Of a stretch of DNA of 53,222 nt, positions 1 to 53,222 are shown in pieces. The DNA lies in NCBI GenBank assembly GCA_016776875.1, contig JADHSN010000001.1:1-53222 (forward strand), in the 5' to 3' direction. The position numbers and the translations under genes were made by a program. The notes below the pieces were generated by a model. It was given only the letters and a program-made list of their open reading frames with translations. It was not told the DNA's origin and did not search any database. This stretch comes from Gammaproteobacteria bacterium. Its GTDB lineage: Bacteria; Pseudomonadota; Gammaproteobacteria; Arenicellales; UBA868. Every line of letters begins with the position of its first letter. Within the stretch, counting starts at the first letter, position 1.

Positions 1-851
1 CACCTTACCGATCGAAAAATCACAGCAAGCATCACAATCAAAAAAATCATGACACCAGCACCAAATTTAATGAGGTCATTTCGAATAAAAGAAATCATGT
101 CATCCGCGATCATTGAAACACCGCCCAACATGAGATTGCCCATCGATCGATATTTGTCGATGACCTGACGGATTGATGCAATCGTTTCATGATTCAGCCG
201 ATTTACTTCATCTTTAAGGCGCTGATACTCCACAGACACTTCATCCAAGCGCAACTGCTGCTCTTCACTGATGCTGCCTTGACTCATTTTGAGAGAAAGT
301 CTGCGCTTTAGATCTTTGACCTGCTCAAAATCCGAATTGTCGACCAAATTAAGTTGCAGTGCAGTCGTCATTCCATCAACGCTGACGACAAGCTCAGAAA
401 ATACCGGACTATTAATAAGTTCCATTCGCGCGCGATCAAAATCAACGTCCGGATCACGCAATGTTCTAAAGTTACCAGCGAGTTCCGTCAAAGATCCTCC
501 ACTCTGTAAAAGCAAAGGGACATCTAAAATCGAATTAACTGACTCAACACCTGGAATTTCAGTTAACTCTGATGCAAGAGACTGCATCTGATCTAAAGTC
601 ACGCGATTAAATAAAGGTGCATCCGGCACAATGGCGACCACTAAAAAGTTTTTTGATCCATATCGATCAGAAAGCTCTCGATAGGTCTTGAGGTCCTGAT
701 CATCATCCAGCAGAAGCGAATCAGCTGACGCGTCCAATCTAAAATCTTGGGCGTGCCACGCAAAGCAACCCAAAATCACGAGCAATACAATAAGCAGCGG
801 CCACGGATTTATGAGAACCCACTTTTTATATTGTTCAATAAAAACGTTCAT
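1..851 (-). CDS. RND/MMPL-family permease, partial (3' end outside window)
   Basis: The reverse strand is open from an ATG at 851 to the left edge, giving about 283 residues. The protein starts with a short cytoplasmic stretch, one hydrophobic segment at about residues 14-31, then a large soluble region whose opening (SADSLLLDDD, then YRELSDRYGSKNFLVVAI) is typical of the RND/MMPL exporters related to hopanoid and lipid transporters. Near the edge a second hydrophobic stretch begins after a heptad-like helical region (about residues 190-225). Members of this family use proton flow to move lipids or hydrophobic compounds across the inner membrane; the substrate here is unknown. The start overlaps the upstream DUF72-like stop as ATGA, so the two are probably co-translated. 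Family call is firm, specific role is not. Confidence 0.8.
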   Translation of the reverse strand, partial: MNVFIEQYKKWVLINPWPLLIVLLVILGCFAWHAQDFRLDASADSLLLDDDQDLKTYRELSDRYGSKNFLVVAIVPDAPLFNRVTLDQMQSLASELTEIPGVESVNSILDVPLLLQSGGSLTELAGNFRTLRDPDVDFDRARMELINSPVFSELVVSVDGMTTALQLNLVDNSDFEQVKDLKRRLSLKMSQGSISEEQQLRLDEVSVEYQRLKDEVNRLNHETIASIRQVIDKYRSMGNLMLGGVSMIADDMISFIRNDLIKFGAGVMIFLIVMLAVIFRSVR

Positions 852-1498
852 ATGCCACCCATAAGATCGGCCAGGATTCGAGCTTGCGCCGCATGATGAT
901 AAGCGGAATCTTGATGATTGAAAATCAACGCGCACTTCTTGCGGGTAAGACGTTTCATATATTCAAGATTCTCACGGATTAGGGGCAATTGACCCCGGGA
1001 AGAGTACACGATCGCAAAGGGACTTGACTTCATTTCTGGTAATTGATCATCACTACCACTTCGACCGTATTTTTCAGACACATGATCACACCCGAATGTA
1101 TTGACGCAAACAATCGCGCGGGAGAGGCCGGTTTGAACATTTTCACACTCATCATGTTTTATCAGTTTAGCTCCGGTACTCTTACAAATCACAGCATCTA
1201 ACTGTCCTTCAAAGTGACTCTCAAACATTTGAAACTTGCAGCTCAGCTCGTTTGATCGATTTTGGACAAAAAATTTAGAGTCAATTTCCAAAATAAATCG
1301 AAAATCAGGATCGGTATCTTCAACCCACTGATCGATCGTATCCACGCTGAGTTTGAGCACCTGTTCGGACGGTACCACGACGGTCCGAAAATGATTGGCG
1401 TACCAGGAGAGCTTCCATTCTTCGGGAAGATCCGAATCATAAAAGCGCCCATTCCATCTCGGATTCAGCCAACCATAAGTTCCGATTTGAATCGTCAT
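848..1498 (-). CDS. DUF72-like (YecE-type) protein
   Basis: This 216-residue protein opens with IGTYGWLNPRWNGRFY, which matches the start of DUF72 proteins (typically IGTSGW...W.G.FYP), followed by W..YA.HF.TV and a DFRF segment. It ends with IFNHQDSAYHHAAQARILADL, close to the family's FNN..GyA..NA..L tail. The function of DUF72 is not established; a TIM-barrel fold is known. An in-frame extension to 1714 exists, but it would run into kdsD on the other strand and lacks homology, so the ATG at 1498 is preferred. The middle of the protein looks divergent and shorter than the usual ~240-290 residues. Stop and next start overlap as ATGA, suggesting a unit with the RND permease. Confidence 0.65.
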   Translation of the reverse strand: MTIQIGTYGWLNPRWNGRFYDSDLPEEWKLSWYANHFRTVVVPSEQVLKLSVDTIDQWVEDTDPDFRFILEIDSKFFVQNRSNELSCKFQMFESHFEGQLDAVICKSTGAKLIKHDECENVQTGLSRAIVCVNTFGCDHVSEKYGRSGSDDQLPEMKSSPFAIVYSSRGQLPLIRENLEYMKRLTRKKCALIFNHQDSAYHHAAQARILADLMGGI

Positions 1499-1614
1499 TG
1501 GCAAGGGATATGAAAAACGGGAATTAACCTTTATGTTGAGGCGCTTTCCTTTAGAATAACCCGAAACCGTGTACTTTTTATAAGCGTTTAATTGCGTTAT
1601 CTCAATACTGAAAC

Positions 1615-2586
1615 ATGACAGAGAGTTCTTTCCTTTCTGATGCTCGACGCGTAATCGAATGTGAGCGCGAGGCGCTTGACACCGTAAGTCGCCACCTCGA
1701 TTCGAATTTCTCACGGGCCTGCGAAGCGATCATCACCTGCGCGGGTCGAATCGTCGTCACCGGCACAGGAAAATCGGGTCAAATCGGAAGCAAAATCGCT
1801 TCAACTCTTGCAAGCACAGGCACGCCCTCCTTTTTTGTGCACTCGGGAGAAGCCAGTCACGGTGATCTTGGCATGATCACACCAGATGACATCGTCATCG
1901 CAATTTCAAACTCGGGCGAAACACCGGAGATCCAGACGATTGTGCCCATCTTAAAGCGAATGGAAGTGACGCTAATCGCAATGACCGGCAGTTTAACTTC
2001 AACGCTCGCACGCGCATCTACGTTTACCTTGAACATTGGTGTCGATCGTGAAGCCTGTCCTCATGATCTAGCGCCCACGGCAAGCACGACTGCCACACTG
2101 GCACTGGGCGATGCACTCGCTGTTTCTATTTTAAAAGCACGAAATTTTAAGAAAGAAGATTTTGCGCGCTCACACCCGGGCGGAACATTGGGCAAACGTC
2201 TTCTGATCTATGTCGAAGACATCATGCACAAAGATAACGACCTCCCAATCGTCTCCCTAGAGGCGACCCTGGTTGATACTATCGCAGAGATGTCTCTAAA
2301 ACGGCTTGGGATGGTGGGCGTCATTGATTCAGAAGGATTGCTCGTTGGAATGTTTACCGATGGCGATCTGCGGCGCACGCTCTCTCAAAACATAAACGTG
2401 CATGAAAGTTATATCCAAGCGGTCATGACTTCCTCTCCTCATAAAATATCAGGGAACATTCTCGCTGTTGAGGCACTCGAGATGATGCAACTTCACTCGA
2501 TTAATGGTCTTTTCGTGGTCGATCGTAGTGGACAGCCCATTGGCGCTTTAAATGCTCTCGATCTGATTCGAGCGCGCATCCTCTGA
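1615..2586 (+). CDS. kdsD: D-arabinose 5-phosphate isomerase
   Basis: KdsD converts ribulose 5-phosphate to arabinose 5-phosphate, the first dedicated step of Kdo synthesis for lipopolysaccharide. The 323-residue length is normal for the KpsF/GutQ/KdsD family. The N-terminal SIS domain (about residues 30-170) shows GTGKSGQIGSKIASTLASTG, the HSGEASHGDLGMI loop and ISNSGETPE. Two CBS motifs follow (about 205-260 and 270-323), with the family linker SHPGGTLGKRLL between them. It starts a run of co-directional cell-envelope genes; lptC begins 7 bases after its stop. The Kdo-8-phosphate phosphatase gene kdsC, which commonly lies between kdsD and lptC, is absent here. Confidence 0.93.
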   Translation: MTESSFLSDARRVIECEREALDTVSRHLDSNFSRACEAIITCAGRIVVTGTGKSGQIGSKIASTLASTGTPSFFVHSGEASHGDLGMITPDDIVIAISNSGETPEIQTIVPILKRMEVTLIAMTGSLTSTLARASTFTLNIGVDREACPHDLAPTASTTATLALGDALAVSILKARNFKKEDFARSHPGGTLGKRLLIYVEDIMHKDNDLPIVSLEATLVDTIAEMSLKRLGMVGVIDSEGLLVGMFTDGDLRRTLSQNINVHESYIQAVMTSSPHKISGNILAVEALEMMQLHSINGLFVVDRSGQPIGALNALDLIRARIL

Positions 2587-2593
2587 GACTAAG

Positions 2594-3034
2594 ATGAAGC
2601 AGTACCTCGATCGGGCGATTCTAGTTGCCGTACTCTGCGTCATGGCCGCACTGGGAATCTGGATGCAAATTAGTCTTTTGGAGCCCGTGACGACAGAAAC
2701 CGTATCCGGGCCCGGGCGCGAACCTGACTATTACATCCAAAATTTCACTGCAACTGGGCGGGACGAGGTGGGTGTTATCTATGTTCTGAAAGCAGAGAGA
2801 CTGGTGCACTTTCCCGACGACAACACGTCGTTGCTCGATAAGCCTAAACTCGTTCAATATGAAAATGGTCGACCCTCGCGGCGTACCACGAGTGAATCGG
2901 GCTGGATGTCAGGAGACGGTAATGAAATCTTGCTAACGGGCGATGTGGAAGTAGAGCAATTCCGCAGTAACGACGACCCTGGCAACATAACACGCACCCA
3001 GCGACTTTTAGTTCATTTGGATCGAGACAGTTAG
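2594..3034 (+). CDS. lptC: LPS export protein LptC, short at the C-terminus
   Basis: LptC is a single-span inner-membrane protein that receives lipopolysaccharide from LptBFG and hands it to LptA. A membrane segment covers about residues 8-28, followed by PDYYIQNFTATGRDEVG and a beta-jellyroll pattern ending in DVEVEQF...TRTQRLLVHLD. At 146 residues it is well below the usual ~185-195; the protein stops where about 40 more residues normally follow. The lptA start is only 37 bases beyond the stop, so the missing part is not simply elsewhere in this gap. The C-terminal edge of LptC normally docks LptA, so the truncation may matter. Context between kdsD and lptA supports the call. Confidence 0.8.
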   Translation: MKQYLDRAILVAVLCVMAALGIWMQISLLEPVTTETVSGPGREPDYYIQNFTATGRDEVGVIYVLKAERLVHFPDDNTSLLDKPKLVQYENGRPSRRTTSESGWMSGDGNEILLTGDVEVEQFRSNDDPGNITRTQRLLVHLDRDS

Positions 3035-3071
3035 CACATCAACCCAGATTGATTTTTGTTAAAATTTAAAC

Positions 3072-4121
3072 ATGGCCTACGCACCCTTTCTGAGTTTTGT
3101 AATACTGCTGCTCTCCCCCTTGAGCGCGTGGGCGCTTGAGTCTGACCGGAACCAAAGCGTTTTGGTAGAAGCTGACGAGGTAGAGATTGACTTTACCAAC
3201 GGTAAGCGCATCTATACCGGCAATGTTTCAGTCCGCCAAGGCACGATCCGGATCATTGCGGATCAAATCGAACTTTTTTATGATGGAGAGCAGCTCGATC
3301 ACGCCGTCGCGACTGGAAATCCTGCCGTGTTCCGTCAACGGCCGGATGGAAAAGAACATGATGTCGTGGGCACAGGTCAGACAATCGAACTGGATGAAGT
3401 CAACAATATAGTCACCTTCATTACGAGAGCCCAGCTTCGACAGGATCGAGATGCAATTGAGGGCGAAAAAATTGTCTACGACATGGGACGAGACCGAATG
3501 ATCGTCAGAGGTGGAGACGAGGCGCCGACTCGCACAACCCGTGCCGGAGAAGATGCCACGACCGTCCTTAAAACAAAAGATAATGAACGCCCGAAAATGG
3601 TTCTTCAGCCAGAATCATCTCAGTCCCAGAATATTACGCCCCGTACTGACTCACCCGATGTTGCCACCCGCAACGATACCCAGATCGGATTCATTGGGAA
3701 TAACGGCGCCCCGGTTTTTCCCAAGCGTAGTGTGACGAGTACATCGCTTGGCACGCTTCCAAAAGGGACTGCGATCCGCGTATTGAGATCGACTGACGGG
3801 TGGGCAGAAATTAGTTCATCCAGAGCTGTTCAGGTGTGGGTTTATGGCAAATTTGTCTCGACGAGCTCAGGCGTTGGCACGGCGACTGGGTCTAACGTCA
3901 GAATTCGATCCACGCCTTCAACGGGTGAGGACTCGGTCATTCTTGGAGAGTTAAACACGGGACAGCAGGTCCGGGTGCTGGCAACTAAAGGAAGTTGGAA
4001 AAAAATCGAAGCGCCGGAGTCGATTAAAGTTTGGACACCCTCTAGCCGACTCGAATTCTCAGATGATATGGAGCGTTGGAGTAAAGATTGGCGAGCGCAG
4101 ACGCAATCGACTTCTCAATAG
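3072..4121 (+). CDS. lptA: LptA (OstA-like) periplasmic LPS bridge protein fused to two SH3b-like domains
   Basis: LptA forms the periplasmic bridge that carries lipopolysaccharide to the outer membrane. Residues 1-20 are a signal peptide with a likely cut after AWA. Residues about 28-147 are the OstA domain, with VLVEADEVEIDF, ..YTGNVSVRQG and the repeating beta pattern through YDMGRDRMIVRGG. The protein does not stop there: a low-complexity linker (148-205) leads to two bacterial SH3 repeats at about 206-262 and 272-328, the second with the hallmark SNVRIRSTPSTGEDSVI...G.W.KI. Family members are usually ~170-190 residues, so 349 is about twice normal. SH3b domains commonly bind cell-wall peptides. 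It sits between lptC and lptB as expected. Confidence 0.85.
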   Translation: MAYAPFLSFVILLLSPLSAWALESDRNQSVLVEADEVEIDFTNGKRIYTGNVSVRQGTIRIIADQIELFYDGEQLDHAVATGNPAVFRQRPDGKEHDVVGTGQTIELDEVNNIVTFITRAQLRQDRDAIEGEKIVYDMGRDRMIVRGGDEAPTRTTRAGEDATTVLKTKDNERPKMVLQPESSQSQNITPRTDSPDVATRNDTQIGFIGNNGAPVFPKRSVTSTSLGTLPKGTAIRVLRSTDGWAEISSSRAVQVWVYGKFVSTSSGVGTATGSNVRIRSTPSTGEDSVILGELNTGQQVRVLATKGSWKKIEAPESIKVWTPSSRLEFSDDMERWSKDWRAQTQSTSQ

Positions 4122-4160
4122 TCGTGCAGATAATGCACTTACTTCTTTTATAAAACCGTC

Positions 4161-4886
4161 ATGAACTCACTTGCCACAAAAGGCCTTGTTAAGCGCTTTG
4201 GGCGAACCACAGTCGTGGATAATGTGGATGTCACCGTCAGCGGTGGAGAAATCGTGGGTCTGTTGGGGCCAAACGGTGCAGGCAAGACAACTTGCTTTTA
4301 TATGATGTGCGGTCTGATAAGACGGGATAGTGGTCATATTGTTCTTGATGGTCAGGATATCAGCAATTTGCCCATGCATGAGCGAGCACGCAGAGGCATC
4401 GGTTATCTGCCACAAGAAGCTTCCATTTTCAAACGTCTCACCGTAAAAGAAAATATCTTAGCCGTCCTCGAGGCTTTGCCGGGACTTGATCAAAATGGTC
4501 GACAGGCCCGAGCCACGGAAATGATGGAGACTTTCGGCATTTCTCATAAATCGAAAGATTATGGTTACAGTCTTTCCGGGGGGGAGCGGCGGCGGGTTGA
4601 GATTGCGCGAGCGGTTTCCCTGAAACCTTCCTTTATGTTGCTTGATGAACCCTTTGCGGGTATCGATCCCATTTCAATCATTGATATCCAGAAGTTGATA
4701 AGCGACTTAAAAAAAATGGGTATTGGTGTGCTGATCACTGATCACAACGTGCGGGAGACCTTGGGCATCTGTGACAGAGCCTATATTCTGACGCAAGGTC
4801 GTGTACTGACTGAGGGTACATCAGAACATATTCTTGCCCACGAAGAGGTCCGGTCGGTATACCTTGGATCAGAGTTTCGACTGTAA
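4161..4886 (+). CDS. lptB: LPS export ABC transporter ATPase LptB
   Basis: LptB is the cytoplasmic ATPase that drives LptBFG to extract lipopolysaccharide from the inner membrane. The 241 residues contain the Walker A sequence GPNGAGKTT, a Q-loop near YLPQEASIFKRLTV, the signature SLSGGERRRVEIARA, Walker B FMLLDEPFAGIDP and the switch histidine in ITDHNVRETL. The GIGYLPQEASIF stretch and the HNVRETL motif are characteristic of LptB rather than amino-acid ABC ATPases. Length is normal. It follows lptA by 39 bases and precedes rpoN by 21 bases, the order seen in many Gammaproteobacteria. Confidence 0.95.
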   Translation: MNSLATKGLVKRFGRTTVVDNVDVTVSGGEIVGLLGPNGAGKTTCFYMMCGLIRRDSGHIVLDGQDISNLPMHERARRGIGYLPQEASIFKRLTVKENILAVLEALPGLDQNGRQARATEMMETFGISHKSKDYGYSLSGGERRRVEIARAVSLKPSFMLLDEPFAGIDPISIIDIQKLISDLKKMGIGVLITDHNVRETLGICDRAYILTQGRVLTEGTSEHILAHEEVRSVYLGSEFRL

Positions 4887-4907
4887 CGATCTAAAGTTAG
4901 CTCACTT

Positions 4908-6365
4908 ATGAAGCATTCTTTGCAAATTCGGCAAAGTCGCCGCCTTCAACTTAATGCTCAACTTACCCAATCACTTCGGCTCTTGCAGCTGGGGCGAGTT
5001 GACTTGGATTTTGAAATTCAAAATAAACTTGAAACAAATCCCTTGCTGGAAGGTGTTGATAGTCTCAATTATGCAGATGACCCAACCCCCTCCCCAGAAG
5101 AAATTGAACCCCTCACTCAGGCCGAATCTGAGCCCATTCAGGAGTCGCCAAACACCGAATCAGAAATGATTTCAACCGACTATGACAGCTTGCATTGGGA
5201 TGATCGACCTTATCGACCTCACTCAGAATCTAGCAATGAATTTCGGGCGGAAACTGACCAACCGATGTGGCATGACGCCGGCCAAGATTTAAGAACCCGA
5301 CTTCTTGAAGAACTTGCCCTGCATAGACTGAGTAGACCCGACGAACTCATTGCCCATGCGCTAATTGGCTCCCTCGATGATCGAGGCTATCTCCCCATTA
5401 ACTACGATGAATTGCGCAGTATTCTCGATGCTCAGGATAGTCCTTCGGATAAAGAAATAGACTCAGTATTGCATCTCGTCCAAAGCCTATATTTACCCGG
5501 CATCGCAGCACGAGACCTCAGAGAATGCCTCATGCTGCAACTTGACGGTCTAGATAAACAAACCGCCTACATCGAGGACGCAAAAAAACTTGTCAGCAAT
5601 CACCTTGATCGCCTTGGAAAACATCAGTACACCGCGCTCGGGCAAGCACTTGAAATCGACCAGAGTCGTCTCGCCAAAGTAATCGCCCTGATTCAGTCTT
5701 TGAACCCAAAGCCAGGGGAAGAGCTAACCCCATCTGTCGATCATGCGGTCTCTCCCGATGTGGTTGTCAAGAAAGTTGACCAAGAATGGGTGGTTCGCCT
5801 TGTTCGACCAGATGGGTCTGTCATTCGAATCAGTCAAGATTATCGAAATTACCAGAATAGCCCTGATAAAAAAACCAGTGAATACATCAAGAATCACCTT
5901 CAGGATGCACAGTGGTTTATTCGAAGTCTTGAGCAGCGTGATCAAACAATTCTCAAGGTCACCCAAACTATTGTGTCGATGCAAGGCAACTTTATGGAGT
6001 CAGGCGATATGGGTGTGGTTCCCATGACACTGCGCGATATTGCGAATGAACTTGATATTCATGAATCTACTGTCTCGCGGGCAATTGACCAGAAGAATAT
6101 CCTGACGCCACACGGTTTATTTGCGCTCAAGCATTTTTTCTCCGCCAGTCTAGGCGGATCAAACGGCTCCCAAACCTCTGCGAGAGCGGCGCAAGCCAAA
6201 ATCCGTAAAGTGATAGAATCCGAATCCGCACAACAGCCCGTAAGTGATAACCAACTCGTTGCAATGCTAAACCAAGATGGCATCACAATCGCTCGGCGGA
6301 CCGTCGCGAAATATCGTGAACAAATGAAAATTCTCCCAGCCGCCCAGCGGCGGAGTATTACCTAG
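4908..6365 (+). CDS. rpoN: RNA polymerase sigma-54 factor
   Basis: RpoN directs RNA polymerase to -24/-12 promoters and needs AAA+ activators. The 485-residue protein has the glutamine/leucine-rich region I (QLNAQLTQSLRLLQL, then IQNKLETNPLLE), an acidic region II, a core-binding domain, a helix-turn-helix around DIANELDIHESTVSRAI and the RpoN box ARRTVAKYRE at residues 462-471. Length is in the usual 450-500 range. It lies between lptB and ptsN, as in Escherichia and Pseudomonas. The ribosome hibernation factor gene (hpf), normally directly downstream, is not present. Confidence 0.96.
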   Translation: MKHSLQIRQSRRLQLNAQLTQSLRLLQLGRVDLDFEIQNKLETNPLLEGVDSLNYADDPTPSPEEIEPLTQAESEPIQESPNTESEMISTDYDSLHWDDRPYRPHSESSNEFRAETDQPMWHDAGQDLRTRLLEELALHRLSRPDELIAHALIGSLDDRGYLPINYDELRSILDAQDSPSDKEIDSVLHLVQSLYLPGIAARDLRECLMLQLDGLDKQTAYIEDAKKLVSNHLDRLGKHQYTALGQALEIDQSRLAKVIALIQSLNPKPGEELTPSVDHAVSPDVVVKKVDQEWVVRLVRPDGSVIRISQDYRNYQNSPDKKTSEYIKNHLQDAQWFIRSLEQRDQTILKVTQTIVSMQGNFMESGDMGVVPMTLRDIANELDIHESTVSRAIDQKNILTPHGLFALKHFFSASLGGSNGSQTSARAAQAKIRKVIESESAQQPVSDNQLVAMLNQDGITIARRTVAKYREQMKILPAAQRRSIT

Positions 6366-6385
6366 ACTACCCTTTCGAGGTCTCG

Positions 6386-6517
6386 ATGAATCCTTGCATT
6401 GCTGCGTGTTGCACAGAGCATCCGCTCATCCAAGACATCGTCAAAAGCCACGTCGCAAATTTTTTAAATTACTCAATAAATCGAAACTCAATCAAAAATC
6501 ACCGAGGTTCGTTATGA
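6386..6517 (+). CDS. possible 43-residue ORF translationally coupled to ptsN
   Basis: A short ORF starts MNPCIAACCTEHPLIQ, preceded by CGAGG seven bases upstream of its ATG, and its TGA overlaps the ptsN ATG as ATGA. It contains three cysteines in the first nine residues. I recognise no family. It occupies the place where hpf is found in related gene orders but does not resemble HPF. It could be a leader peptide that sets ptsN translation, a small protein, or chance. Confidence 0.25.
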   Translation: MNPCIAACCTEHPLIQDIVKSHVANFLNYSINRNSIKNHRGSL

Positions 6518-6996
6518 ACGAGACCATCCAATCCGGGCCAGCAGTCGATTCCGGTCCATTAAAGGCACTTCTGAGTCGAGATCGTGTTGCCGTTAACGTA
6601 AAGATCTCGAGCAAAAAGCGTATGCTTGAGGAAATGGCAGAACTATTATCTCGACAGTTGCCAGGCATGGATCAACAAACCGTTTTTTCAGTACTTAATG
6701 AACGCGAACGTCTGGGCAGTACTGGCATTGGAGACGGTATTGCGCTGCCGCACGGCAGACTTAATGGCATCTCAAATCCAATTGCAGCGGCAATGAAACT
6801 CCATCAACCACTCGATTTCGATGCAATTGATGACAGACCGATCACAATTGTCATTGGCCTTCTCGTTCCTGCAGAAGCAACAGACCCGCATCTAAAGGTT
6901 CTCAGCGAGCTTGCCGGTGCATTTTCCAACACGGATTTTCGCAAAACTGTTTTCGAAGCATCCAGTCCAGATGCGCTTTTCAATCTGTTAATCTAG
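6514..6996 (+). CDS. ptsN: PTS IIA-like nitrogen-regulatory protein (EIIA-Ntr)
   Basis: PtsN is the terminal acceptor of the nitrogen phosphotransfer relay and regulates proteins such as potassium transporters and stress pathways rather than importing sugar. The 160-residue form begins at the ATG at 6514, which has GAGG placed six bases upstream; an in-frame extension to 6394 has no family similarity. The active-site histidine is H80 in STGIGDGIALPHGR, and DRPITIVIGLLVPAEATDPHLKVLSELA is typical of the family. Upstream rpoN and downstream HPr and enzyme I genes form the expected relay, although rapZ, often next to ptsN, is missing. Confidence 0.93.
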   Translation: MNETIQSGPAVDSGPLKALLSRDRVAVNVKISSKKRMLEEMAELLSRQLPGMDQQTVFSVLNERERLGSTGIGDGIALPHGRLNGISNPIAAAMKLHQPLDFDAIDDRPITIVIGLLVPAEATDPHLKVLSELAGAFSNTDFRKTVFEASSPDALFNLLI

Positions 6997-7206
6997 CAAC
7001 CTCAGGTATTCTTTCTCACAAGTTAAGCGACCCCCGTTCCGAAAAACAAAAGCACCACTTGGCGCAAAACTTAGGATAGATTTGGTGTTGTCGATTTAGC
7101 GAACCTGCTTTTATCTTATTGCGCGCGTCAATGTTTAAAAATATTGCTATCGCTCTTTTAGCTTAACCCGCTCAATCTCGATCCGTCCTTTTATCCTGCT
7201 TAAAAA

Positions 7207-7479
7207 ATGCGTCAACAACTCGAAATTGAAATTATCAATCGACTGGGTCTTCACGCGAGAGCTTGTGCCAAACTTGTGAAAACAGCGGGACTGTATTCCA
7301 GTGAAATCTGGATTATCAAGGAAGATACTCGTGCTGATGCTAAAAGCATTATGAGCCTAATGATGCTCGCAGCATCTCAAGGCGCCCGATTAACCCTAGT
7401 CGCGGAAGGTGCCGATGCAGAGCAGGCGATCGCGGGTGTTCACGAGCTTATCTGTGATCGCTTTGGAGAGGAAGAGTAA
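7207..7479 (+). CDS. ptsH: HPr-family phosphocarrier (NPr/HPr)
   Basis: This 90-residue protein carries a phosphoryl group from enzyme I to EIIA. The phospho-histidine is H16 in RLGLHARACAKLV, and the regulatory serine region is present as AKSIMSLMMLAA (S47). Size and motif order are standard. Because the nearby EIIA is PtsN and no sugar permease is in view, it probably serves the nitrogen-type relay and might equally be called NPr (ptsO). Its TAA overlaps the following ATG by one base (TAATG), so it is translationally coupled to enzyme I. I see no good Shine-Dalgarno before its start, which follows a 210-base gap. Confidence 0.9.
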   Translation: MRQQLEIEIINRLGLHARACAKLVKTAGLYSSEIWIIKEDTRADAKSIMSLMMLAASQGARLTLVAEGADAEQAIAGVHELICDRFGEEE

Positions 7480-9230
7480 TGTTCGTACTGACGGGTACCG
7501 GCATCGGTCGGGGGATTGCAATCGGCCGCGCCCTCATATGGGATCGATCCCGTAGTGCAATTCCCAACTACCGCCTTCAGAAAAACGAGATAAACCAGGA
7601 GATCAGCCGGTTCAGTCACGCAATTGCGCTAGTACGCAGTGAACTCAAACATGTCCAGGATAACTTACCTGACTCAGCGCCTCCGGAAACAGCCGCGTTT
7701 ATTGATGTGCATCTGATGATGTTAGATGATCCAGTACTGTCCGAACAACCCATCGCCTCCATTGCAGAACACCAGATTAATGCGGAATGGTCTCTACAGA
7801 ATCATTCGGATACTTTAATATCGTTCTTCGACAATATTTCAGACCCCTATCTTCGAACCAAAAGAGAGGATGTCGCCCAAGTCGTTGATCGCATCATGGA
7901 CATTCTGATCCGCTCCGACTCTGATGCTCACAAGCTAACCGATAGCGTTGATCAGGTGCTTAGTGATCAAATCATTGTTGCCCGAGATATCAGTCCTGCG
8001 GATGCCATCATGTTAAGACAGCGTCATTTATCCGCATTCGTTACCAGTTTAGGCGGACCGATCTCACATACCGCTATTCTCGCCCGAAGTCTCGCGATAC
8101 CGGCTATCGTCGGACTTCATGACGTGACCGGTTTAATCCGGAACAACGATTATCTAATCGTAGACGCGGCATCTGGCGCACTGATTGTCGCGCCTGATGA
8201 TGCGACACTCGAATTTTTCAAGTTAGCTCGGGAAAGTCAGCGACTAAGACAAAGTGAACTGTCTAAGCTTCGAAAAGTCCACCCCGTTACCGCAGATGGC
8301 CAGCCTATCAAACTGCTTGCGAATATCGAATTGCCAGAGGATTTGGACACTTTTAAAGATAGCGGCGCATCAGGAGTCGGTCTATACCGAACAGAATTTC
8401 TTTTCATGAATCGTGAAAATCTCCCAAGTGAGGATGAACAATACAAGGCTTATTGCCATATCCTTCAGTCTGTTGAGGATATCGTCACGATCCGCACATT
8501 GGATCTTGGCGCCGATAAGCAAGTCGATGGCGGGCGTAAAGAACCTAAAGTGGGTATGACACCCGCGTTAGGGTTACGGGCGATACGACTGTGTCTTAGT
8601 GAGCCTTCACTGTTTAAGCCCCAACTAAGAGCCATTTTTCGAGCGGCTCAGTTTGGGCAGGCGCGCATCATGATTCCCATGTTGTCGAGCCTTCAGGAGC
8701 TCGAGCAGGCACTTGCGATCATCCGCGAAGTCTGTGGCGAGCTTGAACGTGACGGTTTATCCTTTAACGCTAATTTACCTATCGGAGGCATGATTGAAGT
8801 GCCTGCAGCCGCCATTTCAGCGGATCTGTTCGCAAGCAAGCTGGATTTCCTGTCCATCGGTACAAACGATCTGATTCAATACACCTTAGCCATTGATCGC
8901 GTCGATGACACTGTGAATTATCTATATGATCCGTTGCATCCTTCAGTCCTTCGCCTCATTCAGAATGTAATTCGTGCAGGTGAGGATGCCCAAATTCCGG
9001 TCGCCATGTGTGGGGAGATGGCTGGCGATCCAAATTTCACCCGCCTACTGCTGGGGTTAGGTCTGCGAGAATTCAGCATGGAGCCCTCTCAACTCCTCGA
9101 GATTCGACAACAGGTGCTGACCAGCTGCACAGCTGATCTTGTTGAATTAGCCGGTCAGATTCTGAACTCTTCTGATAGTCATACGTCGCATCGACTCTTG
9201 GATACACTTAACACAGGGTCAGGCGAATGA
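7479..9230 (+). CDS. ptsI: phosphoenolpyruvate-protein phosphotransferase (PTS enzyme I)
   Basis: Enzyme I uses phosphoenolpyruvate to phosphorylate HPr. The 583 residues have the N-terminal HPr-binding and swivel domain with active-site H197 in GGPISHTAILARS, followed by the PEP-binding barrel with GLYRTEFLFM, RTLDLGADK, GTNDLIQYTLAIDR and the catalytic cysteine in AMCGEMAGD. There is no N-terminal GAF domain, so it is a PtsI-type rather than PtsP (EI-Ntr) enzyme by architecture, even though the only EIIA nearby is PtsN. Its stop overlaps the next start (ATGA). Confidence 0.94.
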   Translation: MFVLTGTGIGRGIAIGRALIWDRSRSAIPNYRLQKNEINQEISRFSHAIALVRSELKHVQDNLPDSAPPETAAFIDVHLMMLDDPVLSEQPIASIAEHQINAEWSLQNHSDTLISFFDNISDPYLRTKREDVAQVVDRIMDILIRSDSDAHKLTDSVDQVLSDQIIVARDISPADAIMLRQRHLSAFVTSLGGPISHTAILARSLAIPAIVGLHDVTGLIRNNDYLIVDAASGALIVAPDDATLEFFKLARESQRLRQSELSKLRKVHPVTADGQPIKLLANIELPEDLDTFKDSGASGVGLYRTEFLFMNRENLPSEDEQYKAYCHILQSVEDIVTIRTLDLGADKQVDGGRKEPKVGMTPALGLRAIRLCLSEPSLFKPQLRAIFRAAQFGQARIMIPMLSSLQELEQALAIIREVCGELERDGLSFNANLPIGGMIEVPAAAISADLFASKLDFLSIGTNDLIQYTLAIDRVDDTVNYLYDPLHPSVLRLIQNVIRAGEDAQIPVAMCGEMAGDPNFTRLLLGLGLREFSMEPSQLLEIRQQVLTSCTADLVELAGQILNSSDSHTSHRLLDTLNTGSGE

Positions 9231-9535
9231 GCGGCTGCGCTTCTGCGGAACCTTTTGCCCTTCAAGTGCTAGGCGAAAGCATGGCGCCAGAATTCATTGA
9301 AGGATGTGTCGTTATCGTCGATCCGGGCGCCCCGATTCGTGACGGCGCCTTTGTCGTTGCCGAACATGGGAATGGCGTAATCTTAAGACAACTGGTTATT
9401 GAAAATAATGAGTGGTCGCTCCAAGCGCTGCAAGAAGGTTGCCCCCGCATAAGGATTGGAAGCGCAAACTTGATTCGTGGTGTGGTCACCCAGCGGTCGG
9501 GTCGAAAACGAAGCGAGCGAAAATCTTATCTTTAA
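9227..9535 (+). CDS. small S24/LexA-fold protein, probably not a protease
   Basis: A 102-residue protein resembling the C-terminal S24 domain of LexA-like repressors: LQVLGESMAPEFIEGCVVIVDPGAPIRDGAFVVAEHGNGVILRQL. The nucleophile-type serine is kept in GESM (residue about 18), but the lysine normally found in the TVKR-type strand is replaced at the matching place (VILRQ), so self-cleavage looks unlikely. There is no DNA-binding domain. It is coupled by ATGA overlap to enzyme I and ends four bases into the convergent response-regulator gene. Function is unknown; a binding or scaffolding role in the PTS relay is a guess. Confidence 0.6.
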   Translation: MSGCASAEPFALQVLGESMAPEFIEGCVVIVDPGAPIRDGAFVVAEHGNGVILRQLVIENNEWSLQALQEGCPRIRIGSANLIRGVVTQRSGRKRSERKSYL

Positions 9536-10197
9536 GTCTGCTCACGCACCTCCCGTTTGCAAACGCCCTTCTCAACAGCCATTACAGCGGCCTCTACCCT
9601 CGAATGCACGCTTAATTTTCTAAGAATTGCCTTAACATGAAGTTTGACCGTTCCATCTGAGATATTAAGATTTCGGGCAATAACCTTATTGCTTTGCCCC
9701 TCGGAAAGGTGGCAAAGAATTTCATGTTCTCTCGGTGTCAGACTACTAAACGGGGCAAAATCATCTTTTCGTTCTCGGCGCTCGCCATATCGCACAAGGT
9801 CAGCAAGCACACTGGTTAGGGCTGGAGCAACAACAATTTTCCCGCCAACTATTTCCTGGAGCGCCACGATCAATTCATCCGGCTCCATATCTTTCAACAG
9901 GTAACCTCGAGCGCCATTTCGAAGTGACTCAGCAAGATCACCCTCATCGGCACTTGTCGTCAACATCACAACCGGTATCTCAAGACCCTCGTCAAGCATC
10001 TGGCGCAACACCCCGAGCCCGCTTAGGTCCGGCATCCGTAGGTCAAGCAGCACCACGTCGGGTTGATGCGCATAGGCAAGCTTGAGGCCCTCCTGTCCAT
10101 CTGCAGCGGAACCCACAACTGTTATGCCTCTACGCTCTAATAATCCCTGCAAGCCCGAACGAAATAATGCATGATCGTCAACAATAAGAATTCGCAA
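9532..10197 (-). CDS. NarL/FixJ-family response regulator
   Basis: A 221-residue two-component regulator. The receiver domain (about 1-120) has acidic residues D7-D8, phospho-acceptor D52 in VLLDLRMPD, the T/S switch in VVMLTTSADE and lysine in LLKDMEPDE. The output is a LuxR-type helix-turn-helix (about 148-210: LTPREHEILCHLSEGQSNKVIAR, ISDGTVKLHVKAILRKL). Translation most likely starts at a TTG, since AGGAG lies seven bases upstream and the family sequence begins exactly there (RILIVDDH). It is 10 bases downstream of its partner kinase and co-directional with the dsr operon. Target genes are unknown; redox or sulfur genes are plausible by position only. Confidence 0.9.
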   Translation of the reverse strand: MRILIVDDHALFRSGLQGLLERRGITVVGSAADGQEGLKLAYAHQPDVVLLDLRMPDLSGLGVLRQMLDEGLEIPVVMLTTSADEGDLAESLRNGARGYLLKDMEPDELIVALQEIVGGKIVVAPALTSVLADLVRYGERRERKDDFAPFSSLTPREHEILCHLSEGQSNKVIARNLNISDGTVKLHVKAILRKLSVHSRVEAAVMAVEKGVCKREVREQT

Positions 10198-10207
10198 CCG
10201 TGTTCTC

Positions 10208-11275
10208 CTAGAGTGAGCTATCGCTAGCGTCCTTTAAGTCAAGTTCGAATAGTACTCGCGTACCTTCACCGGCTTCACTTTCGATCGTAAGATTAGCGCC
10301 AATCGAATTTGCCCGCTCTTTCATGATCGATAATCCAAAGTGATTATCATCTGTTGGATCATGATTAAGCATTCCCTCTCCATCATCCTCAATGATAATG
10401 CGGAATTGATTCTTAGCGGGTTCATTGAGCAACAATCGAACCATATTGGCGCGACTGTGCTTGCGCACATTAGCAAGAGACTCCTGAACAATGCGCAAAA
10501 TCTGGGTCTCCTCTTCAGGCGAGAATTTTGGCTCTTTTGACTGAGTTTGAAGCACAATCTCCATATCCGTTTCTTTTCGAAATCGCGACATTAAACGCCT
10601 GATACCCGGCACAAGCCCTTTGCCACTCAGCGGCGCTCGAAAATGGGTAATCAATTCCCGTAACTCAACATTTGCCTCATCAATACTCACTTGGATTCGT
10701 TCCATCTCTTGCCATATCGCTTGCTCGCTATCCTGTCGCAGCGTGTCATCTAGAACCCGAATCTGAAATTTTAAACTTGCAAGGGTCTGCGCAAGTGAGT
10801 CATGGAGCTCATTTGCAAAATCTGCGCGCTGCGCTACCCGCTCTTGCTGTGATCTAAGCTCGAGATCCCGCTCTTGCGCTAGCTTGTCAAGCCACTCGGA
10901 CAATCGATTGATGTCGTTAACCAGATTTTCTAACTGATGCCCCTCTGGGCGCGGTAATCGCGCTGAAAAATCACCCTGCCTGATCTGGGAGGCCCAACGC
11001 TGAATCTCGACTAAGGGTGTCAAAGATCGTTTGGTTATTTTCAGAGCCAGCCCAAACACACTAGCAACGAGAACAAACAACGCAGCGGTGAGTATTTCCG
11101 GAATAAAAGCATAGTTTGCAGAGTCAAAAATCAGGAGTGCGCTCAGGACGAGCGAAACAACGGCAAGAATCCCAATTAAGGCAAACCACCAAAACAACCC
11201 GTCCCGCAGTCCATATTCAAGACCGAAGTTTCTGCGATTTGGACGTCCGCTTGAACGATATTGTTTTGGAATCAT
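10208..11275 (-). CDS. NarX/DegS-type sensor histidine kinase
   Basis: A 355-residue membrane kinase. Two hydrophobic segments at about 29-50 and 58-80 are separated by only a few residues, so there is essentially no periplasmic sensor domain. A HAMP-like region (80-133, containing LTPLVEIQRWASQIRQGDFSARL) is followed by a HisKA_3 dimerisation helix with phospho-histidine H158 in ANELHDSLAQTLASLK, then an ATPase domain with N-box VRKHSRA, DDGEGM and FGLSIMKERA. This is the NarX/NarQ-like class that pairs with NarL-type regulators, consistent with the gene just downstream. With no obvious ligand domain, sensing could be through the membrane, a quinone or a partner protein. Confidence 0.9.
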   Translation of the reverse strand: MIPKQYRSSGRPNRRNFGLEYGLRDGLFWWFALIGILAVVSLVLSALLIFDSANYAFIPEILTAALFVLVASVFGLALKITKRSLTPLVEIQRWASQIRQGDFSARLPRPEGHQLENLVNDINRLSEWLDKLAQERDLELRSQQERVAQRADFANELHDSLAQTLASLKFQIRVLDDTLRQDSEQAIWQEMERIQVSIDEANVELRELITHFRAPLSGKGLVPGIRRLMSRFRKETDMEIVLQTQSKEPKFSPEEETQILRIVQESLANVRKHSRANMVRLLLNEPAKNQFRIIIEDDGEGMLNHDPTDDNHFGLSIMKERANSIGANLTIESEAGEGTRVLFELDLKDASDSSL

Positions 11276-11415
11276 CGTAAAACGCTTCGAATATTACCCT
11301 ACCATCGCTACTTTTTAGGAATCATATGAGACTCAAGTGATAGCCTGAGATGAGTTTTTTTAACATAAAAAGAGTATCGGTTTCACCAGCGCTTCAAACA
11401 AACTTGATACAAGGC

Positions 11416-11745
11416 CTAGGATTCGGCCGTTTCAGGTGGAGAAAAATGGGGGTCATTGGGATTCAAGAAAATAAACTGTGATGCTTGCTCTCCTTCTGGT
11501 GTATCAAAATCGAGAATCGCCCCGTTTAAAAGATCCAAACTGGTCGGCGCAATGGCGACTTGAATACCATGTTGGTTCGAAACGGTATCGTTGTCACTTG
11601 CATCATCGAAACCCATCGCATATTCGATAGAGCCATCTGGCCCTCTTTTCGCAGCGATTCGAAGTGCTGTCGTCACTTGGGCATCTAGCGAGTCAATCGA
11701 AATTTTTATCTGCTCTGCAGCCTGTTCTGTTATGCGCAGCAACAT
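11416..11745 (-). CDS. dsrR: DsrR, cysteine-free IscA/HesB-like protein
   Basis: A 109-residue A-type carrier fold (LRITEQAAEQIKISI, LRIAAKRGPDG.IEYAMGFDD, then GIQVAIAPTSLDLLNGAILDFD and FIFLNPNDPHF) in which all three cysteines that bind iron-sulfur clusters in IscA are absent. This loss is the defining feature of DsrR, encoded after dsrN in Allochromatium vinosum and needed for full dsr function, apparently at a post-transcriptional level. The gene is 42 bases downstream of dsrN with a good AGGAG. DsrS, which follows DsrR in A. vinosum, is not here; a probable dsrS lies at 29543-30655. Confidence 0.85.
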   Translation of the reverse strand: MLLRITEQAAEQIKISIDSLDAQVTTALRIAAKRGPDGSIEYAMGFDDASDNDTVSNQHGIQVAIAPTSLDLLNGAILDFDTPEGEQASQFIFLNPNDPHFSPPETAES

Positions 11746-11787
11746 ATCGCTTCTCCTAAAGTCGGCGCTCAGGGCGCTGATAGTTAA

Positions 11788-13185
11788 TTACTTGCGATGT
11801 TCGTGAACAAAATCCACGAAAGCGTCAACCCAGGGATTGGCTTGCACATGACGCTGATGCGCATAACCCGCCAATAAATTATGAATATGAATGCCATCGC
11901 GCGAGCCATCAAGTCCGTGACCCCGTTCAACGGTGAAAGCCGTAGACCAATTGGCATCAACGGGTTCTAGTAATGAATGATGAAATTCATGGGCCGGAAT
12001 CAGAGATCTTGCGTTTTCTCCGGTAGCAGTCCACGGATGATCTGATCGTATGCGAAGTTGCATATATCCTCGACCGACGGGACGGTTAAGCACTTTTGTA
12101 TGAGCAGGAATAACGCCAACCATCGGCCCGCTCTGATCACGCCAACTAATCGAACAACTCAAGTACATCAGCCCGCCACACTCCGCGTATGCAGGACCCC
12201 CAGACTCAATAAACATCTTTATCTCGGAACGCATTGTCTTATTTGCAGCTAAGTCCTCGATGAAACACTCCGGAAATCCACCGCCAATAAAGATCCCGTC
12301 AACGTCCGGCAGGTACTGATCGGAAAGTGTATCGAACGGGACGAGCTCTGCCCCCGCACTTTCAAACGCAGCCATGTCATCAGGGTAGTAAAAGCCAAAT
12401 GCCCGATCGCGTGCGATACCAATCTTGAGGGAACGAGCAGTTAACCGTCGTACGGTGAGATCGTCACTATTACTTTTCAAGACAGGATTCGGATCCGGGC
12501 CGATCTCAGCTGATGTCAATTCGAGCAACTGATCCAGATCGACCGATTTCTCGATCACATCACTGATTTGGTCTATTTTTACGGTTGCCTCAGATGCCTC
12601 ATTTTCTGGAACAAGACCAAGATGTCGCTCATCAATACTGAGGACTGGATCACGACCGATTACACCAATCACAGGCAGACTGGTGTATCTCTCAATTGCC
12701 GCCCTGAGCTTGCCTTCCTGGCGGGGACTGGCAACCCGATTCAAAATTACGCCCACAATTTTCACCTCCGGATCAAAACTAACATAGCCCTTCAACAGAG
12801 GCGCGATCCCTCGCGTGATACCCACCACATCAATCACCAAAACGACCGGTACATTTAATTTTGAAACTAACGCGGCATTGCAATCTGAACCTTCAACATC
12901 CAGGCCATCATAAAGACCTTTATTCCCCTCAATAATCGTGACATCGGTATTGCGGCGATGCAAATCAAAACACGTCTTGATTTCCTCATGACCCATTGTA
13001 AAAAAATCAAGATTCCAGCACTCGCGGTCACTCGCGTGATGCAGCCATTTGGGATCAATGTAATCCGGCCCTTTTTTGAAAGTAGCAACCCGCAGGCCGC
13101 GCCGCCTTAATGCCCGGGCAATCCCGATGCTGACAACCGTCTTTCCCGAGGACTTGTGAGCGGCTGAGATATAAAACTGTTTCAC
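11788..13185 (-). CDS. dsrN: DsrN, sirohaem amidase (cobyrinate a,c-diamide synthase family)
   Basis: DsrN amidates sirohaem to the sirohaem amide used by DsrAB. The 465 residues show the CobB/CbiA layout: an N-terminal ATP-binding DTBS-like domain with SAAHKSSGKTVVSIGIARAL and KGPDYIDP, and a C-terminal glutamine amidotransferase domain with GGGFPECF and the nucleophile cysteine in YAECGGLMYLS, plus HEFHHS near the end. The GTG start precedes the family sequence MKQFYISAAHKSSG directly; no clear Shine-Dalgarno is seen. Position between dsrP and dsrR makes DsrN far more likely than a cobalamin enzyme, and no other cobalamin genes are in view. Confidence 0.92.
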   Translation of the reverse strand: MKQFYISAAHKSSGKTVVSIGIARALRRRGLRVATFKKGPDYIDPKWLHHASDRECWNLDFFTMGHEEIKTCFDLHRRNTDVTIIEGNKGLYDGLDVEGSDCNAALVSKLNVPVVLVIDVVGITRGIAPLLKGYVSFDPEVKIVGVILNRVASPRQEGKLRAAIERYTSLPVIGVIGRDPVLSIDERHLGLVPENEASEATVKIDQISDVIEKSVDLDQLLELTSAEIGPDPNPVLKSNSDDLTVRRLTARSLKIGIARDRAFGFYYPDDMAAFESAGAELVPFDTLSDQYLPDVDGIFIGGGFPECFIEDLAANKTMRSEIKMFIESGGPAYAECGGLMYLSCSISWRDQSGPMVGVIPAHTKVLNRPVGRGYMQLRIRSDHPWTATGENARSLIPAHEFHHSLLEPVDANWSTAFTVERGHGLDGSRDGIHIHNLLAGYAHQRHVQANPWVDAFVDFVHEHRK

Positions 13186-13236
13186 TGTAAAAAACGCCGC
13201 GAACCAATATGAAGGTTCAACAATTAGCGGAATCGC

Positions 13237-14427
13237 TTAGGAGGATGGGCCGCTATCAAAGGCAGCCGTCGGCAAAAATGCCAGGACCCGCGTCCCTATC
13301 AGATACGTCAGTAACGCTAACCCTACGCCACCCATACCTAAGCCAAACTCGGCCAAAGACGGATGATATTCGGCAGTAACCCCGTCAAAAAATCCGCTTG
13401 TTTCTGTAAATCCGGGCACGATATCAATCGGAAATACCTGTCCGCCAATGATCAAAACATATAATTGGCAAAAAGCGCCCACGAGTACCAACGAAGCCGC
13501 CACAATGGTGGGCACCAACGTGCTGCATCGGCGCTGCATAAGCATGACGGCGGGCAATATGGTGCCTAGAAGAATTTGACCTATCCAGAACAACATTGAA
13601 TAGATCCCGCCTTCGAGCAGGATAAAGCGCTCCACGGAATAATGTTCCGCCCCGTAGAGGCGGGTCAGATGATCAACTACCACAAAAAAAGCAACGGCGA
13701 TAATGAAATATGCGAGCAATCGGCGCAGATTTAACATCAATTCGGTTGGAAGACCATCTCCTCTAATGCTAAAAATCAGGGCGCTTAAAATTAAGGTCAG
13801 GGCCGTTCCAAACGATAGAGACATCGCGATAAACATGGGCGCAAGCACTGCACTATCGAACGCTTCGCGCGCCGCTAAAAAAGCAAAAATAGAACCCGTA
13901 CCTGTTGTGAGCATCAAACGCCAGGCAAATGCGGTAGTCCCTACCCGACCCACAAAACGATTCATCCGGGGTTCAAACATCATCCAGAGATACACCACCA
14001 CCAAGACGATAAATCCGGTATAGAGAAAAATATTCCAGGCAAAAATAGACCTGAAGTTGTAATGCGTCATGGCCACAATCAGTCGATCAGGCCGACCCAG
14101 ATCAAGCACCAGCACTGTGAGGCCACCTACTAATAAAGTAATCGCCATCAAAGCGGACAACCTTGACAAAGGTTTATAGGTTTCCCTGCCGAAGACGGAC
14201 GCGATCGACGCCGCGTTTAATGCCCCAGATGCCGACACAATTAAGAAAACCGCGAAAACATGCGGGACGCCCCACACTACGCGATTATTCATACCGGTCA
14301 CCCAGTGACCCGCGCTCTCCATATGATGAGCAGACGCAAGACCCGCCACGACAAACGCAGTCGCGATCGCCACGACCGACCAAAACGGGGTCGAGGATGG
14401 CATATGTTGAAAAGTAGGCGTCCTCAT
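13237..14427 (-). CDS. dsrP: DsrP, NrfD-type integral membrane subunit
   Basis: DsrP is the quinone-interacting membrane subunit of the DsrMKJOP complex. The 396-residue protein is almost entirely hydrophobic, with about ten membrane spans, and has NrfD-family features such as GVPHVFAVFLIVSASGALNAASI and LSRLSALMAITLLVGGLTVLVLDLGRPDR near the N-terminus. It begins 10 bases after dsrO, which is a ferredoxin-like partner as in other NrfC/NrfD pairs. Length is normal for the family. Confidence 0.93.
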   Translation of the reverse strand: MRTPTFQHMPSSTPFWSVVAIATAFVVAGLASAHHMESAGHWVTGMNNRVVWGVPHVFAVFLIVSASGALNAASIASVFGRETYKPLSRLSALMAITLLVGGLTVLVLDLGRPDRLIVAMTHYNFRSIFAWNIFLYTGFIVLVVVYLWMMFEPRMNRFVGRVGTTAFAWRLMLTTGTGSIFAFLAAREAFDSAVLAPMFIAMSLSFGTALTLILSALIFSIRGDGLPTELMLNLRRLLAYFIIAVAFFVVVDHLTRLYGAEHYSVERFILLEGGIYSMLFWIGQILLGTILPAVMLMQRRCSTLVPTIVAASLVLVGAFCQLYVLIIGGQVFPIDIVPGFTETSGFFDGVTAEYHPSLAEFGLGMGGVGLALLTYLIGTRVLAFLPTAAFDSGPSS

Positions 14428-14437
14428 GAGATTGCAG

Positions 14438-15205
14438 TCAAAAGCTCGTGTAACGCACGCCCGTATTAAGTTTTAGATCAGGACGTAACTCCCGAGTCGC
14501 TGTTTTACTGCTCAACGAAGCCAGAGGTCCTGCGGCATCTTCGAGATCGCCAAATACCAAAGCGTCATGGCCCGCGGCACGACAGGCCTCAACGCAAGCC
14601 GGCTGTTGATCCTCGTCAACCCGGTGCACACACAGCGTACAACTCTCGACGGTGCCCTTCCCACGCGGTGAATGCGTCTTTTGACCCGTCAAATCTTCAT
14701 GGATAAATGATCGAGCCTGAAAAGGACACGCCATCATGCAGTAGCGACACCCGATACAAATATGCTTATCAACTAAGACAATCCCGTCTGCTCGACGAAA
14801 GGATGCGCCCGTTGGACAGACATCGACACAAGGCGGATCCTCACAGTGTTGGCAAAGAATGGGGATGGACAATTCGTGACCGGTCTGCTCATCTTTTAAG
14901 TCAACCTTTCGGATCCACTGTGCATCGGTCTCGGGACGACCATGACCGGAAAGGCCGTGTTCACTATTGCAAGCGGATACACACTCATCACATCCACTCT
15001 CACACTTGGCCGTGTCGACCAAAAGACCCCACCGCTTATCATTGCTCGGAGGACTATCCTCACTGTTCGCCATTGCGAGTTCGACGAGACGCACGCCCGG
15101 GGCAAGCGCCATCAGCGAAACCCCGGCCGCAGCCTGGGTAAAAAAAGTTCGACGGTGTTGAGCGAGTGCGGCGCTTTCGTCTTTTTTCATCGGTTTACAC
15201 GACAT
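14438..15205 (-). CDS. dsrO: DsrO, periplasmic iron-sulfur protein with Tat signal
   Basis: DsrO is the periplasmic [4Fe-4S] subunit of DsrMKJOP. From the ATG at 15205 it has 255 residues; longer in-frame starts overlap dsrJ and lack family similarity. A twin-arginine signal (HRRTFFTQAAAG, arginines 18-19) is followed by cysteine clusters CESGCDECVSAC, CQHCEDPPCVDVCP and CIGCRYCMMACPFQ, with a further group CTLCVHR...CVEAC, the arrangement expected for multiple cubane clusters in NrfC-like proteins. It sits between dsrJ and dsrP in canonical order. AAGGA lies somewhat far (11 bases) from the chosen ATG, so a start a few codons downstream is possible. Confidence 0.92.
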   Translation of the reverse strand: MSCKPMKKDESAALAQHRRTFFTQAAAGVSLMALAPGVRLVELAMANSEDSPPSNDKRWGLLVDTAKCESGCDECVSACNSEHGLSGHGRPETDAQWIRKVDLKDEQTGHELSIPILCQHCEDPPCVDVCPTGASFRRADGIVLVDKHICIGCRYCMMACPFQARSFIHEDLTGQKTHSPRGKGTVESCTLCVHRVDEDQQPACVEACRAAGHDALVFGDLEDAAGPLASLSSKTATRELRPDLKLNTGVRYTSF

Positions 15206-15225
15206 GATGGCAATTGTCCTTCTTT

Positions 15226-15618
15226 CTAATCTGGGACCGTAGCATGACAGGTAAAACAATCAATCTTCACCGCGGCATAGGTATGACAGGTTTGACAGAA
15301 CTGTCCCTCGGCATTAATCGGTAAGAATTCTCCGTCAGTGCCTTTTGACGCATGGCAGTCAATACATCCGGCCAAACTATGCCGCGTCCCGCGAATCCCA
15401 TGATAAACCGTTTGGTCGCGCTGATGCTTGATAAATTCAAAATGATCCCGACGCATAATCTCTATCGGTTCAACGCACTGCGCACCACGCCCCATCGGTA
15501 CTTCCGGCGTGACAACATCCGCTACTGCGGTTCCGGTACTCGAGAGAAGAGTCAAAAAAAGCGCGATTAACCCCGCAATTGAATTACGGTCAAGATTAAT
15601 CACTGTCGTGCGCTTCAA
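15226..15618 (-). CDS. dsrJ: DsrJ, periplasmic trihaem cytochrome c
   Basis: A 130-residue exported or membrane-anchored cytochrome of the DsrMKJOP complex. A hydrophobic signal/anchor covers about residues 13-34. Three CxxCH haem sites are visible: CIDCH (85-89), CQTCH (108-112) and CFTCH (121-125). C48 lies in the region where the unusual His/Cys-ligated haem of A. vinosum DsrJ takes its cysteine ligand. The start is probably a TTG at 15618, 11 bases after the dsrL stop; no ATG is available upstream of the signal segment, and a GTG five codons later is the alternative. Confidence 0.92.
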   Translation of the reverse strand: MKRTTVINLDRNSIAGLIALFLTLLSSTGTAVADVVTPEVPMGRGAQCVEPIEIMRRDHFEFIKHQRDQTVYHGIRGTRHSLAGCIDCHASKGTDGEFLPINAEGQFCQTCHTYAAVKIDCFTCHATVPD

Positions 15619-15629
15619 TCACTCTGGAC

Positions 15630-17582
15630 CTATTCACCCATACCCATGTCAATATAACCGGTCGGGCAAACATCGGCACAAATATGGCATCCAATACATT
15701 TAGAGTAGTCAGTATCAACATAGCGACCGGTCGTATACTGATCTTTTGAGACCTTAAAAACGGCATCCTGCGGGCAAAAAATAATGCAATTGTCGCACTC
15801 AAAGCAAAGGCCGCAACTCATACATCGCTCAGCCTCGGATTTAGCTGCATCATCATTTAAGCCGTGATGTCGCTCCTCAAAGTGACCCAGCACTTCTTCT
15901 GAGTTCGGTACAGTCGTTGCCCGCATATTGCGCGGGGTCTCTTCAAAATGCCCAAGAAATAAACCGTCAGACGGGATAATCTCATGAGCAGAACGGTCTT
16001 CGTAGTTATGGACTGCAAAATCTGCCTCCGCGGTACCCCAAGTCTCGCTATGATCATACGCTCCGGGCGCAAGAGACTGCTCGTTAAGTTTGGCCAGCAG
16101 GTCAAAATGATGGACATCTACTTTAGGTCGTCGACCCGGCGCTTCATCTTTTAAATAGTGATCCACACTCTTCGCTGCAATCGTTGCCTGCCCGATCGCC
16201 GTCGTCAACAGATGGGGCCGCACTATGTCCCCAGCCACAAAATGACCCTCTCGGTCAGGGACCTGGAAAAAATGATCCGCATCAATAAGTTGCCGCTCGT
16301 TCCCCATCTCCTCAATGCCTGAAAGGTCTCCTGCCTGCCCGATCGCTGACACAATTAAATCGGCTTCCACCTCAAACTCGGTGCCCTCCACCGGCATCGG
16401 TACTCCTTTATCATTAAATTGACACTTCGCGAGCCGAAGCGCTGTCGCTCGACCATGCTCGTTGCGAACAAGACCTATCGGCAGAACACCGTTAATAATC
16501 GTCACGCCCTCAGTCAACGCATCATCGACTTCTTCTTCGGTTGCTGTCATGTCTGGACGCTCAAATAGCGCCGTGAGGGTGACCTGCGCACCCTGTCGAG
16601 CCGCAACCATGGCAGAGTCATGAGCTGCGTAGCCGCCAATCACTTCTTCCGGCCGGTCTTTATCGCTAATTTTTTCAATCTTTCCTAACCGGCGGGCAAC
16701 TGACACCACGTCAATAGACGTATCACCACCACCGATACAAACAACGCGCTCCGCCGTCACTTTCATCGAGCCTTTGTTGAACGCATCGAGGAACGAAACA
16801 CCCGAGACACAGTTTGGCGTATCTTCCCAACCCTCAATCGGTAAATCACGGCCACTCTGGCACCCAACCGCCCAGAGAATCGCATCAAATTCAGACTCGA
16901 GTTCAGCAATCGATATATCGGTGCCGACCCGTACTCCGAAACGGACCTCAATATCGCCTAGCTCTAAAATTCGATCAATCTCACGATCCAATCGCTCTCG
17001 TGGCGTACGGTATCCCGGAATACCATAGCGAAACATACCGCCCAGTTTTTGCTGCGATTCAAAAATGGTTGATGCGTAACCCAATCGGCGAAGTTGATAA
17101 GCACCAGCAAGGCCAGCCGGTCCTCCTCCAATGATTGCCACGCGTTTATCACAAACTTTTGGCGCTGCCTCAAACCGAAACCCCTCCGTAAATGCGGTAT
17201 CACCAATAAATTGCTCAACAGAGTTGATGCCCACAAAGTCATCGACGTTATTACGGTTACAACCGCTCTCACAGGGCGCAGGGCAGACTCGACCCATCAT
17301 CGCCGGGAAAGGATTTGCGTCAGTCGCTCGCCGAAAAGCATACTCCTGCCAGGTCATTCCCTCAGGCGGACGCTCCATGCCGCGAACAATTTGTAGCCAG
17401 CCGCGAATATCTTCCCCAGAGGGGCAACTGCCCTGACAGGGAGGCGTTCTGTGAACATAAGTCGGACACTTGTGCGAATTATCCTCATTAAAAATTTGTT
17501 TTTTAAAGTCCTGCCACTGACTGTCTCCCTCTTCGTATTTTCGGAAGGTCAGTTTCTGCGCTTGTTCTTCGGAGGCTGCCAT
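15630..17582 (-). CDS. dsrL: DsrL, NAD(P)H:acceptor oxidoreductase
   Basis: DsrL is a flavin iron-sulfur oxidoreductase related to the glutamate synthase small subunit that works with DsrAB; in sulfur oxidisers it links sulfite production to NAD reduction. The 650 residues contain an N-terminal cysteine cluster (CPAPCESGCNRNNV), the FAD site AIIGGGPAGLAGAYQLRRLG, an NAD(P) site VVCIGGGDTSIDVVSVARR, GHFVAGD, and a C-terminal ferredoxin domain (CMSCGLCFECDNC..FCP, CIGCHICADVCP). The ATG at 17582 is preferred over 17603 because a strong AGGAGAGGA lies just before it. It is placed between dsrK and dsrJ as in A. vinosum. Its presence supports an oxidative Dsr pathway. Confidence 0.95.
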   Translation of the reverse strand: MAASEEQAQKLTFRKYEEGDSQWQDFKKQIFNEDNSHKCPTYVHRTPPCQGSCPSGEDIRGWLQIVRGMERPPEGMTWQEYAFRRATDANPFPAMMGRVCPAPCESGCNRNNVDDFVGINSVEQFIGDTAFTEGFRFEAAPKVCDKRVAIIGGGPAGLAGAYQLRRLGYASTIFESQQKLGGMFRYGIPGYRTPRERLDREIDRILELGDIEVRFGVRVGTDISIAELESEFDAILWAVGCQSGRDLPIEGWEDTPNCVSGVSFLDAFNKGSMKVTAERVVCIGGGDTSIDVVSVARRLGKIEKISDKDRPEEVIGGYAAHDSAMVAARQGAQVTLTALFERPDMTATEEEVDDALTEGVTIINGVLPIGLVRNEHGRATALRLAKCQFNDKGVPMPVEGTEFEVEADLIVSAIGQAGDLSGIEEMGNERQLIDADHFFQVPDREGHFVAGDIVRPHLLTTAIGQATIAAKSVDHYLKDEAPGRRPKVDVHHFDLLAKLNEQSLAPGAYDHSETWGTAEADFAVHNYEDRSAHEIIPSDGLFLGHFEETPRNMRATTVPNSEEVLGHFEERHHGLNDDAAKSEAERCMSCGLCFECDNCIIFCPQDAVFKVSKDQYTTGRYVDTDYSKCIGCHICADVCPTGYIDMGMGE

Positions 17583-17626
17583 CGCCGTTCCTCTCCTTTT
17601 CATATCAGCCGCGGCTTGCGGCTTTC

Positions 17627-19123
17627 TTAATGGTCGCTATTAAATACGAGTGCATCACCAATTAATTGGTGAACACTAATAATCATGTCCATGCCCATTC
17701 CGTAATGGGGTAAGACTTTCGAAAACTGGCTTTTGCATATCGCGCAAATCGCCGCCATATGCGTCACGCCATGAGATTCAATCACCTGTTGGAGCGCTTG
17801 CGCGCGCGGTAACGCACCCTTCACACGAAGCTCAATCAGATCATCCGTCAGCAAACCCCCGCCGCCGCCGCAACAGAACGTGTGTTCGTGGATGGTATCG
17901 GGTGCCATGTCTACAAAATGATTACATGCTGATCGAATCAGATTCCGGGGAATCGTAAACTGGCCTCCTGGCGTTGAGCCGAGGCGAGAGCCCCGAGACA
18001 CGTTACAAGAGTCATGAAAAGTAACGACTTTATCGTCGTTGGCCTCAGGATCTATTTTCAAACCCCCACTTGCAAGAAGGTCATTAGTGAATTCACAAAT
18101 GTGTTGGGGCACCGGGTAGGCAGGATCTAAAAAATCGAAAGGGCCTATAAGCGTATTCCAAAAACTGTAGGCCACCCGCCACGCGTGCCCGCATTCCCCG
18201 ACCACAATTCGTTTGACACCAAGATCCAGCGCTGCCTGCCGAATCCGCTCGGCAACTTTTTGCATATTCTCGTAGTTGCCGATGAAAATCCCAAAATTAG
18301 CCGCTTCAGAAGCATAGGAGCTGAGTGTCCAGCTTATTCCTGCCTGATGAAAAACTTTTGCATAGCCAATCAATCCATCCACATGGGGTTCAGCAAAGAA
18401 ATCTGCCGAGGGCGTAACAAGCAGGACGTCGGCGCCTTTCTGGTCAAGCGGAAACTTAACGGGGACGTTAATATCTTCTTCAACTTCTTCTTCAAGGCCT
18501 TCAAGCGTATCCGCTAGAGCAGGCTCTGGCAGGCCAAGATTGTTTCCTATCTTATGAACCTTGCCAATGATTTCGTTGGAATATTTCTGACCCACTCCAA
18601 TTGTCGCAAGAATCTCACGTCCCGCCATCGTGATCTCAGCTGTATCGATACCATAGGGACAGTAAACTGAACAACGTCGACATTCCGAACACTGATGGTA
18701 GTAGCTATACCAGTCGTTGATCACATCCTCAGAGAGTTCTACCGCACCGACCAGTTTGGGGAACCACTTACCGGCAAGCGTAAAATAACGACGATAGACC
18801 TTTCGCATCAGATCCTGTCGGGCAACTGGCATATTCTTGGGATCACCCGTGCCCAAATAATAATGACACTTATCAGTACATGCCCCACACTTGACGCAGG
18901 AATCCATGAAAACCTGGAGCGAGCGGTAGCGGCCCAGCAAATCACCCATCTTCTCCAGCGCAACTTCCTGCCAGTTGTCGACTAATTCACCCGGGAATCC
19001 AAGTGGTTCCTGATGCGCAGGCTTTGCGACAAAAGGCTTGCTATGCGCCATCGCATCACGCTGCACTGCTGGCGTACTCAACCAATCCTTCAGTGCAGGC
19101 GTTTCAAATTCTATTTTTGCCAT
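17627..19123 (-). CDS. dsrK: DsrK, iron-sulfur subunit of DsrMKJOP (HdrD-like)
   Basis: DsrK is the cytoplasmic catalytic subunit thought to act on the DsrC disulfide/trisulfide. The start is placed at the ATG at 19123, giving 498 residues; an extension to 19252 overlaps dsrM and has no family similarity. It has two ferredoxin-type clusters (C76-C79-C82-C86 and C145-C148-C151-C155) and two CCG-type regions, the second containing HDSCNVSRGSR and FCCGGGGG, which in heterodisulfide reductases hold a special [4Fe-4S] centre. It is 19 bases downstream of dsrM, its membrane partner. Confidence 0.95.
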   Translation of the reverse strand: MAKIEFETPALKDWLSTPAVQRDAMAHSKPFVAKPAHQEPLGFPGELVDNWQEVALEKMGDLLGRYRSLQVFMDSCVKCGACTDKCHYYLGTGDPKNMPVARQDLMRKVYRRYFTLAGKWFPKLVGAVELSEDVINDWYSYYHQCSECRRCSVYCPYGIDTAEITMAGREILATIGVGQKYSNEIIGKVHKIGNNLGLPEPALADTLEGLEEEVEEDINVPVKFPLDQKGADVLLVTPSADFFAEPHVDGLIGYAKVFHQAGISWTLSSYASEAANFGIFIGNYENMQKVAERIRQAALDLGVKRIVVGECGHAWRVAYSFWNTLIGPFDFLDPAYPVPQHICEFTNDLLASGGLKIDPEANDDKVVTFHDSCNVSRGSRLGSTPGGQFTIPRNLIRSACNHFVDMAPDTIHEHTFCCGGGGGLLTDDLIELRVKGALPRAQALQQVIESHGVTHMAAICAICKSQFSKVLPHYGMGMDMIISVHQLIGDALVFNSDH

Positions 19124-19142
19124 CGTGCGAGAGCCCTCACCT

Positions 19143-19880
19143 CTATTCGCTACTTGACCGCGGTGGATCATTCGCCCATGGCGCGACATGCCGATGCTCT
19201 CGAGGCGTATCGCGCATATTTCGAGTCGGACTAAAGAAGACCCCGGGTGCATGCAACAGTTTACTGAATGGAAAAATCAGCATGAGCACCAAAACAAAAG
19301 ACAAGTGCAGAATTAAAAGTCCATCAGATGGCAACGGCTGCCAATCGAAACGCACAAGGCCAAGTGCAAACGCTTTGACAGACACGATATCGGTATGTTG
19401 ACCATACTTCATCGCAAGACCCGACCCTGCAATAGCCAGTAATAGCGCGAGCATCAGATGGTCAGACGGCGCACTGATATATCGAATTCGATCGACCATG
19501 AGTCGGCGTAACCAAAGTCCAGCAAGGCCCAGAAACATCGCAATTCCGGCATAAACACCCGCCCACTGAATCAAAATTACCCACGACCATACCGGCTCTG
19601 TAAAGTAGCGTAAGTGGCGCATGAGCGCGACAAGCATTCCAAAATGAAATAGCCATCCAAACAGCCAACTCCACTTACTCCCTTTGAAAAGACTTTCAAA
19701 GAACACCACTTCTCGGAAAATCCGAGCGCAGACCCCCGTTCTGGTGGTCGGGGCGGGGGTCGTGGGGATCACCAGCGGGGCTGGCGTGCGCGAGTATCGC
19801 AAAATCCTCTCCCCCAAGCCGACAAGAAATATTACCGTTGCCAGGTAAAAAAGGATTGCAAAAATTGATCCTAGAAGCAC
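19143..19880 (-). CDS. dsrM: DsrM, NarI-like cytochrome b subunit
   Basis: DsrM anchors DsrK and exchanges electrons with quinones. The 245-residue protein has about five membrane spans with histidines in the helices (WLFHFGMLVALMRHLRY, SDHLMLALLLAIAG, LHLSFVLVLMLIFPFSKLLHAPG), matching diheme b-type NarI-like subunits. The C-terminal tail is cytoplasmic and basic/proline-rich. A GTG at 19880 is the only plausible start; the frame continues upstream without an ATG, so the true start could be slightly different. It is 95 bases downstream of dsrC. Confidence 0.92.
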   Translation of the reverse strand: MLLGSIFAILFYLATVIFLVGLGERILRYSRTPAPLVIPTTPAPTTRTGVCARIFREVVFFESLFKGSKWSWLFGWLFHFGMLVALMRHLRYFTEPVWSWVILIQWAGVYAGIAMFLGLAGLWLRRLMVDRIRYISAPSDHLMLALLLAIAGSGLAMKYGQHTDIVSVKAFALGLVRFDWQPLPSDGLLILHLSFVLVLMLIFPFSKLLHAPGVFFSPTRNMRDTPREHRHVAPWANDPPRSSSE

Positions 19881-19975
19881 AAGCGTAGCGTTGCCGGTTC
19901 GAGATAATGAGCGCGATGTTGAACTAACGCAGCGCTCTAATACTGAGCATAAAACTCAATTACTCAAAAACGGCA

Positions 19976-20308
19976 TCAGACGCAGCCTGTTGGCTTTGGA
20001 AGACCGGCATACTTACAAGCTTGCTTGGCGGGCCCATAAGGGAACAATTCGTATAAGTACTTGCTGTTTCCTTTATCTTTACCGAGTTTTTTGCCGATTG
20101 CTTTGGTCAAGACCCGAACCGCCGGGGCAATCTGATATTCGTCATAATACTCACGCAAAAAGTTAATGACTTCCCAGTGATTTTCGTCCAAATCACAATC
20201 ATCTTCCTTCGCCATATAAGCCGCCACATCAGCGTTCCACTCGCTCAAATCAGCGAGATAACCCTCTTCATCGACTTCATACGTTCTGCCGTCTAATTCA
20301 AATGCCAT
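19976..20308 (-). CDS. dsrC: DsrC, sulfur-carrier substrate protein of DsrAB
   Basis: DsrC carries the sulfur atom processed by DsrAB and forms the trisulfide handled by DsrMKJOP. The 110-residue protein ends in the flexible arm KQACKYAGLPKPTGCV, giving both conserved cysteines, C98 and the penultimate C109, separated by ten residues. The insertion KKLGKDKGNSKYLYELFPYGPAKQA is typical. GAGGAG lies 8 bases before the ATG. Presence of both cysteines separates it from TusE (one cysteine) and from the paralogue at 26890-27228, which has none. Confidence 0.97.
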   Translation of the reverse strand: MAFELDGRTYEVDEEGYLADLSEWNADVAAYMAKEDDCDLDENHWEVINFLREYYDEYQIAPAVRVLTKAIGKKLGKDKGNSKYLYELFPYGPAKQACKYAGLPKPTGCV

Positions 20309-20340
20309 TTTCGAACTCCTCTTTTGGTGCTAAGTAAAAA

Positions 20341-20643
20341 CTAAAGCCAGCTCTGAACCTTATCGTTCACAGTTGCTAGCTCAACAAATCCATCGTAACC
20401 CGTCACTTTGATGCCGGAGATCAGACGATCTTCTGAAATGCCGCGGGCCTTTAGATCTGGACCCAGCGCGTAGATTGTCACGTTATTTAACGCTTCCGCG
20501 ATCGTGTCAGAGTGAATGCTTCCCGATAACGCGCCATAAACGCCATCTTCAATCAATAATAGATCACTCCCTTGCTTTGCCAGCGAGAGGCAGGTCCTGA
20601 GACTTGAAGAATCATGCGGAGATTTGTTCACAGTGTGTAGCAT
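20341..20643 (-). CDS. dsrH: DsrH, sulfur-transfer subunit (TusB-like)
   Basis: DsrH is part of the DsrE2F2H2 hexamer that passes sulfur to DsrC. The 100-residue protein begins MLHTVNKSPHDSSSLRTCLSLA and continues DLLLIEDGVYGAL, a TusB/DsrH pattern. The conserved cysteine is C18, near the position of Cys20 in A. vinosum DsrH. GAGGA precedes the ATG. It is 16 bases downstream of dsrF and 32 upstream of dsrC. Confidence 0.95.
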   Translation of the reverse strand: MLHTVNKSPHDSSSLRTCLSLAKQGSDLLLIEDGVYGALSGSIHSDTIAEALNNVTIYALGPDLKARGISEDRLISGIKVTGYDGFVELATVNDKVQSWL

Positions 20644-20659
20644 CAGTTAAATCCTCGCA

Positions 20660-21067
20660 TCAGAAATTCAAGATCACATCTTGCGCTTCGAGCAAATCCG
20701 AGAGTTGTGCCCGACTCACAATGTGAATAGATTTTTTTTCAGCCCAGTCGTCGTCTTCATCTTCCCAGGTCAAGGGCATCAAATCATCTTCGTTGAGTCC
20801 GCGCTCTTCCAGAGACTCGCGCTCAACATAAAGACGATTAACTTCATAATCTCCCAGCGCTCGATAAGTCGGCGAGAAGTTTTTCATATCAGAATCAACT
20901 GTGTCCTGACCCTGCTTAAGCTGAAAAACGCCGTCACCAATAAACGCCATACTTACCTCTTGCTCAAATGCAGCACCAATGAGTACCACCTCAAGACCTT
21001 CAAGCGCATAAACCGTGCCATAGGGTGCATGACGGTTGACGTACATAAATTTTTTCGTTTCGCTCAT
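20660..21067 (-). CDS. dsrF: DsrF, sulfur-transfer subunit (TusC-like)
   Basis: DsrF is the structural partner in the DsrEFH sulfurtransferase. The 135 residues contain YVNRHAPYGTVYALEGLEVVLIGAAFEQEVSMAFIGDGVF, the hallmark TusC/DsrF layout. The ATG at 21067 is chosen over a TTG two codons earlier. No catalytic cysteine is expected and none is conserved. It lies between dsrE and dsrH with short spacers. Confidence 0.94.
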   Translation of the reverse strand: MSETKKFMYVNRHAPYGTVYALEGLEVVLIGAAFEQEVSMAFIGDGVFQLKQGQDTVDSDMKNFSPTYRALGDYEVNRLYVERESLEERGLNEDDLMPLTWEDEDDDWAEKKSIHIVSRAQLSDLLEAQDVILNF

Positions 21068-21078
21068 CGTCAAATCCG

Positions 21079-21471
21079 CTAATCGCCGAAAACCAAAACA
21101 CGATCTGACTGAATACCTGCTTCAATCAGTTGACCCAGTCCAGAGATTCGGAAACCCGGTGCAATGTTGTCGGCATCTTTACCATTTCGCTTAGCCTCAT
21201 CGGCATCCAAAATACCTCGACGCTGCGCGGCGGCCACACAGAGCACGAGATCAAGATCGTGTTCGGCCGCCAATGCACTCCAGCGATTGACAATATTCCG
21301 ATCATCCTGAGGCGGTGTTGTCATGCGCGTGCCGTTATTAACGCCATCGTGATAAAAGAACACGCGAAAGACCTCATGCCCCGCTTTTAACGCCGCATCG
21401 ATAAAGTGATACGCCGTATCGGCCGCCTGATGCGTATACGGTCCCTCGTTGACCATCACCGAAAACTTCAT
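21079..21471 (-). CDS. dsrE: DsrE, active sulfurtransferase subunit
   Basis: DsrE accepts and donates persulfide sulfur in the DsrEFH complex. The 130-residue protein has MKFSVMVNEGPYTHQAADTAYHFIDAALKAGHEV and FFYHDGV at the N-terminus. The catalytic cysteine is C78 in LDLVLCVAAAQRRG, exactly the numbering of the essential Cys78 in A. vinosum DsrE. It begins 9 bases after dsrB ends. Presence of dsrEFH is a marker for the oxidative Dsr pathway. Confidence 0.96.
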   Translation of the reverse strand: MKFSVMVNEGPYTHQAADTAYHFIDAALKAGHEVFRVFFYHDGVNNGTRMTTPPQDDRNIVNRWSALAAEHDLDLVLCVAAAQRRGILDADEAKRNGKDADNIAPGFRISGLGQLIEAGIQSDRVLVFGD

Positions 21472-21480
21472 CTGGCGTCC

Positions 21481-22554
21481 CTAGAAACGAATGTGGGTTG
21501 ACGCATTAAGGCTTTTTCTCGCGCCACGCCAGTTATCAATATGGAACTTAGTGAACGGTAATCCCGTCGCCTCAAAAAATCGGGGCCAGCCGATACGATC
21601 AATCCAGTCATTAATTCGCTCCCAATCCCGCGCATCCTCTTTGTAAGCCTGCAATATCCGCTTCACAATCGCCGTCGCCTCCGGCCATCGTGGCGGATTG
21701 TTGGGAACCCCTGATGCCACTAATTTTTGAAAACTAGGCTTACTCCGGGCATTCGAATGATTGCCGCCCACCCAAATCGCAAGTTTGGTGTGCTCCGGGT
21801 CGTTAATCTGCATGGGGGGACATGGGGGATAGCACGCACCACAGCAGATGCACTTCTTCTCATCCACCTCAAGCGTTGGCTTTCCATTGACCTGTGCAGG
21901 TCGAATGGCCGCTACGGGGCAGCGGGCCACAACCGATGGTCGCTCACAAACATTAGCAACGAGGTCATGATTGATCTTTGGCGGTTTGGTGTGCTGAACA
22001 TTTATCGCAATATCACCTTGTCCCCCGCAGTTAATCTGACAGCATGAAGTCGTGATGTGGACGCGGTTTGGCATATCACAATTTTTGAACTCGTCGATCA
22101 ACTCATCCATCATTGCTTTAACTACGCCAGACGCGTCCGTTCCTGGGATATCACAGTGCAGCCATCCCTGGGTATGGGAAATCATTGCGACAGAGTTAGC
22201 AGTGCCGCCAACAACAAACCCTGAATCTTCGAGCGCACTAATTAGAGGATCCACCTTCGACGCATCGGACACCATGTACTCAATATTGCTACGAATCGTA
22301 AATCGCACGAAACCGTCGGCAAATTGATCGCCAATATCGCAGAGTTTCCGAAGCGTGAACACATCGAGAATTCTTTGAGTCGCCGCTTTCACCGTCCATA
22401 CCTCGTCTCCACTTTTGGATACGTGGCGCAAGACTCCCGGCCGCGGGTGATCATGCCAGTCCCAGGAACCAAAGTTCTTAACCATTGAGGGATGCATGTA
22501 TTGGAAGCCATCCGGGCAACCTGATTCGATTGGCTTACGCATTTCTTTAGCCAT
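21481..22554 (-). CDS. dsrB: DsrB, reverse dissimilatory sulfite reductase beta subunit
   Basis: DsrB forms the alpha2beta2 sirohaem enzyme with DsrA. The ATG at 22554 has GGAGAG just upstream and is preferred to the TTG at 22566, giving 357 residues. Cluster/sirohaem cysteines are seen at C134 and in TTSCCQINCGG (C171, C172, C176). A ferredoxin insert has C235-C238-C241-C245 (KCICCGACYPPCPP). Sequence and operon context (dsrEFH, dsrL) fit the oxidative clade rather than sulfate reducers. Confidence 0.97.
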   Translation of the reverse strand: MAKEMRKPIESGCPDGFQYMHPSMVKNFGSWDWHDHPRPGVLRHVSKSGDEVWTVKAATQRILDVFTLRKLCDIGDQFADGFVRFTIRSNIEYMVSDASKVDPLISALEDSGFVVGGTANSVAMISHTQGWLHCDIPGTDASGVVKAMMDELIDEFKNCDMPNRVHITTSCCQINCGGQGDIAINVQHTKPPKINHDLVANVCERPSVVARCPVAAIRPAQVNGKPTLEVDEKKCICCGACYPPCPPMQINDPEHTKLAIWVGGNHSNARSKPSFQKLVASGVPNNPPRWPEATAIVKRILQAYKEDARDWERINDWIDRIGWPRFFEATGLPFTKFHIDNWRGARKSLNASTHIRF

Positions 22555-22587
22555 AGTTCTCTCCAAAAAATTCTTGTATTAAGCGAA

Positions 22588-23862
22588 TCAACCTGCAGCA
22601 GATTGACTTTCTGCCTGACGCTCGAACCACTTCACCGCCTCTTCATCCCAGCCATCCATTCGTACGTAAGAAGACTGTCGGGGATCGGAAATCATATGAG
22701 GATCCACCTCAATTTCGATTCCCTCTAAGAAGTTGACCAAGCCGATTCGCTCAATCATCTCGCCGCAGCGCTCATGTTCAAGGCCGTTCTCGGCCCAAAA
22801 ATCAATGGTGTTTTCAGCTATTTCAGTAATCTTTTCGTAATCCTCTTCAGATTCAAGCTTCATAAAGGGAACAATGACTGTACCCATGAGGTCACCAATC
22901 TTTAGCGTACGCTTTCCGCCCATCAAGATGGTAACGCCCTTGTCTTCTCCAGGCGATAACGCTTTTGGCACTACATTCAGACAGTGCATGCAACGCACGC
23001 AATTTCGGTTATCCACTTCCAGCGAATCATCGTCTTTAAGACTCATGCAGCGTGTCGGGCACCGCGTAATAATGTTATCAATCGTGTGCTGGCGGCCTTT
23101 TTCAGACACATATGCCTTCCAAGCCTCCTGGTCCACTTTCATATCGTCACGCCAGGTGCCAATGACGGCCATATCTGCTCGCTCGATGGAGTTCATGCAG
23201 TCATTAGGACAGCCCGACACCTTGAATTTAAATTTATAAGGAAGCGCGGGTCGATGCACATCATCCGTGAAATTATTAACTAGCGTTCTATGAATCTTGT
23301 GTTCATTCGCGCAGGACTGCTCACATCGTGCGGCCCCAACACAAGACATCGCGGTGCGAACACAAGGCCCTGCGCCGCCCAGATCGAACCCATAATCATT
23401 AATCTCATCGAAAAAATGTTGCGTGTTATCCGTCGACGATCCGATAAACATGATGTTGCCCGTCTGCCCATGGAACGTAACCAGACCAGACCCCCACTTC
23501 TCCCAACTATCAGCGAGTTGTCGCAGAATGTCGGTGCTATAGTGATTACCGGCAGGGGGCTGAACACGCAGCGTGTGAAACTCTTTTGATTCTGGAAACT
23601 GCTGACCCACCTCGGAAAAGCGCGGAATAATACCGCCCCCATAACCATAAACGCTGACCGTGCCGCCTTTCCAATAGCCTTTGCGGGTCTCATAAGAGTG
23701 CTCAAGCTGCCCCAGCAGATCATTGGCAACCCCATTAATGCGCGCCTCTGGGTGCTCGTCACGGAGGCGTTTGATGCCCGATATAAAACTTGGCCAGGGA
23801 CCATTTTCGAGCTCATCAAGCATCGGGGTGTCATGTTGCTTTTTATCAGTCATTTTCGTCAC
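22588..23862 (-). CDS. dsrA: DsrA, reverse dissimilatory sulfite reductase alpha subunit
   Basis: DsrA with DsrB oxidises DsrC-bound or reduced sulfur to sulfite in the cytoplasm. The 424-residue protein has the sirohaem-[4Fe-4S] motif C174-X5-C180 (SCVGAARCEQSC) with C218-X3-C222 (SGCPNDC), and a ferredoxin domain with C268, C272, C288, C291 and C294 (NCVRCMHC). A GTG at 23862 has AAGGG four bases upstream; an ATG three codons later (23853) is a possible alternative. It is the first gene of the 14-gene operon, and the upstream 445-base region holds paired palindromes. Confidence 0.97.
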   Translation of the reverse strand: MTKMTDKKQHDTPMLDELENGPWPSFISGIKRLRDEHPEARINGVANDLLGQLEHSYETRKGYWKGGTVSVYGYGGGIIPRFSEVGQQFPESKEFHTLRVQPPAGNHYSTDILRQLADSWEKWGSGLVTFHGQTGNIMFIGSSTDNTQHFFDEINDYGFDLGGAGPCVRTAMSCVGAARCEQSCANEHKIHRTLVNNFTDDVHRPALPYKFKFKVSGCPNDCMNSIERADMAVIGTWRDDMKVDQEAWKAYVSEKGRQHTIDNIITRCPTRCMSLKDDDSLEVDNRNCVRCMHCLNVVPKALSPGEDKGVTILMGGKRTLKIGDLMGTVIVPFMKLESEEDYEKITEIAENTIDFWAENGLEHERCGEMIERIGLVNFLEGIEIEVDPHMISDPRQSSYVRMDGWDEEAVKWFERQAESQSAAG

Positions 23863-24057
23863 TATTCCCTTTTATTTCCGGTCGGGTTTGGCTGTGCAGA
23901 CCTCGCACAACAACTTCACTGCCATCGACGGGGCGGGTTCGCAATTACAATGCGACTCTCGGGTCTTCCGCATGCCTTGGTGGAGCGATGGTTTTGAATT
24001 CGATGTCCATTTTAAGCCTGGTCGGGGCAGGCGCCATTCCCACAGGGGGTGACCATT

Positions 24058-24067
24058 AGAAATTCTG
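24058..24067. promoter_or_regulatory. palindrome copy 1 (AGAAATTCTG)
   Basis: AGAAATTCT is a nearly perfect palindrome around a central A, and the ten-base sequence AGAAATTCTG is repeated exactly 47 bases downstream. Position, about 195 bases upstream of dsrA, suits an operator for the dsr operon and/or the divergent cassette. The binding protein is unknown. Confidence 0.4.
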
Positions 24068-24102
24068 ATTTACCCAATAAGGGATAGGTTTTATTTTGCA
24101 AT

Positions 24103-24115
24103 GCAGAAATTCTGC
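24103..24115. promoter_or_regulatory. palindrome copy 2 (GCAGAAATTCTGC)
   Basis: A perfect 13-base inverted repeat (six-base arms around a central A) that contains the second AGAAATTCTG. It lies about 240 bases upstream of dsrA and 190 bases upstream of the TauD-like gene. The arms are too short and lack a following T-run, so a terminator is unlikely; a dimeric regulator site is the natural reading. Confidence 0.45.
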
Positions 24116-24307
24116 TTGGGGCCAAAATCCGTAAAACTATTATTTCTCTATATAAACCAATAATTTAACTATTTTCTGCACCGTTCATATTTTTGACGGC
24201 TGCCTATAGATCAAAGGCGCGAGCCCCACAACTTCTGTTGAATCCGTCTTTTGGGAGAGTTTTATAAATTGTCCCCCTCGTTACAATCTTTCCAACCAGA
24301 ATCCTAA

Positions 24308-25219
24308 ATGTTTGCCCCTTTGAACTTAACTGCATATCAATCGACGTTTACACCGCGCAACCCCGAAGCAAATGTCTTTGCAAATGAGCGTCACTGGGAT
24401 CACTGGCTTTGCAAATATCGGGAATCATTAGAGACACTCGTCGTTGATATCGAAACGCCCGCTCATCTCACAACTCAGGAACGCTCGGCCATTCAGGCTC
24501 GACTCAGTAGCGCCAATATGGTGGTTTACCGATGCGGGTCGTCAGAAGCCGTAAATCGCAACCAGATCGCCCGACTCGCAGAACAGTTCGGCTTGCTTAA
24601 CCCCACCCACAACCTCTTTGCAGCAGAAGATGGTCTTAGCGAAATCGAAGTGAAAGCCGATGGACCTTCAAGCCAATACATCCCCTACACCAATCGCGCG
24701 CTCAACTGGCATACCGATGGCTACTATCGTAGTCACAAAAATCCTGTCCGGGCAATGTTGCTTCATTGTGTGAGGCCGGCCCAGAACGGCGGATCGCTTG
24801 AAGCCATAGACTCGCGAGCACTGTACGGGCTTCTCAAACAAAAAGACCATCGATTCACCGAAGCGCTTCGGATGCCTGATGTCATGTGGATTCCTGAGAA
24901 CCAAGCACATGGCGCCAATCGCGAAGCCTCTTTAGGCCCTGTTTTCTTTTTTGAGAATAACTGTCTTCAGATGCGCTATACCGCTCGAAAACACAATGTC
25001 GTTTGGAAAAACACCGTTTTGATCTCGGAAGCAAAAGACGCGCTCGAAGAATATCTTGAGGACCCCAGTATCCGTTTTAGATATCAACTTCAGGCCGGTG
25101 AGGGATTGTTAAGTGCGAATGTACCGCATCGAAGAGAACCTTTTTTTGATTCAGACGCTCGCGCGGGGCGTTTGATATACCGCGGTCGCTATGCGCAACC
25201 GATTTCAACTGAGGCTTAA
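24308..25219 (+). CDS. TauD/TfdA-family 2-oxoglutarate/Fe(II) dioxygenase
   Basis: A 303-residue member of the taurine dioxygenase-like family. The iron ligands are visible as H135-x-D137 in LNWHTDGYY and distal H274 in NVPHRREPF, with a likely 2-oxoglutarate arginine at about 292-294 (YRGRY). NGGSLEAIDS is also family-like. The family couples oxidation of 2-oxoglutarate to hydroxylation of varied substrates, including C-S compounds such as taurine, but substrate cannot be read from sequence. There is no taurine transporter nearby. It opens a plus-strand cassette divergent from dsrA. A second, unrelated 2OG oxygenase occurs at 38915-39496. Confidence 0.8.
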   Translation: MFAPLNLTAYQSTFTPRNPEANVFANERHWDHWLCKYRESLETLVVDIETPAHLTTQERSAIQARLSSANMVVYRCGSSEAVNRNQIARLAEQFGLLNPTHNLFAAEDGLSEIEVKADGPSSQYIPYTNRALNWHTDGYYRSHKNPVRAMLLHCVRPAQNGGSLEAIDSRALYGLLKQKDHRFTEALRMPDVMWIPENQAHGANREASLGPVFFFENNCLQMRYTARKHNVVWKNTVLISEAKDALEEYLEDPSIRFRYQLQAGEGLLSANVPHRREPFFDSDARAGRLIYRGRYAQPISTEA

Positions 25220-25225
25220 AAGGCT

Positions 25226-25420
25226 ATGGACAGCGTACTTTGGATCAGCGAGCTGATTCTGCAAAATCAACCCGCGACTTTCGCCGAACTTACCGATCTG
25301 GTTCGCGAACGTGCACGGGCAGGGGATCGGTTTTTACGGATGGACGTTAAACCGCCTTATCCTGATACGCCCGACAACTGGGAATTCCGGCTCGAAGGCG
25401 CCTTCACCAGCCCCGTCTAG
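25226..25420 (+). CDS. 64-residue protein of unknown function
   Basis: A small soluble protein (MDSVLWISELILQNQPATF...) starting 6 bases after the dioxygenase stop, with AAAAGG close before the ATG. It has an amphipathic N-terminal helix and a C-terminal half rich in proline and tryptophan (PPYPDTPDNWEF). No signal peptide, cysteines or known motif. Tight spacing suggests co-translation with the dioxygenase and the next gene. I do not recognise the family. Confidence 0.6.
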   Translation: MDSVLWISELILQNQPATFAELTDLVRERARAGDRFLRMDVKPPYPDTPDNWEFRLEGAFTSPV

Positions 25421-25446
25421 CACGAAACCGGATACCAGAATCTCAG

Positions 25447-26151
25447 ATGAAATATCTTAACAACGAATTTGACCTCGGCGCCGAATCTGAGGAGGACGCG
25501 TCAACCTCTGTCGAGGCGCTTGAGGCCCAGCTTGGCGCGGTAAGAGAAAGATTAAATGAGGCCCAGGCTCAAATTGACGCCCCGCAATGGCGCCAGCTCG
25601 CGTTACAGGAAGGCCGCCTTCTCGTCATGCTCGAAAAAGGCGATGAAGCGTGGTCGAGCGCCAAAATTTGCTTTGACCAATTTTGTAATGCAAAGCTCTG
25701 GGCAGACACTGTTGAAGCCGCACGAATCATGTTCCAGTCGGGGCACTCTGATTCACTTATTGCACTCGGTCACGGCGTCTGGCTCGCAGTCACTTTCCCA
25801 GTCGATCCAGAGCTTTCAGTAGCACTCCTCCAAGATATCATCGACGAAACACCTGATGACTCTGATGGCGCTGCCGTTGCGGCTGCTGTTGCTGCCTATA
25901 TTGTTGATCTACGCGCAGAAGGAAAAGAGCACGAATCCTTGTCTTTTTTTACCAACCAAATGTTGGGTGCAGTCGCCCGTCGACACAGCAGTATTGAAAA
26001 TCAGGAAGCTTTTGATCAATGGATCTCTAGACTCGAATTAAACGACCCCACTCGATTCCTACCGCGCCTCCGAAATGTTGTAGACGTATTAGTACAAGAC
26101 AACTGGTGGATTGATCGAGAGGCAATCCAGGCCGCGTTGCCGATACAGTAA
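25447..26151 (+). CDS. helical, TPR-like protein of unknown function
   Basis: A 234-residue acidic, predicted cytoplasmic protein. The N-terminal part (about 15-55) is a charged helix (EALEAQLGAVRERLNEAQAQ), followed by alternating helices with repeat-like periodicity (WRQLALQEGRLLVMLEKGDEAWSSAKICF, LWADTVEAARIMF) resembling tetratricopeptide repeats, though no canonical TPR consensus is certain. No signal peptide or catalytic motif. It lies 26 bases after the small ORF and 8 bases before the Cas6-like gene. It may be a protein-binding partner of a neighbour; that is inference. Confidence 0.65.
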   Translation: MKYLNNEFDLGAESEEDASTSVEALEAQLGAVRERLNEAQAQIDAPQWRQLALQEGRLLVMLEKGDEAWSSAKICFDQFCNAKLWADTVEAARIMFQSGHSDSLIALGHGVWLAVTFPVDPELSVALLQDIIDETPDDSDGAAVAAAVAAYIVDLRAEGKEHESLSFFTNQMLGAVARRHSSIENQEAFDQWISRLELNDPTRFLPRLRNVVDVLVQDNWWIDREAIQAALPIQ

Positions 26152-26159
26152 GAATCACG

Positions 26160-26858
26160 ATGTCATCTGCCTACTGGACTGAATCTGAGCTTGAAAAAGC
26201 GAAACCGGTAAAACCCGTGGTGGTTGATGTCGTCTTTAAAATTCGAGGTCGGCAGGTAGCGGCTGATCATGCTTTTGCTTTATCGAAAGCGCTCACAAAT
26301 GAACTCCCATGGCTTGGCACTGAACGAGAGGTCAGTATCCATCTGATCCACGGTGCACAATCCGCTAATGGATGGTGCAAGCCTGATGATAGCGGCATTA
26401 TCGAGCTTTCAGGTCGAACTCGCCTTATCATCCGAGTGCCGCACACTCGACTTGAAGACGCAAAAGCCTTAATCGGCGCCAGTTTGAATCTTGACGAGCA
26501 CAAGATTGAAATACTCGATGCAAAACCTCGACCACTTTCAGCCAATTCGACCGTTTTTGCCCACCATGTTCGATCACCGGATGGCACAAATAGTGAACCG
26601 GCGTTTTTAGCTTCTGCAGCGCACTGGCTAGAAGATCTCGCCATTACGCCCAAAAAAATGCTCTGCGGGGGGATGCGTCATCTAAACATGAATGAATCGG
26701 TTATCTCGACCCGGAGTCTTTTAATTGCGGAACTTAACCCTACCGAATCCATTGCCGTTCAGACGCACGGGCTGGGACCGGACCGATTATTGGGATGCGG
26801 CGTTTTTGTCCCCTCCAAGAGTATATCGGCCGTCCACCAACCGGAATCTGACCATTAA
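26160..26858 (+). CDS. Cas6/Cmx6-like RAMP-fold protein, no CRISPR context
   Basis: A 232-residue protein that resembles the Cas6 variant called Cmx6 (type I-MYXAN). Supporting features are the start VVDVVFKIRGRQVAADHAFALSKAL, the W51 region LPWLG followed by EVSIHLIHGA, the basic-strand pattern TRLIIRVP, and at residues 204-214 a glycine-rich loop GLGPDRLLGCG that fits the Cas6 GxG...GxG signature. Cas6 proteins cut CRISPR precursor RNA. I see no CRISPR repeats and no other cas gene in the window, and the gene sits in a sulfur-oxidation cassette. Histidines H37, H61 and H64 could be catalytic. Function here is unknown; RNA binding is a reasonable inference from the fold. Confidence 0.6.
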   Translation: MSSAYWTESELEKAKPVKPVVVDVVFKIRGRQVAADHAFALSKALTNELPWLGTEREVSIHLIHGAQSANGWCKPDDSGIIELSGRTRLIIRVPHTRLEDAKALIGASLNLDEHKIEILDAKPRPLSANSTVFAHHVRSPDGTNSEPAFLASAAHWLEDLAITPKKMLCGGMRHLNMNESVISTRSLLIAELNPTESIAVQTHGLGPDRLLGCGVFVPSKSISAVHQPESDH

Positions 26859-26889
26859 CACTATAGTTACGTTGAAATAGGAATTCATC

Positions 26890-27228
26890 ATGCCAATCGA
26901 AGTTGACGGAAAATCAGTTGCCACCAACGAAAACGGGTTTCTCGAAAACCCGGATGACTGGAGTCAATCAGTCGCTGAGGCGATGGCAGCCACAGAGGAT
27001 CTCGCCCTGACACAAGAGCATTGGGATGTGATTCACTATCTACGAGAAGAGTATTTTTCAAACAACGGGAACCAGCCGAACAACCGAACGTTATTAAAAA
27101 AAATGGGGTCTCTTTGGGATCGGAAAGTGAGCAATAAAGAAATGTTCGATTTATTCCCTGGTAATCCGAGCAAGCAAGCTGGCCGTCTGTCCGGCCTACC
27201 CGAAAGTATGCGAAAAGGCGGCTATTAA
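26890..27228 (+). CDS. DsrC/TusE-family paralogue lacking all cysteines (RspA-like)
   Basis: A 112-residue protein that follows the DsrC pattern throughout: IEVDGKSVATNENGFLENPDDWSQSVAEAMA, EHWDVIHYLREEYF, then LFPGNPSKQAGRLSGLP. The cysteine at DsrC position 98 is glycine, the penultimate cysteine is gone, and the tail ends ESMRKGGY. The protein has no cysteine at all, so it cannot carry sulfur as DsrC does. Cysteine-lacking members have been described as RspA, regulatory sulfur-related proteins. TAGGAA precedes the ATG. It is 31 bases after the Cas6-like gene. A role in regulation or competition with DsrC is inferred. Confidence 0.85.
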   Translation: MPIEVDGKSVATNENGFLENPDDWSQSVAEAMAATEDLALTQEHWDVIHYLREEYFSNNGNQPNNRTLLKKMGSLWDRKVSNKEMFDLFPGNPSKQAGRLSGLPESMRKGGY

Positions 27229-27288
27229 CTGCCGCGGCTCGCGGACGACAGAAAGTACGAATTCATATTTTTTTTAAAGGAGAGTTTC

Positions 27289-27492
27289 ATGAGTGGAAAG
27301 AAAGAGCTGATCGAAAAAATGATCGCGATGCAAAAAGCGTTTATCGACCAAGAACAGAATGGAGGCATCAATCCAAAAGATTACTTCGCGCCAGAAGATG
27401 GCCACGCGTTAGACGGCTATCGAGAATCATATGAAAAACTTGCGACACAGGTCGTCGACTTAGCTCATGAGGAGAAGGGCTCAAAGCGCTGA
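27289..27492 (+). CDS. 67-residue protein of unknown function
   Basis: A small, charged, predicted cytoplasmic helical protein (MSGKKELIEKMIAMQKAF...) with an internal NPKDYFAPEDGHAL segment. A strong AAAGGAGAG lies a few bases before the ATG, suggesting efficient translation. It follows the DsrC-like gene by 60 bases and ends 8 bases from a convergent gene. No cysteines, signal or known domain; I do not recognise the family. Confidence 0.7.
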   Translation: MSGKKELIEKMIAMQKAFIDQEQNGGINPKDYFAPEDGHALDGYRESYEKLATQVVDLAHEEKGSKR

Positions 27493-27500
27493 GCCTTAAT

Positions 27501-28547
27501 CTAAAGGGCAAGCGCTTCTATCGAACATCCCTCAAAAACACCATTCTGCGGCTCACCACTGGCTCGATGTCGCGCCAGGAGCCCGGTGGCCTGACGGCGC
27601 CAGTGATGACTTCCTTTGCGCACGATTTTTCGCAAGGGTTGAAAATCACCTCCATCAACCCAGCGCTGATAAGCGTTAAATAGCGACGGGAACAATTGCC
27701 GGCGAATGCCCGCCATGGTCGCAAAATAAAAGTGTAAAGGAGATTTTTCTTCCTGACTCAATAACGCCGGTAGCACCATCATGCAATCAGCAAGCAGGTC
27801 TCGAACCGCCCGAATCAAAATCTCTTGTGCTCGGTCGCTGGCCGCCATCACCATCTGATTCCAGTCGTCTCCTAGACACTCTCCGCATATTTTTTCTCCC
27901 AATTCATGCAGAATCGCGAACTCACTAAATTGCTCAGCCATCCGATCAAGGGCGGTCTCTGGATCTTGACCAAATCCATAACCCGCGAGTGTTCGGGCCA
28001 TCGCATTTTTAGGTTTTTTCCACCGCCACTCCTCAATCATCTCCCATAAAACCCGACGAAGCGCTTCTTGCCGAATCCATATCGTGGTGCCGCGCGTCAT
28101 GGCAGGAGGCGCGATCAGTTCACGAACAACCTCTTCTCCAGTATAAAAAAGTTCGTACCCGTCTCCTTGCTCAAAGGTGGTGAGGCGGCCAAGCGAAAAC
28201 ACCGGTTTATCGAATCGACCAATCCCAGCGCTATAGCCGTAACCTTGCGGTACAAGCCAGCTGTTGATCTGCTCGATATCAAAAGCATCGACTTCACCCG
28301 TCGGCAACGGAATCTTGCGGTACGACTGACCTTCTAAGGTGTCCCAATATTGCTCGCGCGCCGATACCCACTCTCCTACCATTCCGGCATCCAGCTTCGC
28401 ATCGTAAGGTAGATTCTGTTCCCACCTAAAGTACTCTCTCATATGCATTAAATAAACGCATAACGAATAATCACCTGCGTGTTCTGCGTCAGAGAGATCG
28501 CAGTTGTATTTGACTGACTCAATCAACAAATTAGGAAGTGACGACAT
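27501..28547 (-). CDS. conserved-looking protein of unknown function (possibly Sfum_1244-like)
   Basis: A 348-residue predicted cytoplasmic protein. The N-terminus SVKYNCDLSDAEHAGDYSLCVYLMHMREYFRWEQ and the later GKPVFSLGRL-like strand and FAILHELGEKICGECLGDDW resemble proteins I recall annotated as Sfum_1244 family, which have no assigned function; I hold this loosely. The HELGE sequence is not a full HExxH metalloprotease site. No signal peptide or membrane span. It is divergent from the next gene with only about 40 bases between starts and convergent with the 67-residue gene. Confidence 0.65.
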   Translation of the reverse strand: MSSLPNLLIESVKYNCDLSDAEHAGDYSLCVYLMHMREYFRWEQNLPYDAKLDAGMVGEWVSAREQYWDTLEGQSYRKIPLPTGEVDAFDIEQINSWLVPQGYGYSAGIGRFDKPVFSLGRLTTFEQGDGYELFYTGEEVVRELIAPPAMTRGTTIWIRQEALRRVLWEMIEEWRWKKPKNAMARTLAGYGFGQDPETALDRMAEQFSEFAILHELGEKICGECLGDDWNQMVMAASDRAQEILIRAVRDLLADCMMVLPALLSQEEKSPLHFYFATMAGIRRQLFPSLFNAYQRWVDGGDFQPLRKIVRKGSHHWRRQATGLLARHRASGEPQNGVFEGCSIEALAL

Positions 28548-28587
28548 CTGTAAACCTTAAGATAAAATGGGGGTGAGAAGCAATACT

Positions 28588-29181
28588 ATGGCGACAAGAA
28601 TCCGCGACCGGTGGCGAAATACCGGACAACCTGTTCCGCTTGAGGAAAATGCAAAAGCGCTGGCTTACGTATGCTGGCAACTCGCATTAACGTCTGCCCG
28701 TAATCTTCATGCGGAGGATTACATCTATGATGATGACCAACAACGGGTTGGCGTCATTCGAGAGTATCTGATCTTCCTCGTACACGTCGCGGACCGGCTG
28801 GCTTTTGATCTTCTCGACGAAGGCGATCGGCCCGAGTTTGTCTCTGCGCTCGCCTACAATTGCGGGTCGCAACTACAACGAAACGCCAGCGAAATCTTGG
28901 GTTCCGGGGATTATCGCGATGCGTTTATAGCCGCACTTAACGATCGCAGTTCTGATTACGGTCAATGCTCGTTTCAAAGCGGTTTACCGGGCTACAGTCT
29001 TCTGCGTGTTTTTGGGGATCGCGTAAAAGCGATAATGGGGGATGACCAAACCAATCGATGGGTAATCGATCAAGTCATGGAGATTGACGGCCCGGATCTT
29101 GCTAAAAGACTTTCGAAGTCGTTTAGCAACTTGGTCAAAGGCTCATCGGTTGACGAGCCTCGCGATGGATTTTCACCCTAA
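28588..29181 (+). CDS. helical protein of unknown function
   Basis: A 197-residue predicted cytoplasmic, mostly alpha-helical protein. An ATG at 28567 would add seven residues; the ATG at 28588 is preferred because a GGTGAGAAG stretch lies upstream and the sequence MATRIRDRWRNTGQ reads as a natural start. Two cysteines (in AYVCWQL and LAYNCGSQ) and a third in YGQCSF are scattered. I recognise no domain. Its start region is back-to-back with the unknown gene at 28547, so the two probably share a compact divergent promoter. Confidence 0.65.
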   Translation: MATRIRDRWRNTGQPVPLEENAKALAYVCWQLALTSARNLHAEDYIYDDDQQRVGVIREYLIFLVHVADRLAFDLLDEGDRPEFVSALAYNCGSQLQRNASEILGSGDYRDAFIAALNDRSSDYGQCSFQSGLPGYSLLRVFGDRVKAIMGDDQTNRWVIDQVMEIDGPDLAKRLSKSFSNLVKGSSVDEPRDGFSP

Positions 29182-29189
29182 CGTCGAAA

Positions 29190-29387
29190 TTACGATTTTT
29201 TGAAATCCGATGCGCTGTCTGTGTTGTGATTCTGCCCGTCCTCGTAACCCGCTGAATAGGCCGGGGAAACACGCTGTTCCTCGCGTTCCGGATTACCCAG
29301 ATAACCCCCTACCCAGCCCTGCACGTAGTCGGGATCAACACCCATTTTTTCCAGCGTATCGACGGTTTCATAGTAGACCGAGTCCAT
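29190..29387 (-). CDS. 65-residue acidic protein of unknown function
   Basis: The start is set at the ATG at 29387, which has GGAG eight bases upstream; a longer frame to 29477 lacks this. The protein MDSVYYETVDTLEKMGVDPDYVQGWVGGYL... has an N-terminal helix, a GWVGGYLGNP turn, a proline-glutamate stretch and a hydrophilic tail with SAGYEDGQNHNT. No cysteine, signal peptide or known motif. It ends 8 bases from the convergent 197-residue gene and is divergent from the probable dsrS. Confidence 0.6.
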   Translation of the reverse strand: MDSVYYETVDTLEKMGVDPDYVQGWVGGYLGNPEREEQRVSPAYSAGYEDGQNHNTDSASDFKKS

Positions 29388-29542
29388 ATTAGTCTCCAGT
29401 AATCTTGAAAAAAAAATTTCTTCGATATTACCCTCACCCCAGCTGAACCGGGATATCCCCCTTGGGTGAGAAAGCACTATTTGCGGTATGGTCTTAAAAG
29501 CGCCCTAATTAAGAAAAATTGATAAATATTGAATTTAGATTC

Positions 29543-30655
29543 ATGGATCTCTCGCAAGAAGACAGCCTCAGACTCAACGTTTTGGTCAAAACCTCAGTCG
29601 CCATACGGATCGATGAAAATCAACTGGTTATTTTTGGTCTCGCCGACAGCAAAGAGCGCAGAATTGATCTCAAACCCTCGGGCAATGCAGGCCAATACCT
29701 GCGTCTCATTCGCGAACACCTTTCGAACCTCGTGCTCGGAACGCCCGGTGGCTACCCGGTGTTTATTCAACGCTGGACCCGAAGTGGCGCGCTTGGCGCT
29801 GAACGACTGAGCAAATTACTTTGCCTCGGTGAAACAGAGGCTGTTGTTGCGGTTGCCGCGTCACCGAACATTACTGACACGTTAGCAGGTCGAGCATGGT
29901 GGTGCCTCCCAACTGCAGAAGTGGCGCGTCTCATGTTGCGTCGAAGTCAAGTCATCAAAGGCCAAACCGGTCCCCCGCTCGCGCAGTTTTTGCTTGAATA
30001 TCTCCCGTTCGAAATTGAAAGCACGGTCATCATTCAAACCGTGCAAATTCTGCTCGTCTCGGAACTGATTGATCAATCTGAAAAAGCCCGACTCTGGGCC
30101 AGAGGGCAAAAAAATGCCGCCTACCTTATCGGTTTCCTGAGCGCAGGCCCTGAATATATGATTCAAACTGATCATCAAAAATCCGTCGGAATAGCGGACC
30201 TGGCCAAACCGTCCAAGACTTTTGCCCAGCACATTGAACGCGCCCTCTCACAAACAGGGAAACAATATCTTGAGGGTTGCACGCGCGCGCTGCGAACCGC
30301 AACCGATATGGACTCTGTCGTCGAAACGTTGGAAGCGTTGCATCGATTTCTCATGCCAATTGCAGACACCCCACAACTCCCTCGGACACCTCATTTGCTG
30401 CGTATTGCCGCTCGCGAGCGTTTTAATTGGGCCGCCTCTAAATTTGATGATGAAGAGTTCGCCTTTATCCTTAGTCGCTATTCTGAATCCGATATCAAAG
30501 CGATAATCTTACTCAGCCTTGTCGGTGAGCCCCTCGTGGCGCCCATATTTGCCATCACTGATGCGAGCGGTAGTCTGATGCGAAAAAAACTCGCCCCCGC
30601 GCTCGATCCTGCGTTTGAAGCAATCAAAGCGCTCGGCATCGCGGAGAATGACTAG
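29543..30655 (+). CDS. dsrS: probable DsrS
   Basis: A 370-residue soluble protein beginning MDLSQEDSLRLNVLVKTSVAIRIDENQLVIFGL and containing GTPGGYPVFIQRWTRSG, RAWWCLPTAEVARLML, LAQFLLEYLPFE and near the end ITDASGSLMRKKLAPALDP. This matches my memory of DsrS, a cytoplasmic protein encoded after dsrR in Allochromatium vinosum and needed for full dsr expression or function. Here it is about 11 kb from dsrR, on the opposite strand. The ATG at 29543 is preferred to an upstream TTG (29519). Its stop overlaps that of soxB by four bases, tail to tail. Confidence 0.65.
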   Translation: MDLSQEDSLRLNVLVKTSVAIRIDENQLVIFGLADSKERRIDLKPSGNAGQYLRLIREHLSNLVLGTPGGYPVFIQRWTRSGALGAERLSKLLCLGETEAVVAVAASPNITDTLAGRAWWCLPTAEVARLMLRRSQVIKGQTGPPLAQFLLEYLPFEIESTVIIQTVQILLVSELIDQSEKARLWARGQKNAAYLIGFLSAGPEYMIQTDHQKSVGIADLAKPSKTFAQHIERALSQTGKQYLEGCTRALRTATDMDSVVETLEALHRFLMPIADTPQLPRTPHLLRIAARERFNWAASKFDDEEFAFILSRYSESDIKAIILLSLVGEPLVAPIFAITDASGSLMRKKLAPALDPAFEAIKALGIAEND

Positions 30656-32400
30656 ATCGGAACGTATCCTGGATTGTTCTTGATACCTTTTACTTTAGGA
30701 ACATTTGCCACAACGTCTTGAATCACTTTTTGGTCGCGCAAGTACTCCGCCAGGACGTCCCAAATATCAGGCAGCTCATCCGGCTGAGGATTCACACTGG
30801 CCCATCCCGCCACCTTGTAAAGACGAGAGGGATCGATCGGCTTTCCATTAAGTTCAAGATCAGACAAACGCTGCCCCATCGGTGCGGAAGGATTAATTGC
30901 GTAGCGTAATCCACCGATCCGAACCATGTCGCCGCCCATCTGGTAATAGGGATCCGTATTGAAAAGATTGTCTGCGATATCCTCGAGAACCAGCTTGATG
31001 TTTTCGCCCGACAGCTCGTTAAGCGTCGATTTAGCATAAGTAATACCCGTCTGGTCCATGACTCGCTCGACCGTTATGTCATCTCCCGGAAGCAAACTCG
31101 TCCCCCATCTAAAACCGGGCGAGAACGCGATATCAGCACCGCGCACCTCCATCAGTGCATCCACAATCACCTGGTCAAAAGTACCGGTAAAGTTTCCCCG
31201 CCGATACAAAGTGGTCTCGGTTTTAGCCAAAACAGTTTCGAGCTGCTGTTTAAACGGTTCGCGCACACCCTCGATATACGCTGACATTTCCGGATCAGCG
31301 GGCAGCAAATTAGCAAATACAGGCAGCAGGCGATAGCGAAAATCAGCAACCTTCCCGTCGCGGACGTCAAGATCCATCACCGAGAGGAACTTGCTATTCG
31401 ACCCTGAATTTGCAACTAACGTTTTGCCGCGAGCATTCTGAACCACACTCGGCACCGGCATCCCATCATGCGTATGTCCACCCAGAATGACATCGATTCC
31501 CGTAACGCGACTGGCGAGCTTTAAATCAACGTCCATTCCATTGTGAGACAGAAGCACGACGACTTGTGCACCTTGGGCCCGAACCTCGTCAACCATCTGT
31601 TGACATTGCTCCTCTCGAATACCAAAACTCCAATCCTCAATTAAGTATCGCGGGTTGGCCAGCGTGGTATACGGGAAAGCCTGACCAATAATGCCGACGG
31701 GAATGCCGTTCATTTCCCGGAGGGTATACGGCTTAAAAACCTGTCCTGACTCCTGATCAAAAGCCGGTTTATCGTCAAACGAAGCGTCTTCCGTCAACAT
31801 AATATTCTGCGCGAGAAATTCAATAGGCGAGAGCTGTGTGTCTACGATCTCCCGTACACGATCAATGCCGTACGTGAACTCCCAATGACCGGTCATGATG
31901 TCAACACCCAGTAACTTGCAGGCTTCCACCATGTCCTGACCTTGCGTCCACAGTGCGGTGGCAGAACCTTGCCAGGTATCGCCACCATCCATCAAAAGGC
32001 TGTTTGGACGTGAGGCCCTAAGCCGCTTCACCAATGTCGCCAGATGCGCAAATCCACCGACCTTTCCGTATTTACGTGCGGCAGCCTCAAAGTCCAGGTA
32101 GGTAAAAGCATGCGCATTCGCAGAATGGGCAGGCACTTTAAAATGATTAAGAAAATGCTCGCCGACAACATGAGGCGGCTTGCCTAGCGCGTTGCCGATA
32201 CCGATGTTGAAATTTGGCTCCCGAAAATACACGGGCATTAATTGCGCATGACAGTCGGTAAAGTGCAAAAGGGAAAGATTGCCAAATGTCGGCAAATCGT
32301 AGTCGACACTCGCATCAGCAAATACTCGGCTATTTACCGCCATTCCCGCAGCACTTGCCATGGCAAGCAACCGCATGAACTCTCGTCGATTGATACCCAT
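30652..32400 (-). CDS. soxB: SoxB, thiosulfohydrolase
   Basis: SoxB is a periplasmic dimanganese enzyme of the 5'-nucleotidase family that releases sulfate from SoxY-bound S-sulfocysteine. The ATG at 32400 has AGGAAGG upstream and starts right before a twin-arginine signal (NRREFMRLLAMASAAG); an earlier start at 32466 would overlap a terminator. The 582 residues contain LLHFTDCHAQLMPVYFREP, MDGGDTWQGSAT, MTGHWEFTYG and VLLSHNGMDVD metal-site motifs and GGHTHDG. It is last in the soxXYZAB set and is separated from soxA by 134 bases with two hairpins. Confidence 0.97.
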   Translation of the reverse strand: MGINRREFMRLLAMASAAGMAVNSRVFADASVDYDLPTFGNLSLLHFTDCHAQLMPVYFREPNFNIGIGNALGKPPHVVGEHFLNHFKVPAHSANAHAFTYLDFEAAARKYGKVGGFAHLATLVKRLRASRPNSLLMDGGDTWQGSATALWTQGQDMVEACKLLGVDIMTGHWEFTYGIDRVREIVDTQLSPIEFLAQNIMLTEDASFDDKPAFDQESGQVFKPYTLREMNGIPVGIIGQAFPYTTLANPRYLIEDWSFGIREEQCQQMVDEVRAQGAQVVVLLSHNGMDVDLKLASRVTGIDVILGGHTHDGMPVPSVVQNARGKTLVANSGSNSKFLSVMDLDVRDGKVADFRYRLLPVFANLLPADPEMSAYIEGVREPFKQQLETVLAKTETTLYRRGNFTGTFDQVIVDALMEVRGADIAFSPGFRWGTSLLPGDDITVERVMDQTGITYAKSTLNELSGENIKLVLEDIADNLFNTDPYYQMGGDMVRIGGLRYAINPSAPMGQRLSDLELNGKPIDPSRLYKVAGWASVNPQPDELPDIWDVLAEYLRDQKVIQDVVANVPKVKGIKNNPGYVPI

Positions 32401-32449
32401 ATCAGCCTTCCTCTCGAGATGATCAGTATTTAAAAGGAGTTTTAGAGAC

Positions 32450-32480
32450 AAAAAAACCCGGCTCACTCGCCAGGTTTTTT
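32450..32480 (-). terminator. intrinsic terminator between soxA and soxB
   Basis: On the minus strand an A-run and CC pair through TGGC-GAGTGA-GCCGGG with a following run of seven T. The stem is eight pairs (AAAAAACC/GGTTTTTT), a C-A mismatch, then three more pairs, with a six-base loop. The A-run on the other side makes it potentially bidirectional. It lies 55-85 bases after the soxA stop and before the soxB ribosome-binding site. Confidence 0.7.
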
Positions 32481-32487
32481 AACCCAT

Positions 32488-32517
32488 GATGCCGAAGCGA
32501 TTGATCGCTTCGGCATC
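32488..32517. other. perfect 13-bp hairpin upstream of the soxA-soxB terminator
   Basis: GATGCCGAAGCGA and its exact complement flank a four-base loop (TTGA on the plus strand), a very stable stem-loop. It is 18 bases downstream of the soxA stop. No T-run follows directly, so it may act as an RNA-stability stem or processing site that protects the soxXYZA message, with the next hairpin doing termination. Confidence 0.75.
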
Positions 32518-32534
32518 AAGCTAAATGAGAGAAA

Positions 32535-33389
32535 TTACTGACGCAGACTCGGCACCTTTAATGGAATGCCGGTACTCATCACAGACTCATAAAACTCTAA
32601 CGCCTTGTACTCCTCGCCCTGTGCCTTAAAGGGATGCGCGCGAACTTGCTCGGTACAGCCGCCATAACGGCGATGAATTGTGCCCCAGGGTTTACCCGCA
32701 ACCTGCCACTTCGTACGCCATACCGGAAAGCCGACGCCGTGACCAAGACCCGCACTTAACACATCGCCACGAACGCTGTTACCGGAGTTATGGACATGAC
32801 AATCCGCGCATGAAAAATTTAACTGGCCGCGTTTTGCCCAATAAATCTGTCGTCCCTTGGCATACCAATCCTGAGCGCCCGGATCAGAGTAATCAACCGC
32901 CATTCGCTCACCATTAAACTGCGACTTGTAATGGGCGACCAATCTCGCCATCTTGCCACGCTTAACATTCTTGATGACTTCTTCGCCGTTTGCTTTCAAA
33001 CACGCGTTGATATCGCCTTCGATAGTGCGCAAATCCCCGCTAGCCGCGTCAAACACCGGATAGGTATTACCCGGTGCCAGGTCACAATCGGCAAGCGACT
33101 TTCCATTCGCAAATGGCGCGCTCCACTCAGTAGCTGCCTTGTCCATCTCGGGCTCATACTGAGGAAAATCCATATTGATTTCCCAGTTCGCGCGCCGCGC
33201 GGCATATTGCGGCAACGCGTTTACCCCGTCTTGGAAATCATCAAGGGTCAGTCCCGGAAAACGTTTCAGAAAAAATCCCTGAAACTCCTCGATATCTTTT
33301 GAGATTTCCGCCTCAGAGATCGCTTGAACGGCTGACGCCCCTGTCATCGCGATACCCGCTGCTAGGGATAGCATTAATAGTCTTTTCAT
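32535..33389 (-). CDS. soxA: SoxA, monohaem cytochrome c subunit of SoxXA
   Basis: SoxXA attaches thiosulfate to SoxY. The 284-residue SoxA has a signal peptide (1-23, ending ASAVQA) and a single CxxCH haem site at C194-H198 (FSCADCHVH), so it is the monohaem type. The active-site cysteine is C245 in YGGCTEQVR, the residue that carries a cysteine persulfide ligand in characterised SoxA. C102 and C130 remain from the lost N-terminal haem region and may form a disulfide. It follows soxZ and precedes a double hairpin. Confidence 0.95.
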   Translation of the reverse strand: MKRLLMLSLAAGIAMTGASAVQAISEAEISKDIEEFQGFFLKRFPGLTLDDFQDGVNALPQYAARRANWEINMDFPQYEPEMDKAATEWSAPFANGKSLADCDLAPGNTYPVFDAASGDLRTIEGDINACLKANGEEVIKNVKRGKMARLVAHYKSQFNGERMAVDYSDPGAQDWYAKGRQIYWAKRGQLNFSCADCHVHNSGNSVRGDVLSAGLGHGVGFPVWRTKWQVAGKPWGTIHRRYGGCTEQVRAHPFKAQGEEYKALEFYESVMSTGIPLKVPSLRQ

Positions 33390-33453
33390 TTGTTCGACTC
33401 TCCTTTTAGTGTCGATGCCTTAGGGCCTGACCGCCCTAGCGCAGGCAAATCAA

Positions 33454-33768
33454 TTACGATACCGTTTTTTCCGCACTGTCTGATTCGCCCATGTTGTCTA
33501 CCCAGCTTACCGTGATCGTATCGCCGGATTTGGAATTAGCCAGATGAATACTAATCAGGGGATTTGCGGAAACGCCTGTCCCGAGATCCGCTTGTGCAAC
33601 TGCTGTTCCGTTAAGCGCGAACTCCATGGTTTTAATAAAATGTGCGGGAATCTTTTCCCCCGTTTTTTTATCTTTCCGAAGACCGGTTTCCATGGGATGC
33701 TTGGCGAGGACCATCACATCATGGCCGCCCTCAGCGCTCTTTTTAATTTTCATTTTGGTCGATGCCAT
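33454..33768 (-). CDS. soxZ: SoxZ, partner of the SoxY carrier
   Basis: SoxZ forms a heterodimer with SoxY and presents its swinging arm to the Sox enzymes. The 104-residue protein has no signal peptide, as expected because it is carried out with the Tat-exported SoxY. Sequence features are KHPMETGLRKDKKTGEKIPAHFI, LNGTAVAQADLGTGVSANP and GDTITVSWVDN, all standard for SoxZ. It is 31 bases downstream of soxY. Confidence 0.96.
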   Translation of the reverse strand: MASTKMKIKKSAEGGHDVMVLAKHPMETGLRKDKKTGEKIPAHFIKTMEFALNGTAVAQADLGTGVSANPLISIHLANSKSGDTITVSWVDNMGESDSAEKTVS

Positions 33769-33799
33769 TATTTACTCTCCTACTGAATACTGTGAGGGA

Positions 33800-34270
33800 T
33801 TAGCCGCCGCAACCGCCGACCGTAACTTTAATTTCTTGGGAGGTCATGTAAATCTTGCCGCCCGCTTTCACGTAGCAATTTACCGGTGAAGTCTGTCCCA
33901 TCTTGATGCGCGCGCTGTACATTGCGCCGGCACCACCGCCCATCACCTCTAGACCTGTTGTAAAAGGAGCTGGATTTTTCACAACAATCACACCGATTGA
34001 TTCCACATTGGCGAGGGACGTCATCACCTTAATCGGGACAACCGCGCCATTTTCGGCCTGCAGCGGTGCTTTTAATGATACTTCGTCACTTTCAACTACG
34101 TCGGATGATCCGAAGAAAGCTTCGAGCGCCTCGGCTTCGGGGCGCGGTCCAAACGCACTCTCCGGCCAAGCTGCGGCCAAAACTCGAGTTGGGCTCAACA
34201 GGCCCGCGCCCGCAGCCACGGCAAGCGTGCTGGCGGCTACTGATCCTTTCAGAAATATTCTTCGTTTCAT
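33800..34270 (-). CDS. soxY: SoxY, sulfur-carrier protein
   Basis: SoxY carries the pathway's sulfur intermediates covalently. The 156-residue protein has a Tat-like signal (MKRRIFLKGSVAASTLAVAAG) and the essential C-terminal swinging arm KVTVGGCGG with carrier cysteine C154. The middle KAPLQAENGAVVPIKVMTSL and VKNPAPFTTGLEV are family hallmarks. It lies between soxX and soxZ. With SoxCD not seen, SoxY sulfane sulfur would have to be removed another way. Confidence 0.96.
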   Translation of the reverse strand: MKRRIFLKGSVAASTLAVAAGAGLLSPTRVLAAAWPESAFGPRPEAEALEAFFGSSDVVESDEVSLKAPLQAENGAVVPIKVMTSLANVESIGVIVVKNPAPFTTGLEVMGGGAGAMYSARIKMGQTSPVNCYVKAGGKIYMTSQEIKVTVGGCGG

Positions 34271-34346
34271 AATTTATCTCTTCCTCAATTTTTAAACTGT
34301 TTCAAATAGTAGATCGTGATTTAAAACCGTACCGGTAAAACCGCTA

Positions 34347-34772
34347 CTAAATTGATAGCAACCAATCAACAAGATTGTCGATATCTTGCTCACTAATCAA
34401 CTTGTGCTTTCCAAAAGGCGGCATGGACGTGTTCGGATTTTTAACCGTTGGATCCCAAATCTGCGCCCTGAGATCCTCGCGATTCGGATAACGCGCTTTC
34501 ATTGCCACGAGCGGAGGCGCAATATTGCCACCCGTTGGAAAACCTTCAGGCCAGGGGCTCACCATAGCCTGATGACAGGCCAAACAATTACCTCCCCGTC
34601 GATTCACCGCAACGCACCATCCTTTAATGACACTGTCGGCATCTTTTGCCACCTTTTTACACTCTTTATCAGTCGGCCATTCTCCCGCCTGGGCGACTGG
34701 GCTAACACCAACAGTTAAGATCATTGATACCGCTGCCGCGAAAGCAAGCAAACCTGTCTTCAATCTACGCAT
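34347..34772 (-). CDS. soxX: SoxX, monohaem cytochrome c subunit of SoxXA
   Basis: SoxX accepts electrons in the SoxXA reaction. The 141 residues have a signal peptide (1-29, ending VAQA), one CxxCH at C63-H67 (NCLACHQAM) and a likely axial methionine M117 in NTSMPPFGKH. GGAGGAG lies six bases before the ATG. It is the first gene of the sox set, so the sox promoter should be in 34773-35015. Confidence 0.95.
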   Translation of the reverse strand: MRRLKTGLLAFAAAVSMILTVGVSPVAQAGEWPTDKECKKVAKDADSVIKGWCVAVNRRGGNCLACHQAMVSPWPEGFPTGGNIAPPLVAMKARYPNREDLRAQIWDPTVKNPNTSMPPFGKHKLISEQDIDNLVDWLLSI

Positions 34773-35015
34773 TTTTCTCCTCCAGTTACTCCGCTTCGCA
34801 GTTATGCGGCCTACAAGCGGTTCGTTGCGATCTAGTTAGCATGCTTCATTAAGCTTCGATATAGATCATTTCATCGACAGAATCTATCGGCATTTTTACC
34901 CAAAAAGCATGGATCTCGCAAGCCTATTAATTGCCCCTTTAGCTGTACAGGATTTTGAAAGCCGAATAGATCTTTTATTCAAACTGCCTTCCGATCTCTC
35001 TTTTTGAGATAAGCG
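34773..35015 (-). promoter_or_regulatory. sox upstream region
   Basis: This 242-base gap between bepA and soxX should contain the sox promoter. An inverted repeat with six-base arms (ATAGAT at 34861 and ATCTAT at 34882, 15 bases apart) lies about 90-115 bases upstream of soxX and could be an operator. I see no clear -35/-10 pair. The AGAAATTCTG palindrome seen upstream of dsrA is absent. Confidence 0.35.
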
Positions 35016-36464
35016 CTACGGCTTTGATGGCTGCAACGCCTCTAACTCACTGATTTTTGAAGTAATACTGGCTTCCAAGTAGGCATTATCTGAAATGAGC
35101 GTACTGGCATGCTGAAGCGCCCCAATCGCTCTGCTGATCTCATCCTGAAGAAAGTAATATTCCGCCAGCGCCTGAAAAGATTGCGGCAGGTTGCCGGCCT
35201 CTCCTTCCACTCTTGCCATCAGTCGGTAAAGAAAAGCGTTTGATGGCGCGGCACGAATCGCACGGCGAAGGACTTTGCGTGACACCTCAAAACGACCTGC
35301 TTTCATCAACGCATCCGCAAAATAGTAGGCCACAACCGTTGATTCAGGTGTCTCAAGTGCCAGGGTCTCGAGGTGGCTAACGGCATCCTCTACCTGCCCA
35401 CTTTGAAGCAATGCGTCTGCCAACGCCAGACGATAAGAAACATCTCCGGGAAAATCTCGATGCAGATCCGAGGCCCGCTTAATGGCTTCGTCATAATTGC
35501 CAAATCGGATCAAAGTCAGCACCTGGCCATAACGGGCTACTCGCGCGTCTATGGTCACCGTTGAGTCAAGATGATGGGTAAAATTCGCGAGCACGCCATC
35601 CGCGCCCCCCGCACCATAAAGCGCTTGAATGCGCACTCGCGCATGATAGAAGTCAAGCGAGGGTGGCTCAGCAAAATCTGGATACTGCCGAATCCGAGAC
35701 TCAACAAGCGCAATGCGGTTCTGAGTCAGGGGGTGGGTTCTCAAATATTCTGGTGCGCCAGACGATTGCAATCGGGTCTCCTGATCCAAGCGCTTCAAAA
35801 ACTGAATAGTGGCAGATGCCGGATAACCGGCATCGGTCAAAATTCTCAAGCCTAGGACGTCGGCTTCACGCTCATACTCTCGGTTGTAGTTCAGTTGATC
35901 CGCAACCGCCGCACCACTCGTTGCGGCCATTGCAGCGGCGCCAACTTGCCCGCCGAGTAAAATTCCGGCCAGCATCGCCGCGGTTGTCGGCAGTTTTCGC
36001 TGGCGCGATCGTTCCATCATTCGAGGCAGATGTCGCTGGGCCACGTGCCCCAATTCGTGTGCAATCACGGACGCCAGCTCCGCCTCAGTCTGGGTCGCAG
36101 TTACAAGGCCTGTGAATACAGCCATTCGACTGCCCGGACCGGCGAAAGCATTCACCATCGGACTGTCGATCAAAAAAAAGCGAAGGCTGTCCGTATCGCC
36201 CACAAGACCCCGTGACAGCCTCTGGCCCAGCGCGCTCACATATTCCGTGAGGAGCGGATCATCAATGAAAACAAGCTGTTTACGTGCAGCCGCGATGAAT
36301 TCCCGGCCCATCGCCTGCTCTTCCGGCGAGGTCACAATGCCAGACTGGAGACTGCCCAAGGGCGAATCTTGCTCAGCACTGCCAGCCCCGCAAAATAAGA
36401 CTAAGGACAGGCTTAGGCACGCCATCGAAGTCTTTAGGGTAAGGTGTCGAGCTGCTCTGGTCAT
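35016..36464 (-). CDS. bepA: BepA-like M48 metalloprotease/chaperone with TPR repeats
   Basis: BepA is a periplasmic protein that aids or degrades outer-membrane proteins such as LptD. The ATG at 36464 is preferred because AGGGGG lies five bases upstream. The 482 residues have a signal peptide (cut near GAGSA), the zinc motif VIAHELGHVAQRH with third ligand in YEREADVLGL, and a C-terminal half of TPR repeats (for example VSYRLALADALLQSGQVEDAVSHLETLALETP). Length and order match the YfgC/BepA family. Confidence 0.92.
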   Translation of the reverse strand: MTRAARHLTLKTSMACLSLSLVLFCGAGSAEQDSPLGSLQSGIVTSPEEQAMGREFIAAARKQLVFIDDPLLTEYVSALGQRLSRGLVGDTDSLRFFLIDSPMVNAFAGPGSRMAVFTGLVTATQTEAELASVIAHELGHVAQRHLPRMMERSRQRKLPTTAAMLAGILLGGQVGAAAMAATSGAAVADQLNYNREYEREADVLGLRILTDAGYPASATIQFLKRLDQETRLQSSGAPEYLRTHPLTQNRIALVESRIRQYPDFAEPPSLDFYHARVRIQALYGAGGADGVLANFTHHLDSTVTIDARVARYGQVLTLIRFGNYDEAIKRASDLHRDFPGDVSYRLALADALLQSGQVEDAVSHLETLALETPESTVVAYYFADALMKAGRFEVSRKVLRRAIRAAPSNAFLYRLMARVEGEAGNLPQSFQALAEYYFLQDEISRAIGALQHASTLISDNAYLEASITSKISELEALQPSKP

Positions 36465-36607
36465 ATTCACCCCCTAAGTTTATCAGTCACTTTTGCGATT
36501 GCTGATTGGATTCATCGTTCCCCGAAGATAAAATTACGCAGCGCGAGTTGGAATCCTGCCACTCGGCGATGATCAGCAAAAACACGGTGCCACCCCCGGA
36601 GAAGGTA

Positions 36608-37873
36608 ATGTTGCAAAAAATGAGCAAAGATGACCTTACGAATCGAGAGATTGAATTGCGTAACCAATTCAACGCGGCTTGTCAGGCGGGACTAAAACTT
36701 GATATGACCCGGGGGAAACCATCGCCCGAACAGTTGGATCTCGCTAACCCAATGCTATCGCTACCCGGAGATGGGGTATTCACAGATTCGCACGGCGTGG
36801 ACTGCCGGAACTATGGTGGCATTGACGGACTGCCGCAGATGAAAGCGCTTTTCGCTGATATCCTCGGTTGCGAACCCCAAGATGTCATTGTCAGCGGCAA
36901 CAGCAGTTTGACGATGATGTATGACGCGGTTGCTCGCGCAGTCCTATTCGGTGTCCCCGGCGGCGAACAGCCCTGGAGTCAACAGGGCACAGTTCGATTT
37001 CTCTGTCCAGCGCCGGGATATGACCGGCATTTTGAAATTACGTCTCATTTGGGTTTCGAATTGCTCAATGTTGAATTGACTGACGCGGGTCCTGATATGG
37101 ATCGGGTCGAGATGCTTGCCGCGGATCACGCCGTAAAAGGCATCTGGTGTGTCCCTCGCTACAGCAATCCGACCGGAATTACCTATACCGATGCGGTTGC
37201 GAGACGTTTAGCAACGATGAATGCCGCGCCAGACTTTCGGATTTTTTGGGATAACGCTTATGCCGAACACCATTTAACAGACGAGCGTCAGGCGGTTCCC
37301 GATATCCTGCAAGCCTGTCGTGACGCGGGTCACCCCGACCGGGTGCTGATGTTCACATCAACATCTAAAATGACAATGGCAGGTGCGGGTGTATCAGCAA
37401 TGGCCGCAAGCCCGGACAATATTAATGATGCGCGGCGTCATCTTTCAATCCAAACCATCGGTCCCGACAAACTGAATCAACTACGTCATCTCAATTTTTT
37501 CAAAAACATCGAGGGTCTCCGAGCCCACATGGCGCGGATCGGTGAGATCCTGAAACCCAAGTTTGACTTGGTCAATGAACTTCTTGAGCGCAACCTCGGT
37601 GGAAAAGGTATTGCGACATGGTCTCAGCCGAAGGGCGGCTACTTCGTTAATGTCAACGCGCCTGATGACTGCGCTCGAACCATCATTGATATGGCTGAAA
37701 AAGCCGGTGTCAAACTCACGCCCGCCGGCGCGCCGTTTGCTTATGGACTCGATCCACAAAATCGGGTGATTCGGCTGGCGCCGAGCTTCCCGCCGTTGGA
37801 GGATATTCGACAGGCGATGGAGATTTTCACGCTTTGCGTCGAACTGGCAGCAGTCCGAAAAGCCTTAAATTAG
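36608..37873 (+). CDS. aminotransferase, aspartate aminotransferase type Ic-like
   Basis: A 421-residue pyridoxal-phosphate enzyme. The ATG at 36608 has GGAG six bases upstream and the family sequence starts here; the longer frame from 36506 has no similarity. Features are LKLDMTRGKPSPEQLDLANP, YGGIDGLPQMKALFADIL, GNSSLTMMYDAVARA, PRYSNPTGITY, FWDNAYAEHHL and the cofactor lysine in STSKMTMAGAGVS. This is the pattern of the atypical aspartate aminotransferase subgroup Ic, which transfers amino groups between aspartate and 2-oxoglutarate. Substrate is inferred from family only. It is monocistronic, between bepA and tusA. Confidence 0.85.
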   Translation: MLQKMSKDDLTNREIELRNQFNAACQAGLKLDMTRGKPSPEQLDLANPMLSLPGDGVFTDSHGVDCRNYGGIDGLPQMKALFADILGCEPQDVIVSGNSSLTMMYDAVARAVLFGVPGGEQPWSQQGTVRFLCPAPGYDRHFEITSHLGFELLNVELTDAGPDMDRVEMLAADHAVKGIWCVPRYSNPTGITYTDAVARRLATMNAAPDFRIFWDNAYAEHHLTDERQAVPDILQACRDAGHPDRVLMFTSTSKMTMAGAGVSAMAASPDNINDARRHLSIQTIGPDKLNQLRHLNFFKNIEGLRAHMARIGEILKPKFDLVNELLERNLGGKGIATWSQPKGGYFVNVNAPDDCARTIIDMAEKAGVKLTPAGAPFAYGLDPQNRVIRLAPSFPPLEDIRQAMEIFTLCVELAAVRKALN

Positions 37874-37917
37874 ACATTTTTTGCGCTTTTTTAGAGTTTA
37901 TTTTTATATTTTAAAAT

Positions 37918-37947
37918 TTGATTAACTTCTAATATACTATTTATAAA
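37918..37947 (+). promoter_or_regulatory. putative sigma-70 promoter for tusA-dsrE2
   Basis: TTGATT at 37918 and TTATAA at 37941 are separated by 17 bases in a very AT-rich segment, a good fit to a -35/-10 pair. Transcription would begin near 37953, leaving a leader of about 130 bases before tusA. Confidence 0.5.
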
Positions 37948-37952
37948 TAAAA

Positions 37953-38083
37953 GGTCTAACCCCCCGTTAGGGTGATTACAACCGTCAACAACGGTGAGTA
38001 AAAAGGCTAACAAGAAAAATGTTTTGTTCTTTACGTCCCGTCGACGTTGTCAAAAAATTTAATTAATCAAGAGGAGAAAAATT
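37953..38083 (+). promoter_or_regulatory. structured 5' leader of tusA
   Basis: The leader contains a hairpin CTAAC-CCCCC-GTTAG (37956-37970), a second hairpin ACCGT-CAACA-ACGGT (37981-37995), another CTAAC at 38007-38011 able to compete for the GTTAG arm, and a CGTTGT at 38045-38050 that can pair with ACAACG at 37988-37993. It ends with AAGAGGAG seven bases before the ATG. It does not match a riboswitch class I know. It may be a regulatory leader or simply a stabilising UTR. Confidence 0.4.
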
Positions 38084-38317
38084 ATGTCCGAGACCGATCA
38101 GGAATTAGATGCGCGGGGACTCAACTGCCCTTTACCTATCCTGCGGGCCAAGAAAACACTCAATGGCATGAGTGCCGGCGAGTTATTGAAAATCATTGCA
38201 ACTGATCCTGGCTCTGTTAAAGATTTTCAGGCCTTCGCCACCCAAACGGGCAACGAACTGATGTCGTCATCTGAAGAAAATGGCGAATTTCATTTTCTAT
38301 TGAAGAAAGGCGGCTAA
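38084..38317 (+). CDS. tusA: TusA sulfur-carrier protein
   Basis: TusA is a small cytoplasmic persulfide carrier; in Dsr-type sulfur oxidisers it feeds sulfur toward DsrEFH and DsrC. The 77-residue protein has the signature LDARGLNCPLPILRAKKTL with reactive C15 in CPxP, followed by GELLKIIATDPGS. A strong GAGGAG precedes it. It is paired with dsrE2, but the rhodanese gene that often accompanies this pair is not seen. Confidence 0.96.
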   Translation: MSETDQELDARGLNCPLPILRAKKTLNGMSAGELLKIIATDPGSVKDFQAFATQTGNELMSSSEENGEFHFLLKKGG

Positions 38318-38368
38318 AACGCCTGCCGGCAATAAAGCAATGAAACCATAACCCGAAGGAGGCCATTA

Positions 38369-38848
38369 ATGACCGATAAAAGTATGACAATTATCGCGAC
38401 CAAGGGCACCTTAGACTGGGCCTATCCGCCGTTTATTTTATCGTCAACAGCCGCGGCGCTCGGTTACAACGTCACAATGTTTTTCACCTTCTACGGCCTT
38501 CAGTTGCTCAAAAAAGACCTGAGTCTTTCGGTCAGTCCCCTGGGTAATCCGGGTATGCCCATGCCCATGTCCATGGACAAATGGTTTCCGGTACTCGGTA
38601 CCGCCATTCCCGGCATGCAGGCGATGATGACCGGAATGATGAAAAACACAATCAAGTCTAAGGGGGTGGCGAGCGTTGCCGAACTTCGTGACCTGTGCAT
38701 AGAAGCCGATGTAAAAATGATCGGCTGTCAGATGACCATTGATCTTTTTGATTTAAACCCAAAAGACCTGATTGACGAAATTGATCTAGGCGGCGCCGCA
38801 ACCTATTTAGACCATGCAGGCGGATCGGACATCAACTTATTTATTTAA
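38369..38848 (+). CDS. dsrE2: DsrE2-family sulfur-trafficking protein
   Basis: A 159-residue DsrE/DsrF-like protein. It has a hydrophobic early segment (FILSSTAAALGYNVTMFFTFYGL), the motif NPGMPMPMSM, a methionine-rich stretch GMQAMMTGMMKN and the cysteine C120 in MIGCQMTIDLF, ending in GGAATYLDHAG and LFI. These are typical of DsrE2, which is membrane-associated and works with TusA in persulfide transfer. GAAGGAGG lies close to the start. A strong terminator follows. Confidence 0.93.
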   Translation: MTDKSMTIIATKGTLDWAYPPFILSSTAAALGYNVTMFFTFYGLQLLKKDLSLSVSPLGNPGMPMPMSMDKWFPVLGTAIPGMQAMMTGMMKNTIKSKGVASVAELRDLCIEADVKMIGCQMTIDLFDLNPKDLIDEIDLGGAATYLDHAGGSDINLFI

Positions 38849-38864
38849 GATGACCGGGCTCCTC

Positions 38865-38892
38865 AAAAAGGCGCCTTTCAGGCGCCTTTTTT
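38865..38892 (+). terminator. intrinsic terminator after dsrE2
   Basis: AAAAAGGCGCC-TTTCA-GGCGCCTTTTTT: an 11-bp stem formed by GGCGCC plus the flanking A/T run, with a five-base loop and a T-run. It starts 16 bases after the dsrE2 stop. Because the A-run mirrors the T-run it could also stop minus-strand transcripts from the oxygenase gene at 38915. Confidence 0.85.
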
Positions 38893-38914
38893 GCTGATTC
38901 CCTCTAAAGCCGGG

Positions 38915-39496
38915 TCAGGAGAAACAAATCCAGGTGGTGGCGATATATTTGTGATGACTCTGAACTTTCTGCCCCTGATGGAGATGTGTCCAAAACGGAG
39001 GAAACAACAAAAGGGTGCCCGTCTCGGGTCTGACACTCACATCCTGATGAAAAAATTCAGTTTGACCCTCCCCATCGGGCAGTGAATTCAGATACCAAAT
39101 AGCGACGAGCTGTCGCTGACTCAGCGGGCCAGGACCTGCGTCTACATGCCATTGGTAAAACTCCCCTTTAGCCGTACGCTGCAGTTGATATCCCATGTCT
39201 TTGAATTTATTCGACGCAAAAAATGGGTGCAGCCCACTTAGCAAAGACAGGCCGAGCTTCAACGACTCGAACAATGCGCCGTCAATGTCCTGCCACTCGG
39301 CTCGCCCCGAAATTCGAAGATCCGTTGACTGTTTAATCGATAGATCAAGCGCGGCATCCGGACCGATGAGGCCCCGCTGATGATGTGGGGATGCCTCAAA
39401 ACGATTCACAATGTCCGCACAACAATCCGAATCCAGCGCATCAGGCAAACAGTAGATAAAACTGCCGGGCTTTAATTCCCGGAACGCTCCGGTCAT
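38915..39496 (-). CDS. 2OG-Fe(II) oxygenase (prolyl hydroxylase-like)
   Basis: A 193-residue protein with the double-stranded beta-helix iron site: HxD in EFYQWHVDAGPG and the distal histidine in PFWTHLHQGQKV, with a lysine/histidine-rich end HHKYIATTW. Features VAIWYLN, GEGQTEFFHQDVSVRPETGTLLLFPP fit the 2OG oxygenase group related to PKHD-type and prolyl 4-hydroxylases. Substrate unknown. The start is taken as ATG at 39496; a GTG at 39508 is possible. It is convergent with dsrE2. Confidence 0.75.
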   Translation of the reverse strand: MTGAFRELKPGSFIYCLPDALDSDCCADIVNRFEASPHHQRGLIGPDAALDLSIKQSTDLRISGRAEWQDIDGALFESLKLGLSLLSGLHPFFASNKFKDMGYQLQRTAKGEFYQWHVDAGPGPLSQRQLVAIWYLNSLPDGEGQTEFFHQDVSVRPETGTLLLFPPFWTHLHQGQKVQSHHKYIATTWICFS

Positions 39497-39593
39497 GATT
39501 TCGCCCACCCATAATGATCAATAAATTCGAATGGTGAACCCACCGGAAAATGGAGGAGCCGAACACTATCCATCCTGAAGCGAAGGTTCATGC

Positions 39594-40409
39594 TCACAAC
39601 CGCCGGTGGGTGAGCGATGGAAAACGCGCTCTTCTTTGTTTCGCGGCGGCTCGATCAATTGTGGCAAGCACGACGCCGGGCGACTCAGAACACTCGCCGA
39701 TCAGCTCTCCCCAAGGCCCCACGATCAGGCTGTGTCCATAGGTTTCCCGACCGTGCGGGTGACGCCCGATCTGCGCCGGCGCGATAACCCAGGCCAGGTT
39801 TTCTATTGCGCGGGCGCGCAAAAGCGTATGCCAATGTGCCCGCCCAGTAGGCACTGTAAAAGCGGACGGGATTGAAAATATTTCGGCACCCCGCTGACTT
39901 AACGCGCGATAAAGCTCTGGAAAACGCATGTCGTAGCAAATCGTCAGCCCAAACATCATCTCCTCAACGGTTGCAGTCACCAAATCTTCTCCCGAGGCAA
40001 TATAGCTCGACTCGCGATAAGCCTCCTCTTCGGAGACCTCAACATCAAAAAGATGAATCTTGTCATAACGACACAGACGTCGACCCGTGCGATCAAACAT
40101 CAAACAGGAATTGGTCACCAGCCCATCAGCTGCGGGAAAAGGGGTAGAACCACCGATGATCACGACGCCCTGGGCTTTTGCCATCTCACTCAAGAACGCC
40201 TCTACCTCTGCGACCCTACGCGCGGCGTCTTGCCGCTGCTCGTTGGTTTCCGCCATTAACGAAAAATTCTCGGGGAGCCCAATCACATCTGCGCCTCGTG
40301 CAGCAGCTTCAATAATTAAACCCCGAGCCGCCTCTAGATTGTCATCCAGAATCTCATGGGAGTTCATTTGAACTGCGGCCAGAACCAGGGAAGAATGGGA
40401 ATCAGTCAT
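39594..40409 (-). CDS. nitrilase-superfamily amidase (Nit1/deaminated glutathione amidase-like)
   Basis: A 271-residue carbon-nitrogen hydrolase with the catalytic triad E47 (IGLPENFS), K117 (YDKIHLFD) and C158 (GLTICYDMRFPELYR). The overall layout, with HWHTLLRARAIENLAWVIAP, YGHSLIVGPWG and a C-terminal ATID, fits Nit1/YbeM-type enzymes that repair deaminated glutathione. In several Gammaproteobacteria a nit gene lies near rng, as here. Substrate is inferred from the subfamily. Confidence 0.88.
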   Translation of the reverse strand: MTDSHSSLVLAAVQMNSHEILDDNLEAARGLIIEAAARGADVIGLPENFSLMAETNEQRQDAARRVAEVEAFLSEMAKAQGVVIIGGSTPFPAADGLVTNSCLMFDRTGRRLCRYDKIHLFDVEVSEEEAYRESSYIASGEDLVTATVEEMMFGLTICYDMRFPELYRALSQRGAEIFSIPSAFTVPTGRAHWHTLLRARAIENLAWVIAPAQIGRHPHGRETYGHSLIVGPWGELIGECSESPGVVLATIDRAAAKQRRARFPSLTHRRL

Positions 40410-40415
40410 CAGCCG

Positions 40416-40817
40416 CTAATTATCGAGCCACGTGGCGGCCGGATCGCCAACCAGAATATCGAGCCTCTGTGGCTCGTCTCCGTTTTCTTGTACCCAGATA
40501 ATCGAGTTCGGTATGCCGAAGGAAATAAGCCATGTTCGAAGATCGTCTGCCCATTGTGCCGCACCCGAATCTGCAAAATGACGAATCTTGATCCGGATCA
40601 TTTCCTCATCATGAACAGAACTCAGTATCTGGCGAACCGTATCGTTGGCTAAAACCGTCGATGTACTCACAACGGCAGGCCAATCAGAACGATCGAGTGT
40701 CATCCGCTGAACCGCTTCTTCATTGGCGGTACAGTCCGCAGTCGCACTGAAAAGCCCCATAACGAAAAATGTTGGAAGCGACTTACATCGATGAAAAAAT
40801 CGAATCATCGAGAACAT
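40416..40817 (-). CDS. putative exported protein of unknown function
   Basis: A 133-residue protein with an N-terminal signal-like stretch (FFHRCKSLPTFFVMGLFSATA) and a hydrophilic remainder containing RIKIRHFADSGAAQWADDLRTWLISFGIP and a final LDILVGDPAATW. The IKIRHFADSG..WA..L...L..FGIP region faintly recalls OmpA-like peptidoglycan-binding repeats but lacks a convincing full motif. It begins directly at the rng stop (TAAATG) and sits where a large yhdP gene is often found. No firm family. Confidence 0.6.
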   Translation of the reverse strand: MFSMIRFFHRCKSLPTFFVMGLFSATADCTANEEAVQRMTLDRSDWPAVVSTSTVLANDTVRQILSSVHDEEMIRIKIRHFADSGAAQWADDLRTWLISFGIPNSIIWVQENGDEPQRLDILVGDPAATWLDN

Positions 40818-42329
40818 TTACATCAGCACCACATCATATTTTTCTTGATTTTGGGACGGCTCAACCTGAAGATGAATCGGCTTACCAATAAACTCCTGAA
40901 GATCTGCAAGACCCGTTGACTCCTCGTCCAGCAAAAGATCGATTACCGATTGAGCGGCGACAACAAGATAGCCTTTCGCCCCAAAGGCGCGCGCTTCTCG
41001 TAAAATTTCGCGAAAAATTTCATAGCACACCGTTTGGGCGGTTTTCTGGGTACCGCGGCCACTGCAAACGGGACACGTTTCCGAAATGCCGCGCTCCAGA
41101 CTTTCTCGTGTTCGCTTGCGGGTCACTTCTACCAAACCGAGCACCGACATATCAGCAATCTGACAGCGGGTTCGGTCACGAGCCAGCGCACGTTCAAATG
41201 CGCTAACAAGCTGATCCCGATGCTCCTCATCTTGCATATCAATAAAATCAACAATAATAATGCCGCCAATATTGCGAAGCCGGAGTTGGCGCGCAATCGC
41301 TTGCGCGGCCTCCATATTGGTTTTAAAAAGCGTCTCCTCGAGATTTCGTTTACCGACAAACCGACCCGTGTTGACATCAACCGTGGTCATCGCCTCCGTC
41401 TGGTCAAATACCAGGGAGCCCCCCGATTTGAGATTGACCGTTCGATCGAGGGCTTTTTGAATCTCGTCTTCAACCGAGTAAAGGTCGAAAATCGGCCGCT
41501 CTCCCGGGTAAACCTCAATCCGGCTCGACATTTCAGGCATCAAATCATCGGCAAACTGACGCATCAAGGCGTAGGTTTCATGAGAATCAACCCGGATTTT
41601 CTCGACGTCGTCCCGGGCAAGATCACGAATGACCCGAAGCGACAGCGGTAAGTCTGCATGAATTAGCTGAGTCCCTTTTGCCCCTGCCATCTTCTGTTCA
41701 ATTTGCCGCCAACTGCGGTTGAGAAACTCAATATCTTTCCCAAATTGAATTTCTTCCTGAAATTCGGCGACCGTTCGAACAATAAATCCCGCTGCCATGG
41801 ACTGTTGGTCAATCGCCGCGTCGAGCGCCTCCAATAATCGCACCCGTTGATCGAGATCTTGAATGCGCTGAGAGATGCCCCGATGCGTAGACCCTGGCAG
41901 TAAAACAAGATAGCGTGACGGAATCGACAGCTGGGTGGTCAGTCGGGCACCCTTACTGCCAATCGGATCTTTCGCAACTTGAACCACGATCTCTTGACCC
42001 TCATGCACCAGGTCTGCGATATCTGGTTTTGAGACTTTTGCTTCTGATGCTGTGACTTCAATCCTTTCTACTTCATCACTTAAGCCCGTTGCATCAGGAC
42101 GATGGGAAGTAAAATCAGACGCGTGCAAAAAGGCAGTGCGCTCGATACCAATATCGACAAACGCGGCCTGCATCCCGGGCAATACACGCACGACTTTTCC
42201 CTTGTAAATATTGGCCACAATGCCGCGACTTCGGCTGCGCTCAATGTGCAACTCCTGAAGACTGCCATTCTCAACAACGGCAACGCGTGTCTCCTGCGGC
42301 GTCACGTTGACTAATAGTTCTTCGCTCAT
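40818..42329 (-). CDS. rng: ribonuclease G
   Basis: RNase G is an endoribonuclease that matures the 5' end of 16S rRNA and degrades mRNA. Start set at 42329 (MSEELLVNVTPQETRVAVV), which matches the family start and overlaps the maf stop as ATGA; the extension to 42353 does not. The 503 residues have an S1 domain (about 38-120: GNIYKGKVVRVLPGMQAAFVDIG), the catalytic metal site MTTVDVNTG, GGIIIVDFIDM, and the zinc-link CPVCSGRG. Short length without a C-terminal scaffold separates it from RNase E. Confidence 0.95.
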   Translation of the reverse strand: MSEELLVNVTPQETRVAVVENGSLQELHIERSRSRGIVANIYKGKVVRVLPGMQAAFVDIGIERTAFLHASDFTSHRPDATGLSDEVERIEVTASEAKVSKPDIADLVHEGQEIVVQVAKDPIGSKGARLTTQLSIPSRYLVLLPGSTHRGISQRIQDLDQRVRLLEALDAAIDQQSMAAGFIVRTVAEFQEEIQFGKDIEFLNRSWRQIEQKMAGAKGTQLIHADLPLSLRVIRDLARDDVEKIRVDSHETYALMRQFADDLMPEMSSRIEVYPGERPIFDLYSVEDEIQKALDRTVNLKSGGSLVFDQTEAMTTVDVNTGRFVGKRNLEETLFKTNMEAAQAIARQLRLRNIGGIIIVDFIDMQDEEHRDQLVSAFERALARDRTRCQIADMSVLGLVEVTRKRTRESLERGISETCPVCSGRGTQKTAQTVCYEIFREILREARAFGAKGYLVVAAQSVIDLLLDEESTGLADLQEFIGKPIHLQVEPSQNQEKYDVVLM

Positions 42330-42934
42330 TTTTCGATGCGCCGATGATGCCAAGTCGGATAAACGTTGGCGTTCTTGAGCAGCCTGAATGTCTCACGAAT
42401 TGGCAGGCCCATCACGCCATAATAACTGCCCCGAAGATTCTCGACGAAAACCGCCGCCCGACCTTGGATCGCATATCCACCCGCCTTATCAAATGGCTCC
42501 TCGCTCGCACAATAATCATCAATTAATGCCTCGGAAAGCGAGCAAAATGTCACTTCGCTGGTCACGATTTCCGACGCCTGTCGGTTATTCCAGAGCACAC
42601 TCACCGCTGTCATGACTTCATGTGTCCGGCCCGACAACCGCCTGAGCATTTGCTTGGCATCAGGCTCACTGATTGGTTTACCAAGCGCCTCGCCGGCCAC
42701 CACCACAGTGGTATCCGAACCCAGAAACACATCAATTTTTGAATCAGGTCCCAGCATCTTTTGGGCGGCAACTGCCTTCATCATACTGAGGCGTTTGGTG
42801 AGCGATGATGGATCCTCGCCCGGCATCATCGTTTCATCTACTTTAGGCTCCACAATCTCAAACTCATATCCTGCCTGCCTGAGAAGCGCGGCACGACGTG
42901 GCGACTGGGATGCGAGACATAAACGAGTCGTCAT
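42326..42934 (-). CDS. maf: Maf/YceF-like nucleotide pyrophosphatase
   Basis: Maf proteins hydrolyse non-canonical or canonical nucleoside triphosphates and are linked to septum control. The 202 residues include LASQSPRRAALLRQAGYEFEIV, the FLGSDTTVVVAGEALGKP motif, LSGRTHEVMTAVSV, DKAGGYAIQGRAAVFVENLRGSYYGVMGLP. The ATG at 42934 overlaps the rlmH stop by one base, making it more likely than the GTG one codon earlier. Confidence 0.93.
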   Translation of the reverse strand: MTTRLCLASQSPRRAALLRQAGYEFEIVEPKVDETMMPGEDPSSLTKRLSMMKAVAAQKMLGPDSKIDVFLGSDTTVVVAGEALGKPISEPDAKQMLRRLSGRTHEVMTAVSVLWNNRQASEIVTSEVTFCSLSEALIDDYCASEEPFDKAGGYAIQGRAAVFVENLRGSYYGVMGLPIRETFRLLKNANVYPTWHHRRIEK

Positions 42935-43413
42935 CACACTTTACCGGCCCGGTGATAGGGGAGACCTTCTAATATCGCGTAGCTACGATATAACTGCTCT
43001 GCAAGGATGACTCTCACGAGCGGATGGGCAAGTGTGAGTGATGATAAAGACCACTTGGCATCAACAGCGCTTAAAACCTGTGCCGACAATCCCTCCGGAC
43101 CACCGATGATAAGGGCAATATCGCGCCCCATATGCATCCAGGTACTTAACGCGCCGGCCAATGTCTCTGAGTCGTAACAACGACCCGTTTGATCAAGCGC
43201 AATCTGATAACTGCCTTTCGGAACCGCCTGAAGCAATCGCTCACCTTCTTCTTGAACCACTTGGTTTGACGGCGACTTATTGCCCCGCCGCGGACTCTCC
43301 ACCTCGATGAGTTCAAGCGACACGCCTTTACTGAGGCGTTTGGCATACTCCGAAAAACCGCGATCGACCCAGTCAGGCATTCGGCGCCCCACAGCCACCA
43401 GATTGATCCGCAT
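42934..43413 (-). CDS. rlmH: 23S rRNA pseudouridine-1915 N3-methyltransferase
   Basis: RlmH is a SPOUT-family methyltransferase that modifies pseudouridine 1915 in helix 69 of 23S rRNA. The 159 residues contain MRINLVAVGRRMPDWVDRGFSEYAKRL, the knot SAM-site IALIIGGPEGLS and the conserved end LYRSYAILEGLPYHR. Length is as usual (~155). It is 3 bases after rsfS and overlaps maf, in the standard rsfS-rlmH order. Confidence 0.96.
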   Translation of the reverse strand: MRINLVAVGRRMPDWVDRGFSEYAKRLSKGVSLELIEVESPRRGNKSPSNQVVQEEGERLLQAVPKGSYQIALDQTGRCYDSETLAGALSTWMHMGRDIALIIGGPEGLSAQVLSAVDAKWSLSSLTLAHPLVRVILAEQLYRSYAILEGLPYHRAGKV

Positions 43414-43416
43414 TTT

Positions 43417-43815
43417 TTAGGCCTCTGTCGAGCCTTCGACCTGTTGTCCCCTAGTCCGACTAAGTTGCAAGCCCAGACGCTCGTTCCAGAGTCCTTCAAG
43501 ATCATAAAACTCCCGGGTCGCAGGCACCATCAAGTGCACAATTACGTCGCCAAAATCCAGTAATACCCACTCGCCTTCGCTCTCACCCTCTGCGCCGATC
43601 GGTTTAAGGCTGTATTTAACCCCCGCCTCGCGAACCTTTTCCGCAAGTGCCATCACGTGCCGAGTTGAAGTACCGCTCGCCACCACCATCCAGTCTGCGA
43701 TCTGAGTGAAAGGGCGAATATCGAGCTCGAGAATATTTTCCGCTTTGGCATCATCAAGCGCCTCAATAATCCACTGGCGAATGCCGTCCAGATAATTTTC
43801 AGTTTCATCATTCAT
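43417..43815 (-). CDS. rsfS: ribosomal silencing factor RsfS
   Basis: RsfS binds ribosomal protein uL14 and prevents subunit joining in poor growth. The 132 residues have the family core AENILELDIRPFTQIADWMVVASGTSTRHVMALAEKVREA and GEWVLLDFGDVIVHLMVPATREFYDLEGLW. A C-terminal extension rich in charged residues follows. It overlaps the end of nadD by 8 bases. Confidence 0.96.
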   Translation of the reverse strand: MNDETENYLDGIRQWIIEALDDAKAENILELDIRPFTQIADWMVVASGTSTRHVMALAEKVREAGVKYSLKPIGAEGESEGEWVLLDFGDVIVHLMVPATREFYDLEGLWNERLGLQLSRTRGQQVEGSTEA

Positions 43816-44449
43816 ATAACTGATGCTCCCTTATGTATTGAGCGATAGCAAGAGGTACTTTCATTTCGACTGACTTTTTTTTGGCTAAATCCAACCGGAT
43901 GTCTGCCGATGAAACATCAACCGGAGGCACTGCCACGGATTTGATCCAGCCTGTGCTGCCGGGCAACGGCATCACACCATCTCCCGTCTCACGCTGGCGC
44001 CACCAATCAGGAAGTGGGTTCGGAAAAGTCCAGCCCGGTCGATGCATCACCGCGACTCCAGCAAGATCAAATATCTCCTCCCATCGATGCCAAGAGGGCA
44101 AATTGAGGGCGGCATCTAATCCCACGGCTAAGCACAATGTTCGATGAGGGTGCTCGGCTCTTAATTCACTCAGCGTCAATATTGAATAAGAGGGTCCGAC
44201 TCGATTGATCTCCCGCGCATCAATTGTAAATAGCGGCTGCGCCGCGATGGCTAAGCGCAACATCGCAACACGGTGTTGTGTCGATGCAATGGGTGATGAT
44301 CGATGAGGCGGCTCCCCCACCGGCAACCAAATCACATTCGTGGCATTAAGTGACTCACACAATCTCGTGACCGCTTGTAAATGTCCGATGTGCACCGGAT
44401 CAAACGTCCCGCCAAAAACAATGAGGGGCGTATGATCGAACTCAGACAA
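43808..44449 (-). CDS. nadD: nicotinate-nucleotide adenylyltransferase
   Basis: NadD makes nicotinic acid adenine dinucleotide in NAD synthesis. The 213 residues have the nucleotidyltransferase signature IVFGGTFDPVHIGHLQAV, IWLPVGEPPHR, and the C-terminal VDVSSADIRLDLAKKKS (S-x-x-x-R motif). It is 18 bases after proA and overlaps rsfS, as in many Gammaproteobacteria. Confidence 0.95.
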   Translation of the reverse strand: MSEFDHTPLIVFGGTFDPVHIGHLQAVTRLCESLNATNVIWLPVGEPPHRSSPIASTQHRVAMLRLAIAAQPLFTIDAREINRVGPSYSILTLSELRAEHPHRTLCLAVGLDAALNLPSWHRWEEIFDLAGVAVMHRPGWTFPNPLPDWWRQRETGDGVMPLPGSTGWIKSVAVPPVDVSSADIRLDLAKKKSVEMKVPLAIAQYIREHQLYE

Positions 44450-44467
44450 CCGAACGGTCCGTCATCG

Positions 44468-45748
44468 TTAAGGGCGAGTCGTCCCGTCCCCAAAAACAAC
44501 ATATTTCTGAATGGTCAGGCCTTCCAGTCCCACAGGGCCACGCACATGCAAACGATCCGTGCTGATGCCAATTTCGGCGCCCAAACCATACTCAAAACCA
44601 TCTGCAAACTGGGTGGAGGCATTGACCATCACCGAGCTCGAGTCCACTTCCCGCACAAATTGCTGACTTCTCTCAAGATTATTGGTCACAATCGCATCCG
44701 TATGACCTGATCCATAGCGCCCAATGTGGTCGATCGCCTGGTCGACGCCATTCACGATTCGAATCGCGAGAATAGGCGCCAGGTACTCCGTACGCCAGTC
44801 ATCTTCAGACGCAGCCTGGCAATCAGGGACCAACTCGCAGGTCCGTTCACACCCTCGAATGTCGACGCCCGCTTCTCGATACTTCGGCATCAATTGTGCG
44901 AGAACATTCGATGCGTTGGCCGAATCCAGCAACAGCGTTTCCATTGCACCACAAACACCATAGCGTCGACACTTTGCGTTAAACGCGACCGCCACCGCCT
45001 TATCGATATCAGCATCGGAGTCAATATAGACGTGGCAGTTACCGTCCAGATGTTTAATCACTGGCACCCGGGCATCCGCGCTGACTTTTTCAATCAGGCG
45101 CTTGCCGCCGCGCGGCACAATCACGTCAATGTACTCAGGACTGCCCAGCATTGCTGTCACGGCCTCACGATCGGTCGTTGATAGTACTTGGATAACATAC
45201 TCGGACAAGCCTGCGTCGGTCAGGCCGAGGGATAGGCACGCTGAAATTGCTTGGTTGGAATTTAATGCTTCTGAGCCGCCCCGCAGAATTGCGGCGTTGC
45301 CCGACTTCAAGCATAAACCCGCCGCATCTGCCGTGACGTTGGGTCGCGACTCGTAAATAATTCCAATGACGCCCAACGGCACCCGCATCCGGCCGACGGT
45401 AATGCCAGAAGGGCGGGCATTCATATCATCAATCTGCCCTACCGGATCCGGCAAAGCCGATATCTGAGTTAACCCCTCAGCCATCGCATTTACCCGGTCG
45501 GGTGTTAACTCCAATCGATCGAGTAGGGCGGATGACAGGCCCGACGCATGAGCCGCCTCCAGATCTTTCGCATTAGCGGCGAGGATATTTTGCGCCTCAC
45601 GGCTAATCCGCTGGGCCATCGCTTCGAGCGCGGCGTTCTTCGTGCCTGTGCTTGCTTGCGCAATTTCCTTTGACGCGAGGCGCGCATTTCGCCCTGACGT
45701 ATCAATCCACGCTCTAATCGAGTCAGACAAATGTAAAACTTTATTCAT
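44468..45748 (-). CDS. proA: gamma-glutamyl phosphate reductase
   Basis: ProA reduces glutamyl-5-phosphate to the semialdehyde in proline synthesis. The 426 residues show ALDH-fold features: [58 protein letters not shown], the catalytic cysteine in [14 protein letters not shown] and [23 protein letters not shown]. It is 4 bases after holA. proB is not in the window. Confidence 0.96.
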
Positions 45749-45752
45749 GTTT

Positions 45753-46796
45753 TCAGTTATTTAACACAGTATTCCGCTGCAACATGGTTATACCACAAAG
45801 CAATAAAACAGCCCGCTCCACCTCCGCCCATGCGCCGCCCGCGGTCTGGGTCCGCCCTTTAATCACGCGGTCAGTGAATGCCAGCTGGCTCAGTAACTGT
45901 CCTAACGCATCCGAACTCAGTCTCTTTAACGCCGCGCTGATATAGCGCTCACGACTTCGCCAGACCCGGAACTGCTGAAAAACATTTCGCTGATCAGCAC
46001 CCGCCGCCATCTCTTTCGACATGGCATAAAGGGCTCGGACCTCTCTGGCAATTGCCCAATTTATCAAAATAGCCTCGTTCCCTTCCCGTTGAAGCCCGTA
46101 AAGCATTCTTAAAGCCGTCATTGCCTTCCCGGCCAATGCCTCGTCCACAAGAGCAAAAACAGAAAATCTGGCCTGATCGGCCACCAGAACTTCCAGTCCC
46201 GACTCATCAAGTTCGCGCTCTCCCAAAAGAAGTGGCAGCTTATTGATCTCCTGAGCCGCAAAAAGCAGATTGCCTTCTGAGTAATAGGCGAGCCGATCAA
46301 TTGCGCCACGAGTCGCCTTAACGCCGTTGGCTCGAAGCCGGTCCGATATCCAAGCGGGAAGTTGCTGGGCCGTTACGGCCCGGGCTTCGACTGAAGTCCC
46401 TGAGGACTCGACCGTCTTAAACCATTTGCTCGATTGAACCGCTTTATCGACCCGACCCAGGATAATCGAGAGATGATCACTGGGGTCTGCCTTCTCAATA
46501 AATTCAATGAGCGCTTTTGCGCCCGCATCACCGGGCTTCCCAGTGGGAAGTCGAATCTCGAGCAACCGGCGAGTGGAAAATAACGACAGCGACTGACCGG
46601 TATCGAGTATTTGCTGCCAATCAAGATCAACGCCGGCTGTAAAACGCAGCACCTCGTCGATACCCTGCTGCCGCGCCGTACGACGAATCATGTCGGCACT
46701 CTCCTCAATCAGGAGTGGCTCTGCGCCAAAAATCAGGTAGGTGTTCGACAGCCCTTTCTCAAGCTGGTCGGATAGGGCGTTAGACGCTATTCGCAA
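45753..46796 (-). CDS. holA: DNA polymerase III subunit delta
   Basis: HolA is the clamp-loader subunit that opens the beta clamp. A TTG at 46796 is chosen: GGGAGG lies seven bases upstream and the sequence from there ([32 protein letters not shown]) lines up with the HolA start; a TTG at 46814 would place the ribosome site inside the gene. The 347 residues include [32 protein letters not shown] and the three-domain helical pattern through INKLPLLLG and a C-terminal collar domain. Length is normal. Confidence 0.93.
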
Positions 46797-46819
46797 CGTG
46801 CGACCTCCCGCCAAGCGCT

Positions 46820-47344
46820 CTAAACATAGACAGCAGTTAGGGGGTCGGATTCTGGCGCTTTCATTGCGATGCCATCGAGCCGTCGGATAATTCGGCGGGT
46901 CACTTCCTCACGCATCGATTTTTTCAAGGCCTCTTCTTCTTGCTTTTTTTGCAGGAGATCGGTACTGCTGTATTCAAGCTCACGGCTGAAATTCAGTGAC
47001 GTATTACCCACGAGTATCTTGCCCTGACGATCAACCACGCGATACAAAACGTTGTACTCAAGCGTGTATCCTGTCGCCGTACCGTTGCTATCAACAGAAA
47101 TCACCTTGCGGGTATATTGCACTGTCGCGAGATCAATGATGGCAGTCGCTGATTCCGCGTCCTTCACCGGAGTCACGCCGCTCTGCGTCAGGGCCATTCG
47201 TAGGTCAACAACGAGCTGATTATCCTGTCCCGTTACCCAGGGTTTTGACAGGATGGGTCCAAGTTCGACAAGACCTCGTAATTGAAAACCACAGCCGGCA
47301 ACCAAGCCGACCAACGCAAAAATGACGAGTTTTTTCTTCAGCAT
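46820..47344 (-). CDS. lptE: LPS-assembly lipoprotein LptE
   Basis: LptE is the outer-membrane lipoprotein that plugs LptD and completes LPS export. The ATG at 47344 has GGGAAG six bases upstream; two preceding TTG codons are less likely. The 174 residues begin with a lipoprotein signal ending LVAGC (C18), then GFQLRGLVEL, which matches LptE, and later LEYNVLYRVVDRQGKIL. It links functionally to lptC-lptA-lptB at the other end of the window. It sits between leuS-side genes and holA, as usual. Confidence 0.9.
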   Translation of the reverse strand: MLKKKLVIFALVGLVAGCGFQLRGLVELGPILSKPWVTGQDNQLVVDLRMALTQSGVTPVKDAESATAIIDLATVQYTRKVISVDSNGTATGYTLEYNVLYRVVDRQGKILVGNTSLNFSRELEYSSTDLLQKKQEEEALKKSMREEVTRRIIRRLDGIAMKAPESDPLTAVYV

Positions 47345-47366
47345 CAACAACTTCCCAAAACAATTA

Positions 47367-48479
47367 TCAACGGATCAAGGACTGGCTCACATTATAGCGA
47401 GCGCGCCCGTCGGCGGGTTCTAAAAAAGGTCGTAGGACCAGTTTTCCCGGGTAGCGCTTGGTCATGAAATCGGTCTGGGCTTGCACGATGTCCTTTAATG
47501 GATACACCTTTGAAACCAGTGGCCGTAACGATCCGTTGTTAATCAGAGACACCAGCGCGCGAAAAACCTCGCGAGACTGATAAGTGCATCCAAACACCGT
47601 GAGATCCTTCAAATAAAGCGTCCTCAAATCGACCTCTGCCATAGGACCTGCAATGGCGCCGGAGGTCGCAAGACGACCACCCGGACACAGGGCATCGAGA
47701 AATTTACCGAATTGATCCCCCCCAACGACGTCAATGACGACTGTAAAGTCCTCTTTTGGGAGGGAGGCGTCTCTGTCCAGCACGCTTTGTGCGCCCGCGG
47801 CTAAAACCGCATCCGCTTTGGGGGCAGCTGCAATCGCAGTGACCCGAGCGCCTTTCTGGCGAGCCAGTTGGACCGTCGCCAATCCAACGCCACCCGACGC
47901 GCCCGTCACGAGGACTCGGTCATCATCGATCACATGTGATCGGGTCAGAAGGTTCAGCGCGGTGCCGTACGCACACGGCATGGCGCCAATCTCAATGTCC
48001 GTCAATGGGGATTCACTCACATCAAATAGTTGATCCGCCGACACGCAGCAGTACTGTGCGAACGCGCCATCGCGCTCAGAGCCCAGCGCCTCAAAATAGA
48101 CCGGTGCGCCCGATTTTTCGATCGGCTGGTTCAGCGCACAAGTGACGCGGTTTCCAATCTCCGGTGAACTCACCCCGTCACCCAGTGCAACCACTTCACC
48201 GCAGAGATCGCCGCCTTGTATGCGAGGAAACTGCAACGCGCCGCCCCATGCGCCATCAGCGTTGATCTCTCCGGACACCGCATTGGTGGCAGCAGTCACG
48301 GTTTTGGCATACCACCCGAGGCGCGTATTAATGTCAGTATTATTCACGCCGGCTGCCGACACCCGGACCAGCACTTCGCCGGCCTTGGGTTGTGGCGTCG
48401 GAAGATCATTGCGCCAGACCAGTTGTTCCGGTCCGCCGTGACCGACCAGCTGAACGCCAAACATCGTTTCAGGTATCAC
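47367..48479 (-). CDS. MDR-family oxidoreductase (alcohol dehydrogenase/quinone reductase-like)
   Basis: A 370-residue medium-chain dehydrogenase. It has the N-terminal GroES-like domain (GEVLVRVSAAGVNNTDINTRLGWY, RIQGGDLCGEVVALGDGV) and the nucleotide-binding motif VLVTGASGGVGLATVQLARQKGARVTAIAA. The substrate and whether a structural zinc is kept cannot be settled by eye. A GTG at 48479 is used; an ATG at 48464 is possible. It is inserted between leuS and lptE, which are adjacent in many relatives, so it may be a later arrival. Confidence 0.82.
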   Translation of the reverse strand: MIPETMFGVQLVGHGGPEQLVWRNDLPTPQPKAGEVLVRVSAAGVNNTDINTRLGWYAKTVTAATNAVSGEINADGAWGGALQFPRIQGGDLCGEVVALGDGVSSPEIGNRVTCALNQPIEKSGAPVYFEALGSERDGAFAQYCCVSADQLFDVSESPLTDIEIGAMPCAYGTALNLLTRSHVIDDDRVLVTGASGGVGLATVQLARQKGARVTAIAAAPKADAVLAAGAQSVLDRDASLPKEDFTVVIDVVGGDQFGKFLDALCPGGRLATSGAIAGPMAEVDLRTLYLKDLTVFGCTYQSREVFRALVSLINNGSLRPLVSKVYPLKDIVQAQTDFMTKRYPGKLVLRPFLEPADGRARYNVSQSLIR

Positions 48480-48534
48480 GCGTCAACCACTCATGGGCGT
48501 CCGTAGGCGTATCAATTCATCCGGGCTGTCGATC

Positions 48535-51123
48535 TTAAATGACCACATTCACTAATTTGCCGGGTACGACAATCACTTTGCGAACATCGTGATCACCAAT
48601 ATGCCGGGCAATTGTCTCATCAGAAAGAACAGCTTCCCGAATCTCAGACTCATCCGCTTCTGAACGAATCTCAACATGCCCGCGGAGCTTTCCATTAACT
48701 TGCACCACCAGAGATTGTGTTGCTGACACCAGGGCACGCTCATCCACCTCAGGCCATGGCGTATCAAGAAGATCTCCCTTCATATCAAGGGCCTGCCATA
48801 GGGCGTGACATAAATGAGGTGTAATAGGCGCAAGCACCCGAACCAAGATACCGAGGGCTTCTCGCATCACCGCGATTCGCTTGTCATCAGCGCCCGGTTT
48901 AAAACGATCAAGCGCATTGAAACTTTCCATGCAGGCAGCAACCACGGTATTAAATTGCCCGCGATCCATATCACGGCTTATTTTCTGTAACGCCCCATAC
49001 AACACTCGCCGCAGCGCCTGACTTTCCTCATCAAGATCCGCCGGCACGCCTCGATCAACGGACACCTGTTCCAGATTCGAGTGCACTAAAGTCCACAGTC
49101 GCCGCAAGAAACGCTGCGATCCGGCGACAGCATCATCATTCCATTCCAGCGCCTGGTCAGGCGGCGCCGCAAACATCGTAAATAAACGAACCGTGTCGGC
49201 CCCGTAGCGATCCACTAGGGTTTGCGGGTCCACGCCGTTGTTCTTGGACTTGGACATGGTCGTCCAGCCTGTTGCATTCAATGCAACGCCATCCGAGAGG
49301 CGGCGGGCGCCCAACGTTTTGCCTTTTGCATCTTTCTCGGTCTCGACGTCTTCAGGTTTGACCCAAACACGCCCATGCTCCGTACTATCGTGGTAGTACG
49401 CCTCCGCCAGAACCATGCCCTGACAAAGCAATTTGGTCGCCGGCTCATCGCTGTTCACAAGACCGATATCCCGCATCAGTTTGTGCCAAAAACGGAAATA
49501 CATAAGGTGTAACACCGCATGCTCGATACCGCCGATATAGTGATCAACCGGCAGCCAGTAGTTCGCCCGTTCATCGAGCATACCGTCAGCACCCGGTGTG
49601 CAATACCGTGCGTAATACCAACTGGACTCCACAAAAGTATCAAACGTGTCGGTCTCCCGCTCAGCGTCCTTGCCACATTGCGGACACGTTGTCTTGCGCC
49701 ATTCAGGATCAGCCTTGATCGGGGATTGCACCCCCATAAAAGTCACATCCTCGGGCAACAGCACGGGCAAGTCTTTTTCAGGCACCGGCACCGCGCCACA
49801 CGCATCACAGTAAATCACCGGCACGGGGCATCCCCAATAGCGCTGGCGAGAAACACCCCAGTCTCGAAGGCGATAGTTCACTTTGCGTGTTCCAATGCCT
49901 TTTTCTTCAATAAAATCAGCAATGCGCTCAAACGCATCCTTGAAAGGTAAGCCACTAAACGATCCCGAGTTCACCGTCACTGCGTCTTCTTTAGCCGGCC
50001 ATGATGCCTCGATCACGTCGATCTCAGTGTCGTCCGCAGGCCTGACCACCTGAATAATCGGAAGGGAATAACGCGTTGCAAACGCATGGTCTCGCTCGTC
50101 GTGAGCCGGCACCGCCATGATGGCGCCCGTGCCGTAGCCCATCAGAACAAAATTGGCGACCCAAACCGGAATTTTCTCCCCGCTAAGGGGATTGATCGCA
50201 TCGAGTCCGAGGGATACGCCTTTTTTCTCAGCGGCCTCAAGATCGATCTCGCTAACGCCGCCACTGGCACACTCTGCAACAAATGCTTTTATTTCGGGAT
50301 TGTCGGCCGCAGCGGCAACAGCAAGCGGATGATCCGCGGCCACGGCCATAAAAGTCGCCCCAAAAATGGTGTCCGGCCGGGTCGTAAATACCCTGAGTGG
50401 CTCACCGCCATCGGCCAGGGCAAAGTCGACCTCCAGCCCGGTTGATCGTCCAATCCAGTTACGCTGCATCGTTTTGACCGAATCCGGCCAACCCGGCATT
50501 TCGTCAAGATCCTTAAGCAGTTCATCGGCATATGCAGTAATCCGGATAAACCATTGCGGAATTTCCCTTTTTTCAACCACAGCGCCCGAGCGCCAGCCTT
50601 TTCCATCGATCACTTGTTCATTAGCCAACACCGTCTGATCAACGGGGTCCCAATTGACCACGGCATTTTTTCGATACGCGAGTCCTTTTTCGATCAACTG
50701 ACCAAAAAACCACTGCTCCCAACGATAGTAATCCGGGCGGCACGTTGTGACTTCGCGCGTCCAATCATAAGCAAAACCCATCCGGCGCAGCTGCCCGCGC
50801 ATATGCTCAATGTTTTGGTACGTCCATTCGGCCGGCGGCACGGCACGCTGGATCGCCGCGTTCTCGGCGGGAAGCCCAAAGGCATCCCAACCCATCGGTT
50901 GCAACACATTGCGCCCGAGCATCCGCTGATAGCGGCTAATGACATCGCCAATGGTGTAGTTACGAACATGCCCCATATGTAACTGCCCGGAAGGATAAGG
51001 CAACATCGAAAGACAGTAATATTTTTCGCGGGTGGGGTCTTCCTCAACCTCAAAACTTTTCTGCTCATCCCACCAGGCTTGAACAGTCGTTTCCAATTGT
51101 TGGGGCGAATAATCGGATTCCAT
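48535..51123 (-). CDS. leuS: leucyl-tRNA synthetase
   Basis: LeuRS charges tRNA-Leu. The 862 residues match the family length (~860). Visible motifs are MLPYPSGQLHMGHVRNYTIGDV (HIGH-type), an editing domain with TTRPDTIFGATFMAVAADHPLA and a class Ia core with GGIEHAVLHLMYFRFWHK and TMSKSKNNGVDP (KMSKS). The C-terminal LVVQVNGKLRG is also standard. The gene is upstream of lptE/holA with one extra gene between. Confidence 0.97.
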   Translation of the reverse strand: MESDYSPQQLETTVQAWWDEQKSFEVEEDPTREKYYCLSMLPYPSGQLHMGHVRNYTIGDVISRYQRMLGRNVLQPMGWDAFGLPAENAAIQRAVPPAEWTYQNIEHMRGQLRRMGFAYDWTREVTTCRPDYYRWEQWFFGQLIEKGLAYRKNAVVNWDPVDQTVLANEQVIDGKGWRSGAVVEKREIPQWFIRITAYADELLKDLDEMPGWPDSVKTMQRNWIGRSTGLEVDFALADGGEPLRVFTTRPDTIFGATFMAVAADHPLAVAAAADNPEIKAFVAECASGGVSEIDLEAAEKKGVSLGLDAINPLSGEKIPVWVANFVLMGYGTGAIMAVPAHDERDHAFATRYSLPIIQVVRPADDTEIDVIEASWPAKEDAVTVNSGSFSGLPFKDAFERIADFIEEKGIGTRKVNYRLRDWGVSRQRYWGCPVPVIYCDACGAVPVPEKDLPVLLPEDVTFMGVQSPIKADPEWRKTTCPQCGKDAERETDTFDTFVESSWYYARYCTPGADGMLDERANYWLPVDHYIGGIEHAVLHLMYFRFWHKLMRDIGLVNSDEPATKLLCQGMVLAEAYYHDSTEHGRVWVKPEDVETEKDAKGKTLGARRLSDGVALNATGWTTMSKSKNNGVDPQTLVDRYGADTVRLFTMFAAPPDQALEWNDDAVAGSQRFLRRLWTLVHSNLEQVSVDRGVPADLDEESQALRRVLYGALQKISRDMDRGQFNTVVAACMESFNALDRFKPGADDKRIAVMREALGILVRVLAPITPHLCHALWQALDMKGDLLDTPWPEVDERALVSATQSLVVQVNGKLRGHVEIRSEADESEIREAVLSDETIARHIGDHDVRKVIVVPGKLVNVVI

Positions 51124-51190
51124 ACGATTTCCAGTCAGGGGCGGTGCTGCTCAATTCATCGCAGCGCGGTCGCAATATTAAAATGCGAAT

Positions 51191-51487
51191 CTAGTTTTCT
51201 TTTTTATCTTCGGGGGCCGGCCAGTCGGAGAAGGGGAAAGGCCGCTGATCCGAATTGAACGTCACATACTGAAGCGCCGAAAACGTGAAGGCATTCAGAT
51301 CAGCCAAGAAATTCCGAAGCCGGTCTGGATCCTCCCCGGTCACCAATCGGGCGACAAATATGAAAAGTGCGCCCAAACCGGTCAGCAACAACACAATCTC
51401 AAAGACCACGACAAAATAAAGCAGCATAAAAAGCAGTCGGACCCAAAGTGATCCGTTAAGCACTCGCTCTCGCATGTCAACACTCAT
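51191..51487 (-). CDS. DUF4389 membrane protein
   Basis: A 98-residue protein with two adjacent membrane segments (LLFMLLYFVVVFEIVLLLTGLGALFIFVARLV) followed by LRNFLADLNAFTFSALQYVTFNSDQRPFPFSDWP. This is the typical DUF4389 layout. The function is unknown; homologues occur in many proteobacteria. It is 67 bases upstream of leuS. Confidence 0.85.
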   Translation of the reverse strand: MSVDMRERVLNGSLWVRLLFMLLYFVVVFEIVLLLTGLGALFIFVARLVTGEDPDRLRNFLADLNAFTFSALQYVTFNSDQRPFPFSDWPAPEDKKEN

Positions 51488-51608
51488 TGGCTTTCTCTAT
51501 TCAAAAAGGGACGCTTAAGAAGCGGAGAGATTTTACACCATCAATGGTCACACCAAACGCCGGCCAAGCCCTTAATTAGCTGCAGTCCTGCCCGATCACA
51601 ACCGTTCG

Positions 51609-51923
51609 TTACCCTTCAAAAGCAGTCAGATGGGTACTGCAGCGCCAACAAATCTCGAAGGTGGCCGGATTGGATTCGCCGCATTGCTCACAATCGATAT
51701 TCTTTTCCGGTGCGCGCTCATATTCTTCAATAATCGACCGGGCCAGTGAGCACTGCTGTTCGCGGACAATCCAGACTTCAGGCCAAACTGCAGTGGCGGC
51801 AAGTTCACCAAGACCTCCCGCCGCATGCTCATTAAAGGTGTGGCAATGAATGCCGACCGCCTCGAGCATCTGTTGAACCAGGCGGGCCTCACTGAGCGTG
51901 GATGCGGTATAAACCCGTTGCAA
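51609..51923 (-). CDS. DUF2007-type protein with a C-terminal zinc ribbon
   Basis: A 104-residue protein beginning MQRVYTASTLSEARLVQQMLEAVGIHCHTFNEHAAGGLGELAATAVWPEVWIV, the DUF2007 (putative signal-transducing) pattern, followed by a zinc-ribbon-like CEQCGESNPATFEICWRC with two CxxC pairs. The start is a TTG directly before the conserved sequence; no ATG is available there and no clear ribosome site is seen. Role unknown. Confidence 0.75.
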   Translation of the reverse strand: MQRVYTASTLSEARLVQQMLEAVGIHCHTFNEHAAGGLGELAATAVWPEVWIVREQQCSLARSIIEEYERAPEKNIDCEQCGESNPATFEICWRCSTHLTAFEG

Positions 51924-51947
51924 AGTAATCGCGCGACTTAGCGCGCA

Positions 51948-53207
51948 TTAGGAATACAAGTGTGCTCGAGACGCCGCGAGCTTGTTATTCCGCTCACGCG
52001 TGAATACGACCTGAAAAAGCTGGAGTGCGCCGGAAAGAAAAGCCGCCTTGGAGCCCGCCAAATAAAGGCGCCACGCGCGGGTAAAGTTTTCATCAAACTG
52101 CTCGGTCACTTGTTGGTGTGAAGCATCAAAACGCGATAGCCAAGCCTCCAGCGTCTTCGCATAATGCAGGCGAAGATTTTCCACATCCAAAACAGAGAAA
52201 CGATGCGGCTCAAAAATATCCATCATCTCACCCAGCGTCGGAGGATAGGCGCCGGGGAATATTCGTTTCTCGATCCAGGCATTCATGAGCCGGGGTCGAT
52301 TTCGGCCAATGGTATGTATCAGCCCACGGCCTTCAGCCGTTAGGCAGCGATCCACGACATCCCCAAGGTCTGGATAGTGATCAAGTCCCACATGTTCAAG
52401 CATGCCCACCGAGACAAACGCGTCATATTCGCCCTTGATGTTCCGGTAATCATCAAGCACATAGCTCACGCGATCATCGTAGCCCTCCGATTTGGCGCGG
52501 TCCGTTGCGTAGCGAACCTGCTCGGCGGACACATTCCACGAGGAAACGGTCGCACCGTAGTGAAGCGCCATATGTCTTGCCAGACCGCCCCATCCACATC
52601 CGGCTTCTGCCACTCTATCCCCGGGGCGCAACTGCAGTTTTCGACAGACATGATCCATCTTGGCCTGCTGCGCCGCTTCGATCTCCATTGCGTCTTCCGG
52701 AAAATAAGCGCAGGTGTACTGCATCTCACGATCCAGCCACAGCTTGTAAAAATCATTGCCGATATCATAGTGGTGATGAATATTTTCGCGAGACCCAGCC
52801 GGTGTATTGGCGCGCGGCGATCGTTGCTGAACTCTTTTGACCACCTTGAAGATACCCTTGGGCTCTGGCGTCTGATAGACCTCGATCAAAAATCCGATTA
52901 AATCGCCTTCAACCGTGATCTCGCCAGTCGAAAAGGCATCACCAAACCCCACATCCCCTTGCCGCAGCAGATTCGTAAGGGCGAGGCGGGAGTGAATATG
53001 GACCGTTGCGACAGAAGAACCGTGACTCGGCTCAATCCGAAACCCGTCCCACAGTTCAACCGCGTATTGACGGGGGGCCATCGCGTGAATCACGCGGGCT
53101 AGCAGGTATCTCTCGTACGCGCGGGAAGGGTTGGATCCTTGCAATCGTCGAGTCGCACTTCGGGCGTCAGCTTTTTCTTGATCAAAGACGGGGTTAGGAG
53201 TCGCCAT
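51948..53207 (-). CDS. cfa: cyclopropane-fatty-acyl-phospholipid synthase family protein
   Basis: A SAM-dependent methyltransferase that adds a methylene group to unsaturated membrane lipids. The 419 residues have an N-terminal lipid-binding domain (GDVGFGDAFSTGEITVEGD), ENIHHHYDIGNDFYKLWLD, MQYTCAYF, the SAM motif VAEAGCGWGGLARHMA, VSVGMLEHVG and GRGLIHTIGRN. At the site of the E. coli catalytic cysteine (C354) this protein has serine (YLAGSKAAFLSGALQLFQVVF); serine is common in related branches. The ATG at 53207 follows a TTG one codon earlier. Which lipid it acts on is not known. Confidence 0.88.
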   Translation of the reverse strand: MATPNPVFDQEKADARSATRRLQGSNPSRAYERYLLARVIHAMAPRQYAVELWDGFRIEPSHGSSVATVHIHSRLALTNLLRQGDVGFGDAFSTGEITVEGDLIGFLIEVYQTPEPKGIFKVVKRVQQRSPRANTPAGSRENIHHHYDIGNDFYKLWLDREMQYTCAYFPEDAMEIEAAQQAKMDHVCRKLQLRPGDRVAEAGCGWGGLARHMALHYGATVSSWNVSAEQVRYATDRAKSEGYDDRVSYVLDDYRNIKGEYDAFVSVGMLEHVGLDHYPDLGDVVDRCLTAEGRGLIHTIGRNRPRLMNAWIEKRIFPGAYPPTLGEMMDIFEPHRFSVLDVENLRLHYAKTLEAWLSRFDASHQQVTEQFDENFTRAWRLYLAGSKAAFLSGALQLFQVVFTRERNNKLAASRAHLYS

Positions 53208-53222
53208 CAACGTACACGCCAG

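Follow-up and report, generated by a model that had tools for sequence, protein, structure and literature searches.

A Cas6-family protein kept beside the reverse-Dsr genes of gammaproteobacterial sulfur oxidisers

Cas6 is an RNA-processing enzyme of CRISPR systems, and its appearance among genes for sulfur oxidation raises the question of what it does there. The window analysed here is a stretch of 53,222 nucleotides from a gammaproteobacterial genome (contig JADHSN010000001.1). A first-pass annotation had picked out an open reading frame with a Cas6-type glycine loop, next to a DsrC lookalike inside a sulfur cassette and with no repeat array or other cas gene in the window, and had suggested that a repurposed RNA-binding or RNA-cutting protein might act on the dsr transcript. 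On balance we favour the view that this protein, here called Cas6L (Cas6-like protein), is a domesticated, probably RNA-binding Cas6 that serves with its DsrC-like neighbour in the post-transcriptional control of sulfur oxidation. The features on which the argument draws are as follows.

11416–22566, minus strand: dsrB, E, F, H, C, M, K, L, J, O, P, N and R, the rest of the reverse-Dsr (rDsr) operon
22588–23862, minus strand: dsrA, first gene of the divergent rDsr operon (TIGR02064, 637 bits)
23863–24307: divergent intergenic region between dsrA and tauD, with GGGATAGG, half of a TATCCC-N4-GGGATA dyad, at 24076–24090
24308–25219, plus strand: tauD, a TauD/TfdA-family 2-oxoglutarate dioxygenase, first gene of the cassette (PF02668, E 4e-18)
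25226–25420, plus strand: conserved 64-aa ORF with the motif VKPPYPDTPENWEDRLEAAF, between tauD and the 234-aa ORF
25447–26151, plus strand: conserved 234-aa all-helical (TPR-like) protein, ending 8 nt before Cas6L
26160–26858, plus strand: Cas6L, 232 aa with an ATG start, identified by the PF09559 and TIGR02807 profiles, model and alignment
26890–27228, plus strand: DsrC/TusE-family paralogue adjoining Cas6L (PF04358, E 8.5e-32)
27289–27492, plus strand: conserved 67-aa protein, from alignment, in 43/70 loci
27501–28547, minus strand: DUF6866/Sfum_1244-family protein, a frequent neighbour of Cas6L
28567–29181, plus strand: 204-aa protein of no assigned function, next to Cas6L also in the most distant loci (L052–L055)

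That Cas6L belongs to the Cas6 family, and that it is linked to sulfur oxidation, is near certain. The PF09559 Cas6 profile matches it over the full length (185.7 bits, E 1.1e-54, Pfam cut-off 26.7), and the NCBIfam profile TIGR02807 (cas6_cmx6) matches at 113.1 bits against an equivalog cut-off of 98.85. The glycine loop reads exactly as first reported, GLGPDRLLGCG, and spans G204–G214; His37 is the candidate catalytic residue, and R92 is also present. An AlphaFold2 model made from an 80-sequence alignment (mean pLDDT 89.9) consists of two beta-alpha-beta RRM halves of ferredoxin-like type. All 39 PDB matches of this model with E no higher than 0.001 belong to the Cas6 family or to Cascade; 8fcu and 8fcj (TM 0.76–0.83) lead them, followed by other Cas6 structures, including that of Pyrococcus furiosus. 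Structure prediction therefore gives the Cas6 RAMP fold expected of the Cas6-type RNA endonuclease family that the first-pass annotation had named. The sole close PDB relative is 8fcj_B, a type I-B CAST Cas6, which is matched over nearly the full length (E 4e-12) and reaches E 9e-25 in a profile search.

P. furiosus Cas6 (3PKM, 3I4H) shares the duplicated RRM/RAMP fold (Foldseek E 8e-9), but it is a CRISPR-linked enzyme with about 11% identity to Cas6L. The type I-MYXAN (I-B like) Cas6/Cmx6 and the CAST Cas6 8FCJ share the PF09559/TIGR02807 profile, the tandem RRM fold, the glycine loop and R92. However, they are only 24–28% identical to Cas6L, which has no adjacent cas genes or repeats and differs further in its fixed place beside dsrA, its own residues W72, R86, E146 and K220, and its separate clade. 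Among close relatives dN/dS is 0.12, and the protein is under purifying selection. No relatives were found in the viral contigs searched.

The occurrence of the gene follows that of dsrA. In a sample of 369 gammaproteobacterial genomes, Cas6L is present in 118 (the window's own and 117 with a homologue at about 32–46% identity) and dsrA profile matches in 119; both are found together in 111, which is 111/118 carriers and 111/119 dsrA genomes (Fisher p about 7e-75, which overstates independence because the genomes are related by descent). Same-contig pairs lie within 6 kb of each other in 82 of 84 cases, and all 82 are divergent. Eight of the 15 exceptions were inspected (G070, G093, G110, G123, G127, G207, G299 and G317); in each the contig breaks off beside the gene in question, so these look like assembly gaps. 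A separate PF09559 family search in 398 Pseudomonadota genomes found four further genomes with copies 28–33% identical to the window protein, every one of them divergent from dsrA and beside a DsrC-family gene. Scanning a collection with one genome per species gave 424 confirmed relatives, of which 80 loci from named assemblies were kept; dsrA lies upstream of Cas6L in 51 of the 55 kept loci with room. Carriers span 87 genera in one sample, and the gene is retained in small genomes of about 1.0–1.1 Mb. Fidelity close to that of dsrA across 87 genera argues for a real function outside immunity.

Outside the Gammaproteobacteria the picture differs. None of the 48 dsrA genomes of other classes among the 398 Pseudomonadota has a PF09559 match. 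We read the dsr loci of 12 of them: five are oxidative operons with dsrEFH, and in the other seven, as in reductive types, dsrEFH is missing beside dsrAB. Cas6L and the DsrC-like gene are absent beside dsr in all five oxidative loci, so the core chemistry does not require Cas6L. Four of the five keep tauD, in divergent orientation, and the 64-aa ORF; these two genes therefore look like older companions of dsr, while the sequences make the pair of Cas6L and DsrC-like gene look like a gammaproteobacterial addition.

The dsr operon of the window has the 14 genes first counted, dsrABEFHCMKLJOPNR, from about 23862 to 11416 on the minus strand, with dsrJ and dsrO assigned from gene order and cross-locus similarity. 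The cassette on the plus strand runs tauD, 64-aa ORF, 234-aa ORF, Cas6L, DsrC-like gene and 67-aa ORF. The DsrC lookalike was thus rightly recognised as a neighbour, but the sulfur cassette in which Cas6L had been placed is a separate one that diverges from the dsr operon on the other strand, and the gene consequently lies outside the dsr transcript.

The other cassette genes vary in how widely they are kept. The tauD gene is present at 51/55 loci. The 64-aa ORF, which has no Pfam family, is found in 105/121 dsr/Cas6-like loci and is also carried by alpha-type dsr loci. A k-mer search for RNA motifs in front of the cassette had turned up TGGGAAGACC, but this sequence is part of the coding region of this previously overlooked ORF. 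The 234-aa protein is highly conserved and confined to part of the lineages, and no database family was found for it; identification as a Cas11/Cse2-like small subunit, suggested by weak profile matches, was rejected because a structure search gave only weak TPR-like matches. It seems often to be present where the 67-aa ORF, which has no Pfam match, is undetected, and vice versa.

The DsrC-like gene is a constant partner, lying at most 2.5 kb downstream of Cas6L in 64 of 70 loci with room. Aligned with true DsrC, its product is without both C-terminal DsrC cysteines and ends in RKGGY. Cysteine-less DsrC paralogues, which we take to be the RspA group of the DsrC literature, resemble it in the DsrC profile and in the missing cysteines, but the Cas6L neighbour is set apart by its conserved RKGGY end and its pairing with a Cas6-like gene.

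Motifs conserved in the dsrA–tauD region across 90 genomes are CCTAGACTTC, a possible -10 element some 160 nt ahead of dsrA; ACACCCCAWGGGTAGG, which in several genomes keeps a constant offset of 34 bp; and the TATCCC-N4-GGGATA dyad between the divergent promoters. Only the dyad is partly recognisable in the window. These conserved motifs are compatible with shared transcriptional control of the dsr operon and the cassette. No Rfam family was found in the window. Directly downstream of dsrR, genes for a histidine kinase and a LuxR-type response regulator (9532–11275, minus strand) form a possible regulator pair for the sulfur cluster.

We propose that a Cas6 lineage left CRISPR immunity and that Gammaproteobacteria retained it as an accessory to sulfur oxidation by reverse Dsr. 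Cas6L would still bind RNA at a short specific site, and probably cleave it there, acting together with the cysteine-less DsrC-like protein; the latter would read the state of the sulfur relay, and the two would adjust post-transcriptionally how strongly sulfur-oxidation genes are expressed. The predicted fold and the conserved Cas6 residues make it likely that Cas6L binds RNA and plausible that it cleaves it, and from the sequence an RNA-level role is likely. The constant adjacency of the cysteine-less DsrC paralogue suggests joint action, and because this protein keeps the DsrC fold it could read the relay state. More tentatively, the two may form an RNA–protein regulator through which the state of the relay would govern the cleavage or protection of specific RNAs.

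In the alignment the candidate catalytic His37 is present in 117 of 120 sulfur-linked copies and in all seven cyanobacterial relatives; three carriers have a replacement (two N, one Y), and the solved type I-B CAST Cas6 8fcj has N at the equivalent position, so catalysis is not assured. These replacements, together with the constantly adjacent DsrC-like gene, would suit a Cas6L that only binds, its fold kept as a scaffold for RNA or protein, for example in complex with the DsrC-like protein. However, a histidine kept in 117/120 copies argues for a job, maybe a structural one, and we regard a role limited to binding as rather unlikely.

Cleavage of the long dsr transcript at intergenic stem-loops, by which Cas6L as an endoribonuclease would set the dosage of individual Dsr proteins, is improbable. 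Strong hairpins do exceed chance in carriers, occurring in 37% at dsrA–dsrB and 48% at dsrC–dsrM versus 5% in shuffles for both. However, stems of at least 9 bp are also found in non-gamma dsr operons that lack Cas6L (4/5 at dsrA–dsrB and 2/5 at dsrC–dsrM), both hairpins are absent in the window, in three close relatives and in four carriers of about 1.0–1.1 Mb, and a GCGGGG stem base is common to only 13% and 5% of carriers at the two sites. Since they occur without Cas6L and are missing in the window, these hairpins are disfavoured as its target. They do not track the gene, and the action on the dsr transcript envisaged at first is not supported by present evidence, with unstructured sites in dsr mRNA a possible target. 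RNAalifold returned no structure from alignments of the intergenic regions, which are highly diverged. As a separate observation, strong dsr intergenic hairpins are seen in related loci with or without Cas6L (for example L043, L049 and L051) and may set Dsr protein dosage through attenuation or mRNA stability.

The lack of a CRISPR context in the window is borne out for an array and for cas3, cas5, cas7, cas8 and cas1. Cas1, Cas2, DevR/Cas7 and Cas3-HD were not detected in the window's genome either, although at 75% completeness this alone is no proof. The whole-genome CRISPR search first called for could be carried through for 53% of the genome, in which there is no array; the spacings of the lone candidate are multiples of 9, which suggests a repeat within coding sequence. 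No arrays were found in the loci beside Cas6L by a script that detected control arrays, and one CRISPR-like match, in L103, is a spacerless tandem repeat. Six of seven cyanobacterial plasmid relatives do have cas operons (cas3, cas5, cas7, cas8, cas1) beside them, and the same script found arrays at two, so the method detects true cases. An ordinary CRISPR Cas6 serving arrays elsewhere in the genome in trans, as the score above the TIGR02807 equivalog cut-off and the presence of some cas1 in 50/118 carriers might suggest, is largely refuted and scarcely credible, because cas1 is absent in 68/118 carriers (8 of them single-contig genomes) and not significantly associated with Cas6L (p = 0.13), inheritance tracks dsrA and not cas genes, and the window's own genome has no detected cas partners.

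The domesticated Cas6 that we favour also has a lineage of its own. In a tree of 127 sequences (120 sulfur-linked and seven cyanobacterial), unrooted with respect to the wider Cas6 family, the two groups fall on opposite sides of a split with support of 0.99, so that the copies of sulfur oxidisers do form their own clade relative to the seven cyanobacterial ones. The glycine-loop glycines, R92 and the histidine at the start of helix 1, for which 8fcj has N, are common to both groups. The sulfur-linked copies alone have R86 and E146 (120/120; P at the E146 position in the cyanobacterial copies) and a fixed or nearly fixed K220, and W72 is found in all 116 gammaproteobacterial copies. The repurposing of a Cas6 outside CRISPR is well supported, since Cas6L co-occurs with dsrA, lies in a fixed divergent arrangement, does not depend on cas1 and forms a separate clade marked by invariant residues of its own; exaptation from a CRISPR system is the parsimonious, if not proven, reading of the sequences. 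A further Cas6/Cmx6 copy without cas genes lies on the Gloeobacter morelensis plasmid pGMOR1 (L078, 6959–7750), next to genes of the PAPS-reductase family and not far from a DNA methyltransferase, and may represent another use of Cas6 independent of CRISPR.

Post-transcriptional control of dsr genes has reportedly been described in work on DsrR of Allochromatium vinosum, and Cas6L is a concrete candidate for such control. We found no description of a dsr-linked Cas6 in the literature searched, from which subscription papers were mostly missing, so its novelty is unproven. As cited in PMC5944118, DsrC binds DNA upstream of the dsr cluster, and as cited in PMC11406059, DsrR has a regulatory role.

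For annotation, TIGR02807 would label the Cas6L of hundreds of genomes as 'type I-MYXAN CRISPR-associated Cas6/Cmx6', and such a label without a CRISPR system can mislead CRISPR typing. As a marker of reverse-Dsr sulfur oxidation in Gammaproteobacteria, Cas6L is almost as reliable as dsrA. If the proposed role is true, it would mean that a Cas6 was exapted from CRISPR to serve metabolic control and that gammaproteobacterial sulfur oxidisers, small-genome lineages included, have preserved it.
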